In this document: positions 1 through 64,000 of the stretch, in pieces
Layout of the letters: every line of letters begins with the position of its first letter
Position numbering within the stretch: position 1 is the stretch's first letter
NCBI GenBank assembly: GCA_019752295.1
Contig: JAIEMK010000038.1
Coordinates: 1 to 64,000, forward strand
From: Chitinophagaceae bacterium
GTDB taxonomy: Bacteria > Bacteroidota > Bacteroidia > Chitinophagales > Chitinophagaceae
Direction of reading: 5' to 3'
DNA length: 64,000 nucleotides
Made by a program: the position numbers and the translations under genes
The notes under the pieces: model-generated
Seen by the model: the letters and a program-made list of their open reading frames with translations, nothing else
Databases searched by the model: none
What the model was told of the DNA's origin: nothing

Positions 1-2
1 AA

Positions 3-2312
3 TATGAGTATGGCGAAGGTAGAACAAACGCATATTATTCATATGGCAACAGTGCAGATGGACCAAATACAAGCACCAATGCGGCTGCAGGACGGGCTTG
101 GGGGCCCAAATTTAATGGGCAATCATATTTTCAATTTGATCCTTCTACCCCTGATAATAAAGCCACACAACGAACACCTTGGGTTGCCTATCCAGATTAT
201 ATAAAGGGCTTTTTCCAAACTGGGATAACATTTTCAAACAGTGTTTCAGTAGAAGGTGGGTCTGAAAAAGGATCGGCACGTTTATCAGTGTCTCATCTAA
301 AGAATTCCTGGATTATTCCAAATACAGGCTATGAAAGATTAACAGCAACCTTATCAGTAAACCAAAAGATAACAGACAAGTTAAAAATCAATGGCAAAGT
401 AACTTATACGAATAAAAAAAGTGATAACCTTCCTTCTGCTGGTTATAATAACCAAACACTGATGTACTTTTTAATTATCGGAACTGCACCTAATATTGAT
501 CACAATTGGTTTAAGCCATATTGGATGCCAGGACTTGAGGGTATACAACAAAGAAACCCAATTTATAATGGACCAGATAATCCATATATCGACATGTATG
601 AAGATCTCAATAAATTAAATAAACATGGAGTAGTTGGAACCTTTTCCGCAAATTATGAGATCAGCAAAAAACTGGAGTTAATGGTACGTTCTGGTGTTGA
701 TATGTCGTTCGAATTTCGTTCGCAACAACGCCCATATAGTATAACAAAGTTTCCGCAGGGAAGTTATAGAGAGCAGAATATATTTAATTACGAAGTAAAT
801 ACTGACGCATTACTTACCTATAAAGACAATATTCAAAACAAAATAAAATATACTGTTTCAGTAGGTGCTAATGCACTGAAGCAGACATACGATTTTGCCG
901 GTATGTATGCCGACAAACTAGCTCAACCAGGTATTTACCAGATTTCAAATAGTTTAGACCAGGCAGTAGCTGATCCACTAAAAACAAAAAAAGTAATCAA
1001 CAGTATTTATGCAACTTCACAATGGTCGTATTTAGATAAATATTTTCTTGATTTAACCGGGCGAAATGACTGGAGTAGTTCACTACCTTATGGCAATAAT
1101 TCTTTCTTTTATCCCTCCATCAGCACAAGTTTTTTATTGAGCGATATTTTTACTTTACCAACCCAAATAACTTTTGCAAAAATGAGGTTGTCTTTGGCGC
1201 AGGTAGGTAATGATACAAGACCTTATCAGACATCAAAATATTATGACAGAATATATGGCAACAATTTTACCAATTCATCAACTTTATATAATCCAAGCTT
1301 AAAGCCTGAAAACATTACAAGCTACGAAGCGGGCTTAGACCTAAGGCTTTTCAAGAGTCGCTTGTCTCTCGACATCGCTACTTATCAAAATAGTAACCGC
1401 AATCAGATTATTGCAATTCCGTTAGATCCTACATCAGGCTATTCATCTGCATTGATCAATGCAGGTTTAATTGAAAGCAGGGGTATAGAAGTACAATTAA
1501 AAGGAGTGCCTGTAGCGAAAAAGAATTTTAAATGGACCACTACAATCAACTGGAGTCGCAACAGAAGTTATGTGAAAGAATTAAGTAATGGTGTAACAAG
1601 TCAGGTGATTTATAGTCACGAAAACAATGTAAGTATAGAAGCCAGAGTTGGAGGAAGAATGGGAGATATGTACGGCAGAGGATTTCAACGTACAACAGAC
1701 GGGCAAATTATTTATAATTCAACCGGACTTCCAACCACATTGGATGCGACCTCAAAAGTTTGGGGTAATGCCTTTGCTGATTGGAAAGCAGGTTTAATGA
1801 ATGAGTTTATATTCAACAATTTTAGGGTAAGTATTTTATTCGATTACCAGCACGGGGGGAGCATGTATTCGCAAACTAATCACAAATCTAATACGCTTGG
1901 TAAAACCAAAATAACACTACCTGGTCGCGATAATGGTATTGTAGGTGAAGGTGTTGTTTTGGATCCCACAAGCGGTAAATATGTAACTAATAAAGTAAAC
2001 GTTTCTGCCAGTTCTTATTACGAAACCATTTACGCAATAAGTAATGCAGAAATGAATATTTATGATGCAACCTATTTGAAACTGAGAGAGGCAAGGGTAG
2101 AGTTTAGATTGCCTCAAAACATGCTAAACAAAATAGGCATCAAAGAAACCAGCATCGCAGTATACGGAAGGGATCTGTTTAATATTACTAAATTCCCGGG
2201 ATTCGATCCGGAAGGTGGTAATTTAAATAGCGGCACCATTACACCCGGAGTTGAATTAATGCAGTTTCCTTCAACAAGAACTATGGGCATGAATCTCACT
2301 TTTAAATTCTAA
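3..2312 (+). CDS. SusC/RagA-family TonB-dependent outer membrane transporter (3' part)
   Basis: The reading frame is open from base 3, so the N-terminus (signal peptide, carboxypeptidase-like domain, plug) lies left of the window. About 769 residues remain: the beta-barrel, with alternating aromatic and polar strands and a typical SusC C-terminal end (a conserved YGRDLFN segment, then a final strand ending in TFKF). The SusD partner follows after 20 bases, the standard arrangement of a SusC/SusD importer that pulls nutrients through the outer membrane with TonB energy. The third gene is a secreted phosphoesterase rather than a glycan hydrolase, so the cargo may be an organophosphorus compound; that is inference. 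The in-frame ATG at 288 is internal, not the start. Confidence 0.93.
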   Translation, partial: YEYGEGRTNAYYSYGNSADGPNTSTNAAAGRAWGPKFNGQSYFQFDPSTPDNKATQRTPWVAYPDYIKGFFQTGITFSNSVSVEGGSEKGSARLSVSHLKNSWIIPNTGYERLTATLSVNQKITDKLKINGKVTYTNKKSDNLPSAGYNNQTLMYFLIIGTAPNIDHNWFKPYWMPGLEGIQQRNPIYNGPDNPYIDMYEDLNKLNKHGVVGTFSANYEISKKLELMVRSGVDMSFEFRSQQRPYSITKFPQGSYREQNIFNYEVNTDALLTYKDNIQNKIKYTVSVGANALKQTYDFAGMYADKLAQPGIYQISNSLDQAVADPLKTKKVINSIYATSQWSYLDKYFLDLTGRNDWSSSLPYGNNSFFYPSISTSFLLSDIFTLPTQITFAKMRLSLAQVGNDTRPYQTSKYYDRIYGNNFTNSSTLYNPSLKPENITSYEAGLDLRLFKSRLSLDIATYQNSNRNQIIAIPLDPTSGYSSALINAGLIESRGIEVQLKGVPVAKKNFKWTTTINWSRNRSYVKELSNGVTSQVIYSHENNVSIEARVGGRMGDMYGRGFQRTTDGQIIYNSTGLPTTLDATSKVWGNAFADWKAGLMNEFIFNNFRVSILFDYQHGGSMYSQTNHKSNTLGKTKITLPGRDNGIVGEGVVLDPTSGKYVTNKVNVSASSYYETIYAISNAEMNIYDATYLKLREARVEFRLPQNMLNKIGIKETSIAVYGRDLFNITKFPGFDPEGGNLNSGTITPGVELMQFPSTRTMGMNLTFKF

Positions 2313-2332
2313 ATCACTTAATAGTAACATCA

Positions 2333-3817
2333 ATGAAAACATATAAATTACTATATCTACAAATTGCAATATTGAGTTGCCTTTTTGTTTCTTGTACAAA
2401 AAATTTTGAGGAGTTGAATACCGATCCGAACCGCCCAAAAAGTGTAACGCCGGGAGTTATGTTGTCGCAAATGCAATATCGGATTGTAAACAGTAGTATT
2501 GGCAGTGCCAGAAGCTTTACACATGAATTGATGCAGGTCGACGCACCGAGAAGCAGCAATAGTGGCGGCGTTCACAGGTATTACATTACTGCAGGAACTG
2601 GGGTATGGAATAGTTTCTACACATACCTGACGGATATTGAAGGCATCATTGCACTATCTGATAAACTGGGAGAAAAAAATTATAAAGCGATTGCATTGGT
2701 GTACAAAAGCTGGGCATACTCTATATTAACAGATTTATACGGCGATATTCCATACTCTGAGGCAATAAAAGCCGAGTCGGGAAACTTTCAACCAAAATTC
2801 GATTCTCAAAAAGAAATTTATACAAAAATATTGAGCGATTTAACGCTCGCTAATGACCTGTTTGACGACACAAAAGCGTTATCCTATGGAGGCGATTATG
2901 TTTATCCTTCCAATTCACTTGCAGGAAGTAAAAATATTGGCATTCAAAGATGGAAAAAATTTTGCAACACTTTACGACTAAGACTTTTGTTACGCTTATC
3001 AAAACGTCAGGGAGAAATAGATGTAAATAGCCAAATCAATACAATTCTTTCCGACGCTGTAAAATATCCCGTTTTTACAAGTAATGCAGATGATGGTATT
3101 TTTAGATACCCCAATGTAAACCCATATTACAATCCAAATTATACAGCGAGGCAGTTGGACTGGAGAAATGAGAATTATTATACCAAGTTCTTCCTCAATA
3201 AAATGAATGCAGACAACGACCCTCGTCGCACAGTTTGGGCATTGCCGATTACGGTAGGCGGTGTATCCGTTTATCGTGGAATCGAAAGTGGTTACCCTAC
3301 AACCAGTTCCTATGTTGTTGGACAAAACTCAAGTTATACTGATGATCTTAAAACATCTTCTTATCTGGGAGTAATGATTACATATGCAGAGGAAGAATTT
3401 ATTAAAGCCGAATTAGCATTAAATGGATTTAATACCGGGAAAACGCCCAAAACACATTACGAAAATGGTATTGCTGCTTCTATGACACAATGGGGTGTTG
3501 TGATGCCTGCAAATTATCTTACACAATCTGGTGTTATTTTCAATGCTGCTGGCACCAACGATGATCAATTACAACAAATTATTCTTCAAAAATACTATGC
3601 TTATTTTTTTGTAGATTTTCAGGCATGGTTCGAAAAGAGAAGAACCGGGTACCCGATATTACCAAGGGGAGCAGGCATTCCTGTAGAGAATACTTTCCCC
3701 AACAGAATACCCTATCCAACCTATTTACAATCTTTGAATCCCGACAATTATAATAAAGCTGTAGCTGCTATTGGGGGAAAAGATGATAGCAATACAAAAG
3801 TTTGGTGGGGTAAGTAA
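2333..3817 (+). CDS. SusD/RagB-family nutrient-binding outer membrane lipoprotein
   Basis: The 494-residue protein starts with a lipoprotein signal and lipobox (LFVSC, Cys21), followed by FEELNTDPNRPKSV, the usual start of the SusD-like_2 group. It would be surface-exposed, capping the SusC barrel and binding ligand. Helical TPR-like stretches fill the first half. It lies 20 bases after SusC and 35 bases before the phosphoesterase, so the three are probably one operon. The ligand cannot be read from sequence. Confidence 0.92.
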   Translation: MKTYKLLYLQIAILSCLFVSCTKNFEELNTDPNRPKSVTPGVMLSQMQYRIVNSSIGSARSFTHELMQVDAPRSSNSGGVHRYYITAGTGVWNSFYTYLTDIEGIIALSDKLGEKNYKAIALVYKSWAYSILTDLYGDIPYSEAIKAESGNFQPKFDSQKEIYTKILSDLTLANDLFDDTKALSYGGDYVYPSNSLAGSKNIGIQRWKKFCNTLRLRLLLRLSKRQGEIDVNSQINTILSDAVKYPVFTSNADDGIFRYPNVNPYYNPNYTARQLDWRNENYYTKFFLNKMNADNDPRRTVWALPITVGGVSVYRGIESGYPTTSSYVVGQNSSYTDDLKTSSYLGVMITYAEEEFIKAELALNGFNTGKTPKTHYENGIAASMTQWGVVMPANYLTQSGVIFNAAGTNDDQLQQIILQKYYAYFFVDFQAWFEKRRTGYPILPRGAGIPVENTFPNRIPYPTYLQSLNPDNYNKAVAAIGGKDDSNTKVWWGK

Positions 3818-3852
3818 TGCCAGAAAATAAATCATTCATTTAAATAATAGCA

Positions 3853-6276
3853 ATGAAAAAGTTCTTCTGCCTTTTGATTTTTATTAACTTTTCAACTTGG
3901 GTAATAGCCCAGGATAATAATATTAAGGCTTTGCTGGAAAAAAAGAAAGTGTTATTGCCCAATGGCTGGACACTAACTCCGGCGGGCCGAAGCCTCGAAG
4001 CAGGAGACCTTCCTTTAAATATGGCAATATCATCTTCAAAAAAAATGATCGCCGTAACCAATAACGGGCAAAGTTTACAAAGTATTCAGTTGATTGATGC
4101 AGTAAATGAAAGATTATTGGATAAGATTGAAATTCCAAAATCGTTTTACGGACTAAAGTTCAGCAGCGATGATAAATATTTGTACGCGGCGGGAGGAAAT
4201 GATAATTGGATATTGAAATATGCTGTAACAAACAATAAACTAGTATTAAATGATAGCATTATTTTAGGAAAAAAATGGCCTGAAAAAATATCACCCGTTG
4301 GTATTGAGGTTGATGATGTGAGGAACATTCTTTATACAGTTACAAAAGAAAATAATTCTCTTTATGTAATTGATTTGAAAACAAAAAAAATAATTAATAA
4401 ACTGCCCCTCGGCAATGAGGCTTACAAATGCATCCTTTCGCCTGATAAAAATGAACTGTTCATTTCTTTGTGGGGCGGAAAAAAAGTGGTGATTTTCAAT
4501 ACGATTAATGCTAGTATTTCAGATTCTATTAATGTTAGCTTTAATCCAAACGAAATAATTCTTACTAAAAACGGGCAGTATCTTTTTGTTGCTAACGCAG
4601 GCGATAACAGTGTTTCAATTATTAACACAAAAACAAAAAAAACAATTGAAGTTTTGGATGCGGCGCTTTATCCCGGATCGCCTGTGGGTTCTGTTACCAA
4701 CGGGCTAGCTCTTTCTGAAGACGAAAAAACTTTATACATCGCCAATGCAGATAATAATGCCCTGTCGGTTTTCAATGTCAGCAATCCTGGCAAAAGTTTG
4801 TCAAAAGGTTTTATTCCTGTGGGATGGTATCCTACAAACGTGAAAGTGATAGGAAAGAAAATTTTCGTAACTAACGGAAAGGGGTTTAGCTCATTTGCAA
4901 ATCCTCAGGGACCTCAACCTGTAAATAAAGAAGTAACATCTGGAACGCATATAGGTGAATCAAAAGAAAACACAAGGCTTCAATACATTGGTAGCTTAAT
5001 GAAGGGAACTATTAGCATTGTTAATGAACCCGATCAGTATGCTTTAGCTATCTACTCTCAGTATGTTTATAAAAATACTCCTTACAAAAAACAAAACGAA
5101 TTGAGTACAGAAGGAGAATCTGGTAACCCAATACCTATGAAGGTAGGAGGGGGCTCGCCAATTAAATATGTGTTTTATATACTGAAAGAAAACAGAACTT
5201 ATGATCAGGTTTTTGGAGATATCAGAGAAGGAAATGGTGATACTTCGCTTTGTTTATTTGGAGAAAAATATACACCGAATCAACATAAACTTGCAAAAGA
5301 ATATGTTTTGCTCGATAACTTCTTTGTAGATGCAGAGGTAAGCGCAGACGGGCATAACTGGAGTATGGGGGCACACGCGAATGATTATCTTGAGAAAACA
5401 TGGCCAACCAGTTACGGAAAAAGAGGTGGTGCAACCGAAGGAATGGGAAGAAGGCAAATTGCCAATGATAAAGATGGTTTTATTTGGGATTTCTGTAAAA
5501 AAGCAAATGTTAGTTATCGTACCTATGGAGTATTTCAGGATAATGAGAAAGCCAATATTCCCGCTTTAAGAGGACAGGAATGCAGTTATTTTTCAACTTT
5601 TTATTTAAATCAAATCAGGGACACTACTCGTTTTCAGCAGTGGAAAAAAGATTTCGATTCTCTTGTTGCCATTCAAGCTGTTCCACATTTTAATTCGGTT
5701 CGCTTTGGTGCTGATCATACACAGGGTTTGGCTGTTGGAAAACCTTCTCCATTTGCTTGTGTTGCAGATAATGACTTAGCAGTTGGGCTATTTGTAGAAC
5801 ACCTGAGTAAAAGCCCCATTTGGAATGAGAGTGCAGTATTTATTTTAGAAGACGATGCTCAAAATGGCCCCGACCATGTAGATGCACATCGCTCTAATGC
5901 ACTTGTGATCAGTCCGTATACAAAAAGAAAATTTGTAGATCATACAATGTATTCTACATCGGGTATGCTAAGAACAATGGAATTAATACTTGCCCTTCCG
6001 CCAATGAGTCAATATGATGCGGCAGCAACGCCAATGTGGCGAAGCTTTACAGCAAAACCAGATTTTTCAAAATATTCAGTTGTTCCATCTAATATTGATT
6101 TGAATGAAACAAATAAAAACAAATCGATAAGTGCTATAAAATCTGAGCAATTAGATTTTACAGAAGCGGATAAAATAAACGATCATTTGTTTAATGAAAT
6201 ACTCTGGAAAGGTATAAAAGGAGAAACGGCACAACTACCGGCACCACGAAGAAGCGCATTTGTAAGAGTAAAGTAA
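3853..6276 (+). CDS. Secreted bifunctional YncE-like beta-propeller / phosphoesterase protein (copy 1)
   Basis: The protein has 807 residues with an N-terminal signal peptide ending near WVIAQD. Residues about 40-350 form a YncE-type propeller with repeated blades (e.g. YLFVANAGDNSVSIINT). From about residue 430 a phosphoesterase domain of the PF04185/alkaline-phosphatase superfamily type begins: ENRTYDQ at about 446-452, FVDAEVSADGHNW, an EDD metal-site motif near 666-668 with PDHVDAHR after it, and a late STSGMLRTMELIL segment. Family members hydrolyse phosphate mono- or diesters in the periplasm or outside the cell; the substrate here is unknown. It is the third gene of a SusC/SusD operon. 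A close paralogue lies at 41534-43960, also beside a TonB receptor. Confidence 0.88.
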   Translation: MKKFFCLLIFINFSTWVIAQDNNIKALLEKKKVLLPNGWTLTPAGRSLEAGDLPLNMAISSSKKMIAVTNNGQSLQSIQLIDAVNERLLDKIEIPKSFYGLKFSSDDKYLYAAGGNDNWILKYAVTNNKLVLNDSIILGKKWPEKISPVGIEVDDVRNILYTVTKENNSLYVIDLKTKKIINKLPLGNEAYKCILSPDKNELFISLWGGKKVVIFNTINASISDSINVSFNPNEIILTKNGQYLFVANAGDNSVSIINTKTKKTIEVLDAALYPGSPVGSVTNGLALSEDEKTLYIANADNNALSVFNVSNPGKSLSKGFIPVGWYPTNVKVIGKKIFVTNGKGFSSFANPQGPQPVNKEVTSGTHIGESKENTRLQYIGSLMKGTISIVNEPDQYALAIYSQYVYKNTPYKKQNELSTEGESGNPIPMKVGGGSPIKYVFYILKENRTYDQVFGDIREGNGDTSLCLFGEKYTPNQHKLAKEYVLLDNFFVDAEVSADGHNWSMGAHANDYLEKTWPTSYGKRGGATEGMGRRQIANDKDGFIWDFCKKANVSYRTYGVFQDNEKANIPALRGQECSYFSTFYLNQIRDTTRFQQWKKDFDSLVAIQAVPHFNSVRFGADHTQGLAVGKPSPFACVADNDLAVGLFVEHLSKSPIWNESAVFILEDDAQNGPDHVDAHRSNALVISPYTKRKFVDHTMYSTSGMLRTMELILALPPMSQYDAAATPMWRSFTAKPDFSKYSVVPSNIDLNETNKNKSISAIKSEQLDFTEADKINDHLFNEILWKGIKGETAQLPAPRRSAFVRVK

Positions 6277-6298
6277 GTTGATATATTGGTATTTTAGT

Positions 6299-6349
6299 AG
6301 TTCGGTATTTTATACGAACTATTGCAAAGTTCGTATAAAATACCGAACT
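6299..6349. repeat. Perfect 22-bp inverted repeat, strong hairpin
   Basis: The arm at 6299-6320 is exactly complementary to 6328-6349, with a 7-base loop (attgcaa). It sits 22 bases after the phosphoesterase stop codon. No U-tract follows on the + strand, so it is not a textbook terminator. It could be an mRNA-stabilising hairpin, a processing site or a protein-binding palindrome. Confidence 0.8.
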
Positions 6350-6387
6350 GTAAATCTGCTAATATTTATCTGAGACTTCTAAAAAAT

Positions 6388-6421
6388 AAAACCCTTATAA
6401 ATCAAAATTTATAAGGGTTTT
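6388..6421. terminator. Bidirectional intrinsic terminator
   Basis: A 15-bp perfect stem (6388-6402 with 6407-6421) has a CAAA loop, a GGG/CCC core and A/T tracts on both flanks. It separates the SusCD-phosphoesterase operon (+) from tRNA-Leu (-) and can serve both. Confidence 0.82.
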
Positions 6422-6434
6422 ATAACTGTGAATG

Positions 6435-6518
6435 TGCCCAGAACAGGAATCGAACCTGCACTACCTTGCGATAACCAGATTTTGAGTCTAGCGCGTCTAC
6501 CAATTCCGCCATCTGGGC
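6435..6518 (-). tRNA. tRNA-Leu (anticodon CAA)
   Basis: The reverse complement folds as a class II tRNA: acceptor GCCCAGA/TCTGGGC, D-loop with GGTAGA, anticodon loop CTCAAAA giving CAA (reads UUG), a long variable arm, and a T-loop containing GTTCGATTC. The 3' CCA is not encoded. Confidence 0.95.
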
Positions 6519-6618
6519 TTTTCAGCTCAAAGCATGAATGCAATTTGCTAAGACAAGGTATTAAGCGTGGCCTCTGCCATCACTTCCGCTTTCAACGGGC
6601 TGCAATATTACGGCAACA

Positions 6619-7116
6619 TTATAACTCAACCAAAATCCTGTCTAAATATTTTTTTCGGTAATGATATTCTTTTACTTGCAGCAGCTCTTTTTCGGAAGTA
6701 ATACCTTCCTGATAATTTGTAATAATTGCTTCAATAGGTTCATATATTTCGTTTTGAAGGGTTTCTATTGCTTTTTTGATTTTCAACTTGGTTTCTGCAT
6801 CACCAGCTTCCATCAACTGCTCATTTAAGTCCATTACTTCCATCAGAAAGTCTGGTGATAACTGATACTTTTCTTCCTCTTTCATCAAGCCTTTTTCTAA
6901 TAAAATGTATCTGATTAGCGCTTCCCGATCCTGCAAAACCAGATAAGCTTTATTGACCAGCGCTGAAAGCGATAATACGCTCTCTTTTTCTGTTGCAGTA
7001 GCTTGGTTGTGAAAATCAGGATGATATTTCCTGCTCAATTGATAAAACCTTTTTTTTACCAACGCCTGATCTGGTAGAAATGATGGAGGGATCTGAAACA
7101 GTTCAAAATAGTTCAT
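6619..7116 (-). CDS. hscB: Fe-S assembly co-chaperone HscB (DnaJ-type)
   Basis: The 165-residue protein has an N-terminal J domain with the HPD tripeptide (KYHPDFHNQ) that stimulates the HscA ATPase. A C-terminal three-helix IscU-binding domain follows (LMEVMDLNEQLMEAGD is the typical HscB C-domain start). Length matches the family. It presumably helps transfer Fe-S clusters from IscU. No hscA or isc gene is nearby, as is common in Bacteroidota. Confidence 0.93.
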   Translation of the reverse strand: MNYFELFQIPPSFLPDQALVKKRFYQLSRKYHPDFHNQATATEKESVLSLSALVNKAYLVLQDREALIRYILLEKGLMKEEEKYQLSPDFLMEVMDLNEQLMEAGDAETKLKIKKAIETLQNEIYEPIEAIITNYQEGITSEKELLQVKEYHYRKKYLDRILVEL

Positions 7117-7185
7117 TTGATAGAATCATTATTGCAGGTTTGCTAAGCAACTAAATCACCTAACTTGCAAAGCAAATCTAACACA

Positions 7186-8385
7186 ATGTTGGTCATAGGA
7201 CTTATTAGAGAGGGAAAAATTCCACCGGACAACAGGGTTGCTTTAATACCTGCACAATGCAAATGGCTGATTAGTCGGTTTGCCGACATCAAAATCAAAA
7301 TACAATCTTCCCCAAATCGTTGTTTCAGTGATGAGGAATATATTCGCGCGGGTTTCGAAATTACGGAAGACTTAAGCGATTGTGACTTATTACTGGGTAT
7401 TAAAGAAGTGCCTATTGCTCAGTTAATTCCTAATAAAAAATACATTTTCTTTTCGCATACTAAAAAGAAGCAGACCTATAATCAGGCATTGATGCACGCC
7501 ATGATGGATCGGAATATTACACTTATTGATTACGAATGTTTTGAGCACAAAGACGGTCAACGCATCATTGGCTTCGGCTTTTTTGCGGGAATCGTGGGGG
7601 CACATAACGGCATCATGACTTATGGCAACAGAACAGGAGCATACCATATCGGCAGAGTAGCTGCTGTAAAGGATTATAGAGAATTAATTCATACTTATTT
7701 TGGTTTAAAACTACCTCCTGTTAAGATTGTTGTTACGGGTAGTGGGAGGGTTGCACACGGAATTGTGGAGATCATGAATCTGATGGATGTGCAAGAAATT
7801 GAAAAAGAAGAATTTTTGGAAAGGGAATTTGAATACCCTGTTTATACGCATTTAAAAGGCCCTGATTTGTATGAACACAAACTCACGGGAAAATATTCAA
7901 GAACGGATTTTCACGAAAACCCCGACCAGTATAAATGCCTTTTCACGCCCTTTTTAGCGCATACTGATGTACTAATGAATGGCATTTACTGGGAACCCCG
8001 CATACCCGCTTTTTTTGCTATGAAAGATATGCGGTCTGAAGATTTTCGCATACAGGTAATCGCCGATATTACGGACGATAAAAACGGAAGCATTCCCTGC
8101 AATTTGGGGGATGCAACCATTGAGGACCCGATTTATGGGGTTGATAAATTAACCGGACAAAAAACTGCCCCTTATTTGGCCGGCAGTGTAGATATGATGG
8201 CAGTTGGAAATTTACCAAATGAATTACCAAGAGATGCAAGCAGGTTTTTTGGAGAACAGCTTATTAAATATATCCTAAATGATATTCGGGAGGGCGGTTC
8301 GGAAACCATTGATAAAGCCACCATTTTATTGAATGGTAAATTAACTGAGAACTTCAGTTACTTAAGCGACTACGCTAAGCATTAA
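7186..8385 (+). CDS. Stand-alone lysine-ketoglutarate reductase-like / AlaDH-PNT family dehydrogenase
   Basis: The 399 residues have an AlaDH/PNT N-terminal fold beginning IGLIREGKIPPDNRVALIP, a central Rossmann motif (VTGSGRVAHG), then IADITDDKNGSI and GSVDMMAVGNLPNELPRDAS. The last two segments resemble the LKR half of eukaryotic AASS, so the enzyme probably works on a lysine/saccharopine-like imine with NAD(P)H; alanine dehydrogenase is less likely. I chose ATG 7186 because the upstream TTG at 7165 adds residues unlike the family. No saccharopine-dehydrogenase half is present. Substrate unproven. Confidence 0.78.
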   Translation: MLVIGLIREGKIPPDNRVALIPAQCKWLISRFADIKIKIQSSPNRCFSDEEYIRAGFEITEDLSDCDLLLGIKEVPIAQLIPNKKYIFFSHTKKKQTYNQALMHAMMDRNITLIDYECFEHKDGQRIIGFGFFAGIVGAHNGIMTYGNRTGAYHIGRVAAVKDYRELIHTYFGLKLPPVKIVVTGSGRVAHGIVEIMNLMDVQEIEKEEFLEREFEYPVYTHLKGPDLYEHKLTGKYSRTDFHENPDQYKCLFTPFLAHTDVLMNGIYWEPRIPAFFAMKDMRSEDFRIQVIADITDDKNGSIPCNLGDATIEDPIYGVDKLTGQKTAPYLAGSVDMMAVGNLPNELPRDASRFFGEQLIKYILNDIREGGSETIDKATILLNGKLTENFSYLSDYAKH

Positions 8386-8401
8386 TTAAATTTCGTTAGA
8401 A

Positions 8402-10117
8402 TTACAGGTAGTGGAACCACTGTTTTTTGGGATCCCAAGCCTCAAAAGCCTTTGCTACGGCAGTTAAGAAAGATGCCCCAATACTTCCATCCACAATACG
8501 GTGATCGTAACTCAGAGAGAGATACATCATGTGTCGGATGCCAATTGTATCGCCTGTTGCCGATTCAATTACCATTGGCCTTTTCTTGATAATCCCTACA
8601 GCAAGAATTGCAACCTGTGGTTGTGGAATGATGGGAGTGCCCATCAGACTACCAAACGTACCCACATTGGTGAGCGTAAAAGTACCACCAGTAGTATCTT
8701 CTGGTTTTAATCGATTATTTCTGGCAGCATCGGCAAGTCCGTTTACTGCTTTACTCAATCCAACAATATTCAATTGATCGGCACCTTTAATAACAGGTAC
8801 AATCAGATTGCCACTTGGCAAAGCAGTTGCCATACCAATATTAATATCGTGTTTGATAACTACTTTATCTCCATCAATAGAACAATTTACAAGTGGGAAT
8901 TTTTTTATGACCTCAGCGATGCATTCCAAAAACATCGGCGTGAAAGTTAATTTGGTGCCTTCTCTTTTTTCAAACTCTAGTTTTACTTTTTCGCGCCATT
9001 GTACCATATTGGTAACATCCGCTTCTGTGAAACTGGTTACATGCGGACTGGTATGCTTGCTATCGACCATGTGTTTGGCGATGAGCTTACGCATTCTGTC
9101 CATTTCAATAATCTCTGTATTACCGGTAAGATTCACTGAAGAAGGATCAGAAAATTTTCCTGAATAAGTATTGGGTTGATAACTCGCAGTAATAATCGGA
9201 CTTGCTGCAGGTGTTTGTGTTGCAACTGGTTCAATAGGTGCTGTTGCTGCTGGCTGTGTAACAGGAGCAATATTTGTTTTTTCAAAAGTTGATTGAACTG
9301 GTGCTTGAGTTGCCGTAACAACTGTGCCCAATGCCGGAGCAACTGCTTCAGGAATATAAGTTGGAAATTCTGTTGCTTTTTCGAAATAAACATTTTCTGT
9401 AGCCGGAGCAGCAGGTGCAGTAGCTAGGATAGGAGTAGGAGGAACTTCTTGAGCACTTATTGGTGGTACTGATGCAACAGGAGCAGGAGCAGTAGTATTA
9501 GCCGGAACATAAACAGGTTGCTGATAAACGGGTACTTTACCAGCTTTGCGATCGGCTACATATTGTAACACATCTTTCTTAGACACACGACCTTCGTTTC
9601 CTGTTCCGGGAATACGTTCCAATTCGCTCAGGCTAATTCCCTCACTGTTTGCAATATTTAAAACCAGTGGTGAATAAAATCTGTTTCCAATTGGTTTTAA
9701 TGGCATTTCATAAGATGATGCTGCAGGAATGTAAGGAACCTGTTCTTGCAATGCAACCTGCTGTATAGGAATTGGAGCGGGTTCGTAAAAATTTCTTGTT
9801 GACTCTTCATCAACTTCAGAGCTTAAAGAAACTTCTTCTACCACCACAACCGGAGCTGCGGGTGATTTTGTTTCAGCATTAGTTTGAATACGTGCAATAA
9901 CAGTACCTATTGGAACTACATCATTTACCTGAAATAGTATCTCTGTAAGAATTCCCTGCTCTGTAGAAGGAACCTCACTATCAACTTTATCAGTCGCAAT
10001 ATCTAAAACGGTTTCATCAAATTTCACATAGTCGCCTACCTTTTTGTGCCATTTTAAAATGGTAGCTTCCATGATACTTTCGCCCAATTTGGGCATCACC
10101 AATTCAACAATTGCCAT
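8402..10117 (-). CDS. 2-oxoacid dehydrogenase E2 (dihydrolipoyl acyltransferase)
   Basis: The 571 residues carry one N-terminal lipoyl domain with the lipoylation lysine in DIATDKVDS (K44), then an Ala/Pro/Thr-rich linker. A peripheral-subunit-binding domain lies around 145-190 (NSEGISLSELERIPGTG), followed by a second, unusually long flexible linker to about 335. The catalytic domain ends with the active-site motif SYDHRIVDG (His539, Asp543). It transfers the acyl group to CoA in a pyruvate, 2-oxoglutarate or branched-chain complex; sequence alone does not decide which. A pdhA lies at 26143-27132, apart from this gene. It converges with the dehydrogenase at 7186, 16 bases between stops. Confidence 0.9.
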   Translation of the reverse strand: MAIVELVMPKLGESIMEATILKWHKKVGDYVKFDETVLDIATDKVDSEVPSTEQGILTEILFQVNDVVPIGTVIARIQTNAETKSPAAPVVVVEEVSLSSEVDEESTRNFYEPAPIPIQQVALQEQVPYIPAASSYEMPLKPIGNRFYSPLVLNIANSEGISLSELERIPGTGNEGRVSKKDVLQYVADRKAGKVPVYQQPVYVPANTTAPAPVASVPPISAQEVPPTPILATAPAAPATENVYFEKATEFPTYIPEAVAPALGTVVTATQAPVQSTFEKTNIAPVTQPAATAPIEPVATQTPAASPIITASYQPNTYSGKFSDPSSVNLTGNTEIIEMDRMRKLIAKHMVDSKHTSPHVTSFTEADVTNMVQWREKVKLEFEKREGTKLTFTPMFLECIAEVIKKFPLVNCSIDGDKVVIKHDINIGMATALPSGNLIVPVIKGADQLNIVGLSKAVNGLADAARNNRLKPEDTTGGTFTLTNVGTFGSLMGTPIIPQPQVAILAVGIIKKRPMVIESATGDTIGIRHMMYLSLSYDHRIVDGSIGASFLTAVAKAFEAWDPKKQWFHYL

Positions 10118-10329
10118 ACTATCGTCCTGTTTTTAATGGGATAATATTTGTACCCTTATCCTGCCTATCGATCTGAAATTGTGCAAACAATCGCATTACC
10201 ATGAAGCGATTATGATTATCAACAGGATAAAATTATTTATTTTCCTTAATAAACATATCTAATCCGTTGATTTTCTTTTCACAATCTCTCTCCAATTAAC
10301 AAATGTAGAAGTAACTACAAGAAACTTAT

Positions 10330-11586
10330 TCAAGGGTTATCCACAATTAACATTCTAAGGAAGTTTAGCGCATTGGTTGCCGTTAAATAAATGTTTCTTT
10401 CCCGATCGAATCTGAACTGAAATAGCTTGCTTCTTATCTCTGTTTTGCTTGCCACTGCTACCCAAACCATTCCTACTGGTTTATCAATCGATCCCCCGTC
10501 TGGGCCCATAATACCACTCACTGCAATGGAATAATCAGTGTGCATAATCTTTATGCATTCCCGGGCCATTTGTGTTACTGTTGCTTCACTAACAGCGCCA
10601 TCTTCTTCAAGTGTTTTTTCCGAAACCTTTAATATATTTTGTTTTACCTCATTGGCATAGCTTACAATCGAACCTTTAAAATAAGCTGATGCGCCGGGTA
10701 TACTGGTAAGCTGATGGGCAATAAAACCACCTGTACAACTTTCGGCTGTTGAAAGTGTAGCATTTTGCTTTATCAATAACTCAGCTATAATCTGATGCAT
10801 TGGAATATCCTGATCGGTGATCAGAAATTCGACAACTTCGTTTTTTAATTTTTCGAAATGAAAATCAATTTCTGAAATAAGCAGGCTCTTATCTAGGCCT
10901 GATGCCGTAAGCCTCAAACGTACCATCCCAAAATTAGGTAGGTATGCAAGCTTAATATGATCTGGTAAAGCATTCTCGATACCAGCGATTTTTTCTGCAA
11001 GAAATGATTCTCCAATTCCGAAAGTCATTAAGGTTCTGTGTTCAATATGTTTGGTTTTAAACAGTTGGGGCAGCAGTGGTAATACCTGATGCTGCATCAA
11101 CCACTTCATTTCGTGGGGAACACCCGGCATCGAAATAAATACCTTGCCATCTTTTTTAAACAACATGCCCGGAGCAGTACCTTTTTCGTTCTTTAAAACA
11201 GTACAGTTATCGGGAACTTCCGCCTGCTTCCTATTTCTTTCGATCATGGGTCTTTTTAAAAGCTCTTCAAAAATATAAGTCACGTGTTTCAGCGTGGGCT
11301 CATCCATAATCATTTTTCCGCCAAAATATTCACATAATAAAGGTTTGGTAATATCGTCGGCAGTTGGCCCCAACCCACCTGTGATCAGGATGATAGAAGC
11401 TTTCTTTGACTCGGCATCCAGCGATTCCCAGATATCATTCCAGTTATCACCCACTGCAGTTCGGTGTATCACCGGTATCCCTATTAAGTTTAGTTGCTGT
11501 GCCATCCAAGGACTATTGGTGTCAACAACTTGTCCAATCAGTAACTCATCGCCAATGGTAATGATCGAAGCGAATAATTTTTCCAT
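10330..11586 (-). CDS. cinA: CinA-like nicotinamide-nucleotide amidohydrolase
   Basis: The 418-residue full-length CinA has an N-terminal molybdopterin-binding-like domain (TIGDELLIGQVVDTNSPWMA; LITGGLGPTADD) and a C-terminal PncC amidase domain (STAESCTGGFIAHQLTSIPG, then SGIMGPDGG). The C-domain family deamidates nicotinamide mononucleotide to nicotinate mononucleotide in NAD salvage; the N-domain can act as an ADP-ribose pyrophosphatase. It is monocistronic, with 212 bases to the E2 gene downstream. Confidence 0.94.
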   Translation of the reverse strand: MEKLFASIITIGDELLIGQVVDTNSPWMAQQLNLIGIPVIHRTAVGDNWNDIWESLDAESKKASIILITGGLGPTADDITKPLLCEYFGGKMIMDEPTLKHVTYIFEELLKRPMIERNRKQAEVPDNCTVLKNEKGTAPGMLFKKDGKVFISMPGVPHEMKWLMQHQVLPLLPQLFKTKHIEHRTLMTFGIGESFLAEKIAGIENALPDHIKLAYLPNFGMVRLRLTASGLDKSLLISEIDFHFEKLKNEVVEFLITDQDIPMHQIIAELLIKQNATLSTAESCTGGFIAHQLTSIPGASAYFKGSIVSYANEVKQNILKVSEKTLEEDGAVSEATVTQMARECIKIMHTDYSIAVSGIMGPDGGSIDKPVGMVWVAVASKTEIRSKLFQFRFDRERNIYLTATNALNFLRMLIVDNP

Positions 11587-11740
11587 ATCTCTTAATTCTA
11601 ATCTGGGGCTAAGTTAATTGCTCTACCTGAAACAATGGTTTCTCCAAATTGTTTTACTATGAGCTTTTTTAAAATCTGTTTGAAATTCTAAAAAAATCTT
11701 TATGTTACAATATAAATCAACAAAAACTAATTGCCATTTT

Positions 11741-12169
11741 ATGAAAGAGCAAAATCTAAAAAACCATACACGCTTTGTTATTTTGTACCATTTTGTAGGA
11801 TATACCATTCTATTAGCGGTCTTAATCGGTTCAATAGTAAATGTTGTAAACAGCAGTAAAGAAAATTTATATTCTGCTACTCTTATTTTAGCAACGAACC
11901 TGGTACTTGGCATTGCCTTATTTTTTGCACGTTTTTTTGCACTTGCCGCAAACGACCGCGCTATCAGGTCGGAAGAGAATTTCCGCCATTTTATTTTAAC
12001 CGGTAGCCCAATGCCTTCTGGTTTGAAGCTGAGTCAGATAGTAGCATTGCGTTTTGCCCCTGATGCCGAATTCCCAGCCTTAACAGTCCGTGCTAAAGCG
12101 GAAGCTTTGAGTAGTTCGGCTATAAAAAAATTAATTATTGACTGGAAAGGAGACTATGAGCGGGTTTAA
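11741..12169 (+). CDS. DUF6526-like membrane protein
   Basis: The 142-residue protein has two transmembrane helices (about residues 15-37 and 48-68) followed by a soluble C-terminal half with KLSQIVALRFAPDAEFPAL. It resembles the DUF6526 family, whose function is unknown. I chose ATG 11741; the upstream ATG at 11702 adds 13 polar residues without support. The stop overlaps the convergent thioesterase stop by four bases. Confidence 0.6.
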   Translation: MKEQNLKNHTRFVILYHFVGYTILLAVLIGSIVNVVNSSKENLYSATLILATNLVLGIALFFARFFALAANDRAIRSEENFRHFILTGSPMPSGLKLSQIVALRFAPDAEFPALTVRAKAEALSSSAIKKLIIDWKGDYERV

Positions 12170-12579
12170 GACTCAAAAAAAGACTCCAGTTTTGATTTGA
12201 ATTGTGGAGGCATTTTTATTCGTTTTTTCGATTCGATATCTATAAAGAAAAGAACTACCCGCCCAACTGTGAGTAGTTTTTTTCTTTCGTTATATACTTC
12301 GTGATGAAATGTAATCTGGTGTGTATCTGGCAATTCTCTTAATTGCGTTTTAATAGTGATTAGGTCGTCGTAATGCGCCGGACGTAAAAACTGTGCGTGC
12401 ATTTCTACAACAGGCATTTTACAACCCATGGCTTCCATATCCTTATAGGTAAAGCCCAGCCCCCTGATACATTCTGCCCTGCCTACTTCGAAATATTGAG
12501 CATAATTACCATAATACACAATGTCCATCTGATCTGTTTCTGCATACCTAACGCGCAAATTGGTTGTGTGCTCATACAT
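12166..12579 (-). CDS. Acyl-CoA thioesterase, YbgC/FadM hotdog family
   Basis: The 137 residues form one 4HBT hotdog domain with the catalytic-loop signature RYAETDQMDIVYYGNYAQYF (Asp next to the Tyr-Gly-Asn segment) and the downstream THQITFHHEVY strand. The family hydrolyses short or aromatic acyl-CoA thioesters in the cytoplasm. It has its own upstream TAAGTTTG box at 12599-12606. Confidence 0.9.
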   Translation of the reverse strand: MYEHTTNLRVRYAETDQMDIVYYGNYAQYFEVGRAECIRGLGFTYKDMEAMGCKMPVVEMHAQFLRPAHYDDLITIKTQLRELPDTHQITFHHEVYNERKKLLTVGRVVLFFIDIESKKRIKMPPQFKSKLESFFES

Positions 12580-12598
12580 AGAATTGCTAATTTGTTGA

Positions 12599-12606
12599 CA
12601 AACTTA
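12599..12606 (-). promoter_or_regulatory. Bacteroidota -7 promoter box (TAAGTTTG)
   Basis: This matches the TAnnTTTG consensus of Bacteroidota primary-sigma promoters, on the minus strand 20 bases before the thioesterase ATG. Confidence 0.5.
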
Positions 12607-12738
12607 CGGACTCTATCTGTTTTTCCACAAAAGATGGAACGATGTTTGTTCCAGTTTACCGATTCATACCTTTAAATAGTTTTTGCTTTTTCTTAAGAAA
12701 GAAACAGAAACCTTTGTTAGAAAGTAGTATTCCGAAAT

Positions 12739-15700
12739 ATGAAACAACTTAAAGTTTTAGTTACATTATTAATGCTATTGATACTCTCCGGTAAAATAGC
12801 TGCACAGTCCACCGCCATTTATAACGATCCTGATGCTGAGTTCAAGAGAGCAAAAGATTGGTATCAACAGGAAAAATTCAGTCTTGCATATCCTGTTTTC
12901 AAGCACCTATATAATAATGCAATCGAAAACAGCAATATGCCCGATCAGGTATATTCTGAATCTGAATTTTATTATATCGTATGCGGTTTAAAATTACAGG
13001 ATAGTACGGCAGAATATCTGGCAAACGATTTTATAGGATTAGACACACACCTGGCATTGGTTCAGCGAATGAGTTTTCATTTAGGCGAGTTTTATTTTCA
13101 AAGAAAAGATTATATCAAAGCACAGAATGAATTTGAAAAAACAAATATTGCCAATCTTACCAATGCCGAGATCGCCAGCCTGAAATTTCATGAAGGCTAT
13201 TCTTTTTTTGTGATGCAACAATTTGATAAGGCAAAATCTCTATTCAATGTGGTTCGCCAACTTTCTAAAGACCCTAATTATCTCGAAGCAAATTATTATT
13301 ACGGATTTATTTGCTTTTATGAAAAAAATTATAAAGAAGCCCTTACTGCATTTAAAGTTGCAGAGAAAGACCCTGATTACGAATTGGTAATTCCATTTTA
13401 TTTGTCCGAAATTTATTATTTCAACGGGCAGAGGGCCCTTGCACTTGAAACTGGAATGAAAGCTTTGCAAAGAGGCAAACAGTTTTATGATTTACAATTG
13501 CGTCAGTTGGTGGGGCATATCCTTTTCGAACAAAAATCCTATGAAAAAGCCCTCCCGTATTTAAAAGAATATATTGCAGGTAACCAAAAAGTAAGAAGAG
13601 AAGATTTATACGAATTGTCTTATTGCTATTATGAAGCTTCCAATTGGCCGCAGGCTATTGAAGGCTTAAAGCAATTAGGTGGGGGAGAAGATTCACTTGC
13701 ACAAAATAGTATGTACCTTCTTGCAAATGCTTACCTAAAGACCAACGATAAAAATAATGCACGTAATGCGTTTCAGTTTTGCGCATCAAATTCTAGCAAT
13801 GCATTTCAAAAAGAAGTTGCAGGATTTAACTACGCTAAACTTTCTTATGAATTAAATTATCTGGATATTGCTTCGAAAAGCCTCCAAAATTTTATCAGGT
13901 CATACCCCAAATCAATTTATATACCGGAAGCAAAAGAAATTCTTGTAAATACCCTTGCCAATACTAGCAATTATAATGAGGCGCTTAGTTTATTTAACTT
14001 ATTACCTGTTAAAAGCGAAGGAATCCAAAAAGTATATCCCGGAATTTTATATGGAAAATCTGTTGAACTAATCAACGACCATCAATTCGTTGCAGCAGAT
14101 TCTCTATTGTCTGTTTTGATGTCGTCTCCATTTAACAACCAATACCTGTCGTTGAGTAGCTTTTGGCGTGGAGAGATTGCTTATAGAAGTAGTAAGCTGG
14201 ATGATGCTTTGATCTATTTTGTGAATTATCTTAAAAATCCGAGAACTAATGGGCAGGCCAACCCGATCAATGCACACTATAGTTTGGCGTATTGCTACTT
14301 AAAAAAGGAAAATTATACTGTTGCAAAAGAACATTTTGATCAGGTTGCTTATACAATTGCTGCAAATGCAAATACAATTGAACAGGATGCTTTTATAAGG
14401 GGTGCCGACTGCGACTTTATGAAAAAGGATTTTAAGCTGGCCCTAAAAAAATACGATCTGGTAGCTCGTTTACAGTTGCCTGCTTCGGATTACGCATGGT
14501 ATCAAAAAGCCATCATTGCCGGAGCCATGAATAATCAAAAGGAGAAAATTAGTTTATTGCAAGAATTACCAAAACAATTTTCATCCTCTGGCTTGATCTC
14601 GGATGCGCAACTAGAGTTAGCAAACACTTATCTGGCAAGTGAAAATTTTGTGGATGCCATTCCACCTTTGGAAAAACTATTGCATCAGAAAACTTCGAAA
14701 TCAATTCAACCTGAAGTTTATTTGAAATTAGGTATTGCCAATTTTAATCTGGAAAAGAATAACGAATCGCTCAACTATTTTAAACAACTTGTTGCATCCT
14801 ATCCTAACAGTCAGGAGAGTAGCGATGCGATTGAATATATCAGAAACTTGTTTATTGCACGCCAGCAACCAGGCGACTATATTAGTTTCATGAAGGAGAA
14901 CGGAAAGGATATCGGCATGAATGAAGCCGATTCGCTCAGCTATAAATCTGCGATGTTGCGCTACGAAGCAAAAGATTATCCTTCAGCCCAAAAAGGCTTT
15001 ACCCAATATTTAAATGAATATTCAAAAGGTAAATACCTGATCGAAGCCAACTATTTTAGCGCAGAAATTGCCATTGTCAATAAAGAGTATAAATCTGCAG
15101 TAGCTTATTATTGTGCTGTAGCAGACAAAGCACCAAACAAATATGCAGAGAGAAGTAGTTTGCAAGCTGCCAGAATTTTTTATTTTAATTTAAAAGACTA
15201 CACAAACGCAAGCAATTATTATAGCCGTTTGAAATCGATAGCTACGCAGCAGGAGAACAAACTTGAAGCTATGCGCGGTTTATTGAGATGCCAGTTTAAA
15301 ACACAGCAATGGCAGGAAGCTTCACCCAACGCAAAAGAATTGTTAGCGGAAAAGGGAATTGCTAGCGACGATCAGATGATGGCAAATATGGTATTGGCTA
15401 AAAACCTTCAGTTGTCTAATAGTTTAGATCAGGCAACTGTTTATTATAAACAAGTTATTGCTGCAGGAAGGTCAGAGTTCGCTGCTGAATCGCAATACCG
15501 AATTGCTGAGATTCAGTTTAATCAACACAATTTGAATGCTTCTGAGAAAACGGCTTTTGAAGTTATCAAAAAATGGGGTTCTTACGAATATTGGGTGGCA
15601 AAGAGTTATTTGCTTTTAGGAGATATTTACTTCGAACAAAAAGATCTGTTTAACGCTGAGGCAACCTATAAAAGTATTGTTGAAAATTCCACTCTATCGG

Positions 15701-15780
15701 ATATTAAAAAAGAGGCTCAGGAAAAATTGGATATCGTACTCATTGAAAAAAATAAGACCAATAAAATTGAACAACAGTAA
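12739..15780 (+). CDS. Large secreted tetratricopeptide-repeat protein
   Basis: The 1013-residue protein has a signal peptide (cleavage near KIAAQS) followed by TPR/Sel1-like helical repeats along almost its whole length (e.g. DYIKAQNEFEKTN, YEKALPYLKEYI). Such proteins are periplasmic scaffolds in Bacteroidota. Ten bases separate it from an outer-membrane barrel gene, and an HU-type membrane protein follows, so the three are probably one envelope operon. No catalytic motif seen. Confidence 0.85.
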   Translation: MKQLKVLVTLLMLLILSGKIAAQSTAIYNDPDAEFKRAKDWYQQEKFSLAYPVFKHLYNNAIENSNMPDQVYSESEFYYIVCGLKLQDSTAEYLANDFIGLDTHLALVQRMSFHLGEFYFQRKDYIKAQNEFEKTNIANLTNAEIASLKFHEGYSFFVMQQFDKAKSLFNVVRQLSKDPNYLEANYYYGFICFYEKNYKEALTAFKVAEKDPDYELVIPFYLSEIYYFNGQRALALETGMKALQRGKQFYDLQLRQLVGHILFEQKSYEKALPYLKEYIAGNQKVRREDLYELSYCYYEASNWPQAIEGLKQLGGGEDSLAQNSMYLLANAYLKTNDKNNARNAFQFCASNSSNAFQKEVAGFNYAKLSYELNYLDIASKSLQNFIRSYPKSIYIPEAKEILVNTLANTSNYNEALSLFNLLPVKSEGIQKVYPGILYGKSVELINDHQFVAADSLLSVLMSSPFNNQYLSLSSFWRGEIAYRSSKLDDALIYFVNYLKNPRTNGQANPINAHYSLAYCYLKKENYTVAKEHFDQVAYTIAANANTIEQDAFIRGADCDFMKKDFKLALKKYDLVARLQLPASDYAWYQKAIIAGAMNNQKEKISLLQELPKQFSSSGLISDAQLELANTYLASENFVDAIPPLEKLLHQKTSKSIQPEVYLKLGIANFNLEKNNESLNYFKQLVASYPNSQESSDAIEYIRNLFIARQQPGDYISFMKENGKDIGMNEADSLSYKSAMLRYEAKDYPSAQKGFTQYLNEYSKGKYLIEANYFSAEIAIVNKEYKSAVAYYCAVADKAPNKYAERSSLQAARIFYFNLKDYTNASNYYSRLKSIATQQENKLEAMRGLLRCQFKTQQWQEASPNAKELLAEKGIASDDQMMANMVLAKNLQLSNSLDQATVYYKQVIAAGRSEFAAESQYRIAEIQFNQHNLNASEKTAFEVIKKWGSYEYWVAKSYLLLGDIYFEQKDLFNAEATYKSIVENSTLSDIKKEAQEKLDIVLIEKNKTNKIEQQ

Positions 15781-15790
15781 ATCAGTTACC

Positions 15791-17617
15791 ATGTTTTCAC
15801 TGAAAAAAATAGCTTATATCCTGTTGTTGGTGATCTTCTGCACAAATATTGCAGAAGCAAAAAAACAGAAGAAGAAAGCAAATACCGAGCAAAAGCAAAC
15901 TAAATCGAAGAAACAAAAGCAGCGTTCTTCTAAAAGTGTAGTTGCTGGTAAAAAAAATAGTTCTAAAACAAGGGCAACGAAACCAAAACAAAGCGATGCC
16001 CTTGATATCAATGCGCAATCAACAAAAATTGAGAGAGAAGGTTTGGGCGACACCAGTAATCCTAGAGAAGTAATTATTGTATCTGCTTTTAAACCATCGC
16101 TGAAAAATGCTGCTAAAATAAACTTTACAGCAGCATCTCCTTTAGTGGATAGCACCAAATTGGCAGTGATCTATAAAATACCTTCTCAAAACCTGTTCTT
16201 TTCGTACCAGCCTGTTCCGATTAAACCTGTTGCTTTGGGGCAAGATTCGCTGGAAACATGGCAGAACGAACATTTTGTGAAACTTGGGTTTGGTAATTTT
16301 AGTACTCCATATGCTGAAGCCGGTTTTTCGTTTGGAGATGGAAAGCAATCCAGTATTGCAATTCACGCTAATCATATTTCGTCAAAAGGTAATTTGCCGT
16401 TACAGCAATTTGGAAAAACAGGAGTAGACCTCCTGTCGATATTCAATACCGCATCGCAACACGAATGGACCAGCAAAGCCTTTTACCAATCAAGCACGCA
16501 ATATTTTTATGGGGTTCAGTCTGGGGCACAGAATTTTACAAAAGACTCCCTCTTACAACGCTTTAACACAGTAGGTATTGAAATAGGAGTGCAGAATAAG
16601 CAGATCGGTAATTATGGGTTGGTATATCATCCTCAAATTTTTCTAACTTATTTTTCGGATAATAACAAGGGAAACGAATTTAATTTTAAGGGGAAACTTC
16701 CTTTTACAAAATCTTTTGGAAGAGCATATGCTTTTGATATGGGCATTACTGCAGATATTGCCAGTTATAGTGCACCCTCAATTCCCAATGCCTTGAAAAT
16801 AAATAATAATTTATTTTTTATTGATCCATCCGTACAATTCAAAACGCCCAATTTTAAATTAAATCTTGGTCTCAAACCTTCATGGGATAATCAAATTTTT
16901 TCGCTTCTGCCAAATGTTACAGCAGAAGTTAAAATTAAGGAAACAGGTGTTAATGTTGAGCTGGGCTGGATTGGGTATTACCAGAAGAACGGGTACAGAA
17001 CGCTTGCCGCTTTTAATCCTTGGATACAGTGGCCAACCAATATCCTGAATACTAAAATTAGAGAGCAATATATTGGTCTGAAGGGCAGTGCTGGCAACCA
17101 TCTGACATACGAAGCAAGGGTTTCGTTAATGCAATTATATAACCAACCTCTATTTATAAATAATTTTATTGATGGGCGTTCGTTTAATGTCGTTTACGAC
17201 CCTAAAATCCAACTCTTGCGTTTGCATGGAGAACTGGGATATCATGTACAGGAAAAGTTTTCATTTATTGGATCAATCAATTTGAATGAATACACCAATT
17301 TAGCCGCTTTTGATAAAGCTTTTGGACTAATTCCTACTGAAATTACCGGTAGCCTAAAATGGAAAATGCTAAAAGATCTTCAGCTTAAAGCAGACATTTT
17401 TATGAGAGATGGGGCGCCTTATCAAAATAAGTTAAACCAGAGTGCAAAACTGGATCCGGCTGCGGATTTGAACCTTGGCCTTGAATTCGCAGTGATGCAT
17501 AATCTCAATATCTGGCTGCAAATGAACAATTTATTGAATAATAAATACCAGCGTTGGAACCAATATGAAGTTCTTGGGTTCAATGTTTTGGGAGGAGTTG
17601 TATATTCGTTCAAGTAA
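15791..17617 (+). CDS. Putative outer-membrane beta-barrel protein with basic N-terminal linker
   Basis: The 608 residues begin at ATG 15791, which gives a clean signal peptide (MFSLKKIAYILLLVIF, cut near AEA). The longer frame from 15677 overlaps the preceding gene and is rejected. After the signal comes a very Lys/Arg/Gln-rich stretch (about residues 22-70), then a long barrel-like region with repeated amphipathic strands and a C-terminus resembling TonB-dependent receptor ends (WLQMNNLLNNKYQRWNQY, final FK). No plug domain is obvious, so it may be a TonB-receptor-like porin. Family not identified with certainty. Confidence 0.75.
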   Translation: MFSLKKIAYILLLVIFCTNIAEAKKQKKKANTEQKQTKSKKQKQRSSKSVVAGKKNSSKTRATKPKQSDALDINAQSTKIEREGLGDTSNPREVIIVSAFKPSLKNAAKINFTAASPLVDSTKLAVIYKIPSQNLFFSYQPVPIKPVALGQDSLETWQNEHFVKLGFGNFSTPYAEAGFSFGDGKQSSIAIHANHISSKGNLPLQQFGKTGVDLLSIFNTASQHEWTSKAFYQSSTQYFYGVQSGAQNFTKDSLLQRFNTVGIEIGVQNKQIGNYGLVYHPQIFLTYFSDNNKGNEFNFKGKLPFTKSFGRAYAFDMGITADIASYSAPSIPNALKINNNLFFIDPSVQFKTPNFKLNLGLKPSWDNQIFSLLPNVTAEVKIKETGVNVELGWIGYYQKNGYRTLAAFNPWIQWPTNILNTKIREQYIGLKGSAGNHLTYEARVSLMQLYNQPLFINNFIDGRSFNVVYDPKIQLLRLHGELGYHVQEKFSFIGSINLNEYTNLAAFDKAFGLIPTEITGSLKWKMLKDLQLKADIFMRDGAPYQNKLNQSAKLDPAADLNLGLEFAVMHNLNIWLQMNNLLNNKYQRWNQYEVLGFNVLGGVVYSFK

Positions 17618-17629
17618 ATTGATTGATTC

Positions 17630-18205
17630 ATGGAGCAGTATTTGTTGAAATACCTGGTTTTACACAAGCATCTAACCATTCCTAAGGTTGGAGTTTTTAG
17701 TATTGAACAATTGAGTGCACAGATTGATGGAACCAATCATTTGCTTTACCCCCCATCTCAGGTTATACGATTTAAACAGGAAATGGGAAGCCCCGATAGG
17801 AACTTTTATGATTTTATGATTCATGAATCCGGACAGGAACTGGTAGATATTATCAAGTACCTCCAAAATTTTACGCAAAAAATTCTAGAAGAATCAATAC
17901 AAGCAAAAGGCGCGGTTCTGCAGGGAATTGGGACTTTAAAAAAAGAAGATACCGGACATATTTTATTTTTCGCTGAGCGACCATTAGATTATTTGTTTCC
18001 ACAGGTTAAAATTGATAAAGCCATATCGCTTGCTAAATCAACTAGCATAAAGCAGAGCGATTTTAAAAAACAGGAACTTGAAGGGGATGAGCTAAGAGAG
18101 TTTTTAGGACAGGCAAATGATGCAGACAGTGGCGATAACTGGTGGGTATATGCGCTTGGACTTTTGTTACTAGGAATTGGCGCACTGCTATTTTATTATA
18201 TTTAA
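17630..18205 (+). CDS. HU/CCDC81-like domain protein with C-terminal membrane anchor
   Basis: The 191-residue protein resembles the prokaryotic CCDC81-type HU domains of Bacteroidota: an N-terminal HU-like unit (LTIPKVGVFSIEQLSAQID) and a second (GAVLQGIGTLKKEDTGHILF). An acidic linker and one C-terminal transmembrane helix (WWVYALGLLLLGIGALLFYY) follow. It starts 12 bases after the barrel gene, so it is co-transcribed. The domain architecture suggests DNA or protein binding at the inner membrane; function unproven. Confidence 0.78.
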   Translation: MEQYLLKYLVLHKHLTIPKVGVFSIEQLSAQIDGTNHLLYPPSQVIRFKQEMGSPDRNFYDFMIHESGQELVDIIKYLQNFTQKILEESIQAKGAVLQGIGTLKKEDTGHILFFAERPLDYLFPQVKIDKAISLAKSTSIKQSDFKKQELEGDELREFLGQANDADSGDNWWVYALGLLLLGIGALLFYYI

Positions 18206-18237
18206 TCAATGCTCATTTTTTGATGAACCTTCCTCTA

Positions 18238-19125
18238 ATGAATTATACACAATGTCCTGTTTGTAATGCTATTGAAATAAAAAAAGTATTAGAAGTAAAA
18301 GATTATACAGTTTCTCAGGAAAATTTTGAAATCTGGCATTGTAATCATTGTAGTTTTCGCTTCACCCAGAATATTCCGACTCCGGAAAATATCGGAGCTT
18401 ATTATCAGGCCAAAAATTATATTTCACATTCCGACACACAGGAGGGATTAGTATATAAGGTATATCATCTTGTAAGGTCGGTTACTTTAAAGCAAAAAAG
18501 AAAATTAATAGAGTCTGTAAGCGGCAAACTAAAAGGAAATTTATTGGACGTGGGAGCAGGTACCGGCGCATTTTCCAAAACCATGCAGGATGCAGGCTGG
18601 AAGGTAACGGGCTTGGAGCCAGATGAGACTGCAAGAAAAAACGCATTCGAAAAAAACGGGTTGAACTTATTGTCTCCAAACAACCTCTATGATCTAAAAG
18701 CTTCTTCACTAGATGTAATTACGATGTGGCATGTGTTAGAACATGTACACGATTTGCATGGCTATTTGGAAAAGTATTATGAGATTCTTAAACCCGATGG
18801 AAAATTAATCATAGCAGTTCCAAACTATTCAAGCTATGACGCTTCTTTTTATAAAGCACAATGGGCGGCATATGATGTGCCAAGGCATTTGTATCATTTT
18901 TCCCCGGCCAGTATGGAAGCTTTAGCGAAAACAAAAGGTTTTCAAATCATAACTATCAAGCCAATGTGGTTCGATAGTTTTTATGTATCCATGTTGAGCG
19001 AACAATATAAAAACGGTAGGAACAGATACCTGCATGCGCTATTGACTGGTTTTATTTCGAACCTGAAAGCTGTTTTCGATAACAAAAAATGCAGCTCGGT
19101 TATTTATATCCTTTCCAAAAAATAA
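18238..19125 (+). CDS. Class I SAM-dependent methyltransferase with N-terminal zinc ribbon
   Basis: The roughly 295 residues open with two CxxC pairs (CPVC and CNHC) likely to bind zinc. A Methyltransf_11/12 domain follows with SAM motif I LLDVGAGTGAFSK and the post-motif TMWHVLEHVHD. This architecture is common in sugar or cofactor methyltransferases; substrate not readable. ATG 18223 is an alternative start five codons upstream. The longer frame from 18142 overlaps the HU gene and is rejected. Confidence 0.85.
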   Translation: MNYTQCPVCNAIEIKKVLEVKDYTVSQENFEIWHCNHCSFRFTQNIPTPENIGAYYQAKNYISHSDTQEGLVYKVYHLVRSVTLKQKRKLIESVSGKLKGNLLDVGAGTGAFSKTMQDAGWKVTGLEPDETARKNAFEKNGLNLLSPNNLYDLKASSLDVITMWHVLEHVHDLHGYLEKYYEILKPDGKLIIAVPNYSSYDASFYKAQWAAYDVPRHLYHFSPASMEALAKTKGFQIITIKPMWFDSFYVSMLSEQYKNGRNRYLHALLTGFISNLKAVFDNKKCSSVIYILSKK

Positions 19126-19133
19126 ACGACTGT

Positions 19134-19937
19134 TTAATTGAATTTAATTTCAAAAAGACTTGGCCAGTTTTTTCCGGTAACATAGAAAGTCTTTTTTGCT
19201 GGGTTATATGCAATACCGTTCAGCACATTCCTATTTGTATCTGTTTCGGGCTGATGGTTGTTCTTTATAATATCTGTTAGGTCTGCCCTTGCTTCTACCA
19301 AACCCGTTTGTGCATTGATCTTTATAATATAATTGGTTTCATAAATATTGGCGTATAAATAACCATCTACATATTCCAGTTCATTCACCATCGATACATA
19401 TCCGTTGTTGTTTACGACACCCAGTGTTCTTTCAATTTTAAAGGTTTCGGGGTTCACAAAATAAATATTGCTTCCGCCAGTATCCAAGATGAGTGATTTG
19501 CCATCGGTTGTCATTCCCCAACCTTCGTATGGCCATTCAAATTCCTGAGGCAATTTATTGAAATTCATATCGTATACAAATACCTTGTGCTCCTGATAAG
19601 TTAACTGGTATATTTTATTATTTAACACGGCAATTCCTTCTCCGAAATACTCGTCGCCCAGCTTATATTTTTTTTCGAATTTTCCTGTTTCAAGTTTTAC
19701 TTTCAATAAATAGCTTCGTTTTTTTTCTCCGGTGCTTTCTAAGAGCGACCCATTTAACCAGATCAATCCTTCCGTAAAAGAACTGGTATCATGTGGGTAA
19801 ATATTTACAACCGAATAATTAAGGGTTGCAGGTGTTGGAATTGCGCCTGATGTTGACTGGTTATTTTCTGTACTCTGTTGATTCTTGCAAGCACTAAATA
19901 AGAAGAAAATAATTAAAATTTGAATAGGATATTTCAT
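19134..19937 (-). CDS. Glutaminyl-peptide cyclotransferase (bacterial type), lipoprotein
   Basis: The 267 residues start with a lipobox (LFSAC, Cys17). They match the five-bladed-propeller glutamine cyclotransferase family (PF05096): YPHDTSSFTEGLIW and LLESTGEKKRSYLLKV are its hallmark opening, followed by NELEYVDGYLYANIYETNYI. The family converts N-terminal glutamine to pyroglutamate on exported proteins. It converges with the methyltransferase gene with 8 bases between stops. Confidence 0.92.
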   Translation of the reverse strand: MKYPIQILIIFFLFSACKNQQSTENNQSTSGAIPTPATLNYSVVNIYPHDTSSFTEGLIWLNGSLLESTGEKKRSYLLKVKLETGKFEKKYKLGDEYFGEGIAVLNNKIYQLTYQEHKVFVYDMNFNKLPQEFEWPYEGWGMTTDGKSLILDTGGSNIYFVNPETFKIERTLGVVNNNGYVSMVNELEYVDGYLYANIYETNYIIKINAQTGLVEARADLTDIIKNNHQPETDTNRNVLNGIAYNPAKKTFYVTGKNWPSLFEIKFN

Positions 19938-19975
19938 AATGAAGGATTGCTCAGCAATATGCCAGATTAAATATT

Positions 19976-21118
19976 TTAGTTAAAATTCAATAGTAATAGG
20001 TCGGCCGCTTTTTCACCCATAATCGGAGATAAAGCTACCCCCATGCCATTACAGGCAATGGCAGCAAATACATTCTCCTCAATTTGTGATAACAAAGGTT
20101 TTTTGTTTTCTGTAAATGCCATGATACCACTCCAATGATTCTCGATGGTGTATTGGTAGGAGGGGTCAATATGTTCTTTCAGAAATTCAATCAATTTATT
20201 TTTTATAAGTTCTGTTCCGGAAATATCGGTAGTTCTTTCTGCTTCAAAATCTGCATTTCGGGCACCACCTAATAATATTCTGCCATCCAGGTTCCGCCAG
20301 TAATAAAAACCCTCATCAAAATGGAACGTGCCTGTTAGCTTCAGGTTTGGAATCTTTGATGTTACGATTACCTGCCCCCGGGCAGGTGTAATATTTAATT
20401 GAGGTAATAAAGTATCACAAAAAGCATTTGTACAAAACAAAAGCTGACTGGCTGTAAACCTAATTTGCTGCTCTGTGTAAATGTGTACACCATCTATACT
20501 TCTGTCCCAGGATTTAACTTCAATTCCGTTTAAAATGGTTACACCTGATGTTTGTACTTTTTGAATTAATGCACTTACTAGTTTCCCACTATGCAAACCC
20601 GATTCAAGTGTATTTTCAAACATGGCATCAAAACCATACAGGCCTTTTTGCAACATTGCTCCATCTTTCCTTACAAAAGTCTGATCCTTATTTGTAAGAT
20701 CTCTCATCTGCAAATTCAGTTCTGCAATCTTCTCATCGAGGCAATCCCAGTGTTTGTAATTTTTATTGATACACTCATAGCCCCCGCAATCATCCAATCC
20801 AATTTGGCTGGCGCCGAAAACTTTTTTTATTTTTTCCAGACCCATAAAACGCATTCTTATAATCTCCATGGTTTCTTCTAACCCCATTTTTTCAATATCG
20901 CCGATCAGTTCTGTGGGGCTTCCAAAGCATGAGAAACCTGCATTCCTTGTTGATGCGCCTAATGGAGTAATGTTTCTTTCCAATATCGTGATACGAATAG
21001 ATTGGTTTTTTCTTTTTAATTCCAGTGCAGTCCATAACCCCAAAAAGCCACTCCCAATAATGATAATATCCTGAGTAGAATAAAAACTTTCTTTTTCCCA
21101 AACTGATAAACTAGGCAT
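19976..21118 (-). CDS. FAD-dependent oxidoreductase (DAO family)
   Basis: The 380 residues have an N-terminal GxGxxG FAD site (IIIGSGFLGLWTALEL), the STRNAGFSCFG segment typical of the glycine/D-amino-acid oxidase superfamily, and a C-terminal GMGVALSPIMGEKAADLL. It probably oxidises an amine or amino acid; substrate unknown. I prefer ATG 21118 to the TTG at 21124 because a promoter box ends at 21122, so the TTG would lie in the promoter. Confidence 0.85.
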   Translation of the reverse strand: MPSLSVWEKESFYSTQDIIIIGSGFLGLWTALELKRKNQSIRITILERNITPLGASTRNAGFSCFGSPTELIGDIEKMGLEETMEIIRMRFMGLEKIKKVFGASQIGLDDCGGYECINKNYKHWDCLDEKIAELNLQMRDLTNKDQTFVRKDGAMLQKGLYGFDAMFENTLESGLHSGKLVSALIQKVQTSGVTILNGIEVKSWDRSIDGVHIYTEQQIRFTASQLLFCTNAFCDTLLPQLNITPARGQVIVTSKIPNLKLTGTFHFDEGFYYWRNLDGRILLGGARNADFEAERTTDISGTELIKNKLIEFLKEHIDPSYQYTIENHWSGIMAFTENKKPLLSQIEENVFAAIACNGMGVALSPIMGEKAADLLLLNFN

Positions 21119-21121
21119 GCT

Positions 21122-21129
21122 CAAATATA
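21122..21129 (-). promoter_or_regulatory. Bacteroidota -7 promoter box (TATATTTG)
   Basis: The box ends only three bases before ATG 21118 (minus strand), implying a leaderless or nearly leaderless transcript for the FAD oxidoreductase. It follows directly after the terminator at 21137-21173. Confidence 0.5.
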
Positions 21130-21136
21130 CTTAAAA

Positions 21137-21173
21137 CCAAAAAGGAATTGAATCAAATTCAATTCCTTTTTGG
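21137..21173 (-). terminator. Intrinsic terminator of ychF
   Basis: A perfect 16-bp stem (21137-21152 with 21158-21173) has a 5-base loop. On the minus strand it ends in CCTTTTTGGTTTT, a U-rich tail, 25 bases after the ychF stop. Confidence 0.82.
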
Positions 21174-21197
21174 GAACGTTTACAAAACTTTATAATT

Positions 21198-22301
21198 CTA
21201 TACATTAAATCTAAAGTGCATGATATCTCCGTCTTTAACGAGATATTCTTTTCCTTCAATTCTTAAACGACCATTTTCTCTGCAGGCTGCTTCGCTGCCA
21301 TATTTTACAAAGTCTTCGTAAGCAATTACTTCTGCTTTAATAAACCCTTTTTCAAAATCATTATGAATTACACTGGCCGCTTGTGGGGCCTTCCATCCTT
21401 TATGTATTGTCCATGCTCTAACTTCCTGTACGCCAACAGTAAAATAAGTATCAAGGTTGAGTAATTTATAAGTAGTTCTAATTAAACGATTCAATGCAGG
21501 CTCTACCATTTTATATTCTTCCATGAACATATGCTTATCTTCTTCAGTCTCCATTTCTGCTATCTGAGCTTCAATATTATTACACATCACAATCAGTTCT
21601 GCTCCTTCTTCTGCTACTGCAGCTTTTAGCATTTCAGAATATTTATTTCCGGTATGCATGCTGGCTTCATCAACATTAGCAACATACAAAACCGGCTTAT
21701 CGGTCAGTAAAAAAAGATCGGCAATGGCAGCATTGTCTTCTTTACTTAATCCAAGTGTATGAATGCTCTTTCCTTTCTCAAGGTGTTCTTTACACTTGGT
21801 TAATATTTCGAATTCGGCTTTTGCTTTGGTGTCGGTACCAACTCTTGCCATTTTCTCAACCCTGCTCCATTTTCTTTCAACACTATCCAGGTCTTTTAAT
21901 TGCAATTCTGTTTCGATGATTTCTTTATCGCTGATCGGATTAATTGCACCTTCTTCACGAAGCACGTTTTCATCTTCAAAACAACGAATTACATGAATGA
22001 TGGCATCCACTTCTCTGATATTGGCCAAAAATTTATTCCCCAACCCCTCGCCTTTGCTTGCACCTCGTACCAAGCCAGCGATATCTACAATCTCTAATTG
22101 AGTAGGAACAATTCTGTTAGGTTTTGCAAGTTCTGCCAATTTAGCCATGCGATTGTCAGGTACATCAACCAAGCCTACATTGGGCTCGATGGTACAAAAG
22201 CGATAGTTACTTGCTTGTGCTTTTGCGCTAATACTAACCGCGTTAAATAAAGTTGATTTTCCTACATTGGGTAATCCTACAATTCCTGCTTGTAAAGCCA
22301 T
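21198..22301 (-). CDS. ychF: Obg-like ATPase YchF
   Basis: The 367 residues contain P-loop GLPNVGKSTLFNAV, the YchF-specific NxxE-type nucleotide site (VANVDE), a central coiled coil and a C-terminal TGS-like domain (FTVGVQEVRAWTIHKG). Length fits the family (E. coli about 363). It is a ribosome-associated ATPase linked to translation and oxidative stress. The start is ATG 22301 (MALQAGIVG); the longer frame to 22322 would run into the promoter box at 22320-22327. Confidence 0.96.
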   Translation of the reverse strand: MALQAGIVGLPNVGKSTLFNAVSISAKAQASNYRFCTIEPNVGLVDVPDNRMAKLAELAKPNRIVPTQLEIVDIAGLVRGASKGEGLGNKFLANIREVDAIIHVIRCFEDENVLREEGAINPISDKEIIETELQLKDLDSVERKWSRVEKMARVGTDTKAKAEFEILTKCKEHLEKGKSIHTLGLSKEDNAAIADLFLLTDKPVLYVANVDEASMHTGNKYSEMLKAAVAEEGAELIVMCNNIEAQIAEMETEEDKHMFMEEYKMVEPALNRLIRTTYKLLNLDTYFTVGVQEVRAWTIHKGWKAPQAASVIHNDFEKGFIKAEVIAYEDFVKYGSEAACRENGRLRIEGKEYLVKDGDIMHFRFNV

Positions 22302-22319
22302 GTCAAAATTTTTGAGCGG

Positions 22320-22327
22320 CAAATATA
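22320..22327 (-). promoter_or_regulatory. Bacteroidota -7 promoter box (TATATTTG) for ychF
   Basis: TAnnTTTG match on the minus strand, 18 bases before ATG 22301. It decides the ychF start. Confidence 0.55.
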
Positions 22328-22376
22328 GTTTGATTTCCTGAGGTTGCTGCTAAAATTGAAGTATTAAAAGAATTCC

Positions 22377-23696
22377 TTATTCTACCACCAGCACTTTATT
22401 ACCCAGAATTTTATATTGCATATCTCTGTAAACTATTTGATAGCGGCCTTTTTGCAGGTAGAGATAATAATATCCATCTTGTGCTGTAATATATGTTTGA
22501 TCGGCCGGAACCAATTTACCGACTTGTTTTTCGATATATTCTTTATCGTAAAATGCCTGTATCATAAATAGCGACTGGTAGATAGGTTGTACGGGGGTTT
22601 CTTTTTTTGTACCATTCATCGAATTCCATATAGCCCTGCCATTTCTGTATTTAGTAACAGGGTGCATGATATAGATATCATATAAATTAAGATCAAACAA
22701 ATCTTTTGGACGACTGTTTTTAAGGGGCACTACTGGTGTTGAAAAACTAAATTTTTGATTTATCTGGTCGTAAATTGCAGCCCCGTATTCTGAAGTACTT
22801 TGTTCTGTTAATTCTGATTGATCAATTGTTAATGGATCAATACCCGAAATGATTTTAAAATAGGCGGCCATTGGTATCCTGTCGTCACTTGTTGCGCCTT
22901 CTTCATTGTTGGCATATCCTGTGTACACCAAAATTTTCGCTGTCGGGTCTTTCTTTAAAACCTGATTAATGTTATCAGCTTCTGCATATGAACGTTGATT
23001 TGTTGTATGCAAATAAGCACTGTCGTCGTATGCTACCAAGGTGAACCCAATACTAATTGCTTTGCGAACCAATTCTCCTGCCATTGGTTCGCAAGTATAA
23101 TGCCCCGTAAGGATATTCACTTGTTTTAAAGATGCATTGGGAAATTGATTCAGAGCCTCCATTGCAAAATATCTAAAACCCAATGCATACAGGTCTTCTA
23201 ATAGCGAAGCCGTAAAAGCACGATGCAATGGCTTATTGTGTGCTTCATTAATCATCACCACTTTTTGATGCCGAGCTCTTTCTAGTATATATTTTTTTGC
23301 ATCCCTGAATTCAATGCCGGTCAGTAAATCTGTTTGCTTGCTAATAATTTTTTTTAATGAGTCTGTCAGTTTTGAATCGTACGACATTTTTTCGGTAGCT
23401 AATACCGTTGCATAATCTCCCGAAAAAGAGATGGCCTGCGAAAGGTCGGCATGATATTGCATTGCATTGGAACTGCCAATCAGCGTTGGTTCCTGAGTAA
23501 ATGATTTATATAAGGGATATAAATAGTGTAATTCTTTGTTGTGATAAATCGATAAGAACTCGCTACTATCGAGGTTTAATTTTTTCTGGGTTTGAATATA
23601 TTTTTTTAGATCGTTAAAGTTCTCGCTTGTTTGAGCTGACGAATGATTGACGGAGAAAAAAAATATCCATAATAAGATCACCAGAGTTTTACTCAT
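22377..23696 (-). CDS. Secreted protein with EreA/ChaN/TIKI-like motif
   Basis: The 439 residues have a signal peptide (MSKTLVILLWIFFFSVNHS, cut near SAQ). A central segment reads VVMINEAHNKPLHR (Glu151, His153, His159) and FAMEALN (Glu180). This E-x-H...H...E pattern recalls the erythromycin-esterase / ChaN / TIKI hydrolase superfamily, but no full family match can be claimed. The C-terminus carries a small beta-rich region. It stands alone between ychF and the EVE gene. Confidence 0.6.
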   Translation of the reverse strand: MSKTLVILLWIFFFSVNHSSAQTSENFNDLKKYIQTQKKLNLDSSEFLSIYHNKELHYLYPLYKSFTQEPTLIGSSNAMQYHADLSQAISFSGDYATVLATEKMSYDSKLTDSLKKIISKQTDLLTGIEFRDAKKYILERARHQKVVMINEAHNKPLHRAFTASLLEDLYALGFRYFAMEALNQFPNASLKQVNILTGHYTCEPMAGELVRKAISIGFTLVAYDDSAYLHTTNQRSYAEADNINQVLKKDPTAKILVYTGYANNEEGATSDDRIPMAAYFKIISGIDPLTIDQSELTEQSTSEYGAAIYDQINQKFSFSTPVVPLKNSRPKDLFDLNLYDIYIMHPVTKYRNGRAIWNSMNGTKKETPVQPIYQSLFMIQAFYDKEYIEKQVGKLVPADQTYITAQDGYYYLYLQKGRYQIVYRDMQYKILGNKVLVVE

Positions 23697-23742
23697 TCAA
23701 TTGTATTTATGCAAGAGTACGGCAGCAATTGTTAGCAAAAGA

Positions 23743-24150
23743 TTAAAGATTTGCATACTCCATCACGATATTCCATTCTGCTTCTTTTACAGATTGAACT
23801 GATAATCTTCCAAGTCTGATCAAATCCATATTTGTAAGCCTAGGATCGTTTTTGAGTAATGACAGTGATACGGGTTTCTTCAGTTTTTTAAATGGCTTGA
23901 ACTCTACAACCAGCCATGCCGGATTATCGGTAGTAGGATCCTGATAACTTTCTTTTGTCACTTTGGCAATTCCTACAATTTCCATTCCTTCATTACTATG
24001 GTACCAAAAAGCAAGATCGCCTTTTTTCATAGAGCGCAGATTATTGCGAGCTGCATAATTACGCACTCCATCCCAAATGGTTTTACCTTCTTCCTGAAAC
24101 TTCTCCCAACTATACTTGAAGGGTTCTGATTTGATTAACCAATATTGCAT
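23743..24150 (-). CDS. EVE domain protein (THYN1-like)
   Basis: The 135-residue single EVE (PUA-like) domain starts MQYWLIKSEP and contains WDGVRNYAARNNLRSMKKGD and FWYHSNEG, the family's hallmark. EVE domains bind modified bases in DNA or RNA; in bacteria some act in restriction of modified DNA, but stand-alone copies like this are widespread and of unclear role. ATG 24150 is chosen over 24171 because family members begin at MxYWLxKSEP. Confidence 0.92.
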   Translation of the reverse strand: MQYWLIKSEPFKYSWEKFQEEGKTIWDGVRNYAARNNLRSMKKGDLAFWYHSNEGMEIVGIAKVTKESYQDPTTDNPAWLVVEFKPFKKLKKPVSLSLLKNDPRLTNMDLIRLGRLSVQSVKEAEWNIVMEYANL

Positions 24151-24155
24151 GAAAG

Positions 24156-24197
24156 AGAATTCAAAATTCAAAAATCAAAATTCAAAAATCAAAAAAA
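24156..24197. repeat. Low-complexity AATTCAAAA-type tandem repeat
   Basis: Imperfect tandem units of about 8 bases (aattcaaa / attcaaaaatc) fill the gap between the lutA-like gene and the EVE gene. A similar array in the opposite orientation occurs at 56203-56240. Confidence 0.65.
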
Positions 24198-24214
24198 AAC
24201 TGGGATAACTATAT

Positions 24215-24934
24215 TTAATAGCCACTCGCAAGAATGTCAGCTAAGTGCAATACTTTCATATTAGAATGATGGTTCTTAAGGCAACCATCGATATGCATAA
24301 GACAACTCATGTCTGTGCTCACCAGATAATCTGCCTGTGTTGCTTGTGCATTTGTAATTTTCTGCTCACCCATTGCAATACTGATTGGCTCAAATTTTAC
24401 TGCAAATGTTCCTCCAAAACCACAACAGGTTTCCACATCATTCATTTCTATTAATTCCAATCCCGCAACTTTACTCAATAATTGCCGAGGTTCTGTTTTG
24501 ATATGGCATTCTCTTAATCCCGCGCAACTATCGTGGTAAGTAACTTTTCCCGCGAAGCTTGCGCCAAGGTCATCAACTTGTAATACCTGAATTAAAAATT
24601 CAGATAATTCAAATACCTTTTCTGAAATTTTTTTTGCCTGTTGTAAATGTGCTGAGTTGTCAAAAATTTTAGCATAGAAATTTCGAACAAAACCAACACA
24701 ACTGGCAGAAGGGGCTACTATATATTCTGCACCTTCAAAATCGTTTAGAAATTTAGTACATACTTCTTTTGATTCGCCCCAAAATCCAGCGTTAAATGCG
24801 GGCTGCCCGCAACAGGTTTGTTTTGGGTTATAGTGTACTGCGCATCCTGCTTTCTCCAACACTTTTACCATGTTAAATGCAACTGTTGGATACAATTGAT
24901 CGATAAAACAAGGAACAAATAAGTGTACTAGCAT
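24215..24934 (-). CDS. LutA/YkgE-type (Fe-S)-binding oxidoreductase subunit
   Basis: The 239 residues hold two cysteine-rich CCG domains: FVPCFIDQLYP...TCCGQPAFNAG and YHDSCAGLRE...ETCCGFGGTF. This is the LutA layout: [4Fe-4S] heterodisulfide-reductase-like subunit of lactate or glycolate oxidation complexes. No lutB or lutC is adjacent here. It lies 5 bases after ribH stops. Confidence 0.9.
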   Translation of the reverse strand: MLVHLFVPCFIDQLYPTVAFNMVKVLEKAGCAVHYNPKQTCCGQPAFNAGFWGESKEVCTKFLNDFEGAEYIVAPSASCVGFVRNFYAKIFDNSAHLQQAKKISEKVFELSEFLIQVLQVDDLGASFAGKVTYHDSCAGLRECHIKTEPRQLLSKVAGLELIEMNDVETCCGFGGTFAVKFEPISIAMGEQKITNAQATQADYLVSTDMSCLMHIDGCLKNHHSNMKVLHLADILASGY

Positions 24935-24939
24935 TTGTT

Positions 24940-25419
24940 TTATTTTAATTTTCTATTCAGCGCAATCATTTTAATAGCGGTAACTGCTGCTTCTTCGCCT
25001 TTATGTCCATGAATCCCCCCCAGTCGATCCCAGGCCTGCTGCTCATTTTCCAAGGTAAGCACTCCGAAGATCACGGGTGAGTCTAAACTTAAATTTAGTT
25101 GTAAAACGCCATCTGTAACAGCCTTACAAACATAGTCGAAATGTGGGGTATCTCCACGAATGATGGTTCCCAGACTGATATAAGCATCAGGAACAATTTT
25201 ACTGTAAGCGTAATGATTTTTTACAGCAAATGGAATTTCAAAAGCCCCCGGTACCGTAATGGTTTTACAAGCAATGTTATTTGCTTTGAGAATTTTTTTT
25301 GCACCCGCTTCTAGTTTGTTAACTATCGGGGCATTCCACTCTGTTTTTACTATAACTACAAAGGCATCCTTAACTGAAGGGATGCCTTTGTTTAATGTTG
25401 TATTTCCTTTACTTGCCAT
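24940..25419 (-). CDS. ribH: 6,7-dimethyl-8-ribityllumazine synthase
   Basis: The 159 residues show the lumazine synthase order: TEWNAPIVNKLEAGA, VPGAFEIPFAVK, ISLGTIIRGDTPHFDYVCKAV and GVLTLENEQQAWDRLGG. It condenses 5-amino-6-ribitylaminouracil with dihydroxybutanone phosphate in riboflavin synthesis. It lies 10 bases after the TPR membrane protein gene on the same strand. Confidence 0.97.
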   Translation of the reverse strand: MASKGNTTLNKGIPSVKDAFVVIVKTEWNAPIVNKLEAGAKKILKANNIACKTITVPGAFEIPFAVKNHYAYSKIVPDAYISLGTIIRGDTPHFDYVCKAVTDGVLQLNLSLDSPVIFGVLTLENEQQAWDRLGGIHGHKGEEAAVTAIKMIALNRKLK

Positions 25420-25429
25420 TACTGCAAAT

Positions 25430-26110
25430 CTATTCGCTTTTTTCTATACTTAAACGGTAGATGTATTTATCAGCTTGAAAGCCTTTATCGGTTTTGGGAT
25501 ATTTGGCTTTCAATTCTTTATATAATTCTAAAGCTTCTTTATTTTTTCCGGTTGTTTCAGACAATAAAGCTGCACGAAAAAGATATTCTGCAGAATTGTT
25601 TTCATCTGTAACAAAAGTGTCTGCAGCTTTTTTGTAAGCGGCAATAGCATCTTCTTTCTGGTTCAACTCCGCATATGCGTCGCCAAGATTTCCAATTGCC
25701 AATAATTGAACCTGCTTGGCATCTGTAGAAAAGTCTTTCAGATATTTTACTGCATTAGCAAATTCTCCTTTGTGCAAGTAACTTACTCCTGCATAAAATT
25801 TGGCCAGATTAGCTGTTTTGGTACCACCATAATTGTTTATGATATATAAAGCACCCTTAGTTTGCCCATCGCCATTCAATACCAGGTTTGCCGAATCCAT
25901 TCTAAAGTATTCCTGTACTTTAACAATTGCATCAGCAGCTTTATCTTCTTTTGGCTTTAGAATATAGGTGGTATAACCAACCCAGCCACCTACCACTGCA
26001 ATCAGTGCTACTAAAAAAATCAGAACCGCCTTTGAATTTTTCTGCCAGAAACTTTGCGCCTTCAATATAATATCATTGCTTTCTGTATGCGCCTGGTGTT
26101 GCTCACTCAT
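25430..26110 (-). CDS. Membrane-anchored TPR protein (YfgM-like)
   Basis: The 226 residues have one N-terminal transmembrane helix (about 28-50, AVLIFLVALIAVVGGWVGYT) followed by periplasmic TPR units (GNLGDAYAELNQKEDAIAAY). It resembles YfgM-type proteins at the Sec translocon. It lies 32 bases downstream of pdhA. Confidence 0.82.
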   Translation of the reverse strand: MSEQHQAHTESNDIILKAQSFWQKNSKAVLIFLVALIAVVGGWVGYTTYILKPKEDKAADAIVKVQEYFRMDSANLVLNGDGQTKGALYIINNYGGTKTANLAKFYAGVSYLHKGEFANAVKYLKDFSTDAKQVQLLAIGNLGDAYAELNQKEDAIAAYKKAADTFVTDENNSAEYLFRAALLSETTGKNKEALELYKELKAKYPKTDKGFQADKYIYRLSIEKSE

Positions 26111-26142
26111 AAATCTATTTTGATAGGGATTGTTTATAATTA

Positions 26143-27132
26143 TTAGTCTACAATAAATGGATAATTCTGATCAATATAAACGTCTTTGTAAACCTCACTG
26201 TCATCGGGCCAAGGGCTTTCTTCAGCAAACTTCACACTTTGTTCAACTACAGTATTAATGCGATCGTCGATTACTTTAAGGTCTTCTTCAGTTGCAAAAC
26301 TATTTTGTAAAATGGTGTTTTTAACTTTGATAATCGGATCCTGATCTTTATACTCATCAACTTCTTCCTTGGATCGGTATTTCTGTGGGTCAGAGATGGA
26401 GTGACCCTTATAACGATAGGTTTTTAATTCTAAAAGGGTAGGGCCATCACCTTCGCGCGCTCTTTTTACTGCCCTTGAAACACCTTCGTGTACCGCTTCA
26501 GGAGTCATGCCGTCGATTTTATCGGCAGGCATTTCATACGCATCAGCCAGTTTATAAATATCAATTACGTTACTGGTACGTTCAATTGAAGTACCCATTG
26601 CATAATTATTATTTTCACAAATAAAGATTACCGGCAATTTCCAAAGCATAGCAAGGTTAAAGCTCTCGTGCAAGATACCCTGACGGGCAGCGCCATCTCC
26701 AAAAAAGCAAAGCACTACGTTATCGGTGCCATTGTATTTCTCAGCAAAAGCCAAACCAGCACCTGTGCCAATCTGGGCACCAACAATTCCATGTCCTCCA
26801 AAAAACTTGTGCTCAGAACTAAAAAAGTGCATACTGCCACCCTTGCCCTTGGAGCAACCGGTAGCTTTTCCATATAATTCAGCCATACACGCATCAGCCG
26901 ACATGCCTTTTGCCAAGCCCAAACCATGGTCGCGATAAGCAGTAATAAAGGGATCGCCCGCTTTTGTTGCCGTTAAACAACCTGCAGCAATTGCCTCTTG
27001 TCCAATATAAGCGTGAAAAAATCCACGGATTTTTCCGGCCATCTTGTACATTTCTTCAGACTTCAACTCAAACTGACGTATCAGTTGCATCAGTTCGTAC
27101 CAGTAGAGGTAAGTTTCTTTTGAAAATTTCAT
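26143..27132 (-). CDS. pdhA: Pyruvate dehydrogenase E1 component, alpha subunit
   Basis: The 329 residues contain the thiamine-pyrophosphate motif from FFGDGAARQG to CENNNYAMGT, and the phosphorylation-loop-like YRYKGHSISDPQ. With a beta subunit (not in the window) and an E2, it decarboxylates pyruvate to acetyl-CoA. The start is ATG 27132 (MKFSKETYLYWYELM): upstream lie a promoter box (27158-27165) and a terminator (27301-27332), so the open frame to 27303 is not coding. Confidence 0.95.
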   Translation of the reverse strand: MKFSKETYLYWYELMQLIRQFELKSEEMYKMAGKIRGFFHAYIGQEAIAAGCLTATKAGDPFITAYRDHGLGLAKGMSADACMAELYGKATGCSKGKGGSMHFFSSEHKFFGGHGIVGAQIGTGAGLAFAEKYNGTDNVVLCFFGDGAARQGILHESFNLAMLWKLPVIFICENNNYAMGTSIERTSNVIDIYKLADAYEMPADKIDGMTPEAVHEGVSRAVKRAREGDGPTLLELKTYRYKGHSISDPQKYRSKEEVDEYKDQDPIIKVKNTILQNSFATEEDLKVIDDRINTVVEQSVKFAEESPWPDDSEVYKDVYIDQNYPFIVD

Positions 27133-27157
27133 TGACACATTGAAAAATTTAGAGGGG

Positions 27158-27165
27158 CAAATATA
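27158..27165 (-). promoter_or_regulatory. Bacteroidota -7 promoter box (TATATTTG) for pdhA
   Basis: Minus-strand TAnnTTTG match 25 bases before ATG 27132; it supports the short pdhA start. Confidence 0.55.
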
Positions 27166-27300
27166 GGGGTTCTGGCTTAAAATAGGAGGGGTTGTGGGGA
27201 ACATAAACGATTGCCGCTTCAATTTATTAACCAAAACCTGATAAACTAAGCGATTGTTGCCGGATTTTCTTTTATTTTCCTGAGTGGCGGCACAAAAAAA

Positions 27301-27332
27301 CATCCTTAGATAACGAGGGTTTTCTAAGGATG
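27301..27332 (-). terminator. Intrinsic terminator of the LEA-like gene
   Basis: A 10-bp stem (27301-27310 with 27323-27332) is followed on the minus strand by seven Ts, 28 bases after the stop of the gene at 27360-27647. Confidence 0.82.
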
Positions 27333-27359
27333 CAATACTATTAAGTTTAATGTGACCCT

Positions 27360-27647
27360 TTATTTATTTTCTGAATGCTCGCTGCCGGTTAATTTATTCC
27401 AAATTCCTTTGGCCTCTTCAGCCAAATCTCCCAGCTTTTCTTTTGCTTCATCAGATAATTCATTGACCTTTTTTTTGGTTTCGTCTGCCAACTCCCCCGA
27501 TTTTACTTTGTCTAATAATTCTTCAGCTTTTTTCTGTGCGCTGTCTAAAGATTCGCTGGCGATCTCTTTTAATTCAGACACTTTTTCCTGAATGGTATTC
27601 AGGATGTTTTCTCCTGTATGCGGCGGTATTTGTTCGTTGTTTTCCAT
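27360..27647 (-). CDS. Small charged amphipathic-repeat (LEA/YtxH-like) protein
   Basis: The 95 residues lack a signal peptide, Cys or a hydrophobic core. Almost the whole chain is alternating Lys/Glu/Ala/Leu with roughly 11-residue repeats (KKAEELLDKVKSGE, KKKVNELSDEAKEKLGDLAE). This resembles group 3 LEA proteins or the soluble tail of YtxH proteins, linked to desiccation or general stress. It has its own terminator and is monocistronic. Function is inference. Confidence 0.72.
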   Translation of the reverse strand: MENNEQIPPHTGENILNTIQEKVSELKEIASESLDSAQKKAEELLDKVKSGELADETKKKVNELSDEAKEKLGDLAEEAKGIWNKLTGSEHSENK

Positions 27648-27888
27648 AATGGTATGTTTTAGATTTTAAATTTAACTGATATTAAGTTGTGTTTGCACTA
27701 AAACCAAAGAATTAACTTAATGATTAACTATAACAGTGTTATATCTTTTAGCAATAACACAGCTTAATAATTTGATAACGATTATTTGATTAAAAGCTAC
27801 TTTAAGAAAGCATGAAGAGCGCTATTTTCACTTGAGACTTTAAAACGGTTGATCAACAACTATTTTGGCTATTTGAAATTAAGTTTGA

Positions 27889-28251
27889 ATGAAAAGTGAA
27901 ATAGCTAAAACACACAAGTCGGATTTTGTAAACATTTTTCTTGAAATACGAATAGAGCTTAGCTTTAAAGCCAGGTTCCTTTTTTGCTATATCAATGAAT
28001 TGAATGAAGAAAAAATTATTGAACAGACAGGAATGTCATATTCAAGAGAGATTTTCTATCAGAGCAAGTCGATTGATTTTATCTGTATGCTTTTTGTGTA
28101 CAATAAACATTTTGTAGAAGATCAGGTGGCTGAAATAAGGTTGTTGCAGGACAACCAAATTATTGTAAATAAAATCTTTCATCTTTCAAATTCTCTCCCC
28201 TATGACGGCTGGTTTATTCTCGAAAAAAAAATATCTCCCCTCCGAAATTGA
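27889..28251 (+). CDS. Hypothetical protein upstream of bactofilin
   Basis: A 120-residue protein of no recognised family, with mixed helix/strand character and no signal peptide or membrane segment. It is preceded by 241 bases without a gene. Its last 50 bases overlap the longest bactofilin frame, or it ends 37 bases before the shorter bactofilin start. The tight arrangement suggests co-transcription. Confidence 0.55.
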   Translation: MKSEIAKTHKSDFVNIFLEIRIELSFKARFLFCYINELNEEKIIEQTGMSYSREIFYQSKSIDFICMLFVYNKHFVEDQVAEIRLLQDNQIIVNKIFHLSNSLPYDGWFILEKKISPLRN

Positions 28252-28735
28252 TGCAGTAAGGGAACTCAATACAGTAGATGTGATCAATATGACGCCTGTA
28301 ATTATACCTAAGCACTCTTTTATGGATGGTGTATTTTCTACAAAGAGATCTATACGAATAGAATGTGCATTTAAAGGAATATTATATTCTAAGGAGAAGG
28401 TAATAATCGACGATGACGCTTTAGCACAGGGTAATATTATTGCATCTGAAGTTGTTATCAGTGGTCGTGTTGTTGGAAATATATACTGTTTTGGAAAAGT
28501 ACATGTAAAGAATGGTGGTAAAATTGATGGGAATATTTTCAGCAACCGATTTCAGAACGATGAAGGATCGGATTTGAGTTCAAGCATCACTATTCTGAAT
28601 AATGATACCGTTAATAGTCTGGAAATAATCAATAATAATATTCTTCTTGAGTCAGATGCAATCGAAAATAATCAAATCGAAGAGTTAATCGCCATCTTCA
28701 ACCCGGTTTCTAATAAAATAAAAGCAGTAAAGTGA
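28202..28735 (+). CDS. Bactofilin-like polymer-forming cytoskeletal protein
   Basis: The 177 residues have a central right-handed beta-helix of bactofilin type with short hydrophobic turns: RSIRIECAFKGILYSKEKV, GNIIASEVVISGRVVGNIY and KVHVKNGGKIDGNIFS. Bactofilins polymerise on the inner membrane and position envelope machinery. The start is uncertain: ATG 28202 overlaps the previous gene by 50 bases, while ATG 28289 (MTPVIIPKHSF) begins right at the conserved core. The C-terminal 45 residues are non-conserved and Asn-rich. Confidence 0.78.
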   Translation: MTAGLFSKKKYLPSEIDAVRELNTVDVINMTPVIIPKHSFMDGVFSTKRSIRIECAFKGILYSKEKVIIDDDALAQGNIIASEVVISGRVVGNIYCFGKVHVKNGGKIDGNIFSNRFQNDEGSDLSSSITILNNDTVNSLEIINNNILLESDAIENNQIEELIAIFNPVSNKIKAVK

Positions 28736-28736
28736 G

Positions 28737-29270
28737 CTACTGAATAATATCGATCATTTCTTTTACGGCAGTGTCGAGCTGCCCGTCGTTATTAATTTTA
28801 ATCATTGCGTTTAGCTCGGTAAAATTAAAATTCCGAGCCATTCTTTTTTCTATTTCAGCATTGGTTTCGCGCCCTCTGCTTCTAAGTCTTTGTTGAATGA
28901 TTTCAGAACTTGATTCAATCAATATTACTTTCAATGAGGGGAATATTAGTTGGGCTTTTGGCAAATATTCTCTTGAGCCATTTATAACTACATTAAACCC
29001 CAATGAAAGCCATTCGTGCACTTCTGTACCAATGCCATAACTATACCCATGACTATTCCAAAAAAAGCAAAAAAAGCCGGCTTGTTTACGTTGCTCAAAT
29101 TCTTCCACACTTAGATGAATATGATTCTCTGCATCGTGATTAGGTAACCTTGTAATATAGCGATGTGCAAATACAATTCTCTGAGAACCGTTTATACATG
29201 CCCTTGCAGATTTCATAATAGAATCTTTCCCTACGCCGGAAGCGCCAATAACATAAAATAATGAAGCCAT
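28737..29270 (-). CDS. phnN: Ribose 1,5-bisphosphate phosphokinase PhnN
   Basis: The 177 residues form a guanylate-kinase-like fold with P-loop GASGVGKDS near the N-terminus, FAHRYITRLPNHDAENHI and SRGRETNAEIEKRM, all typical of PhnN. The enzyme phosphorylates ribose 1,5-bisphosphate to PRPP, the last step of C-P lyase product recycling. It is divergent from phnG. I chose ATG 29270 (MASLFYVIG); the frame to 29309 adds 13 residues upstream of the fold. Convergent with bactofilin, one base between stops. Confidence 0.92.
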   Translation of the reverse strand: MASLFYVIGASGVGKDSIMKSARACINGSQRIVFAHRYITRLPNHDAENHIHLSVEEFEQRKQAGFFCFFWNSHGYSYGIGTEVHEWLSLGFNVVINGSREYLPKAQLIFPSLKVILIESSSEIIQQRLRSRGRETNAEIEKRMARNFNFTELNAMIKINNDGQLDTAVKEMIDIIQ

Positions 29271-29415
29271 AAACTTAATTGCGGTTAGCAATCTAAATTC
29301 TTCTTTCAATGCAATAAGATTAATTATTTGTTAACCAGAGAATTAGGGTAATCAGCAGAAAGATTTAAAGATTGCATAGAATGTAAATCATTTTTTAATA
29401 TACAAAAATAATTTA
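29271..29415. promoter_or_regulatory. Divergent phnN/phnG intergenic region
   Basis: This 145-base AT-rich gap must hold both promoters of the phosphonate locus. I see no clear TAnnTTTG box and no Pho-box direct repeats. TAATTATTTGTTAACC at about 29320 is the closest promoter-like string. Confidence 0.4.
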
Positions 29416-29835
29416 ATGAACGAGATTGATTATGTTCTATGTGAATGCGCGTTAAGTGCCCTGCAAGAACTGGTTGAAATTCTTGAAAAAGAGTGCCAGA
29501 TAGAAATCGTTAAAACTCCAACAATCTGTATGACGATGATTGAAGCCGAAGATTCAGTTGAGCTACAACCATTTTATCTGGGAGAAGCCCTAACAACTGA
29601 ATCTGAATTGATTGTGGATGGAAAAATCGGATATGGTATTTGTCTTGGTGATGAACCTGTGCGCAGTTATTGTATTGCATTTGTTGACGCTTATTTGAAA
29701 AAGGAAGGAAGAAATACAATGGTGCTCTTAAACTTTATTCGGGAGCATAATAAGATCATTGAAGAAGAAAGGCAGGAAGAGCATGCATATATTATGCGTA
29801 CTAAAGTTGATTTTAAATTGATGGAACAGGAATAA
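29416..29835 (+). CDS. phnG: C-P lyase complex subunit PhnG
   Basis: The 139 residues contain the PhnG core FYLGEALTTESELIVDG followed by IGYGICLGDEP, and the C-terminal TKVDFKLM that matches the E. coli TRVDF-type end. PhnG is a structural subunit of the PhnGHIJ core that attaches phosphonate to the ribose C1 of ATP. It is richer in Cys (including a CxC at residues 9-11) than E. coli PhnG. First gene of the + operon; 9 bases to phnH. Confidence 0.93.
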   Translation: MNEIDYVLCECALSALQELVEILEKECQIEIVKTPTICMTMIEAEDSVELQPFYLGEALTTESELIVDGKIGYGICLGDEPVRSYCIAFVDAYLKKEGRNTMVLLNFIREHNKIIEEERQEEHAYIMRTKVDFKLMEQE

Positions 29836-29844
29836 AAGAAAAAT

Positions 29845-30447
29845 ATGCTGAACAGAGAATCGCATTACGACGAAGTTTTTGATGCCCAATTACATTTCAG
29901 AATCATTTTGGATGCAATGGCAAAGCCTGGTATTATTAAAACTATTGATGGGGTGAAGATCAATCCACCTCAGGGTATCCACCATGCCAGCTCATTAATT
30001 GGTTTTGCATTATTAAATGCAGACACTTGTTTTAGTAGTGTACAGTTGAATCAGAAAGAGATTGCTGAATATCTTTTATTGAACACAGGGGCTCCATTTG
30101 TTACTGAAGCCTCTGCGGATTTTATTTTTATGGATGGCATGCAACCTGCCGAACTGATTGCCTCAATAAAATTTGGGACACTTGAATATCCCGAAAACAG
30201 CGCCACCATAATAATTGATGTAGAAGAAATTTCCGACAGTATGAATGAGGGGTCTCTGTCACTGATTTTGTCTGGCCCTGGAATAGAAAATCAACATAGG
30301 GTATTTATAAAAGGAATGGGAGAACAAATTATTTCGTTTAGATCTGAAGTGAATGCCGAATACCCTTTGGGAATTGATATGATATTAACAGATCTCAACA
30401 ATAGAATGATTTGTATACCAAGGACAAGCAAAATTGTTCACGAGTAA
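29845..30447 (+). CDS. phnH: C-P lyase complex subunit PhnH
   Basis: The 200 residues are PhnH-like: FDAQLHFRIILDAMAKPGII at the N-terminus, ASSLIGFALLNADTCF, FGTLEYPENSATIII, and a C-terminal half with LSGPGIENQHRVFIKG. It is a PLP-fold-like homodimer without cofactor that bridges the core complex. Length matches E. coli PhnH (about 194). Confidence 0.93.
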   Translation: MLNRESHYDEVFDAQLHFRIILDAMAKPGIIKTIDGVKINPPQGIHHASSLIGFALLNADTCFSSVQLNQKEIAEYLLLNTGAPFVTEASADFIFMDGMQPAELIASIKFGTLEYPENSATIIIDVEEISDSMNEGSLSLILSGPGIENQHRVFIKGMGEQIISFRSEVNAEYPLGIDMILTDLNNRMICIPRTSKIVHE

Positions 30448-30482
30448 AAATTTAAAAACAAATAAATTATAAAGTCACCGCC

Positions 30483-31604
30483 ATGGGATATGTTGCTGTT
30501 AAAGGTGGAGCAGATGCTATATACAATTCACGAGAATTGATCGAGTTTTATCGGCTAAAAGATGCATCCACACCACTTGAAATAAAAGAAATCAAATCGC
30601 AGTTAAGGCTTGCAATTGATAAGATTATCGGAGAGGGCGGATTGTACGCACCGGAATATGCTGCAATTGCTTTAAAACAAGCTGAAGGGGATCTGTTTGA
30701 GGCTGCATTCATTATCAGGGCTTTCAGAACAACCTTGCAAAGAAGGTTTTATTCAGAAAGAATCAATACTCGAGAAATGTTTGTTAAAAGAAAAATTTCT
30801 GCATCGTTCAGAGAAATCCCTGGTGGGCAAATTCTCGGGCCAACAAGAGATTATACACAAAGAATTCTCGATACGGCTAAAGCTTTTGAAACAATCGATG
30901 ATGTGAAATTGTTTATTGATAAATTCAAAAAACAGTCAAACAATAAACAATCTGAACCCATTCAGGAATATGAAAAGATCATTGACCAACTTAAAAAAGA
31001 GGGACTGCTAAAATCAGTTGATTTCAAGGAAGACAGAACAATTTTGGATATTACTAGAGAAGCGATCAAATTTCCTGCACCGCGTTCTGCGCGTTTACAA
31101 ATGATGGCTCGTTCCGAAACCGGCGGGCTTATGGCAATGGGCTACAGCAGTATGCGTGGTTTCGGAACGATACATCCTACAGTTGGAGAATTGAGATATG
31201 GCTCAATCCCCATACGCTTGAAAGACCCCTCCGGAAAAATTAGATATGTTGGAAAAATAGAAGTCACCGAAGCTGAAATGATTTCCGATGCACTGGAAGT
31301 AGAAAAAAAAGAATCTCCCAAATACATGGTCGGATATGGTTTATGTTTTGGTCAGAACGATACAAAGGCAATTTGTATGGGCATGCTAGATGTTTCAATG
31401 CGTAGTAAAGATCAAAGTCTGCCAGCCAACGATCAGGAATTTGTATTGTTCCATACAGAAGGCATCGAATCAATGGGCTTTACTAATCACCTGAAACTGC
31501 CCCACTATGTAACCTTTCAATCGAGCTTGAGCAATATGCGTGATGCTGTTGAAAGGAAGTCAGAAAAGAAAGAAATGCTAACCAAAGAATTGACAGAAGG
31601 ATAA
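30483..31604 (+). CDS. phnI: C-P lyase complex nucleosidase subunit PhnI
   Basis: The 373 residues begin GYVAVKGGADAI, the PhnI signature, and retain ARSETGGLMAMGYSSMRGFG. The C-terminal HTEGIESMGFTNHLKLPH holds two histidines (His336, His341) corresponding to the zinc ligands at the PhnI-PhnJ interface of E. coli (His328, His333). PhnI displaces adenine from ATP so that the phosphonate joins ribose C1. The sequence looks fully functional, in contrast to PhnJ. It lies 35 bases after phnH and 9 bases before phnJ. Confidence 0.95.
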   Translation: MGYVAVKGGADAIYNSRELIEFYRLKDASTPLEIKEIKSQLRLAIDKIIGEGGLYAPEYAAIALKQAEGDLFEAAFIIRAFRTTLQRRFYSERINTREMFVKRKISASFREIPGGQILGPTRDYTQRILDTAKAFETIDDVKLFIDKFKKQSNNKQSEPIQEYEKIIDQLKKEGLLKSVDFKEDRTILDITREAIKFPAPRSARLQMMARSETGGLMAMGYSSMRGFGTIHPTVGELRYGSIPIRLKDPSGKIRYVGKIEVTEAEMISDALEVEKKESPKYMVGYGLCFGQNDTKAICMGMLDVSMRSKDQSLPANDQEFVLFHTEGIESMGFTNHLKLPHYVTFQSSLSNMRDAVERKSEKKEMLTKELTEG

Positions 31605-31613
31605 TCGTTTTAT

Positions 31614-32510
31614 ATGATAGACAATAATAAATACATCAATAAATACAATTTTGCATTCATTGATGAAGCAACTAAAAAAGAAATTCGCAGAAAATTGCTT
31701 AAAGCAGTTGCTATCCCCGGCTATCAAGTGCCTTATTCATCACCGGAAATGCCCATTTCAAGAGGTTGGGGAACGGGAGGCTTGCACGTTACACTGGCCA
31801 TTATTGGAAAAGACGATGTTTTTAAAATTATTGATCAAGGAAGCGACGCGAGTGTGAATGCCTGCAACCTGAGAGACTTTGTGCATACAATGACAAATGT
31901 TCGAACCACTTTTGATACTGCAGAAGCAACCCTGATTCAGACAAGACATCGTATTACGGAAGAAGCATTATTGCCCCACCAGATTTACATTTATCAGGTA
32001 CCTCAACCAGAACCGCTAAGATCGGTTGAACGTTATGAAAATAAAACTCGACAAATGCATGCTGAAGGAGATTATGCAAAAATGTTTGTTTCCTTGTATG
32101 AGTCGATTGTATTGCATGGTGCAGTTATGCATGGAGCAGATTACCCTGTAATGGTGAATGATCGTTATATCATGGCACCTTCGCCAATACCAAAATGGGA
32201 TGTGCCAAATTTAAATCATTCTAAAGCATTGCATTTGTTCGGCGCGGGAAGAGAAAAACGCCTCTACGCAGTGCCTCCATTCACTAAAGTGGCCCCCCTG
32301 GAATTTATTGATGTAAAATTTGATATTGAAAATTTTAGTGGTAAAAAATGTTATAAAACAAGCAGCAATAAGGCTTTCCTTGATGAACTGATCTACGACG
32401 ACGGGTCAAAAAATTATGTAATAAACGATAGTAATTATCTCGACAAACTGATGGAAAATGAAACACCTCAGCAACATACTAATCCCTATATAAATAAGAT
32501 TGCGTTATGA
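31614..32510 (+). CDS. phnJ: PhnJ homologue lacking the radical-SAM cluster cysteines
   Basis: The 298 residues align with E. coli PhnJ from end to end: YNFAFIDEATKKEIRRKLLK, AIPGYQVPY (Gly36 = E. coli Gly32, the glycyl-radical site), RGWGTGG, ATLIQTRHRI (His112 = zinc ligand His108), SPIPKWD, FGAGREKRLYAVPPFT. E. coli PhnJ then has CX2CX21CX5C (Cys241, 244, 266, 272). Here only Cys246 remains; the others are Thr249, Ile270 and Leu276. The only other cysteine is Cys84. The flanking FLDEL...DDG...NYV...DSNY stays aligned, so this is substitution, not frameshift. A canonical [4Fe-4S] cluster and thiyl radical seem impossible. Stop overlaps the phnK start by 4 bases. E. coli sequence and numbering are from memory. 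Confidence 0.93.
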   Translation: MIDNNKYINKYNFAFIDEATKKEIRRKLLKAVAIPGYQVPYSSPEMPISRGWGTGGLHVTLAIIGKDDVFKIIDQGSDASVNACNLRDFVHTMTNVRTTFDTAEATLIQTRHRITEEALLPHQIYIYQVPQPEPLRSVERYENKTRQMHAEGDYAKMFVSLYESIVLHGAVMHGADYPVMVNDRYIMAPSPIPKWDVPNLNHSKALHLFGAGREKRLYAVPPFTKVAPLEFIDVKFDIENFSGKKCYKTSSNKAFLDELIYDDGSKNYVINDSNYLDKLMENETPQQHTNPYINKIAL

Positions 32511-33355
32511 TTAGAAACGATGATAACTGGCTTTTAAGGGTTCGTAATTTGACAAAAATTTACGGCGCTTATAACGAACAAACAGTAGCGAGAACGGGGC
32601 CAGAATTTAATTCGAATATTTGCCCTGATAATGGAAGTATTGTTGCTTGCGCCGATATCAATTTTGATTTGTATCCGGGTGAAGTATTGGGTATAGTTGG
32701 AGAAAGTGGTTCAGGTAAAAGTACAATCGTTAAACTGCTATACTTCGATCTAGAGAAGACAAACGGGGAAGCCTTTTTGAAACCTTATGAAAATGATACC
32801 CTAAATATTTTGGATGAATCAAATCAAAAGAAAAAATTTATCAGAAATAATTTAATGGGCATGGTTTATCAAAACCCAAGAGATGGATTGAATTTCAACT
32901 TTTCTTCGGGAGGAAACATTGGGGAGAAACTAATTATGTCGGGAAATATGCACGTTGGTAATATTCGCAACCGGGCTACTGAATTATTGAGTAAAACCGA
33001 AGTGCCGGTTCAACGTTTGGATGACCTGCCAGCTTTTTTTAGCGGCGGCATGCAGCAACGTGTACAGATTTCAAAAGCAATAGCCAATAACCCTCCATTA
33101 TTATTTCTTGATGAAGTGACAACCGGATTGGATGTTTCCGTTCAAGCGAAAGTACTTGACCTGATTAGAGAAATGCAACAAGAACTTGGAATTGCAATGA
33201 TCGTTGTGTCGCACGATTTATCTGTTATCAGGATGCTAACAGATCGCACAATGGTCATGAAGAATGGAAGAATTGTAGAGTCGGGACTCACTGATCAGAT
33301 TCTACAGGACCCACAGCACGAATATGCTCAATTACTGGTTAGTTCCTTATTGTAA
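32507..33355 (+). CDS. phnK: C-P lyase-associated ABC ATPase PhnK
   Basis: The 282 residues contain Walker A GESGSGKST (65-73), signature FSGGMQQRVQ (178-187), Walker B LLFLDE (198-203) and the PhnK-typical C-terminus GLTDQILQDPQHEYAQLLVS. It has about 20 extra residues (about 23-46) before the core beta strand compared with E. coli PhnK. PhnK binds the core complex beside PhnJ and is needed for C-P bond cleavage in vivo in E. coli; it is not a transporter. ATGA overlap with phnJ implies coupled translation. Confidence 0.93.
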   Translation: MIRNDDNWLLRVRNLTKIYGAYNEQTVARTGPEFNSNICPDNGSIVACADINFDLYPGEVLGIVGESGSGKSTIVKLLYFDLEKTNGEAFLKPYENDTLNILDESNQKKKFIRNNLMGMVYQNPRDGLNFNFSSGGNIGEKLIMSGNMHVGNIRNRATELLSKTEVPVQRLDDLPAFFSGGMQQRVQISKAIANNPPLLFLDEVTTGLDVSVQAKVLDLIREMQQELGIAMIVVSHDLSVIRMLTDRTMVMKNGRIVESGLTDQILQDPQHEYAQLLVSSLL

Positions 33356-33375
33356 TAGTGTTTTAAAAATAGAAG

Positions 33376-34101
33376 ATGAAAATTTTAGAAGTTTCGGGCC
33401 TTAGTAAAACATTCAACTTGCATATCCTTCATAATAAAAAAATTGAAGCGTTAAAGAATATTGATTTTTCAATGGAGGAAGGAGAGATCATTGGCTTAAC
33501 CGGAAAATCGGGATCGGGTAAATCAAGTTTAATGAAATGTATTTACCGTACTTATCTGGCATCTACTGGCACAATACTGTATCATTCCGATAAAGGTAAA
33601 AAAGATCTGGTACAAGCTTCTGATCATGAGATGATCGAACTTAGAAAAACTGAAATTACTTATTGCTCCCAATTTTTAAGTGTTATACCCAGAGTCACCG
33701 CGATTGATGTGGTTTGTGAAAACTTGTTCAGGGTTGAAAAGAATAAAGAAATAGCAAGAGCAAAGGCGAGAGAAATTCTTGCTTATCTGGGATTGGCGGA
33801 AGAATTATGGGATGCTTTTCCAGCAACGTTTAGCGGAGGCGAACAACAACGTATTAACCTTGCGCGAGCTGTATTGGGTAACCCCAAATTTTTATTAATT
33901 GATGAACCTACTGCTTCGCTGGATGCTAAAACAAAAGAAGCGGTTATTCGATTGATATTGAATTTAAAAAAACAGGGATCATCTGTGATTTGTATTTCTC
34001 ACGACGATTATACGATCGATCAACTCGTTGATAGGAATATCGAAATGCAGAACGGAACGATCGTATCTATTCAATCAAATCCAAAAAAAGAAAACAGCTA
34101 G
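33376..34101 (+). CDS. phnL: C-P lyase-associated ABC ATPase PhnL
   Basis: The 241 residues carry Walker A GKSGSGKSS (43-51), ITYCSQFLSVIPRVTA as in PhnL, signature FSGGEQQRINLARAV and Walker B LLIDEP. With PhnG, H and I it is required in E. coli to form 5-triphosphoribosyl phosphonate, and it also docks on PhnK. It starts 20 bases after phnK. Confidence 0.94.
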   Translation: MKILEVSGLSKTFNLHILHNKKIEALKNIDFSMEEGEIIGLTGKSGSGKSSLMKCIYRTYLASTGTILYHSDKGKKDLVQASDHEMIELRKTEITYCSQFLSVIPRVTAIDVVCENLFRVEKNKEIARAKAREILAYLGLAEELWDAFPATFSGGEQQRINLARAVLGNPKFLLIDEPTASLDAKTKEAVIRLILNLKKQGSSVICISHDDYTIDQLVDRNIEMQNGTIVSIQSNPKKENS

Positions 34102-34102
34102 T

Positions 34103-35311
34103 ATGCATTCCATGACAATCACCAATGCCCTCATCATTACGCCTGAAGAAGTGCTGAAAAACGCTTCTCTATTAATTAAAGATGGTAAAATAGCAGCAAT
34201 TAATCAGAAAATTCAGGAGCCGTCAGAAATTGTAATTGATGCAAAGGGATCTGTGCTAATGCCCGGTATCATTGATATTCATACGGATGCACTTGATGCA
34301 GAAATTATTCCAAGACCCGGTGCGGATATCCCGATCATGGTAGCTTTTAAGGAATTGGAAAGAAAGATGAGCGGATGTGGTATCACAACGGTATACCATT
34401 CTTTACACCTGGGTTACGATAAAGCTGAATTTACTTCAAGAAGCAGGTATTCCAGAGAGGAAGTTTTTGAAACAGTTAATAAAGCCATCAACGGAAAAAC
34501 AATCCTACACAATAAAATTCACCTGAGATATGAGCTAACTGGTGTATATGCATACGAAACCTGTTTTGATTTGATTAAAAAAGGATATGTTGGATTACTT
34601 TCTGTGATGGATCATACACCTGGACAGGGCCAGTACACCAAAGAACTCTACGTAGATATGATGATGAAGACCGGCAAGAGTTTGGAACAATCACTTGCTG
34701 ATTATGAGAACATGATAAAGCTTCCTAAAATTGAAGGGGAAAACTTAGAGCGGTTGGTACGCTTCGCCTTGTCAAAAGGTATTCCAGTAGCATCGCATGA
34801 TGATGACACGATCGAGAAAGTAAATACCATGCATCAGATGGGTATTAATATTTGCGAATTTCCTATTAACCTCGAAACGGCTCATCATGCTACAAAACTT
34901 GGAATGCATGTGGTAGGTGGCGCGTCAAATATTCTGAGAGGCGGGTCTTTATCTGGAAACCTAAATATCAAAGACGCAGTTTTGGAAGGAGCAGTAAATG
35001 CACTTTGTTCTGATTATTATCCTGCGGCTTTGTTGCATTCTGTATTTAAACTAAATGAAGAGCACGGTTTAGATTTTTGTAACGCAATCAATCTTGCAAC
35101 TATTCAGGCTGCAAGAGCTGCAAACATTGATCAGCTTACCGGAAGTATTGAAGTTGGAAAATTCGCGGATTTAATTATTATCGACAGAGATGGATCCGTG
35201 CCAATGGTTAACTATACCATTGTAAACGGTGAACTCGTAGTAAGCGCAAGAAATAAGAATAGTAGTCAGGTAAAACAGGAGCAAGCTTCTTCCTCAATCA
35301 ACGAAAACTGA
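34103..35311 (+). CDS. phnM: Triphosphoribosyl-phosphonate diphosphohydrolase PhnM
   Basis: The 402-residue amidohydrolase TIM barrel has metal motif IIDIHTDALDAEI, PRPGADIPI, GCGITTVYHSLHLG, SHDDDT (metal-binding) and CSDYYPAALL near the C-terminus. It removes pyrophosphate from the triphosphoribosyl phosphonate. I chose ATG 34103, one base after the phnL stop; the frame from 34028 lies inside phnL. A 20-residue Ser/Gln-rich tail is extra. Confidence 0.94.
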   Translation: MHSMTITNALIITPEEVLKNASLLIKDGKIAAINQKIQEPSEIVIDAKGSVLMPGIIDIHTDALDAEIIPRPGADIPIMVAFKELERKMSGCGITTVYHSLHLGYDKAEFTSRSRYSREEVFETVNKAINGKTILHNKIHLRYELTGVYAYETCFDLIKKGYVGLLSVMDHTPGQGQYTKELYVDMMMKTGKSLEQSLADYENMIKLPKIEGENLERLVRFALSKGIPVASHDDDTIEKVNTMHQMGINICEFPINLETAHHATKLGMHVVGGASNILRGGSLSGNLNIKDAVLEGAVNALCSDYYPAALLHSVFKLNEEHGLDFCNAINLATIQAARAANIDQLTGSIEVGKFADLIIIDRDGSVPMVNYTIVNGELVVSARNKNSSQVKQEQASSSINEN

Positions 35312-35315
35312 ACCC

Positions 35316-36122
35316 ATGAATTCAAAAATGGAAATGCATTCGCCCGACTATCCCTTTGATGTTTATGAGAAACACCAGTGGTTTGAAATCAACCCCCTTC
35401 GGATCATAGAAAAATCTGAACAAACTAAAAGAGGAAATAAATTTTTATACAACCCAGTATCGAGTGCATGGGAATCTATTGAATATAAGGGCTATGCTAT
35501 TGTATCGATGCTGAACGAAAATGAGGGAAACGAACTGGCTATCAGAACCATATATAATCTGCAATCAAAATTGCTTGAGTCGCTGGATAATGAACTTTTT
35601 TTTTACCCGCTTCCGGAAGAAAGTTTTCATCAAACCATTGCCAATACACATTCTTCAGATCGATTTGAGCGATACATTGCCCAGACAGGGAAAGAAACCC
35701 AATATCCGAAAATGGTTGCCGAGGTATTCAAAAATGCAACTGAAATAAGCACTGAACCATTGAAAATGAATTTGATTGGTTTGAGTGTTTTCGATACCAG
35801 TATTGGAATTTTGGGGGTGTTTGCGAATGAATACGATTACAATAGAATTCTGCATTTTAGAAACCTGTTTTATGAACACGACCTCATGAAACAGATGGAA
35901 ATTAAAATGACAAGACCTTTTATTGGTCATATTACACTAGGTTATATCGAAAACAGATTGAACCATCTGGAAGCAAAACTATTGGCAAACTGTGTTAATG
36001 AAATCAATGAAACGCTTACCAACAAGGCCTTAGATGTAAATATAGGATTCACTGGTTTAAGAAAATATGAACACCTGGCTGTATTTAACCGGGAACCAAA
36101 TTTTCCTCAATACCATCTTTAA
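35316..36122 (+). CDS. 2H-phosphoesterase superfamily protein (DUF1868-like), phnP substitute candidate
   Basis: The 268 residues hold two HxT motifs, HQT (105-107) and HITLGY (205-210), about 100 residues apart: the catalytic pair of 2H phosphoesterases, which open 2',3'- or 1,2-cyclic phosphates. The C-terminus has FTGLRKYEHLAVF. In E. coli the cyclic ribose phosphate made by C-P lyase is opened by PhnP, a metallo-beta-lactamase; no phnP is in this locus, so this gene is a natural replacement candidate (inference). It begins 4 bases after phnM. Confidence 0.75.
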   Translation: MNSKMEMHSPDYPFDVYEKHQWFEINPLRIIEKSEQTKRGNKFLYNPVSSAWESIEYKGYAIVSMLNENEGNELAIRTIYNLQSKLLESLDNELFFYPLPEESFHQTIANTHSSDRFERYIAQTGKETQYPKMVAEVFKNATEISTEPLKMNLIGLSVFDTSIGILGVFANEYDYNRILHFRNLFYEHDLMKQMEIKMTRPFIGHITLGYIENRLNHLEAKLLANCVNEINETLTNKALDVNIGFTGLRKYEHLAVFNREPNFPQYHL

Positions 36123-36131
36123 TCTGATTGC

Positions 36132-36779
36132 ATGCAATATTTCGAAAATTTTTCGGTGGGTAAACATAGTGAAGAAAAGATTTTGAGTGAAGCATCATTT
36201 ATTCATGAAACCTGTATTATCAGAGAGAGTTCTGTGGGAGATTGGGTATCGCTTGACAGGAATACCTGTTTAATTGAATCCAGTATCGACGACTATAGTT
36301 ATGCCGATGGCGATGTACAAATCATTTACTCAGAAATCGGAAAATACTGTTCCATTGCAAATAGTGTTAGAATTAATCCGGGAAATCATCCTAAATGGAG
36401 GGTTACACAACACCATATGACTTACCGCAGAAAACAGTATCAACTAGACAGCGAGGATGATCTTGATTTTTTTAAATGGCGAAGGGATCAGAAATGTATA
36501 ATTGGTCATGATGTTTGGATCGGACATGCAGCAGTAATTATGCCAGGGGTTCGTATTGGTACGGGAGCTGTAATTGGTTCAGGAGCTGTAGTAACAAAAG
36601 AGATAGGTCCGTATGAAATTGCAGTGGGAGTACCTGCAAGAGTTATAAAAAAACGTTTCGATGATAACACAATTGCAAAATTGCTGAAATCTGAATGGTG
36701 GAACTGGGATAGGGCTACTCTCGAGAACAATTTTAAAGACCTTTTTGATTTGGATCTTTTTTTAAAAGTACACTGTTAA
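36132..36779 (+). CDS. Phosphonate-locus hexapeptide-repeat acyltransferase
   Basis: The 215 residues form a left-handed beta-helix acyltransferase of the xenobiotic/chloramphenicol type: an N-terminal helix turn series, [18 protein letters not shown] (candidate catalytic His), then [20 protein letters not shown] and [20 protein letters not shown]. It fits the phosphonate-associated group TIGR03308. It may acetylate aminophosphonates, like PhnO in E. coli; untested. 9 bases after the 2H gene. Confidence 0.85.
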
Positions 36780-36787
36780 TTCGTTTT

Positions 36788-37705
36788 ATGAAAATAAGAA
36801 TCATTATTGCTTTCTGTATCATTTCAATTGCATTACTCTCTTGTAAAGGCAAACCTAAAAATAATGGTATGCCCGAAAAATTGATTATTGCATTATTTGG
36901 AGGTGATAACCCGGGCCAGTTGAAATCTAAAGTGGAGCCATTTAGAAAATATCTTTCTGCAAAACTGCATACCGAGGTAGAATTCCTTTTTACCTCCGAC
37001 TATGCTGCAGTTATTCAAGCTATAAGATCAAAAAAAGTGCATATGGCAGAATTAACTCCATTTGCGTACGTTATTGCTACACAGAAACCCGGCCTGAAAC
37101 CCTTAGTGATTCTAGGTATGAATGGCAGCCCCAGCTTATATCACAGCGTAATCATTGCCGATCCTAAAAAAGGAATTAAAACAATTGAGGATCTCAAAAA
37201 ACACGCAAAGGAATTAACGCTCAGCTTTGGAGACCCCGCATCAACTTCCGGTCATTTGATTCCCAGAAACTATTTGATCTCAATTGGCTTGGATCCGGGC
37301 AACAAAGCATTTAAAGAAATGATGTTCTCTGGTAATCATACAGCAACTATTATGAACGTAGCTTCGGGAAAAGTAGACATTGGTTGCTCGAATCTGGATT
37401 TGTCGATGGAACTTTTATTGCGCCAGGGAATCATTAAAAAAGAAGCCGTTGTAGTTTTATGGATCTCTGCACCAATTATCAATAATGCAATCGTAATCAG
37501 AGATGATATCAGTAATACGGTAAGTGAACAAATAAAAAACATTTATCTCAATCTTGCAAAGGATGCACCGGATGTATTTCAAAGTATGAATAGTACTTAT
37601 TATCCCAATGCAAAAGAGATGAGTTATGTACCCGCGCAGGATTCTAGTTACGATTCACTCCGAAAAATCGCTGGGTCTATTAAGGACTTAAATTTTACAA
37701 AGTAA
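36788..37705 (+). CDS. phnD: Phosphonate ABC transporter substrate-binding lipoprotein PhnD
   Basis: The 305 residues include a lipobox (LLSC, Cys19) and the PhnD/SsuA-like fold: ALFGGDNPGQLKSKVEPFRK, MAELTPFAYV, SFGDPASTSGHLIPRNYL (phosphonate-binding loop) and GKVDIGCSNLDL. It is anchored in the inner membrane outer leaflet and delivers phosphonate to PhnCEE. 8 bases after the acyltransferase. Confidence 0.94.
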   Translation: MKIRIIIAFCIISIALLSCKGKPKNNGMPEKLIIALFGGDNPGQLKSKVEPFRKYLSAKLHTEVEFLFTSDYAAVIQAIRSKKVHMAELTPFAYVIATQKPGLKPLVILGMNGSPSLYHSVIIADPKKGIKTIEDLKKHAKELTLSFGDPASTSGHLIPRNYLISIGLDPGNKAFKEMMFSGNHTATIMNVASGKVDIGCSNLDLSMELLLRQGIIKKEAVVVLWISAPIINNAIVIRDDISNTVSEQIKNIYLNLAKDAPDVFQSMNSTYYPNAKEMSYVPAQDSSYDSLRKIAGSIKDLNFTK

Positions 37706-37712
37706 ATATTGC

Positions 37713-38516
37713 ATGATACAGGTAAAAAATTTAAGTAAGACTTTAAAGAACGGTCACAAGGTTTTGGATGGAATCAGTTTTACTGTTAACAAGGGAGAGT
37801 TTGTTGGTATTCTCGGACCCAGCGGTGCAGGTAAAACACTAACCATAAGATGCCTCAATGGCTTGTTAAAGCCCGATTCCGGTGAAGTGATTATTGATAT
37901 AGGCAATAAGCAATATGATATCTGTAAAGTGTCTAAAAAAGAATTAAGACAAATCAGACAAAAAATTGGATTGATATTTCAGGGATATCATCTGGTAAAA
38001 AGGTCTAGCGTTTTAGAAAATGTACTCATCGGAAAACTGGGGCAAATTAGTACGCTCAGAAGTATTTTTTTTGGTTTCAATGATGCGGAAGCTGCAGAAG
38101 CAATAAAAGCTTTGGAAAGAGTTAATATGCAATCCAAAGCGGGCAGACTGGTTGCAGGACTTAGTGGTGGAGAAATGCAAAGAGTTGCAATAGCGCGCGC
38201 TTTGTTTCAGTCGCCCGGTTTTTTGATTGCAGATGAACCCATTTCGAATCTTGACCCCAGCAATTCGCATATTATCATGAAAATGATTAAACCATTGTCG
38301 GAAAATATTCCTGTGATTGGTGTATTTCATCAGCCTGAACTAACTGCAAAATATTGCACAAGGGTTATTGCCATCAAAGAAGGAAAACTAATCTATGATG
38401 GTGATCCTAAACTTACCAATCAACAATTAGTAGAGATTTATGGTGAGGAATTAAATCAATTACAGGAAGAATTAATTGTGTCGAACGAAATCAGTAATCA
38501 TGCGCCTGTTGAATAG
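37713..38516 (+). CDS. phnC: Phosphonate ABC transporter ATPase PhnC
   Basis: The 267 residues contain Walker A GPSGAGKTLT, Q-loop GLIFQGYHLVKRSSVLENVL (typical PhnC), signature LSGGEMQRVAIARAL and Walker B LIADEPISNLDP. It energises import. 7 bases after phnD. Confidence 0.95.
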   Translation: MIQVKNLSKTLKNGHKVLDGISFTVNKGEFVGILGPSGAGKTLTIRCLNGLLKPDSGEVIIDIGNKQYDICKVSKKELRQIRQKIGLIFQGYHLVKRSSVLENVLIGKLGQISTLRSIFFGFNDAEAAEAIKALERVNMQSKAGRLVAGLSGGEMQRVAIARALFQSPGFLIADEPISNLDPSNSHIIMKMIKPLSENIPVIGVFHQPELTAKYCTRVIAIKEGKLIYDGDPKLTNQQLVEIYGEELNQLQEELIVSNEISNHAPVE

Positions 38517-39288
38517 TCAAATCAAAAAAAGATTGATGCAGTTTGCCGGACTAATCGTTCTGGCAAGCATTACCTATGCCTCGGCCATTTCGTGTGGATT
38601 TAACCTACACTCATTAAGTGAAGGACTCATCAAAGGAGGGCTCTTCTTTATTAATTTTTTTCCCCCCGATTGGTCGGTCTTTGGAGAAATGCTGCTTGCG
38701 GCCATTGAATCGATTGTTATTGCATTTGTAGGCACCGTGATCGGCCTGCTTTTTTCGATCATTATCGCATTTCTTGCAGCAGCAAATATTACCAACAAAT
38801 GGGTGAGAAATGCTGCCAGATTAATTATTGGAGTAGAACGATCTATACCGGAAATATTACTATTGCTGATTTTGGTATCTGCCTATGGGCTGGGCGCTTT
38901 ATCTGGCGTGTTTGCTTTAGCATTGGGTTGTATAGGAATGCTTGGCAAATTGTTAGCCGACAGTATTGAAGAAATTGATTCAGCTACCCTCGAAGCTATC
39001 CAATGTGTAGGCGCAAATAAAATTCAGGTAATTTGGTTCGGAATAATACCTCAATTAAAAAATAGAATCATTAGCTATACACTTTTTCGGTTTGAATGGA
39101 ATATCAGGCTCTCTGTAATTTTAGGAGCTATCGGCGCAGGTGGTATTGGGTATGAGTTGGACTTCGCTTTTAATATGTTGCAGTATCAACGTGCAGGATC
39201 CGCTTTTGTAGTAATTGTGATAATGGTGCTGGCTATAGAACAAACTTCAGAATTTATCCGACATCAATTTAATATTCAAACGGTTTGA
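38500..39288 (+). CDS. phnE: Phosphonate ABC transporter permease PhnE (first)
   Basis: The 262-residue permease has about six transmembrane helices and a BPD_transp_1 EAA loop (LEAIQCVGANKIQVIWFGIIPQ) before GAIGAGGIGYELD. ATG 38500 overlaps phnC by 17 bases; the frame extended to 38476 lies deeper in phnC. It pairs with the second permease. Confidence 0.92.
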   Translation: MRLLNSQIKKRLMQFAGLIVLASITYASAISCGFNLHSLSEGLIKGGLFFINFFPPDWSVFGEMLLAAIESIVIAFVGTVIGLLFSIIIAFLAAANITNKWVRNAARLIIGVERSIPEILLLLILVSAYGLGALSGVFALALGCIGMLGKLLADSIEEIDSATLEAIQCVGANKIQVIWFGIIPQLKNRIISYTLFRFEWNIRLSVILGAIGAGGIGYELDFAFNMLQYQRAGSAFVVIVIMVLAIEQTSEFIRHQFNIQTV

Positions 39289-40097
39289 AAAAAGAAATTC
39301 AATTGCAGACTCAGGCAACAATCTTTAAAAAGAAAATAGTAGTTTCTATACTTTTCTTATTGATCGTAATATTTGCTTGCATCTATATCAAGTTGAATCC
39401 AATATTGTTTTTTACAGAGTTCCATTTTTTGTCGGATTTATTAAACGAAATGATGCCCCCAAATTATCAGGTCATCTGGAACGATTCGAATACTTTTAAT
39501 GCGATTGGACAAACCCTTTCGATGGCATTTTTAGGAACCCTGATTGGAGGCCTTGTATCTTTAGTTCTTAGTTTTTTTGCAGCTTCCACTACCATGCATT
39601 TGCTTCTGGTACGGTGGCTGATTACGACAATGATATCACTGATCAGATCTATACCGAGTATTGTTTTTATTTTGATCTTTATAATTGCAGTAGGTATTGG
39701 CCCCTTTGCGGGTGTATTAACCCTAATATTTATTACGATTGGCACTTTTGGTAAATTGTTTACAGAAATGCTGGAACACACTGACAGAGCTTCTTCTGAA
39801 GGATTAAATTCTGTTGGTGCAAGTAAAATACAAGTCATCAGATACGCCATCCTGCCCGAAATTCAACCGGCTGTTATATCCAATTTTTTATACGCATTTG
39901 ATATTAATCTCCGAACAGCAATTGGGTTGGGAATTTTTGGTGGAGGTGGTTTGGGTTATCAGTTATATATGGCTATCAGGGTGCTACACTATAAAGATGT
40001 ACTGGCTCTGATCATAATAATTATATGTTTGGTAATTTCTATTGAGAAAATTTCAGATGGATTGAGAAACTTTATATTTAAGGAAGGAAAATTGTAA
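39285..40097 (+). CDS. phnE: Phosphonate ABC transporter permease PhnE (second)
   Basis: The 270 residues have five to six transmembrane helices and an EAA loop SEGLNSVGASKIQVIRYAIL, then GIFGGGGLGYQLYMAI. It starts within the first permease stop (4-base overlap). The two permeases are only moderately alike and probably form a heterodimer. Confidence 0.92.
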   Translation: MKKEIQLQTQATIFKKKIVVSILFLLIVIFACIYIKLNPILFFTEFHFLSDLLNEMMPPNYQVIWNDSNTFNAIGQTLSMAFLGTLIGGLVSLVLSFFAASTTMHLLLVRWLITTMISLIRSIPSIVFILIFIIAVGIGPFAGVLTLIFITIGTFGKLFTEMLEHTDRASSEGLNSVGASKIQVIRYAILPEIQPAVISNFLYAFDINLRTAIGLGIFGGGGLGYQLYMAIRVLHYKDVLALIIIIICLVISIEKISDGLRNFIFKEGKL

Positions 40098-40112
40098 GAC
40101 TAAATTTAAATT

Positions 40113-41462
40113 ATGAAAGATGCTAAATTGTTAACAGAAGGAGATATCAATCAGTCTGCATCCAGATCAGAATGGTATAAAACGATCGGTTCTACAGAAG
40201 CAATCAATTGGTTGGAAAGAGATGCTGACAGTTTTTTGCACCAGGCTCTTTCAACACCTTGCTTACAACTCATTGAATCTTGCGAAGGAATTTATATTAT
40301 TGATGCTAATGGTAAAAAGTATATGGACTTTCATGGGAACAATGTTCACCAGATTGGTTACCGTAATCCGGAAGTGATCGAAAAAGTAAAACAGCAATTA
40401 GATATACTCCCGTTTTCACCACGCCGTTATACCAATAAACCTGCGATTGAGTTAGCAGAAAAATTGAGCAGTTTATTGCCTAATGGGTTTAACAGGGTTT
40501 TATTTGCTCCGGGTGGTACAAGCGTTATCGGGATTGCTTTGAAGTTGGCAAGAGTGGTTACCGGAAAGCACAAAATTATTTCTCTCCGCGATTCTTTTCA
40601 TGGTGCTTCAATGGATGCTATTGCTGCAGGAGGGGAGGAACAATTTAAACAAGGACTTGGACCTCTAATGCCCGGTGTAACATATATAGATCCACCTCTT
40701 AGTTATCGAAATAAATATGCTTCAACAGGTAATGATATTGAGTATGCCAATCAATTAGAAACGGAGATAAAAAATAATGAAGGAGAAATCGGTGCATTTA
40801 TTATTGAAACCATTCGAAATACGGATGTGCAAATTCCTTCAAAAGCTTACTGGAAAAGGATTAGAGAGATTTGCAATGAATATCAAGTATTGTTGATTTT
40901 GGATGAAATACCCATAGCTTTTGGCAGAACCGGAAAAATGTTTGCTTTTGAACACTATGGTATTGAGCCCGATATTATTTGTTTGGGAAAAGGATTAGGT
41001 GCTGGTATCATTCCAATTGCAGCCATGGTTGCGAGAGATGCTTATAACATAGCAACCGATATTTCTCTTGGCCATTATACACACGAAAAAAGCCCTCTTG
41101 GTGCAGTAGCAGCTCTTGGAATGTTATCGTTCATTGAATCAACCGATTTACTCCGTAAAGTGCAGGAGGACGAAATATTTGTAAGAGAACAATTATATTT
41201 CTTACAACAGAAACACGAGATCATTGCTGATATCAGAGGAATTGGACTAATGTGGGGGATTGAACTCGTAAAAAATAAAGACACTAAGGAAAAAGCAATA
41301 GAGGAAGCAGAAAAAGTAATGTATTACTGTTTGAAGAATGGATTAAGTTTTAAAGTTTCGCAGGGCAATGTATTGCAACTTTGTCCCCCGCTGGTGATTA
41401 CAAGAGATCAGTTAATGGATGCATTTAGGATTATTGATGAAGCTATTGCTGCTTTAAATTAA
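40113..41462 (+). CDS. Class III aminotransferase-fold PLP enzyme of the phosphonate operon
   Basis: The 449 residues have a class III aminotransferase fold: PLP lysine in CLGKGLGAG (Lys293), Asp in LILDEIPIAFGRTG (Asp264), and FHGASMDAIAAGG. Two motifs deviate from ordinary transaminases: the usual GTEA-type phosphate loop reads FAPGGTSVIGIALKLAR, and the usual DEVQ is DEIP. This family includes transaminases and PLP lyases such as the (R)-1-hydroxy-2-aminoethylphosphonate ammonia-lyase PbfA. It probably acts on an aminophosphonate before or beside the complex; exact reaction unknown. It is the last gene of the operon, 15 bases after phnE2. Confidence 0.8.
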   Translation: MKDAKLLTEGDINQSASRSEWYKTIGSTEAINWLERDADSFLHQALSTPCLQLIESCEGIYIIDANGKKYMDFHGNNVHQIGYRNPEVIEKVKQQLDILPFSPRRYTNKPAIELAEKLSSLLPNGFNRVLFAPGGTSVIGIALKLARVVTGKHKIISLRDSFHGASMDAIAAGGEEQFKQGLGPLMPGVTYIDPPLSYRNKYASTGNDIEYANQLETEIKNNEGEIGAFIIETIRNTDVQIPSKAYWKRIREICNEYQVLLILDEIPIAFGRTGKMFAFEHYGIEPDIICLGKGLGAGIIPIAAMVARDAYNIATDISLGHYTHEKSPLGAVAALGMLSFIESTDLLRKVQEDEIFVREQLYFLQQKHEIIADIRGIGLMWGIELVKNKDTKEKAIEEAEKVMYYCLKNGLSFKVSQGNVLQLCPPLVITRDQLMDAFRIIDEAIAALN

Positions 41463-41463
41463 A

Positions 41464-41505
41464 GCACCCGAACGAAATTACTTTAAAGTATTTTCATTCA
41501 GGTGC
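41464..41505. terminator. Long imperfect hairpin between convergent operons
   Basis: GCACCCGAACGAAA and TTTTCATTCAGGTGC arms pair over about 20 bp around a central ACTTTAAAGT, two bases after the PLP enzyme stop. It is 28 bases before the stop of the opposing phosphoesterase gene. Neither side has a strong U-tract, so efficiency is uncertain. Confidence 0.6.
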
Positions 41506-41533
41506 CTGATTGAAATTTCTATTGATTAATTAA

Positions 41534-43960
41534 TTATTTATCGCCCATTGCATTCGTTTTTACAAATGCTGCTCTCTTGGGTGCTGGAGCAACGGCATCC
41601 AAACCCTTCACGGCTTTCCAAAGCACTTCGTTAAACGCTTTACTGTCAACTCTGTCTTCTTTGGTAAAATCAAATAATTCACTTTTCCGCTGCCATGCAC
41701 TTTCCTGCTGATTTTTTTCATTGATATCTGTCTGTAAAGGCTTTGCAGTAAATGCGGTTAAATCGGCATTGTGACTAAAGCTCCTGTACATAGGCGTTGC
41801 GGCGGCATCATACTGACTCATTGGAGGAATTCCTAAAATTAATTCTATAGTTCTTAGCATGCCTGAAGTGGAATAGAGTGTATGATCTACAAAATGACGC
41901 TTCACAAAGCCCCCTGCTACATATGCAGTTGATCTGTGTGCATCCACGTGATCAGCTCCATCCTGCGCATCATCTTCCAAAATAAATACAGCCGATTCTT
42001 TCCATACCGGACTCTTGCTTAAGTATTCAATAAACATACCGATTGCTAAATCATTATCTGCCACATGTGCAAATGGGGTAGGCCTTCCTTTACTCAATCC
42101 TTCTGTGTGGTCGTTAATAATACGAAGTGTATTCAATTGAGGAAGTGCATTGATAGCAACCAATGAATCGAAATCTCTTTTCCACTGACCTACTCTGGTA
42201 GTATCTCTTATTTTTTGATCCCAGCTTGTGTAATAGGTGCAAAAATGATCTTTTAATACCGGAATATTGGGCTTGTAGTCATCGGCAAACTCTCCATAAG
42301 TGCGATAACTTACTCCGGCCCTTTTACAATGATCCCAGATAAATCCTTTTTTATTATTGGCAATCGCGCGATTTCCCTCTGCATCATAATCTCCACCACG
42401 TCCACCATAACTGGTAACCCAGGTCTTCTCTAAATAATCATTCGAATAAGCCGCCATACTCCAATTATGCCCGTCGGCACTCACTTCCCCGTCAACATAA
42501 AAATTGTCCAGCAAAACAAACTCGCGCGAAATGGCGTGCAGATTAGGCGTTATTTTTTCACCAAACAAACAAAGTTTCGGATCTCCGTTCCCCTCTGGCA
42601 TGTCTCCCAATACCTGATCGTATGTTCTATTCTCTTTAACAATATAAAACACGTATTTGATGGGCGAGCTATCGCCAATTTTCATTGGTATGGGATTGCC
42701 TTGTTCACCCTCAGAGATTAATTCTTTTGTTTTTGTATAAGGAGTGTTCTTATAAACTGCTTCAGAATATTCGCTTAGTAACTTTTCGGTTGGTTCATCA
42801 ATGATCAATAAATTTCCTTTAAATAGCCCGCCAATATATTCTACTTCCTTTGGCTTTGAGGTATCGCCCTTCTGAAAACTAAGATCAATATTATTTGTTA
42901 TCGGATTAGGACCATCGGGATTTGCATAAGAAGTAAAGCCCTTTCCATTGGCTACAAATATTTTTTTACCGATTGTTTTTACTGCAGTAGGATACCAACC
43001 TACAGGTATAAATCCTTTTGAACTACTCTTTCCCGGAATGCTTACATCAAATACGGTTAAACAGTTATTATCTGCATTGGCGATATACAAAGTCTTCTCA
43101 TCACTACTTAATGCAACAGAATTGGTAGTAGATCCATTTGGAGCATCAGGGTATAATGCCGCATTCAATGTTTCTATTACCTGCTTTGTTTTGATGTTGA
43201 TGATCGAAACCGTGTTGTCGTTGGCATTGGCAATAAAAAGAAATTTACCTGATTTTGTTAAACAAAAATCATTGGGATTACTTCCCACTTCAATTTCACT
43301 TGTAATTTTTTTTGAGTCTGTGTTATAGATCAACACTTTTCCGGCTCCCCAACAACTGATGTATAACTCTGTTTTGTCGTTCGATAATAAGCAGGTATAA
43401 GCTTCAGCAGGGAGTTTGATTTTTTCGATCGTTGCCTTCGTTTTTAGGTTGATTGTATAAAGTGCATTATTGTCCTTGGTAACCACGTACAACAAATTTT
43501 TTGCATCATCTATATCCAAGCCTGCAGGTGAAATGCGTTCAGGCCATTTTTTCCCTAATACAATACTGTCTATAAGCACCAGCTTGTTTTTTTGCACTGC
43601 ATATTTCAATATCCAGTTATCGTTTCCTCCTGAAGCGTATAAGAATTTTTCGTCTGCACTAAATTTTAAACCCAACCAAGCTTTAGCAATGCTTATTTCA
43701 TCTGCAATTTTTTCTTTTGCAATATCAATCAATTGCAACGACTGCTTACCCTGACCATTATTGGTAACTGCCATCCATTTTTTTGATGAAGAGATAGCCA
43801 GATTCAATGGTAAGTCGCCAAGTTGAAGGCTTTTACCAACAGGGGTTAATGACCAGCCATTAGGGAGTTCTACTCTTTGCTTTTTTACAACTTCATTCAA
43901 CTGCGAATAACCTGCACTATAACAGATCAAGGCAATAAAAAAAACAGACAACTTTTTCAT
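41534..43960 (-). CDS. Secreted bifunctional YncE-like beta-propeller / phosphoesterase protein (copy 2)
   Basis: The 808 residues are collinear with the protein at 3853-6276 and clearly paralogous (e.g. the shared GGNDNWILKYAV, IANADNN, PMKIGDSSPIKYVFYIVKENRTYDQ, DGEVSADGHNWSM, ILEDDAQDGADHVDAHR, STSGMLRTIELIL). A signal peptide ends near GYSQ. All phosphoesterase motifs are kept. It follows a TonB receptor by 21 bases, so both are probably co-transcribed, and it converges on the phn operon. Substrate unknown. Confidence 0.88.
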   Translation of the reverse strand: MKKLSVFFIALICYSAGYSQLNEVVKKQRVELPNGWSLTPVGKSLQLGDLPLNLAISSSKKWMAVTNNGQGKQSLQLIDIAKEKIADEISIAKAWLGLKFSADEKFLYASGGNDNWILKYAVQKNKLVLIDSIVLGKKWPERISPAGLDIDDAKNLLYVVTKDNNALYTINLKTKATIEKIKLPAEAYTCLLSNDKTELYISCWGAGKVLIYNTDSKKITSEIEVGSNPNDFCLTKSGKFLFIANANDNTVSIINIKTKQVIETLNAALYPDAPNGSTTNSVALSSDEKTLYIANADNNCLTVFDVSIPGKSSSKGFIPVGWYPTAVKTIGKKIFVANGKGFTSYANPDGPNPITNNIDLSFQKGDTSKPKEVEYIGGLFKGNLLIIDEPTEKLLSEYSEAVYKNTPYTKTKELISEGEQGNPIPMKIGDSSPIKYVFYIVKENRTYDQVLGDMPEGNGDPKLCLFGEKITPNLHAISREFVLLDNFYVDGEVSADGHNWSMAAYSNDYLEKTWVTSYGGRGGDYDAEGNRAIANNKKGFIWDHCKRAGVSYRTYGEFADDYKPNIPVLKDHFCTYYTSWDQKIRDTTRVGQWKRDFDSLVAINALPQLNTLRIINDHTEGLSKGRPTPFAHVADNDLAIGMFIEYLSKSPVWKESAVFILEDDAQDGADHVDAHRSTAYVAGGFVKRHFVDHTLYSTSGMLRTIELILGIPPMSQYDAAATPMYRSFSHNADLTAFTAKPLQTDINEKNQQESAWQRKSELFDFTKEDRVDSKAFNEVLWKAVKGLDAVAPAPKRAAFVKTNAMGDK

Positions 43961-43981
43961 ATGCTAATTGTGATTGCGGAA

Positions 43982-46333
43982 TTAAAAATTATAATAGAGT
44001 CTGAACATGCTGTTCCTTGGTGCTCCGGGCCATTTATAAGTATTGTTATATGCCGAATTCCAATATACCGTGTTAAACAGATTGTTCATATTGAAAGCAA
44101 TCTTGAAATGCCGGTATTGATAATTAATAGCCGCATTGCACACAATATATCCTGGTAACACTACATCTTTATCAAAGGTATTTCTTTGCCCAGCCTGTGA
44201 ATGTCCTATTGCAAAACTAAATCCATTTAAAGAACCTTTTAGAAAGCGATATTTTATCCAGCTATTGCTGCTATGCTTCGGCGCATTTTCTGCTATTTTA
44301 CCAACCTCATCCAGTTTAATACTTTTAATAATTTCAGTTTGATTATAAGCATATTCTGCAGAAATACTCAAATTTGAACTAATATTTCCTTGTAGTTCAA
44401 GTTCCATACCTTTTGAACGTTGTACACCTCTTTGAACATACAAATTCGGATTGGTTAGATCATTTGCATTAACTGCCAGATTATTGATAGTAATCTGATA
44501 AATAGCAAGACTGGCAAATAATTTATTCTGTAAGAGGTCGGCCTTTACACCTGTTTCAATCATATTGCTGGTTACCGGTTTAAAAGGTTGATTAAATACT
44601 TGTAAAACAGAACTTGGCTCAAATGGATCGAAACCATTATGATAACTGGCATACAAATGATAATTACGATCAAGCGCATAATTGACACCTAGTTTTGGAA
44701 TCAGTTTATTTACACGGGTAATTTCTTCCGGGTCGATACCGGACTGAAAAAATTCGGCTCTTAAACCTGCAATCAACTGCCACTTTTTATAAGTAAGGTG
44801 CTCCTGCAAATAAATACCATGCGTAGTGTACACTCCATTCGCAATTTCTTCGCCTCCAGCAGAATCGATAATTTGAGTATACTGATTTACAGGCCTGTTA
44901 ATATATTCGGGGTGCAAAAGGCTGAAACTGCCTACCACTCTGTTATTCACGCCATAAGCAGGCAGTTCTCCTTCCCATTCATTCGCATTTAATTTATTGG
45001 AAATATAATCGTATCCTAAAATCAATTGATGTTTTATATCCCCCCGATCAATTAAATAACTGAAATAGTTAGTGAAAGTATTGGTGGTGGATTTTACATG
45101 CCTGTAATGATAACCCAGATTGAGCGAATCGTCGGTAATAAAATCTTCGATATTGTGTTCCGAAAGTTTTTGATCGGTATGGTATCTGAGTAAGCTGGTA
45201 TTAAAACTAAGATTTTTATTAAACTGATAAGTTGCTGATAGCACAGCAGAAAAATTTGTCTCCTTTAAATAGTCGCTTGGCTGAATCAAAGAAAGATGAA
45301 TTGGGGTAGACAATAAATTGTCACTATCTTCTTTTCCAGGTTGCCCACGGTCTACTACGGTGTTGCTGCTTGCGAATGAAACGTCTACATTAATTTGTAG
45401 TTTTTTATTTGGAACATAAGTCAGGGAAGGCGCAACCTGAAACGATTTTAAAAAATAACCATTCCTGAACGATTCCTTCTGCTCATATCCTGTATTTAAC
45501 CTGTATAATAATGTTTCTTCTTTATTCAATTGCCCTGTTGCATCAAACTGGCCGTTATACGCATTCCATGTTCCCTTCCCCACACTTGCAGCAAAATGAT
45601 TACCACTTAATGGTTTTTTGGTAACCAGATTAATAGTACCGCCGGGATCGCAATTGCCGTAAAGCACAGAAGTGGGACCCTTAATTACTTCTACTCTTTC
45701 AATATTTACCAGCAACGGACTTGTTAGAGAAGTATTGAAAGTTCTTAGACCATTAATTAATCTGGCATTTTCTGCGTGCAATCCACGAATATTATATTCT
45801 TCATACCCTGAATAATGTGTAACACCCGAAACATTTTCCAAAGCATCAGTCAGGTGCATTTGCATCTTATCGTCGATCAATTCTTTGGTTACTGTAGATA
45901 CTGATTGAGGAATTTCGGAGATTGATGCTTTTGTTTTTGAAGTGGCAAAACTATAATCGCTTTTATAAGATTGAATACTTCTTCCAATAATCTCTACGTT
46001 TTGCAGTTGATTGATTTCAAATTCAATTTCAATTACAAGATTTTTTTGTTCCGAATTTGAAAGAGTAATGAATTGTTTTTTTGTTTTCAGTCCCACACCC
46101 GAAATAACAATCGTATCTGACAAAGAAGGCAATTGATTCAATACAAAAATGCCGTTTTGATCGGCAATAGTTTGCCTGTTGCTTTTCTGTAAACTAATAG
46201 TTACAAAAGAGGCTGGATGATTGTTGGATAATATTATTTTACCGGTTAGCTTCCCGCTTTTTTGTTGTGCCTTCAATTGAAAGGAATAACTTGGCAAAAT
46301 AAATAAGGTGCAAAAGAATAAAGCTCTAACCAT
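43982..46333 (-). CDS. TonB-dependent receptor (siderophore/FecA-like) with carboxypeptidase-like N-domain
   Basis: The 783 residues have a signal peptide and a CarboxypepD_reg-like domain at about 25-115 (GKLTGKIILSNNHPASFVTI). The plug at about 130-240 contains YNIRGL, VEVIKGPTSVLYGNCDPGG and INLVTKKPLSG; a 22-strand barrel ends in RLYYNF. The plug is of the siderophore-receptor type, but its operon partner is a phosphoesterase, not an iron gene, so phosphorylated ligands are a reasonable alternative. Confidence 0.92.
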   Translation of the reverse strand: MVRALFFCTLFILPSYSFQLKAQQKSGKLTGKIILSNNHPASFVTISLQKSNRQTIADQNGIFVLNQLPSLSDTIVISGVGLKTKKQFITLSNSEQKNLVIEIEFEINQLQNVEIIGRSIQSYKSDYSFATSKTKASISEIPQSVSTVTKELIDDKMQMHLTDALENVSGVTHYSGYEEYNIRGLHAENARLINGLRTFNTSLTSPLLVNIERVEVIKGPTSVLYGNCDPGGTINLVTKKPLSGNHFAASVGKGTWNAYNGQFDATGQLNKEETLLYRLNTGYEQKESFRNGYFLKSFQVAPSLTYVPNKKLQINVDVSFASSNTVVDRGQPGKEDSDNLLSTPIHLSLIQPSDYLKETNFSAVLSATYQFNKNLSFNTSLLRYHTDQKLSEHNIEDFITDDSLNLGYHYRHVKSTTNTFTNYFSYLIDRGDIKHQLILGYDYISNKLNANEWEGELPAYGVNNRVVGSFSLLHPEYINRPVNQYTQIIDSAGGEEIANGVYTTHGIYLQEHLTYKKWQLIAGLRAEFFQSGIDPEEITRVNKLIPKLGVNYALDRNYHLYASYHNGFDPFEPSSVLQVFNQPFKPVTSNMIETGVKADLLQNKLFASLAIYQITINNLAVNANDLTNPNLYVQRGVQRSKGMELELQGNISSNLSISAEYAYNQTEIIKSIKLDEVGKIAENAPKHSSNSWIKYRFLKGSLNGFSFAIGHSQAGQRNTFDKDVVLPGYIVCNAAINYQYRHFKIAFNMNNLFNTVYWNSAYNNTYKWPGAPRNSMFRLYYNF

Positions 46334-46463
46334 ATAATTAAAAATTAGGATTCTTTAGCAATAGTAAATAATAATGCAGCTACCTGTTTTCAAAACCATA
46401 TGAAGGAATTGTTAGAAATTTATATAGTACCATTATCCGTAATGCACAACTGAAACAATTAAA

Positions 46464-46493
46464 TAGAAAACGCCCCAACCGGGGCGTTTTCTA
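46464..46493 (-). terminator. Intrinsic terminator overlapping the pruA stop codon
   Basis: A perfect 30-base palindrome with GCCCC/GGGGC core, AACC loop and A/T flanks works on both strands. Its right end contains the pruA stop codon (46491-46493). Confidence 0.88.
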
Positions 46494-48122
46494 TGCTTCA
46501 TTCAGAAACGAATATCGATAATCTGTAGGTGAATTAAATGTCTCCTTAATTGTTCTTGCACTTAACCAACGGTATAAATTTAATTGACTACCCGCTTTGT
46601 CGTTTGTTCCCGAACCTCTTGCTCCTCCAAAAGGTTGCTGACCTACAACGGCTCCGGTTGGTTTATCATTGATATAAAAATTTCCGGCTGCATTGCGTAA
46701 TTTGTTTGTTGCTAATTCAATTGCAGCTCTGTCCTGAGCTAACACTGCACCGGTTAACGCGTAATTCGAAGTGCTGTCTAACAAGTTAAGGGTGGCTTCA
46801 AATTTTTCTGCATCGTAAATATAAATTGTAAGCACAGGCCCGAAGATTTCTTCGCACATGGTTACATATTTCGGATCTCTTGTAACAATTACAGTTGGCT
46901 CAATAAAATATCCTTTCGACTTGCTATAATTACCACCAACCAAAATAGAAGCTTTTTTATTTTTCTTTACATTGTTGATATATCTGGTAATGCTGTTAAA
47001 AGATTTTTCATCAATCACGGCATTTATAAAATTGCCGAAGTCTTCTACAGTCCCCATTTTCATTGACTGCAAAGCGGCGGTCAGTTTGGTTTTCACGGCT
47101 TCTGCCATATTACTTGGTATATAAGCTCTGGATGCTGCAGAACATTTTTGTCCCTGATATTCAAAAGCTCCTCTTGCCAGTGCTGTTACAACAGCATCTA
47201 CATTCGCAGATTTGTGCGCTATCACAAAATCTTTTCCACCTGTTTCGCCTACAATTCTTGGATAGGAGCGATAGATGCCCATATTTTCTCCAATGGTCTT
47301 CCACATGCTATTGAAAACACCGGTAGAACCCGTAAAGTGAACTCCTGCGAATTCTCTGTGCGAAAAACAAACAGATCCGAGTGTGGGGCCATCCACATAA
47401 ATTAAATTAATAACGCCATCGGGTAAGCCCGCTTCTTTTAATATGCGCATAAATAATTGAGCAGAATAAACTTGTGTGTGTGCAGGCTTCCACACTACCA
47501 CATTACCGCACATTGCAGCCGATGTAGGTAAATTGCCCCCAATGGCAGTAAAATTAAAAGGAGTGATGGCAAGAACAAATCCTTCCAGTGGTCGCCATTC
47601 CAAACGGTTATGCACTCCGGCACTCGATATGGGTTGTTCCTGATAGATCTTACTCAAAAAATGAACATTGAATCTTAAAAAATCAATCAGTTCGCAAGCA
47701 GCATCAATTTCTGCCTGAAATGCATTTTTACTTTGCCCCAACATGGTTGAAGCGTTCATCTGAAAACGATATTTTGTAGCAAGAAGATCTGCTGCTTTCA
47801 GAAAAATTTGCGCCCTGTTTTCCCAGCTCATAGCAGCCCATGTTTCTTTTGCTTTTAATGCGGCATCAATGGCTGCTTTAACATGTGTGGCATCTCCGGC
47901 ATGAAATGAACCTAAAGTATGACTAAGTTCGTGTGGGGGATGAATGTCAACGAGTTTACCTGTTCTCACTGCTTTTGAACCGATATACATTGGAATGTCC
48001 AAGTGTTTCTTTTTGAGGTCGGTCAATGCTTTTTTTAATGCGATTCTTTCCGGGCTTCCCGGCGCATAATTTAATACGGGTTCGTTCGAAGGTATTGGGT
48101 AAGAAAAATATCCAAGGCTCAT
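46491..48122 (-). CDS. pruA: 1-pyrroline-5-carboxylate (glutamate semialdehyde) dehydrogenase
   Basis: The 543 residues form an aldehyde dehydrogenase: AITPFNFTAIGGNLP (NAD site), VHFTGSTGVFNSMW, IVGETGGKDFVIAHKSA with the catalytic Glu, and GQKCSAASRAYIP with the catalytic Cys. The RYSFLNEA C-terminus and the 540-residue length fit the mitochondrial-like P5C dehydrogenase group. It oxidises glutamate semialdehyde to glutamate in proline breakdown. Start is ATG 48122 (MSLGYFSYPIPSNEPV); the frame to 48161 is not conserved. Confidence 0.95.
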   Translation of the reverse strand: MSLGYFSYPIPSNEPVLNYAPGSPERIALKKALTDLKKKHLDIPMYIGSKAVRTGKLVDIHPPHELSHTLGSFHAGDATHVKAAIDAALKAKETWAAMSWENRAQIFLKAADLLATKYRFQMNASTMLGQSKNAFQAEIDAACELIDFLRFNVHFLSKIYQEQPISSAGVHNRLEWRPLEGFVLAITPFNFTAIGGNLPTSAAMCGNVVVWKPAHTQVYSAQLFMRILKEAGLPDGVINLIYVDGPTLGSVCFSHREFAGVHFTGSTGVFNSMWKTIGENMGIYRSYPRIVGETGGKDFVIAHKSANVDAVVTALARGAFEYQGQKCSAASRAYIPSNMAEAVKTKLTAALQSMKMGTVEDFGNFINAVIDEKSFNSITRYINNVKKNKKASILVGGNYSKSKGYFIEPTVIVTRDPKYVTMCEEIFGPVLTIYIYDAEKFEATLNLLDSTSNYALTGAVLAQDRAAIELATNKLRNAAGNFYINDKPTGAVVGQQPFGGARGSGTNDKAGSQLNLYRWLSARTIKETFNSPTDYRYSFLNEA

Positions 48123-48296
48123 AATTATAGCTTTAAAGTTAGGCACGCAAGTTACTAACAATTTTGATTCTGTCTTTTGTTAAGGGCTTAACGGAAAGAT
48201 TTGATTTTGCCTGAAATAAAAAATAATGCACAAATGGTAGTAAATAGATCATTATCAACTCGTTTTAATCTGTAGAATTATCCCTTATTTTGCGCT

Positions 48297-49451
48297 ATGG
48301 CCATAGTATTATTCGATACAGATTTACGAAACAGTCTTTTACCACTCACGTATACAAAAGCAATTGCTTCGCTACACTTTGGCATTTTGTCGATCCGCGA
48401 AAGATGGGCAATGAAGACAAAATTAGATGTGTTTGTACATACTGCTGATTACTTGCAGGCTTTGTATTCCGCGCCTTCAAAGGGCGATCATATATGGATT
48501 GATGCAACCGTGATGGCCGATGAAGCATTGCTGAATGCCATTTTAGATCTTGAAATAAATAGCTGTTTATTTGATGAGAAGGGATTAATTGCTGCAAGAT
48601 CAAATACGGATTTTATATCTTTTAAACCATCCGCAGATTTATTCAACGAACAGATCGCTTATACAACTGTAAAACGTTTGCAATACCCCTGGCAGATCAT
48701 GCTCTGGAACGATGAGATTATCCGTGAGGATTTTAAATTGATTACCAGAGGCCGTGCTTCACAGGCCATTTCACCTACAGTAAACCTGCTTCAATCGGCA
48801 GATGTTTTTATTGAGAAAGGCGCTAAAATTGAGTTTTGTACACTCAACTCTAAAACAGGCCCGATCTATATTGGAAAAGATGCAGAAGTGATGGAAGGAT
48901 CCTGTATTCGCGGGCCATTTGCATTAGGTGAAAACTCTGTGGTAAAAATGAATAGCCGCATTTACGGAGCTACCACGCTGGGCCCTTCTTGTTTAGGTGG
49001 GGGAGAAATAAAAAATTCAGTCATCATGGGATATACAAACAAAGCTCATGATGGATACCTGGGCGATGCTGTGATAGGGGAATGGTGTAATATGGGTGCA
49101 GGCTCTACAAATAGTAACGTTAAAAATACCGCTGGAGAAGTAAAAGTTTGGGATTATGCTTCAAATTCTTATCTGGGTGTAGGACAAAAATGCGGATTGA
49201 TAATGGGTGATTATTCCAGAATTGCAATCAACTCTTCCATTAACACCGGAACAGTTGTTGGAATTAGTTGTAACGTATTTGGGGCGGGGCTTTTGCCTAC
49301 TATATTAAATAATTTTAGCTGGGGTGTTTCTGGTCTCAAATATGATCTAAAAAAAGCATTCTATGCAATCGATAATTGGAAAAAAATGAAGCATCATGCA
49401 CTAACCGAGGCGGAAATTTCGGTTTTGCAAACTATCTTTGACAAGGCTTAA
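48297..49451 (+). CDS. GlmU-family putative sugar nucleotidyltransferase
   Basis: The 384 residues begin IVLFDTDLRNSLLPLTYTKA and later carry beta-helix repeats (EGSCIRGPFALGENSVVKM, GEWCNMGAGSTNSNVKN, ending in a YLGVGQKCGLIMGDYSRIAI loop). This matches the Bacteroidota GlmU-like family in which the N-terminal nucleotidyltransferase lacks the usual LAAGxGTRM loop. It may make a UDP- or other NDP-sugar; activity unproven. Confidence 0.85.
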   Translation: MAIVLFDTDLRNSLLPLTYTKAIASLHFGILSIRERWAMKTKLDVFVHTADYLQALYSAPSKGDHIWIDATVMADEALLNAILDLEINSCLFDEKGLIAARSNTDFISFKPSADLFNEQIAYTTVKRLQYPWQIMLWNDEIIREDFKLITRGRASQAISPTVNLLQSADVFIEKGAKIEFCTLNSKTGPIYIGKDAEVMEGSCIRGPFALGENSVVKMNSRIYGATTLGPSCLGGGEIKNSVIMGYTNKAHDGYLGDAVIGEWCNMGAGSTNSNVKNTAGEVKVWDYASNSYLGVGQKCGLIMGDYSRIAINSSINTGTVVGISCNVFGAGLLPTILNNFSWGVSGLKYDLKKAFYAIDNWKKMKHHALTEAEISVLQTIFDKA

Positions 49452-49535
49452 TGCCAAAAGCAGATACTGCTTAGTAACGCTAAATAGAAAACTGCTGATA
49501 AAGAATCACAACATTACTAGAAATCTAATATAAAC

Positions 49536-50297
49536 ATGAGAAAACAAATTGCTGCCGCAAACTGGAAAATGAATTTAACCCTCCAACAGGGAGAACAATT
49601 ATTAAATGATATCATCGCCAAGCCCCATTCACTGGCTGCAAATCAGTTAGCAATATTCGCTGTTCCCTTTCCTTATTTACCAATGGCAGTTCAAAAATTA
49701 TCGGGTAAACAAAATGTATTTATTGCTGCACAAAACTGTTCCAATAAAAAAAGTGGTGCTTATACAGGAGAAATTTCAGTGGAAATTTTAAAATCTGTGG
49801 GCATACAATGGGTAGTATTAGGCCACTCTGAACGTCGCGAATATTTTAACGAAACCAATCAGTTGTTAGCCGAAAAATTGGATATCTGTCTCGCAAATCA
49901 AATGAAACCCATCTTCTGTTGTGGAGAACCTTTATCCATTCGCGAAGCAAATGCACAAAACGAATTTGTTGCAAAGCAATTGGAAGAATCTTTATATCAT
50001 TTGTCGGCTGAACAATTACAGGAAATTGTAATAGCCTACGAACCCATTTGGGCAATTGGTACCGGAAAAACGGCAAGCAGTGCACAGGCTCAGGAAATTC
50101 ATGCATTTATTCGCAGTAGTATTGCCGGCAAATATGGTAAAACAGTAGCTGATAATATTTCTATTTTATATGGAGGAAGTGTAAAAGCTTCTAATGCCGT
50201 GGAATTATTTTCTCAACCCGATGTGGATGGCGGATTAGTAGGAGGTGCATCTCTGATCGCCGATGAATTTGTGGCAATCATCAACGCGTTACAGTAA
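49536..50297 (+). CDS. tpiA: Triosephosphate isomerase
   Basis: The 253 residues include NWKMN at the N-terminus, catalytic His in VLGHSERREYF, catalytic Glu in IAYEPIWAIGTGKTAS and phosphate-binding YGGSVKASN. It interconverts DHAP and glyceraldehyde 3-phosphate. The stop codon overlaps the next start by one base. Confidence 0.98.
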   Translation: MRKQIAAANWKMNLTLQQGEQLLNDIIAKPHSLAANQLAIFAVPFPYLPMAVQKLSGKQNVFIAAQNCSNKKSGAYTGEISVEILKSVGIQWVVLGHSERREYFNETNQLLAEKLDICLANQMKPIFCCGEPLSIREANAQNEFVAKQLEESLYHLSAEQLQEIVIAYEPIWAIGTGKTASSAQAQEIHAFIRSSIAGKYGKTVADNISILYGGSVKASNAVELFSQPDVDGGLVGGASLIADEFVAIINALQ

Positions 50298-50782
50298 TGG
50301 CTATCCATAGACATATTGCTTTGCAACCTTTGTCAAAACAACATCATCAGGCCCTTTTGGTAAGTTTATTACTTGAAAAAGGATTGAAGAAGAAGGTTAC
50401 TGTTAAAGAACTTCGCGACTTTGCAATACAATTCTGGGAGCAGGAGTTAGCACAGCATTTTGATATGGAAGAAAAGGTTTTTGTGCCCTATTCTATTTTA
50501 TATCCTGATCTGATAAATCAATTTGCACAATTAAAGCTAGATCACAAAGAAATTCGTTTGCTCATCCAAAAGATTAACAACGATGCCCGCGCTGATCAAT
50601 ACGAAACTATTGGCGCTTTTGCAGTATTGCTCGAAAAACATATTCGCTTTGAAGAGCGAGAATTGTTCAATTCACTACAAGATACTTTATCCGATATTGA
50701 ATTGATTGATGTTCTGCAACAACTCGAATCCATTCCGGAAAAGGATTTTTGTACCAGATACCCCGTTAAATTCTGGGAATAA
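50297..50782 (+). CDS. Hemerythrin-domain protein
   Basis: The 161-residue four-helix protein has ligands of hemerythrin type: QHHQALL, HFDMEEK, LDHKEIR and HIRFEERELF (HxxxE pattern). It probably binds a di-iron site and senses or stores oxygen, or protects against nitrosative stress. Translation is coupled to tpiA. Confidence 0.88.
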   Translation: MAIHRHIALQPLSKQHHQALLVSLLLEKGLKKKVTVKELRDFAIQFWEQELAQHFDMEEKVFVPYSILYPDLINQFAQLKLDHKEIRLLIQKINNDARADQYETIGAFAVLLEKHIRFEERELFNSLQDTLSDIELIDVLQQLESIPEKDFCTRYPVKFWE

Positions 50783-50783
50783 A

Positions 50784-51743
50784 TTATTTATTCTCCGACA
50801 AGGCTCGCCCCAATCGATCGTTGATGGCTTTACCCAAGCCTGTATCGGGAAATAATTCTGTGATAATTACATCAAAATGAAATTCATCGATACTGCGCAT
50901 CACTGAAAATAAGTGTTGCGCAGCTTCATTTAAATCTCCTTTAGGTGAAAGAATATATTGGTGCCCTTTTTTCAATCCGCGATAGGATTTAGAAAAAGAA
51001 ATAGTTGCAATATATTTTTCTTCATGCTCTTTTAACAACTGTTCGATATCACCCCTGATTAATGGGATTTTTGTAGCATAATGACTTTTCATCTGACCCG
51101 CTGTAGCCGGATTCTCGGAATGCGCCTTGCTAACCACTTTTAAGCCACTTACATTTTCTAATGCTTCAATGGTAACCGCCCCAGCTCTATGTAATACAAT
51201 TTCATTATTTACTACTTCTACAATCGTAGATTCCAATCCCACTTCACAAGGGCCGCCATCTAATATATACGATATTTTATCTGTTAGTCCATCACTAACG
51301 TGTTTGGCAGTAGTAGGACTAACATAGCCCGAAACATTTGCACTGGGTGCCGCCAAAGGAAATTTCAGAAGCATTAATACTTTGATAGCAAGAGGGTGTT
51401 TGGGAATTCGAATAGCCACTTTCGAACTACCCGCAGTTACTAAATCCGGAATGATCGCTTTCTTGGGTAATAATAAAGTAAATGGACCCGGCATAAAAGC
51501 TTCGGCCAGTTTCCTACTTACATCATCCATTACAGCATATTCGTCGATGGCTTCCAAATTCACAACATGTACTATCAACGGATTAAAACTGGGCCTGTTT
51601 TTTGCCTCGAAAACTTTAACGATTGCCTGCTCATTCAAAGCATTTGCGGCCAGCCCGTAGACTGTTTCTGTAGGAATGGCAACTAATTCGCCTGCTTCCA
51701 ATAAATCTGCCGCCCTTAAAATATTTATGCCGATGGGTGCCAT
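50784..51743 (-). CDS. L-threonylcarbamoyladenylate synthase (Sua5 type)
   Basis: The 319 residues have an N-terminal YrdC domain (VAIPTETVYGLAANAL, KNRPSFNPLIVHV, SANVSGYVSPT) plus a C-terminal Sua5 domain (about 215-315, SHYATKIPLIRG). It makes the t6A precursor of tRNA. It is 3 bases downstream of the Kir channel gene and converges with hemerythrin. Confidence 0.95.
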   Translation of the reverse strand: MAPIGINILRAADLLEAGELVAIPTETVYGLAANALNEQAIVKVFEAKNRPSFNPLIVHVVNLEAIDEYAVMDDVSRKLAEAFMPGPFTLLLPKKAIIPDLVTAGSSKVAIRIPKHPLAIKVLMLLKFPLAAPSANVSGYVSPTTAKHVSDGLTDKISYILDGGPCEVGLESTIVEVVNNEIVLHRAGAVTIEALENVSGLKVVSKAHSENPATAGQMKSHYATKIPLIRGDIEQLLKEHEEKYIATISFSKSYRGLKKGHQYILSPKGDLNEAAQHLFSVMRSIDEFHFDVIITELFPDTGLGKAINDRLGRALSENK

Positions 51744-51746
51744 AGT

Positions 51747-52712
51747 TTAAAATTGTACTGGTAAATCTGCTGCTGTAAAATGGTCTAATTTATCCAGATG
51801 CAAAATGGTTTTACTATTATTTTCATTTGGATGATACATGGGTACAAATTTTGCGCCAAACACAAACTCGTCATAGGTATAGGATGCTTTTGATATCACC
51901 GTATTGGAGAAACTTTCATCAAAACCCTGCACAAAAACCAATAATTCTATTTCTGCATTCACCATATCTTCTTTCGTAAAATTATAGATCGGACTATCCT
52001 CGTTAATTGGATGCACCAACGTCCAGTTGGCTGTCAGGGTAGATGCTTTAGCAATATCTAGCGGTACATTGTAAAATTGATTCTTTGTAACACCGTCTTC
52101 ATTTAGTTTCACAGCCATAGTCACTTTTACTTCTACATTTACCAGATAATTTTTTGTGTAAGGCACCATTCTAAACATTAGCGCAACCCCATTTTTAAAG
52201 GGTGCAAATAAAGCATTTTTACTGTAACGAATAAAAGATCTTGGTCGGGCAAATCGACCGTATAATAATCCTGTAGCCAAGGCAAAGCTCATCAAACCCG
52301 TTAACGCTTCCATGGATGCAACAAAGCTTGTCAAAAAACCTGTTGGATTAACCCTGCCATATCCTACTGTAGTAAAAGTTTGAGCGCTGAAAAAAAATGC
52401 TTCTCCAAATTTTTCTCCATTTGTTTTTGCGATAAGTCCGTTTAAGTGTTCGATGCCTATCAACAAATAAATAAAGGCGAAACCCAAGTTGATCACTACA
52501 AAAAAAAGAATGATCACAAATAAAAACTTCCATCTTTTCATAGATAGAAGTGCATGATATAAATTCAATTGCTGCCAAAAATGCAAACCCCTTACTTCCA
52601 CATTGGCAGTGCCATTTTTGGTAAAAAATCGCCCCTGAGCCAGCGAACTGTTCGTTCCCAAGCCCGTTTCAGTATTTATCTGTGCCCTTTTATTCAACTT
52701 TTTAAATAGCAT
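51747..52712 (-). CDS. Inward-rectifier potassium channel (KirBac-like)
   Basis: The 321 residues have two transmembrane helices flanking a pore loop with selectivity filter TTVGYGRVNP (about residues 115-125). A cytoplasmic Kir immunoglobulin-like domain follows (LMFRMVPYTKNYLVNVEVKV, TANWTLVHPINEDSPIYNFT). It conducts potassium across the inner membrane. The short spacing suggests co-transcription with the Sua5 gene. Confidence 0.93.
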   Translation of the reverse strand: MLFKKLNKRAQINTETGLGTNSSLAQGRFFTKNGTANVEVRGLHFWQQLNLYHALLSMKRWKFLFVIILFFVVINLGFAFIYLLIGIEHLNGLIAKTNGEKFGEAFFFSAQTFTTVGYGRVNPTGFLTSFVASMEALTGLMSFALATGLLYGRFARPRSFIRYSKNALFAPFKNGVALMFRMVPYTKNYLVNVEVKVTMAVKLNEDGVTKNQFYNVPLDIAKASTLTANWTLVHPINEDSPIYNFTKEDMVNAEIELLVFVQGFDESFSNTVISKASYTYDEFVFGAKFVPMYHPNENNSKTILHLDKLDHFTAADLPVQF

Positions 52713-52812
52713 ACTACCCGATTATGATGGGTAAAAATAAACTCTTTCTCCATTCTTCCGTTATTCACATCGCAATAATAACTGATTCCTAGTTTTTTGT
52801 GCTTCGCTCTCA

Positions 52813-52820
52813 TATCTTTG
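52813..52820 (+). promoter_or_regulatory. Bacteroidota -7 promoter box (TATCTTTG) for lepA
   Basis: TAnnTTTG match ending 7 bases before the lepA ATG at 52828, with a TTTTTTG stretch about 15 bases upstream as a -33 candidate. It implies a very short 5' leader. Confidence 0.6.
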
Positions 52821-52827
52821 CAGCCTT

Positions 52828-54612
52828 ATGAAGAATATTAGGAATTTTTGCATTATTGCGCATATCGATCATGGTAAAAGCACATTGGCCGACCGTTTGT
52901 TGGAGCATACTCATTCCATCGGAGTTCGCGATATGATGAATCAGGTGTTGGACGATATGGATCTGGAGCGCGAAAAAGGAATTACCATTAAAAGTCATGC
53001 TATTCAAATTAACTATCCATATAAAGGAGAGGAGTATGTATTTAATTTAATTGATACTCCTGGACACGTTGATTTTAGCTACGAAGTAAGCCGTGCACTG
53101 GCTGCATGTGAGGGCGCTTTATTATTAGTTGATGCATCCCAAGGTATTCAGGCTCAAACAATTAGTAATCTATATTTAGCAATCGATAATAATCTTGAAA
53201 TCATACCGGTGATCAATAAGATCGACATGGATGGCGCAAAGATTCCCGAAGTAACCGACCAGATTGTAGAGTTGATAGGATGTAAGGCCGAAGAAATTTT
53301 ATTGGCCAGCGGAAAAAGCGGAATTGGGATTGATGAAATTTTAGCAGCCATCATAGAGCGCATTCCAGCTCCCAAGGGAAGTTATGAAGCCCCTTTACAG
53401 GCATTGATATTTGATAGTGTTTTCAATAGTTTCAGAGGTATTATCGTGTATTACCGCATTTTAAATGGGATATTGAAAAAGGGCGATAAGATTCGTTTTG
53501 TGGCGTCGGGAATGGATTATATAGCTGATGAAGTGGGTGTACTGCGACTAACCATGGAAGCTAAAAACGAAATGAAGGCGGGCGATGTGGGCTATATCAT
53601 TACCGGAATTAAAGTGGCGAAAGAAGTAAAAGTGGGAGATACCATTACGCTTGCTAACAATCCCGGAGAAATGATTCATGGCTTTGAAGAAGTTAAGCCA
53701 ATGGTATTTGCCGGCATCTATCCTGTAAATACAGATGAGTTCGAAGAACTGCGCGATTGCATGGATAAATTGCAACTGAACGATGCTTCCCTCACTTTCG
53801 AATTGGAAACATCACAGGCATTAGGCTTTGGATTTCGATGCGGATTTCTGGGCTTATTACATATGGAGATTATTCAGGAAAGACTGGAACGCGAGTTTAA
53901 TCAAACCGTTATCACAACTGTTCCCAACGTAAGTTTTCTGGCATATACATCAAAGGGAGATAAGCTTACCGTTAACAATCCTTCTGAAATGCCCGACCCC
54001 ACTAAACTCGACAGGATTGAAGAACCTTTTATACGCGCGCAAATTATTACCATGCCCGACTATATCGGTAATATTATGACGCTTTGTTTGGGTAAACGCG
54101 GTATCCTGATTAATCAAAGTTATTTAACACCTTCTAGGGTTGAGTTAACTTTCGAAATGCCTCTGACTGAAATCGTATTTGATTTTTATGATAAGCTAAA
54201 GAGTCAAACTCGAGGCTATGCATCATTCGACTATTCTCCAATAGGATATCGTGAAGCAGATATTGTAAAAATGGATATCTTATTAAATAACGAAAAAGTA
54301 GATGCACTTAGCGCCTTGATTCATAGAGGCCGTGCAACAGATTTTGGCCGCAAGCTTTGCGAGAAATTAAAAGAGCTCATCACCCGACAACAATTCCAAA
54401 TAGCAATTCAGGCTGCTATCGGCGCTAAAGTAATTGCCCGCGAAAATATCAGTGCCCTGCGTAAGGATGTTACAGCAAAATGTTATGGTGGTGACGTTAG
54501 TCGTAAACGTAAATTATTGGAGAAACAAAAAGAAGGTAAAAAACGGATGCGTCAGGTGGGTAATGTGGAAGTACCACAAGAAGCATTTCTCGCAGTATTG
54601 AAACTTGATTAA
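52828..54612 (+). CDS. lepA: Elongation factor 4 (LepA)
   Basis: The 594-residue full-length LepA has G1 [10 protein letters not shown]2/G3 GITIKS and DTPGHVDF, G4 NKID, and the LepA-specific C-terminal domain ([40 protein letters not shown]). It is a ribosome back-translocase GTPase. The stop overlaps the convergent gene by 4 bases. Confidence 0.98.
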
Positions 54613-55544
54613 TTAGAATTTTTCTTCTTTGGTTTCAATTGCAATCCGCCACCATTCATGGGATCATTCGATGTATTTGCACCCGGCTTAGGGTCAGCAG
54701 ATTCAATGTTTTTTTCATAAACCCATTTTCCATTCTGCCAGCGGAAACCTTCGTAACTGCCATAGGGGATAAGTGTTTGCTTTTCTCTAACTTCCCCCGT
54801 TTCGCTCACCAGATGCGCAAATACAATGCGATCAAGTTCCGCGTCGTAGTTGAGTTTAGCGCTTGCTTGCTTTTTAAATTCCAGACAAAATCGATAAGCA
54901 GGTTGTGGTAGTTTAATACTATCTGGAGGATAATTAAAATAACGACCACCAAATACCGGCTTTCCTGCGGCATCAAAACTCAAAACTTCCATCCACTTTT
55001 TTGTAGTTCTTGCATTGTTTTCATCGTATCCTAAAAGTGTATAGTAATTTTTATTGTTGAAAGTTTTTAAAACAATATTATAATATACTGCACCAATCCA
55101 GTTGCTGGTTGTTCTAACAGAGTCGCCCGGAAAATCTGTATAATCGGAATAGTCAAACAATGGAAATAGTTTTAACGAGCCGTCGGCCGTTTTCATTTGT
55201 ATGGCCCCTTTTTGATGATACGAACTATAGTCTTTCATCACCTGCCAGGTAAATATTCTGAAACTACTATCGGGTGCATACAATTTTGAAATAGTAATCA
55301 ATGAGTCGAAGGAATAACTGAATGAATAAGGCTGTTTCAAAGCCTGCACCAGGCCTTTTGTAAAAAGACTATCAGCCCTAAAGCGATCAATCATTTCTTT
55401 CGCATTCAGTATGGCAACGGCATAATCCTGTATACCTGCTTCGATGCGGGCAATTTTTTGATTGTCGGATGAATTGTTTTTTTGTTGTGCCATTCCATTA
55501 TAGCAACAAGCCAGAATAGCAACAACCAGAACCATTTGTTTCAT
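54609..55544 (-). CDS. Secreted hypothetical protein
   Basis: The 311 residues have a signal peptide ([19 protein letters not shown], cut before QQ). A mostly beta-rich body follows with a repeated Tyr/Trp pattern ([46 protein letters not shown]), ending in a Pro/Gly/Lys-rich tail. No family recognised. Convergent with lepA. Confidence 0.8.
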
Positions 55545-55604
55545 TGGTGCTAAGTTAAGTGAAACAGAAGAGGGATAAATATAAAAACAACAGGGATACT
55601 GAAT

Positions 55605-56180
55605 TTAGGATTTCGTTAATTCAGATAATGCTTTCGCGAAGGATAGCAGATCATCGAAACGCAGATCGATCAGGGGATGAGGAAATTCTGTTTCGGGATT
55701 TGTAGTTGCAAGAAACACCGTATGCATTCCCGCATTTCTGCCAAAGCCCATATCGCTGAGTCGGTTTCCAATCATGATGCTTCTCTTAAAATCAATTTGT
55801 GGAAATAGTGCTTTCGCCTGAAACGCCATACCGGGTTGAGGTTTGCGATTCATAGAATCATTATCCGTATCGGTGCAATATAAAATCTGGTCAATATCGC
55901 CACCTCCTTTCCTAATCTGATCCAACATGCTGTTATGGATATGGTGCAGGTCTTCGACCGACATTAATTTCTTACCAACTCCTTTTTGATTGGTCACTAA
56001 AATAATCTTATCAAATAAAGACCTGAGTAAAGCCATCGCGCTGATAGTGCCATCATAGAATTTAAATTCTTCCCAGTTAAGAATATAGTCCTCATGCTTC
56101 TCCTCGTTAATCACACCATCACGGTCTATAAAAAGTGTGAACGATTTATCTATTTGATCAATACTAAACATAGTTTGCAT
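55605..56180 (-). CDS. HAD-superfamily phosphatase (GmhB/HisB-N-like)
   Basis: The 191 residues contain motif I FIDRDGVINEE (nucleophile DxD), motif II LVTNQKGVG and motif III/IV in MIGNRLSDMGFGRNAGM. It resembles D,D-heptose 1,7-bisphosphate phosphatase, which fits the gmhA-like gene just upstream. The start is ATG 56180, or the second Met at 56171; the frame to 56285 runs through the AT-rich repeat and into gmhA. Confidence 0.85.
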   Translation of the reverse strand: MQTMFSIDQIDKSFTLFIDRDGVINEEKHEDYILNWEEFKFYDGTISAMALLRSLFDKIILVTNQKGVGKKLMSVEDLHHIHNSMLDQIRKGGGDIDQILYCTDTDNDSMNRKPQPGMAFQAKALFPQIDFKRSIMIGNRLSDMGFGRNAGMHTVFLATTNPETEFPHPLIDLRFDDLLSFAKALSELTKS

Positions 56181-56202
56181 TAAATGATTAACTCCTATAT
56201 CT

Positions 56203-56240
56203 CCTAACTTTTGAATTTTGAATTTTAACTTTTGACTTTT
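56203..56240. repeat. Low-complexity TTTTGAATTTTGAA-type repeat
   Basis: Imperfect tandem TTTTGAA/TTTTAAC/TTTTGAC units lie between gmhA and the HAD phosphatase. It is the reverse orientation of the array at 24156-24197. Confidence 0.6.
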
Positions 56241-56244
56241 AAAT

Positions 56245-56823
56245 TTAGTCAGTAAAAATCGCCGCTTCCACCAATTCGCAAACAATATGTCCCACCAAAA
56301 TATGCGCTTCCTGAATCCTCGGAGTGGTATCAGAAGGAATATTGATTAGATAATCGGAGAGTGCTTTTAATTTGCCACCTGAAGCACCGGTAAAACCAAT
56401 TGTAATAATTCCTTTCTCTCTGGCTATTTCAAAAGCTTTTACAATATTGCCCGAATTACCAGAAGTGCTTAGCCCAATCAACACATCACCCTTCTGCATC
56501 GTGCCCTCAACCAGTCGGGCATAAATATCATCGTAGCTATAATCGTTTGCTACGGCCGTTAAATAAGAGCTATTGCAGTGCAGCGCATCAGAGGGTAAGG
56601 CCCTTCTGTTTTTATAAAACCTTCCCGAAAATTCGGCAGCCAGATGTTGTGCATCTGCAGCACTTCCTCCGTTTCCGCAGAATTGTACTTTAAAACCGCT
56701 CTTAAAAGAATTCACAACAGCCCTTACAATTTGATCGATTGTTGCTAGCAGATTTTCATCCTCCAATACTTCTTGTTTAACAGCAATACTAGATGCAATA
56801 ATATTTTTAATTTTTTGGTTCAT
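56245..56823 (-). CDS. gmhA: SIS-domain sedoheptulose 7-phosphate isomerase (GmhA-like)
   Basis: The 192 residues contain FCGNGGSAADAQHLAAEF, RRALPSDALHCNSSYLTAVANDY, IGLSTSGNSGNIVKAFE and a C-terminal EAHILVGHIVCELVE, all GmhA hallmarks. It starts LPS or S-layer heptose synthesis with the HAD phosphatase. 8 bases after the glycosyltransferase gene upstream. Confidence 0.93.
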   Translation of the reverse strand: MNQKIKNIIASSIAVKQEVLEDENLLATIDQIVRAVVNSFKSGFKVQFCGNGGSAADAQHLAAEFSGRFYKNRRALPSDALHCNSSYLTAVANDYSYDDIYARLVEGTMQKGDVLIGLSTSGNSGNIVKAFEIAREKGIITIGFTGASGGKLKALSDYLINIPSDTTPRIQEAHILVGHIVCELVEAAIFTD

Positions 56824-56831
56824 GTGTTTAT

Positions 56832-57977
56832 TTATTCTGCAATGGAAAAAATAGATTCGGTTAATTTTTGCCAGTTGTATTTTTCTTTTTCCCTGCGAAG
56901 TTGCGGTAAAAAATAGTTTTCTCCTAATTGGTACAATTGCATAATCCCTTTTGCAATGGCATGGGCATTGGGGTCAGTAACTACACCAGCTTTACCATCT
57001 GGCACCATATCGGCCAAACCGCCAACACGGGTTACCAGCATTGGTTTTTCGAAATGATAAGCAAGCGGAGTAACGCCGCTTTGGGTAGCATGTTTATAGG
57101 GTTGAATTACAAAATCGGAAGCGCTCAGATAATACTTAACATCCTTGTCGGCAATAAACCCTGTTCTTAATTCCAACAAATCTTCAATTCCCAAATCACT
57201 AATCAATTGTTGATACAGCTTTTCATCATCATAAAATTCTCCAGCAATCAAAAGTTTTGGAATTTGCAGATCTGCATTTAATTCTTTTTCTTTTTTAAGA
57301 ATTCCCATCGCTTCTAACAAAAGATCGAGTCCTTTGTATTTTCTGATAAATCCAAAAAATAGTATGATCGGTTCATCGGTGGGCAGATTCAGATGCGCTC
57401 TTGCCTCTTCCTTAGTAAGTGCTTCTCCAAAATTATCATATAAGGGATGCACTGTTTGAATTGCTTTTGTTTGTGTAAAAGTTCTAAGATCGTTCAGCAC
57501 TTTTGCGCTCATGGTAATGAATGCATCAACAGGCTGCACAAAATATTTTGTAAAACTGTGGTCGCCTGGTCTTTTTTCGTGCGGAATAATATTATCTGCA
57601 ATACAAACAATTTTTGAAAACCTATTTGATTTAATAATACGCAAAATGGTTCCCAAGCAAGGGGCCATCAAGGGCAACCAATATCGCACTACTACCAGAT
57701 CGTATTTTAATTGTTTTATTTTTCTGCCAACCAATAGCCAGTTCAGGGGGTTAATAGAATTGATGCAAATCACAATATCTAAATCGCCCGGCTTGGGTTC
57801 ATTGCTATATTGCGATTTTCCGGGGAATAAGAACGAAGGGTATTGCAAAGAAAAATTATAGATCGTTACCTGATGGCCTTCAGTTTGAAAAGCCCTTGCC
57901 AGTCTTTCGTTAAAAGAAGCAATTCCACCGCCACGAAATGGCCATGCTGTACCAATGAGCGCGATTTTTTTTTGCAT
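56832..57977 (-). CDS. Glycosyltransferase family 4 (GT-B)
   Basis: The 381 residues show GTAWPFRGGGIASFNERLAR (acceptor-side glycine loop) and a donor-site region FFGFIRKYKGLDLLLEAM ... YLSASDFVIQPYKHATQSGV with GLADMVPDGKAGVV. Retaining GT-B enzyme, probably adding sugar to a lipid-linked or LPS glycan. 8-10 bases to neighbours; same operon. Confidence 0.92.
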   Translation of the reverse strand: MQKKIALIGTAWPFRGGGIASFNERLARAFQTEGHQVTIYNFSLQYPSFLFPGKSQYSNEPKPGDLDIVICINSINPLNWLLVGRKIKQLKYDLVVVRYWLPLMAPCLGTILRIIKSNRFSKIVCIADNIIPHEKRPGDHSFTKYFVQPVDAFITMSAKVLNDLRTFTQTKAIQTVHPLYDNFGEALTKEEARAHLNLPTDEPIILFFGFIRKYKGLDLLLEAMGILKKEKELNADLQIPKLLIAGEFYDDEKLYQQLISDLGIEDLLELRTGFIADKDVKYYLSASDFVIQPYKHATQSGVTPLAYHFEKPMLVTRVGGLADMVPDGKAGVVTDPNAHAIAKGIMQLYQLGENYFLPQLRREKEKYNWQKLTESIFSIAE

Positions 57978-57987
57978 AGCAACAGGT

Positions 57988-58935
57988 CTAATCCTGAATC
58001 CCGATTTTTTTATGAATCAGGTAGATATTTCTTTCGGGCGCATTACGCGCAATCAATTCTGCGATAAAGCCTGCCAGAAAAAGCTGTAGACCCATGATCA
58101 TGGTAGTTAACGCTATAAAAAATGCAGGCCGATTAGTTAATGCAAAATCCCTATCGATGAATTTCGATACAATCAAATAAATACTGGAGCTTAATCCGAT
58201 CAGGAAAAAAAGGGTGCCCCATAAACCAAATAATTGCATGGGTCTTTTACCGAATTTGCCGAGGAACATGATGGTAGCCAGATCCAAAAAACCGTTTACA
58301 AATCTTTGCCAGCCAAATTTTGTTACGCCGTATTTTCTTTTTCTATGCTCTACAACTTTTTCTCCGATTTTTCTAAAGCCGCTCCATTTGGCCAATATGG
58401 GAATATAGCGATGCATTTCGCCATAAACTTCAATACATTTCACCACATCGAGTTTATAAGCTTTTAAACCGCAGTTAAAATCGTTCAACTGAATGCCCGA
58501 AGATTTTCGAGCTACCGCATTATATAATTTGGAAGGAATATTTTTTGTAAACGTATTATCGTACCGCACTTTTTTCCAGCCACTAACCATATCAAAACCT
58601 TCGCTAACAATCATATTCCGTAGGCCGGGAATTTCATCCGGAGAATCCTGCATATCGGCATCCATTGTAATTACAACAGCACCTGTTGCTGCTTTAAAGC
58701 CTTCATTTAGTGCCGCCGACTTGCCATAGTTGCGTCTAAAACGAATGGCTTTAAAACAGGAATTTTTTTCTGCAATAGATTCAATCACATTCCAGCTCTG
58801 ATCCGTGCTGCCATCATCAATCAAGATCACTTCATATTCAAGTTGTTCTCTGGTTACTACCGTTTCTATCCAATTGCATAGCTCGGGTAACGACTCGTCT
58901 TCGTTATATAAAGGAATGATGATTGACAGATCCAT
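57988..58935 (-). CDS. Glycosyltransferase family 2 with two C-terminal membrane helices (DPM1/GtrB-like)
   Basis: The 315 residues have GT-A motifs IIPLYNEDESLPEL, DDGSTDQSW and MDADMQDSPDEI, then two transmembrane helices (about 230-265 and 270-300). It resembles polyprenyl-phosphate sugar transferases. 8 bases after the DUF4199 gene. Confidence 0.93.
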   Translation of the reverse strand: MDLSIIIPLYNEDESLPELCNWIETVVTREQLEYEVILIDDGSTDQSWNVIESIAEKNSCFKAIRFRRNYGKSAALNEGFKAATGAVVITMDADMQDSPDEIPGLRNMIVSEGFDMVSGWKKVRYDNTFTKNIPSKLYNAVARKSSGIQLNDFNCGLKAYKLDVVKCIEVYGEMHRYIPILAKWSGFRKIGEKVVEHRKRKYGVTKFGWQRFVNGFLDLATIMFLGKFGKRPMQLFGLWGTLFFLIGLSSSIYLIVSKFIDRDFALTNRPAFFIALTTMIMGLQLFLAGFIAELIARNAPERNIYLIHKKIGIQD

Positions 58936-58943
58936 AAAATCGA

Positions 58944-59462
58944 TTATTGCTCAAATGGGGTAGTTGTAACAGGATTCTTTTTAGCAACGCCGGCGCCAAT
59001 TGCAGAAGCAATGGCTCCCAATATGCCATAACCTAAAATAACACCTCCAATCATAAACGGAAACAAGAATTTTCTGGTCATATCCAGGCCACTCTTAATT
59101 TGATCTTCTGAAAGATTTTTATTTTTCTCCATTTCTCTTGCAGAAAGATCCAATATCTTATCCGTCATTTCAGGAAAAATTAGTTTTACCGATATAACGG
59201 TGTAAACCACTGTTATTACAATTAATGTGGCGGTAACTTTAAATCCATGTGCAAAAACATTTCCGAATGTAACATTTCCTTCCATTTGCTTTGCATAACT
59301 AATACAAGACCAGATAATACCTCCAATAATAATGGCATAGGAGATATATCCGAGCGATTTGTTTTGCCATGTATCGGTTAAATACAATGCTACGCCATAA
59401 ACAATTGTAATCAGGCTTAGTATTAAGCCTTTCATCCAGGGTTGAACAATTTTTGTTTCCAT
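58944..59462 (-). CDS. DUF4199 membrane protein
   Basis: The 172-residue protein has four transmembrane helices in the DUF4199 arrangement: SLITIVYGVALYL, ISYAIIIGGIIWSCI, VTATLIVITVVYTVISV and MIGGVILGYGILGAIASAI. Function is unknown. Start is ATG 59462; the extended frame to 59516 lies inside pyrC. Often found beside GT2 genes in Bacteroidota, as here. Confidence 0.88.
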   Translation of the reverse strand: METKIVQPWMKGLILSLITIVYGVALYLTDTWQNKSLGYISYAIIIGGIIWSCISYAKQMEGNVTFGNVFAHGFKVTATLIVITVVYTVISVKLIFPEMTDKILDLSAREMEKNKNLSEDQIKSGLDMTRKFLFPFMIGGVILGYGILGAIASAIGAGVAKKNPVTTTPFEQ

Positions 59463-59478
59463 GTTGGTTGAAGTTAGT

Positions 59479-60741
59479 TTAGTTAAATACGAAATTTCCT
59501 TTGTGTAAGATACCAAAAACTTTTCCTTTTAAAGGGTTATCAAAAAAAGGTGAGTTGGCAGACTTACTTTTATTATTTGCAGCAGTAAGTAATGTGCTAT
59601 CACCTCTGCTAAATAAAGTAAGTTCTGCTTTTGAGCCTACTTGGATATTGGTAGTAACTAGTCCAAAAATATTACGGGCATTATTACTAAATAACGAAAC
59701 AATTCTTTCGGTACTCAATTCAGGTAACACCGTATTTACAACAGCATAACTGCTTTGCAATCCAATCATACCCGGTTTTGCATATTCGAACTCGCAAATT
59801 TTATTATCCCAGTTTTGGGGCAAATGATGACTAGCAATGCAATCCACCGTTCCATCCAACACTGCATGGCGCAATGCCATCATATCTTTTTTGGTTCGTA
59901 AAGGCGGGTTCTGTTTTAAATTGGTATCGTACTCAACAAGGTCTTCATCGCAGAAAAACAAATGATAGGGAGTAACGCTACAGGTAACTTTGAGTCCTTC
60001 TTTTTTTGCCTCTTTGATTAGGTTAACGCTTGTTTCGGTTGAGATAGCCGTTACATGCAATTTCGAATCGGTATATCGGGCCAGATCAATATCTCTTTTA
60101 ATAATGGTTTCTTCAGAGATAGCGGGGATACCGGGCAATCCCAATTGAGTGGATATAATGCCTTCGTTGATCAGACCTCCAGAGCCGATCGTTTTATCAA
60201 TCGGTACTTGAATCAGCACGCCGTCAAAAGCTTTTACATAAAGCAGGGCTTTTAAAAATAATCCGGCGGTTTGAACCGGGTTTAATCCATCCGAAAAAGC
60301 GATGGCCCCATTGTTTTTCATATCATACATCTCAGCCAAATCCTTTCCTTCAATTTTTTTGGTGATGGCACCGATAGGATGAATCGAAACGGGTAGGGTT
60401 GCTGCATTTTGAACAACATAACTCACCTGCGATTTATTATCCACAACCGGTTCGGTATTTGGCAAAACAAATACTCGGGTAAAACCTCCCGCCGCCGCTG
60501 CATTGGCTCCTGTTTCGAGCGTTTCCTTATATTCAATACCGGGGTCGCAAAAATGAGAGAAGGGGTCGATCCAGCCCAACGAAACCTGAAGTTCTGATGA
60601 TTCGATGATTTTTTCTGCTTTTTCAGAGATGCTATCTTCAATGGAAATAATCTGATCTCCTTCTACTAAAATGTCTTTTACCAAACCGTTGAACGGCGAA
60701 TTTTCGTCTGTAATTTTTGCTTGCCGAATCAGAATCTTCAT
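59479..60741 (-). CDS. pyrC: Dihydroorotase
   Basis: The 420 residues resemble the type I dihydroorotase/allantoinase group: GWIDPFSHFCDPGIEYKE (HxH replaced by a SHF-type motif), IASHHLP and NARNIFGL. The first metal motif normally reads DxHxH; here it is DPFSHFCDPG, so one histidine is missing. It could be a non-catalytic PyrC-like partner or a variant. First gene of the minus run to gmhA. Confidence 0.85.
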   Translation of the reverse strand: MKILIRQAKITDENSPFNGLVKDILVEGDQIISIEDSISEKAEKIIESSELQVSLGWIDPFSHFCDPGIEYKETLETGANAAAAGGFTRVFVLPNTEPVVDNKSQVSYVVQNAATLPVSIHPIGAITKKIEGKDLAEMYDMKNNGAIAFSDGLNPVQTAGLFLKALLYVKAFDGVLIQVPIDKTIGSGGLINEGIISTQLGLPGIPAISEETIIKRDIDLARYTDSKLHVTAISTETSVNLIKEAKKEGLKVTCSVTPYHLFFCDEDLVEYDTNLKQNPPLRTKKDMMALRHAVLDGTVDCIASHHLPQNWDNKICEFEYAKPGMIGLQSSYAVVNTVLPELSTERIVSLFSNNARNIFGLVTTNIQVGSKAELTLFSRGDSTLLTAANNKSKSANSPFFDNPLKGKVFGILHKGNFVFN

Positions 60742-60791
60742 GTAGGCTTATAAAATTTGATGCAATATAACCTGAAAATTTCTTTTACCCC

Positions 60792-60799
60792 TATATTTG
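60792..60799 (+). promoter_or_regulatory. Bacteroidota -7 promoter box (TATATTTG) for tRNA-Pro
   Basis: Exact TAnnTTTG match 28 bases before tRNA-Pro. Confidence 0.6.
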
Positions 60800-60827
60800 C
60801 AACCCATTTAAATGTAAATGGATAGTT

Positions 60828-60901
60828 CGGGACGTAGCGCAGCCCGGTAGCGCACACGTCTGGGGGGCGTGGGGTCGCAAGTTCAAATCTTGTCGTCCCG
60901 A
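60828..60901 (+). tRNA. tRNA-Pro (anticodon GGG)
   Basis: A 74-base cloverleaf: acceptor CGGGACG/CGTCCCG, D-arm GCGC...GCGC with GGTA, anticodon loop CTGGGGG (GGG, reads CCC/CCU), T-arm GCAAG-TTCAAAT-CTTGT, discriminator A. CCA is not encoded. Confidence 0.96.
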
Positions 60902-60905
60902 CAAC

Positions 60906-60933
60906 GTCCACCGAAGCTTCAGCGAAGGTGGGC
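60906..60933. repeat. 28-bp palindromic repeat, copy A
   Basis: It contains CCACCGAAGCTTCAGCGAAG and GGTGGGC. The ends pair (CCACC/GGTGG) around a GAAGCTTC core. It starts 4 bases after tRNA-Pro. 25 of 28 positions match copy B at 62107-62134. Confidence 0.75.
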
Positions 60934-60969
60934 ATTTTATTCATGGTTTCTTCCGATCATTTCGGTATT

Positions 60970-60997
60970 AAAGCACTAAGCAATTAGTGCTTTTTTT
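60970..60997 (+). terminator. Intrinsic terminator after tRNA-Pro
   Basis: A 10-bp stem AAAGCACTAA/TTAGTGCTTT with loop GCAA is followed by a U-run on the + strand. Confidence 0.9.
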
Positions 60998-61111
60998 ATT
61001 GATACTCCTTTGGTATACATTAACTTGTTGTCTATTTTGTAAATTTATACTAACAAAAATGACAAATATGACAATTTATTATTAAATTTATCATCAAATT
61101 AATCAGGAGGT

Positions 61112-61600
61112 GTGATAGTAGAAATTCTTGATGTTTTTAATAACAGAATTCTTAAGGCAGAGATTGTACCAGCCGAATCAACCTCTATGCCACAGAAAAG
61201 GAATGGCTGGAATTTTAATTGGAAAAAATTACTAAAAAATGAAAACACAAAAACAGTGATGTTGAGATTGGTTGAAACTCCACAAACGATTGAAGGGGTT
61301 TTACAATTAAAGAATTATGGAAACATGTTAATCATGGATGTAATCGAAATAGCGCCACATAATATTGGGCCGCACAAAAAATATGAGCACGTAGCTGGGT
61401 GTTTAATTGCATATGCTTGTAGAGAAAGTTTTAAAACAGAAGGAAACTATAGAGGTTATTTAACTTTTGTTTCCAAAACAAATTTAATAAAATGGTACAC
61501 TTCAAAATACGGTGCCAAACTTGCGATAGGGCAAAAAATGTACATTGACCCGGATAAGGGTTCTGAATTGATAGATAAATATTTAAATAAATTGAATTAG
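61112..61600 (+). CDS. GNAT-like acetyltransferase, putative toxin of a TA pair
   Basis: The 162 residues resemble a GNAT fold of the group seen beside HTH genes in Bacteroidota: strand MLIMDVIEIAP, a degenerate acetyl-CoA loop IGPHKKYEHVAGCLIAYACR, and GYLTFVSKTNLIKWYTSKYGA. The GTG start at 61112 is forced, since an in-frame stop lies at 61100-61102. A perfect AGGAGG at 61105-61110 is only one base away, which is too close for normal spacing. The region is AT-richer than its neighbours. Toxin function is inference. Confidence 0.65.
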   Translation: MIVEILDVFNNRILKAEIVPAESTSMPQKRNGWNFNWKKLLKNENTKTVMLRLVETPQTIEGVLQLKNYGNMLIMDVIEIAPHNIGPHKKYEHVAGCLIAYACRESFKTEGNYRGYLTFVSKTNLIKWYTSKYGAKLAIGQKMYIDPDKGSELIDKYLNKLN

Positions 61601-61601
61601 C

Positions 61602-62093
61602 ATGAGACGAAAAAAAAATATAGAACTTGAAAATGGAGTCTTATCTGAAAGTATGGACATTAACGCTCCTGAGTTTACTGAATTTCAGGCTATATTACTC
61701 AATAAGGCTAAGGCACAGTCTAAATGGCAAAAAATTAATGTTGAGCTAGTTGCAATCAGAATACAGATGGAGGACTATGCGAAATCTAGTTATAAAAGCC
61801 ACCCCAAATTGGTAGGCGATTTTTTAAAGTATTACTTAGATAGTTTAAATATCCGGCAAAATAAATTTGCTGACTATTTAGAGATAGAACCATCTAATTT
61901 AAATAAAGTGATTAAAGGCGAACGCCAAATTAGCTCGGAACTTGCTTTAAAGATTGGGAAAGTATTCGGACTTGACCCTTTACTATTATTAGAAATACAG
62001 ATCAAAAATGAGTTTTCTAAACTGTTGAGCAAAAAAAACAAACAGATAGAAAAATACTCCTTGAAAGGCTTGCTAGAAGAAAGTGCAGGGTAA
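61602..62093 (+). CDS. XRE/HigA-like helix-turn-helix protein, putative antitoxin
   Basis: The 163 residues have an HTH_3 domain at about 75-130 (DSLNIRQNKFADYLEIEPSN, KVIKGERQISSELALKIGKV) after an N-terminal helical arm. It starts one base after the GNAT stop, so translation is coupled. It probably represses the pair and neutralises the partner. Confidence 0.75.
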   Translation: MRRKKNIELENGVLSESMDINAPEFTEFQAILLNKAKAQSKWQKINVELVAIRIQMEDYAKSSYKSHPKLVGDFLKYYLDSLNIRQNKFADYLEIEPSNLNKVIKGERQISSELALKIGKVFGLDPLLLLEIQIKNEFSKLLSKKNKQIEKYSLKGLLEESAG

Positions 62094-62106
62094 CAAAAAA
62101 AGTATA

Positions 62107-62134
62107 GCCCACCAAAGCTTCAGCTAAGGTGGGC
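62107..62134. repeat. 28-bp palindromic repeat, copy B
   Basis: GCCCACC/GGTGGGC stem of 7 bp around a core containing AAAGCTTCAGCTAA. Same orientation as copy A (60906-60933), so the two bracket the GNAT/HTH genes as direct repeats. It may also terminate the HTH transcript. Confidence 0.75.
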
Positions 62135-62157
62135 TAGTAACCTATTGCTATACCTTT

Positions 62158-62640
62158 CTAAATAAAAAGCATATGTGTGCCAATACCGCTGGCCTGCTTA
62201 TAAAAGTCGCCTACGGTTAGTACACCATCCAATTCCGGAAACATATCATCTTTTTCATAGTGAAACATTTCCATCGCCAATTTGCAGGCCCAAAGTTTAA
62301 CACCCGATGCTTTTAAGATCTCCAGAAATTCGCGCACTTCCGGCATATCCAATTTTTCCATTTCTTTTTTCATCATACTGGTAGCAAATGCTTCCATTCC
62401 GGGTAATCCACCCAGCATGGTTGGCATATGCATGGCTGGATTACCTACTGTTGCAACGTGCAAATGGTCTAGCTTTTTATTGTGCACTGCTTCTAATCCA
62501 AAAAAGGTAAAAAACATTTCTGCTTCAATTCCTTCCATCCTGGCACCATTTGCCAAAACAAATGCAGCATATACATTTTCAATAGAGGCTTTTGAAAGAA
62601 TGATCATCATCTTTCTTATTTCGCCGTTATACTCACTCAT
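62158..62640 (-). CDS. DsrE/DsrF/DrsH-like sulfur-carrier protein
   Basis: The 160 residues have the DsrE-like fold (MMIILSKASIENVYAAFVLA, AEMFFTFFGLEAV, GVKLWACKLAMEMF with a candidate persulfide Cys). Family members carry sulfane sulfur or remain uncharacterised peroxiredoxin-like proteins. ATG 62640 is chosen; the frame to 62673 overlaps the upstream gene. Next to a DsrC-like gene. Confidence 0.88.
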   Translation of the reverse strand: MSEYNGEIRKMMIILSKASIENVYAAFVLANGARMEGIEAEMFFTFFGLEAVHNKKLDHLHVATVGNPAMHMPTMLGGLPGMEAFATSMMKKEMEKLDMPEVREFLEILKASGVKLWACKLAMEMFHYEKDDMFPELDGVLTVGDFYKQASGIGTHMLFI

Positions 62641-62663
62641 GACTTTAATTTTAAGATTACTAA

Positions 62664-62972
62664 TTAAATGCAACTTGCCGGTTTTGGAACACCTGCAATT
62701 TTGGTGGCAGTCTTTAATGGTCCTACAGGAAATAATTCATAGAACGCTTTAATATCTACCACGCCGCTTTTGCCAATTTTTCGAATACTAAGGGGTGATT
62801 CTTTTTTAAACTCATCCTGTATATAATCTATCACCTGCCAGTGTTTTGGCGTAAGTGAAATATTATTTTCCTTTGCTATTTCTTCAGCAATTTCTTTGTT
62901 CCATTCCTTAAAATTGGTTAGGTATCCTTCTTCATTTACTGAGATGGTTTTTTGTGCGATTGTCTTTTCCAT
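62664..62972 (-). CDS. DsrC/TusE-family sulfur relay protein (single Cys)
   Basis: The 102 residues include EGYLTNFKEWNKEIAEEIA, LTPKHWQVIDYIQDEF and C-terminus AGVPKPASCI, with the penultimate Cys that DsrC and TusE share. The second DsrC cysteine, ten residues earlier, is Thr here (TATKIAG), so it is TusE-like rather than a true sulfite-reductase DsrC. No dsrAB or tusBCD nearby. It pairs with the DsrE-like gene 23 bases downstream. Confidence 0.9.
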   Translation of the reverse strand: MEKTIAQKTISVNEEGYLTNFKEWNKEIAEEIAKENNISLTPKHWQVIDYIQDEFKKESPLSIRKIGKSGVVDIKAFYELFPVGPLKTATKIAGVPKPASCI

Positions 62973-63021
62973 AAAAAATATTTATTGTGATTAATGTTTT
63001 AAGCTTTGTGTTTTGTGATGA

Positions 63022-64000
63022 TTATTTAAGATACCATGATAGTGAAATGTGGTATATATCGTTAGCTAATCCTGAAACACTATTATTAAATTGAGCACCT
63101 ATTAAACTATTTGCAGAAGCAGTTTGATCGTTTCTGAAAGCATGTTCATAAGCTGCATTGATTGCAATAAACTTAGATACTTTATACGATCCGCCCACAG
63201 ATGCATGATGCACCACAATTGCGGGAAACAAAGGGAATATTGTTGTTTCAGGTACCGGATTATCGCCATAGGCATAACCACACCTGAGGTTCAGTTTTTT
63301 GGAAGCCTGTAATTCTGCGCCCGTTTTTATTACAACTGTATTTTTCCAGTTTAGAGGGAATGGTATTTCCATTGTTCCGTTGGTGCCTAGCATGGTATTG
63401 ATATTGGCATTTGTTCCGCCCGATAAAGAAATATGCATTGTGTTAAATGCACTTGCCCAATCCAGCCATTGTAGATCCATCGATAAACGAAGTTTATGAC
63501 TTGCTGCAAAAGAAATTCCTGCTGCAATCGATTGTGGTAAACCAAGTGTTGCACTGGTTGCATATTTGTCTGTGGCACCTTTGCTTAAATCAATTCCCAA
63601 TGAAGAAAATTGGCCCATCGCAGCAGCTTGCGCTTGTGCTGCAGTATAGCTCGGATTTTGTTGCATGATTCCGGCAACAACTTTCCCAAATGCATCATTC
63701 ATTTGCGCTGTCATATCCATTTGAGCAGTTCCATTCTGATATTTCAAATCAATGGGTAGACTATAACTTAATCCCAGAGACAATTTATCGGATGGTTTAT
63801 ATGCCAGGCCAATTCTGCCGTTGAAGCGATAGCTGGTTAATCCACTCATATTTGCTGAAGCAACAAGTTCGGTATAACCCAATCCACCTGATGCGGGAGG
63901 GGCAGCAAACATATTGCCAAAGCTAAAACCGGTGGATGGATCAATCACTCCTTTCAGCATCGATGGAGGCATGCTGAAAGGCATCTGAAACTCCATCTGG
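63022..64000 (-). CDS. OmpP1/FadL-family outer-membrane transport protein (3' part)
   Basis: About 326 residues of a FadL-like barrel: RIGLAYKPSDKLSLGLSYS, GISFAASHKLRLSMDLQWLD, LNLRCGYAYGDNPVPETT and INAAYEHAF. The frame runs off the right edge (codon before the internal ATG at 63996 is CAG), so the N-terminus, signal peptide and hatch are missing. It moves hydrophobic substrates through the outer membrane. Possibly the operon leader for the DsrC/DsrE genes. Confidence 0.88.
   Translation of the reverse strand, partial: QMEFQMPFSMPPSMLKGVIDPSTGFSFGNMFAAPPASGGLGYTELVASANMSGLTSYRFNGRIGLAYKPSDKLSLGLSYSLPIDLKYQNGTAQMDMTAQMNDAFGKVVAGIMQQNPSYTAAQAQAAAMGQFSSLGIDLSKGATDKYATSATLGLPQSIAAGISFAASHKLRLSMDLQWLDWASAFNTMHISLSGGTNANINTMLGTNGTMEIPFPLNWKNTVVIKTGAELQASKKLNLRCGYAYGDNPVPETTIFPLFPAIVVHHASVGGSYKVSKFIAINAAYEHAFRNDQTASANSLIGAQFNNSVSGLANDIYHISLSWYLK

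Follow-up and report, generated by a model that had tools for sequence, protein, structure and literature searches.

Our analyses have identified a natural form of PhnJ, referred to below as cluster-less, which is a member of the PhnJ family encoded in a C-P lyase operon and which lacks the defining feature, as tested here, of the radical-SAM enzyme. C-P lyase is a main bacterial route from phosphonates to phosphate, and it releases methane in oxygenated water. The cluster-less form was recognized in the window, viz. the whole stretch of 64,000 nucleotides analysed here from a Chitinophagaceae bacterium (contig JAIEMK010000038.1), and, judging from its residues, the PhnJ encoded there cannot carry the published iron-sulfur cluster or the thiyl radical of Cys272. 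On the evidence of its genes the complex to which it belongs is very probably functional, and we see an even chance that it is a working C-P lyase whose PhnJ gave up the radical-SAM module and which would act by heterolytic formation of a cyclic phosphate. A literature search on the cysteines, cluster and structure of PhnJ, in a collection with most subscription papers outside its coverage, returned no report of a natural cluster-less PhnJ. A 2025 Methylotenera paper found the four cysteines and Gly32 present on checking its models of PhnJ (PMC11978286), and a survey describes a filter against sequences without the residues taken to be essential (PMC9381506).

The PhnJ of the window and its operon

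The phnJ gene of the window (31614..32510, + strand) encodes a protein of 298 aa without an internal stop, the intact frame described in the initial annotation, and its product is a clear member of the PhnJ family. The Pfam model PF06007 matches residues 10-280 with 419 bits against a cut-off of 25, and residues 8-279 align by phmmer with E. coli PhnJ (7z15_D, E 2.8e-87). In this alignment Cys246, Thr249, Ile270, and Leu276 of the window stand at the positions of Cys241, Cys244, Cys266, and Cys272 of E. coli. The CX2CX21CX5C ligands and the thiyl Cys272 of the published radical-SAM mechanism are represented by one of four cysteines, with a spacing of C-x2-T-x20-I-x5-L in which the middle loop is one residue shorter than in E. 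coli. The stretch that holds all four cysteines in canonical PhnJ (codons 246-276, 32349..32441, + strand, placed from the reading frame) has the first cysteine alone left, and Cys84 is the only other cysteine in the translation. Translation and phmmer confirm the loss as initially annotated, residue by residue (Thr249, Ile270, Leu276; two cysteines in total), and the alignment bears out the accompanying statement that Gly36 (the equivalent of the glycyl radical site Gly32), His112 (the equivalent of His108), and PhnI His336/His341 are kept.

The loss is not a fault of the record. A sequencing artefact at 32349-32430, raised in the initial annotation, is excluded by the same residues in two genomes of another genus (G065 and G145, described below), and the same loss in these genomes, together with intact frames, rules out a pseudogene as well. 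A second intact phnJ, also raised there, was looked for in the window's genome (98.5% complete) and none was found, the genome holding a single phnJ match. An AlphaFold2 model of the window's PhnJ built from 29 rows (mean pLDDT 78; residues 231-290 at 84-93 in blocks of ten) superimposes on E. coli PhnJ 7z17_H over 268 residues, the C-terminal domain included (Z 32.9, rmsd 2.1); in the structure comparison PhnJ and PhnH entries alone stand out, the remainder (Z about 4) being uninformative. The PhnJ fold is predicted to survive without the cluster, by a predictor that knows PhnJ and is perhaps biased.

Upstream of the operon and divergent from it lies phnN for ribose 1,5-bisphosphokinase (28737..29309, - strand; TIGR02322 193 bits, cut-off 156), which is directly adjoined by a bactofilin gene (28202-28735). 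The operon itself, all on the + strand, begins with phnG (29416..29835; TIGR03293 91.9 bits, cut-off 89; PF06754), phnH (29845..30447; TIGR03292 149 bits; PF05845), and phnI (30483..31604; PF05861 428 bits), in whose product His336 and His341 occupy the zinc-site positions. These align with the conserved His330/His335 of an E. coli ORF read 2 residues longer than annotated, which we take to be the published zinc ligands 328 and 333. Past phnJ are genes for a phnK-like ABC ATPase (32507..33355; TIGR02323 as best match, 240 bits, under the cut-off of 303), a phnL-like ABC ATPase (33376..34101; TIGR02324 as best match, 253.5 bits, just under the cut-off of 256.3), and the triphosphate diphosphatase PhnM (34112..35311; NF011990 396 bits, cut-off 233). 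The set phnG, H, I, J, K, L, and M of a C-P lyase system is present, with K and L under their curated cut-offs, as is its zinc site (the PhnI histidines and the His108 equivalent of PhnJ).

The next gene encodes a LigT/2H-like phosphoesterase (35316..36122, + strand; PF02834 22.7 bits, just under the cut-off of 23.3) with two H-x-T motifs visible by eye in the translation; in the ORF clustering of loci its family is common to the window and the two loci L004 and L005 only. The encoded protein is a candidate to stand in for PhnP in opening the cyclic phosphate. It is followed on the same strand by a hexapeptide-repeat acetyltransferase of a phosphonate family (36132..36779; TIGR03308 250 bits, cut-off 202) and by transport genes, viz. 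a phnD-type binding protein (36788..37705; TIGR03431 198 bits, below the cut-off of 261; TIGR01098 194 bits, over cut-off), phnC (37713..38516; TIGR02315 263.5 bits, just under the cut-off of 266.1), a first phnE permease (38476..39288; assigned by position, translation, and clustering with phnE), whose listed TTG start lies inside phnC and for which a later ATG may be the real start, and a second phnE permease (39285..40097; TIGR01097 237 bits, cut-off 217). The nearest solved relative of the phnD-type protein is the phosphite-binding PtxB (110 bits, vs 79 bits for PhnD of the alkylphosphonate transporter), a proximity which may serve as a lead on substrate size and is not proof. Starting 16 nt past the second phnE is pbfA (40113..41462, + strand; NF049939 691 bits, cut-off 525).

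Compared with the C-P lyase of E. coli (PhnGHIJ with PhnK, PDB 7z15-7z19 and 4xb6), the window's PhnJ is 50% identical, and the zinc-site histidines, the ligand residues, the equivalents of Gly32 and Cys241, and the companions G, H, I, K, L, M, and N are shared. The window differs in lacking Cys244, Cys266, and Cys272 and in having the 2H-like phosphoesterase and pbfA, and phnP, phnF, and phnO were not seen around its operon. The description of the operon as otherwise complete is accurate for phnGHIJKLM, phnN, and phnDCEE and does not extend to phnP, for which the neighbourhood was searched. Elsewhere in the window, the opposite strand just past pbfA (41534-46333) encodes a TonB-dependent receptor and a beta-propeller protein that carries a phosphoesterase domain, possibly for phosphate scavenging, and a DAO-type FAD oxidoreductase weakly similar to aminophosphonate oxidoreductase models is found about 8 kb from phnN (19976-21124).

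Distribution and origins of the cluster-less form

C-P lyase is rare in the window's group. PhnJ is present in 3/294 genomes of the family sample and 2/396 of the order sample, and in the class (395 genomes) and phylum (395) samples it is found in the window's own genome only, these four samples overlapping. The other two phnJ-bearing genomes of the family (G065 and G145, with loci L004 and L005) both belong to one other genus, in which 2/2 genomes carry it; each has a full operon with the same cysteine loss (CYKT...V[VI]NDSNFL at matching places) and a PhnJ that is 72 or 76% identical to that of the window. The operons of these relatives have a response-regulator gene before phnG (L004:5093-5803, L005:5512-6222) and a second phnM after phnE (L004:16746-17939), and adjoining phnN is a large gene whose product, as checked in L005, contains a TonB-receptor plug domain (L005:1407-4748).

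A GTDB scan with one genome per species gave 582 PhnJ, of which the best 80, those nearest the query, were kept; 10/80 of these are cluster-less loci. Adding the window, its pair of relatives, and records from plasmids and phages gave 94 rows to classify; all four cysteines are present in 78 of these and the first alone in 16, and four further plasmid rows brought the set to 98 (80 canonical, 18 cluster-less). By record title the cluster-less hosts include a Bacteroidota bin (L017), Acidobacteriota (L018), Chloroflexota (L024 and L031), Thermus plasmids (L014, L100), Bacillota (L027, L092), and Alphaproteobacteria (L012, L015, L057, L063, L085, L097), several of them being metagenome bins in which a contig may be misassigned; L061 carries no assignment. 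The nearest canonical PhnJ listed, from Nitrospirota, Thermodesulfobacteriota, and Bacillota (L019-L023, L008, L048; ~54-61% identity to the window), follow the same operon logic but have all four cysteines.

No relatives on viral contigs were found in two scans of such contigs. A Pseudomonas phage Y12 record marked UNVERIFIED (L010, OQ572413.1) carries a canonical Pseudomonas-like phn operon, and host contamination seems likely there. Three plasmid PhnJ (L006, L007, and L009, from Proteus, Labrenzia, and Martelella) are 39-45% identical to the window's and have four cysteines and Gln at the His108 position; L006 and L009 combine phnGHIJ with two ABC genes, have another type of ABC transporter upstream, and show no annotated phnM in the stretch shown.

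Wider sampling extended these counts to two further groups. In the Solibacillus family PhnJ is present in 38/151 genomes, 18/38 without Cys244 and Cys272 and 20/38 with all four cysteines. In the class of the Anaerolineaceae bin PhnJ is present in 4/199 genomes and is cluster-less in 4/4, and the cluster-less form may be the rule in this class (L171, L172, L173). After re-fetched or identical copies were removed from 155 rows, 144 unique PhnJ remained: 106 with all four cysteines, 16 with Cys241 and Cys266 only, 22 with Cys241 only, and none with three, counts which are not population frequencies as the sample leans to the window's relatives and the Solibacillus family. Cys244 and Cys272 are missing from 38/144 rows, and 22 of these also lack Cys266. 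The two-cysteine form (Cys241 and Cys266, with Thr244 and Met/Leu272) comprises 16 unique rows, all from the Solibacillus family (L141-L180), and these overturned the all-or-none loss that the first 94 rows (78/94 with four, 16/94 with one) had presented. The three losses come together, which argues that they are not chance substitution.

Phylogenetic trees were constructed from PhnJ residues 5-233 only, the cysteine region being left out to keep the motif from influencing the topology. Duplicates, most rows resembling E. coli, and three plasmid rows on long branches are absent from the 111-row tree; a 64-row tree of PhnJ and PhnI likewise omits these three, as well as 30 E. coli-like rows and any row that has no PhnI. 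The best tree requires 3 changes with 98 rows and 4 with 111 rows, and the starred branches force at least 2. A single clade of all 18 cluster-less rows is rejected (p-AU 0.0005; with PhnI added 4.8e-14), which rules out one origin for all cluster-less PhnJ. Group A (the window, L004, L005, L017, and L018) has support of 100/100, and group B (Thermus, Chloroflexota, Alphaproteobacteria, and L061) of 99/95 in the 98-row tree. Group C (L024, L027, and L092) is not rejected as one clade (p-AU 0.44), yet it is split in the best trees. The union of groups A and C is rejected (p-AU 0.00014, PhnJ and PhnI), and groups A and B may share an origin (support 78/88 and 75/90). On these trees there were two independent losses at the least, and probably three or four. 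We read the change as loss rather than gain because canonical PhnJ stands around each group, the trees being unrooted. Within group C, Thr266 of the Solibacillus family occurs in 2 rows nested among 16 rows that keep Cys266 (111-row tree), which suggests that this family shows a path of stepwise loss. The initial annotation had put forward a possible Bacteroidota clade; the loss proves to be wider than that, reaching several phyla, and not of single origin.

Constraint on cluster-less PhnJ and the context of its genes

The residues kept in cluster-less PhnJ include those of the ligand-binding site and one cysteine. The published structure has the cyclic-phosphate ligand at the zinc and His108 (PMC9947105), and its contacts within PhnJ are Arg107, His108, Gln124, and the loop 47-50. 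Gly32, residues 47-50, Arg107, His108, and Gln124 are kept in 38/38 unique cluster-less rows, Gly32 is present in 144/144 unique PhnJ rows, and both zinc-site histidines of PhnI are kept in 18/18 cluster-less loci. Position 241 is Cys and position 244 is Ser or Thr in 38/38 of these rows, and position 272 is hydrophobic or small, with Arg once. Only 3/43 columns of the C-terminal domain are invariant in the 38 cluster-less rows (Glu235, Cys241, and Asp268), and with Cys241 among them, this residue appears to be maintained by some constraint other than the cluster. That Cys241 is the cysteine always retained is a point that the initial annotation missed.

Across seven subunits (PhnG to PhnM), those columns that are conserved at ≥90% in canonical loci and mostly changed in cluster-less ones consist of the three cysteines, which differ between the groups by definition, and four mild changes, two in PhnJ and two in PhnI, in subunit alignments covering 80-98 of 98 loci. 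No replacement Cys or His common to all cluster-less groups was found across the subunits compared, the new histidines being confined mainly to group B or common to B and C.

Cluster-less relatives are under strong purifying selection. The dN/dS of PhnJ is 0.015-0.171 in 8 cluster-less pairs and 0.051 and 0.087 in 2 canonical pairs, and over the final 58 codons the range is 0.021-0.279 in cluster-less vs 0.108 and 0.191 in canonical pairs; several dS values exceed 1 and dS is saturated for three group A pairs, including the window's own, so that selection is seen on relatives only. The earlier claim that selection still acts on the region is upheld for these relatives.

No PhnJ besides the cluster-less one was found in 10/13 genomes, that of Solibacillus palustris included, where ten of the 13 genomes were reached via their loci and may be incomplete; in 3/13 (Paracoccus, Rhizobium, and Pseudorhodobacter) canonical copies stand beside it. 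Cluster-less loci of the Solibacillus family (L027, L179, and L180, with phnG not called in L180) have the gene order F-G-H-I-J-K-M-L-PHP-D-C-E-E, an order shared with the canonical operons of Planococcus and Planomicrobium (L048, L073). The 1,2-cyclic phosphate is a known substrate of the PHP enzymes that such operons encode. That the PHP gene and the gene order stay the same in Bacillota argues for an unchanged product. Counting against this reading, ring-opening genes (2H-like, DUF1045 or PHP) are present in 6/18 cluster-less vs 54/80 canonical loci and phnN in 4/18 vs 32/80, counts partly lowered by contig-end cuts and by genes missed in ORF clustering. PhnC, D or E transport genes occur at 13/18 cluster-less loci. 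The non-operon families found in at least 3 cluster-less loci are sugar-type ABC permeases (three group B loci each), and no radical-SAM activase gene was recognised among the gene families recurring around the 18 cluster-less loci. In L102 (5940-9753) and L063 (Rhizobium) sugar-type ABC permeases precede the cluster-less phn operon, accompanied in L102 by an SBP_bac_8 binding protein and a PfkB-family kinase, an unusual arrangement which perhaps suggests a sugar-like substrate.

Possible modes of bond cleavage and their significance

The initial annotation offered either non-radical C-P cleavage or a different ribosyl transfer. Because genes for handling the normal product stay in some operons (phnN, 2H-like, PHP), the gene content leans to the first, while those genes are rarer in cluster-less loci than in canonical ones. 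On present sequences cleavage independent of the PhnJ cluster is somewhat favoured, and the particular mechanism given here, in which the ribose 2'-OH acts at the zinc site, is put forward with its substrate class as a tentative proposal that may well be wrong.

In this mechanism PhnI, with G, H, and L, would couple the phosphorus compound to ribose 5-triphosphate at C1, and the product would be trimmed by PhnM. The ribose 2'-OH would attack phosphorus in the PhnI/PhnJ cleft, aided by the zinc ion and His112, and the substituent would be expelled by an RNase-like transesterification that yields 5-phosphoribosyl 1,2-cyclic phosphate, which the 2H-like phosphoesterase and PhnN would convert to PRPP. 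Such a heterolytic step would require no cluster, SAM or thiyl. We favour this mechanism because 2'-OH cleavage at the zinc site is the least demanding reading. Two points count against it. An unactivated C-P bond such as that of methylphosphonate is difficult to break heterolytically, and Gly32, which a non-radical enzyme would not need as a radical site, is present in every PhnJ row. The suited substrates would be those with a good leaving group, viz. esters of phosphate, or phosphonates in which the leaving carbon adjoins a carbonyl, phosphonoacetaldehyde being an example.

Some neighbouring genes bear on the substrate. The PbfA route to PhnW-PhnX passes through phosphonoacetaldehyde. PbfA is over its curated cut-off in 3/13 cluster-less genomes, all of the window's family, adjoining the operon in the window only and lying elsewhere in the genome in G065 and G145, and in the other 10/13 none is over cut-off; its link to the cluster-less complex is weak. 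PMC8154272 describes PbfA as feeding (R)-1-hydroxy-2-aminoethylphosphonate into the route of PhnW and PhnX. Phosphonatase is over cut-off in 2/13 cluster-less genomes (the hosts of L031 and L063), each time within ~4 kb of the cluster-less phnJ, and phnX with a DAO-type FAD oxidoreductase adjoins cluster-less operons in Anaerolineae (L031:13244-15211, TIGR03364) and Rhizobium (L183:12183-14134). The pbfA and phnX leads suggest, without settling the matter, phosphonates whose leaving group is stabilised by a carbonyl. The argument that the complex must take phosphonoacetaldehyde for want of a phosphonatase is weakened by a PhnX-like HAD in the window's genome (G000), 0.1 bit under the model cut-off, which could consume this compound.

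The glycine and cysteine that remain could instead serve a split radical chemistry in the manner of pyruvate formate-lyase, a separate activase making the radical on Gly36 and Cys246 replacing Cys272. We presume a likeness to glycyl radical enzymes with an activase in the conserved glycine and single cysteine of the window's PhnJ, and the retention of Gly32 and Cys241 in 38/38 cluster-less rows, the latter as one of so few invariant residues of its domain, agrees with it. The two residues are, however, equally invariant in canonical rows, so their retention is not specific, and, unlike in those enzymes, no activase gene was recognised beside the loci, nor any radical-SAM gene among their recurring neighbours; we consider split radical chemistry improbable.

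Equally low in our estimate is the view that in every C-P lyase the four cysteines form a separable metal site with a structural or regulatory role, cleavage taking place at the PhnI/PhnJ zinc site. The loss would then resemble the decay of zinc ribbons. It is stepwise, with a stable intermediate (the 16 Solibacillus-family rows) and a constant gene order in the loci read, and the cysteines are replaced by Ser/Thr or by residues that are for the most part hydrophobic or small. The cluster site is about 30 Å from the radical glycine, a gap that PMC9947105 and PMC7916636 note as unresolved; in PMC7916636, a review, the Gly32-Cys272 distance is held to be too long compared with ~4 Å in pyruvate formate-lyase. 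Against a separable site, published work cited in these two papers attributes to E. coli PhnJ a SAM-dependent catalysis by Gly/Cys radicals, and with four cysteines in 106/144 rows and three in 0, the site behaves as a unit under selection.

Loss of C-P cleavage with a partial function left behind, for instance ribosyl transfer or the salvage of nucleotides during phosphate stress, is in our view quite improbable. It would fit the absence of the catalytic Cys272, the canonical copies that three alphaproteobacterial genomes keep as well, and the reduced frequency of ring-opening genes and phnN, but no canonical copy was found in 10/13 genomes, transport genes accompany 13/18 loci, and the Bacillota gene order is unchanged in the loci read. 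Sequencing error, pseudogene or drift has next to no probability, as nothing beyond the unusual residues speaks for it and the same or close residues in 2 genomes of another genus, intact frames, and dN/dS well below 1 in relatives speak against it.

That natural C-P lyases cleave C-P bonds at the PhnI/PhnJ zinc site without a PhnJ cluster or Cys272, Cys241 and Asp268 having some role independent of the cluster, is doubtful. If this zinc-site reading is true, the accepted radical-SAM mechanism would be incomplete, or required for some substrates only. Either the bacteria with cluster-less complexes cleave the bond by a different route, or the mechanism now accepted falls short. The bond-breaking mechanism of C-P lyase is unsettled, and a natural series free of the cluster bears on this open question; the repeated loss of the cysteines in nature provides ready-made mutants, so that the question is testable in cultured strains such as Solibacillus. 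Surveys that filter on essential residues, like that of PMC9381506, may have hidden cluster-less PhnJ, and surveys that use phnJ as a marker of methane release would count cluster-less genes as ordinary ones.
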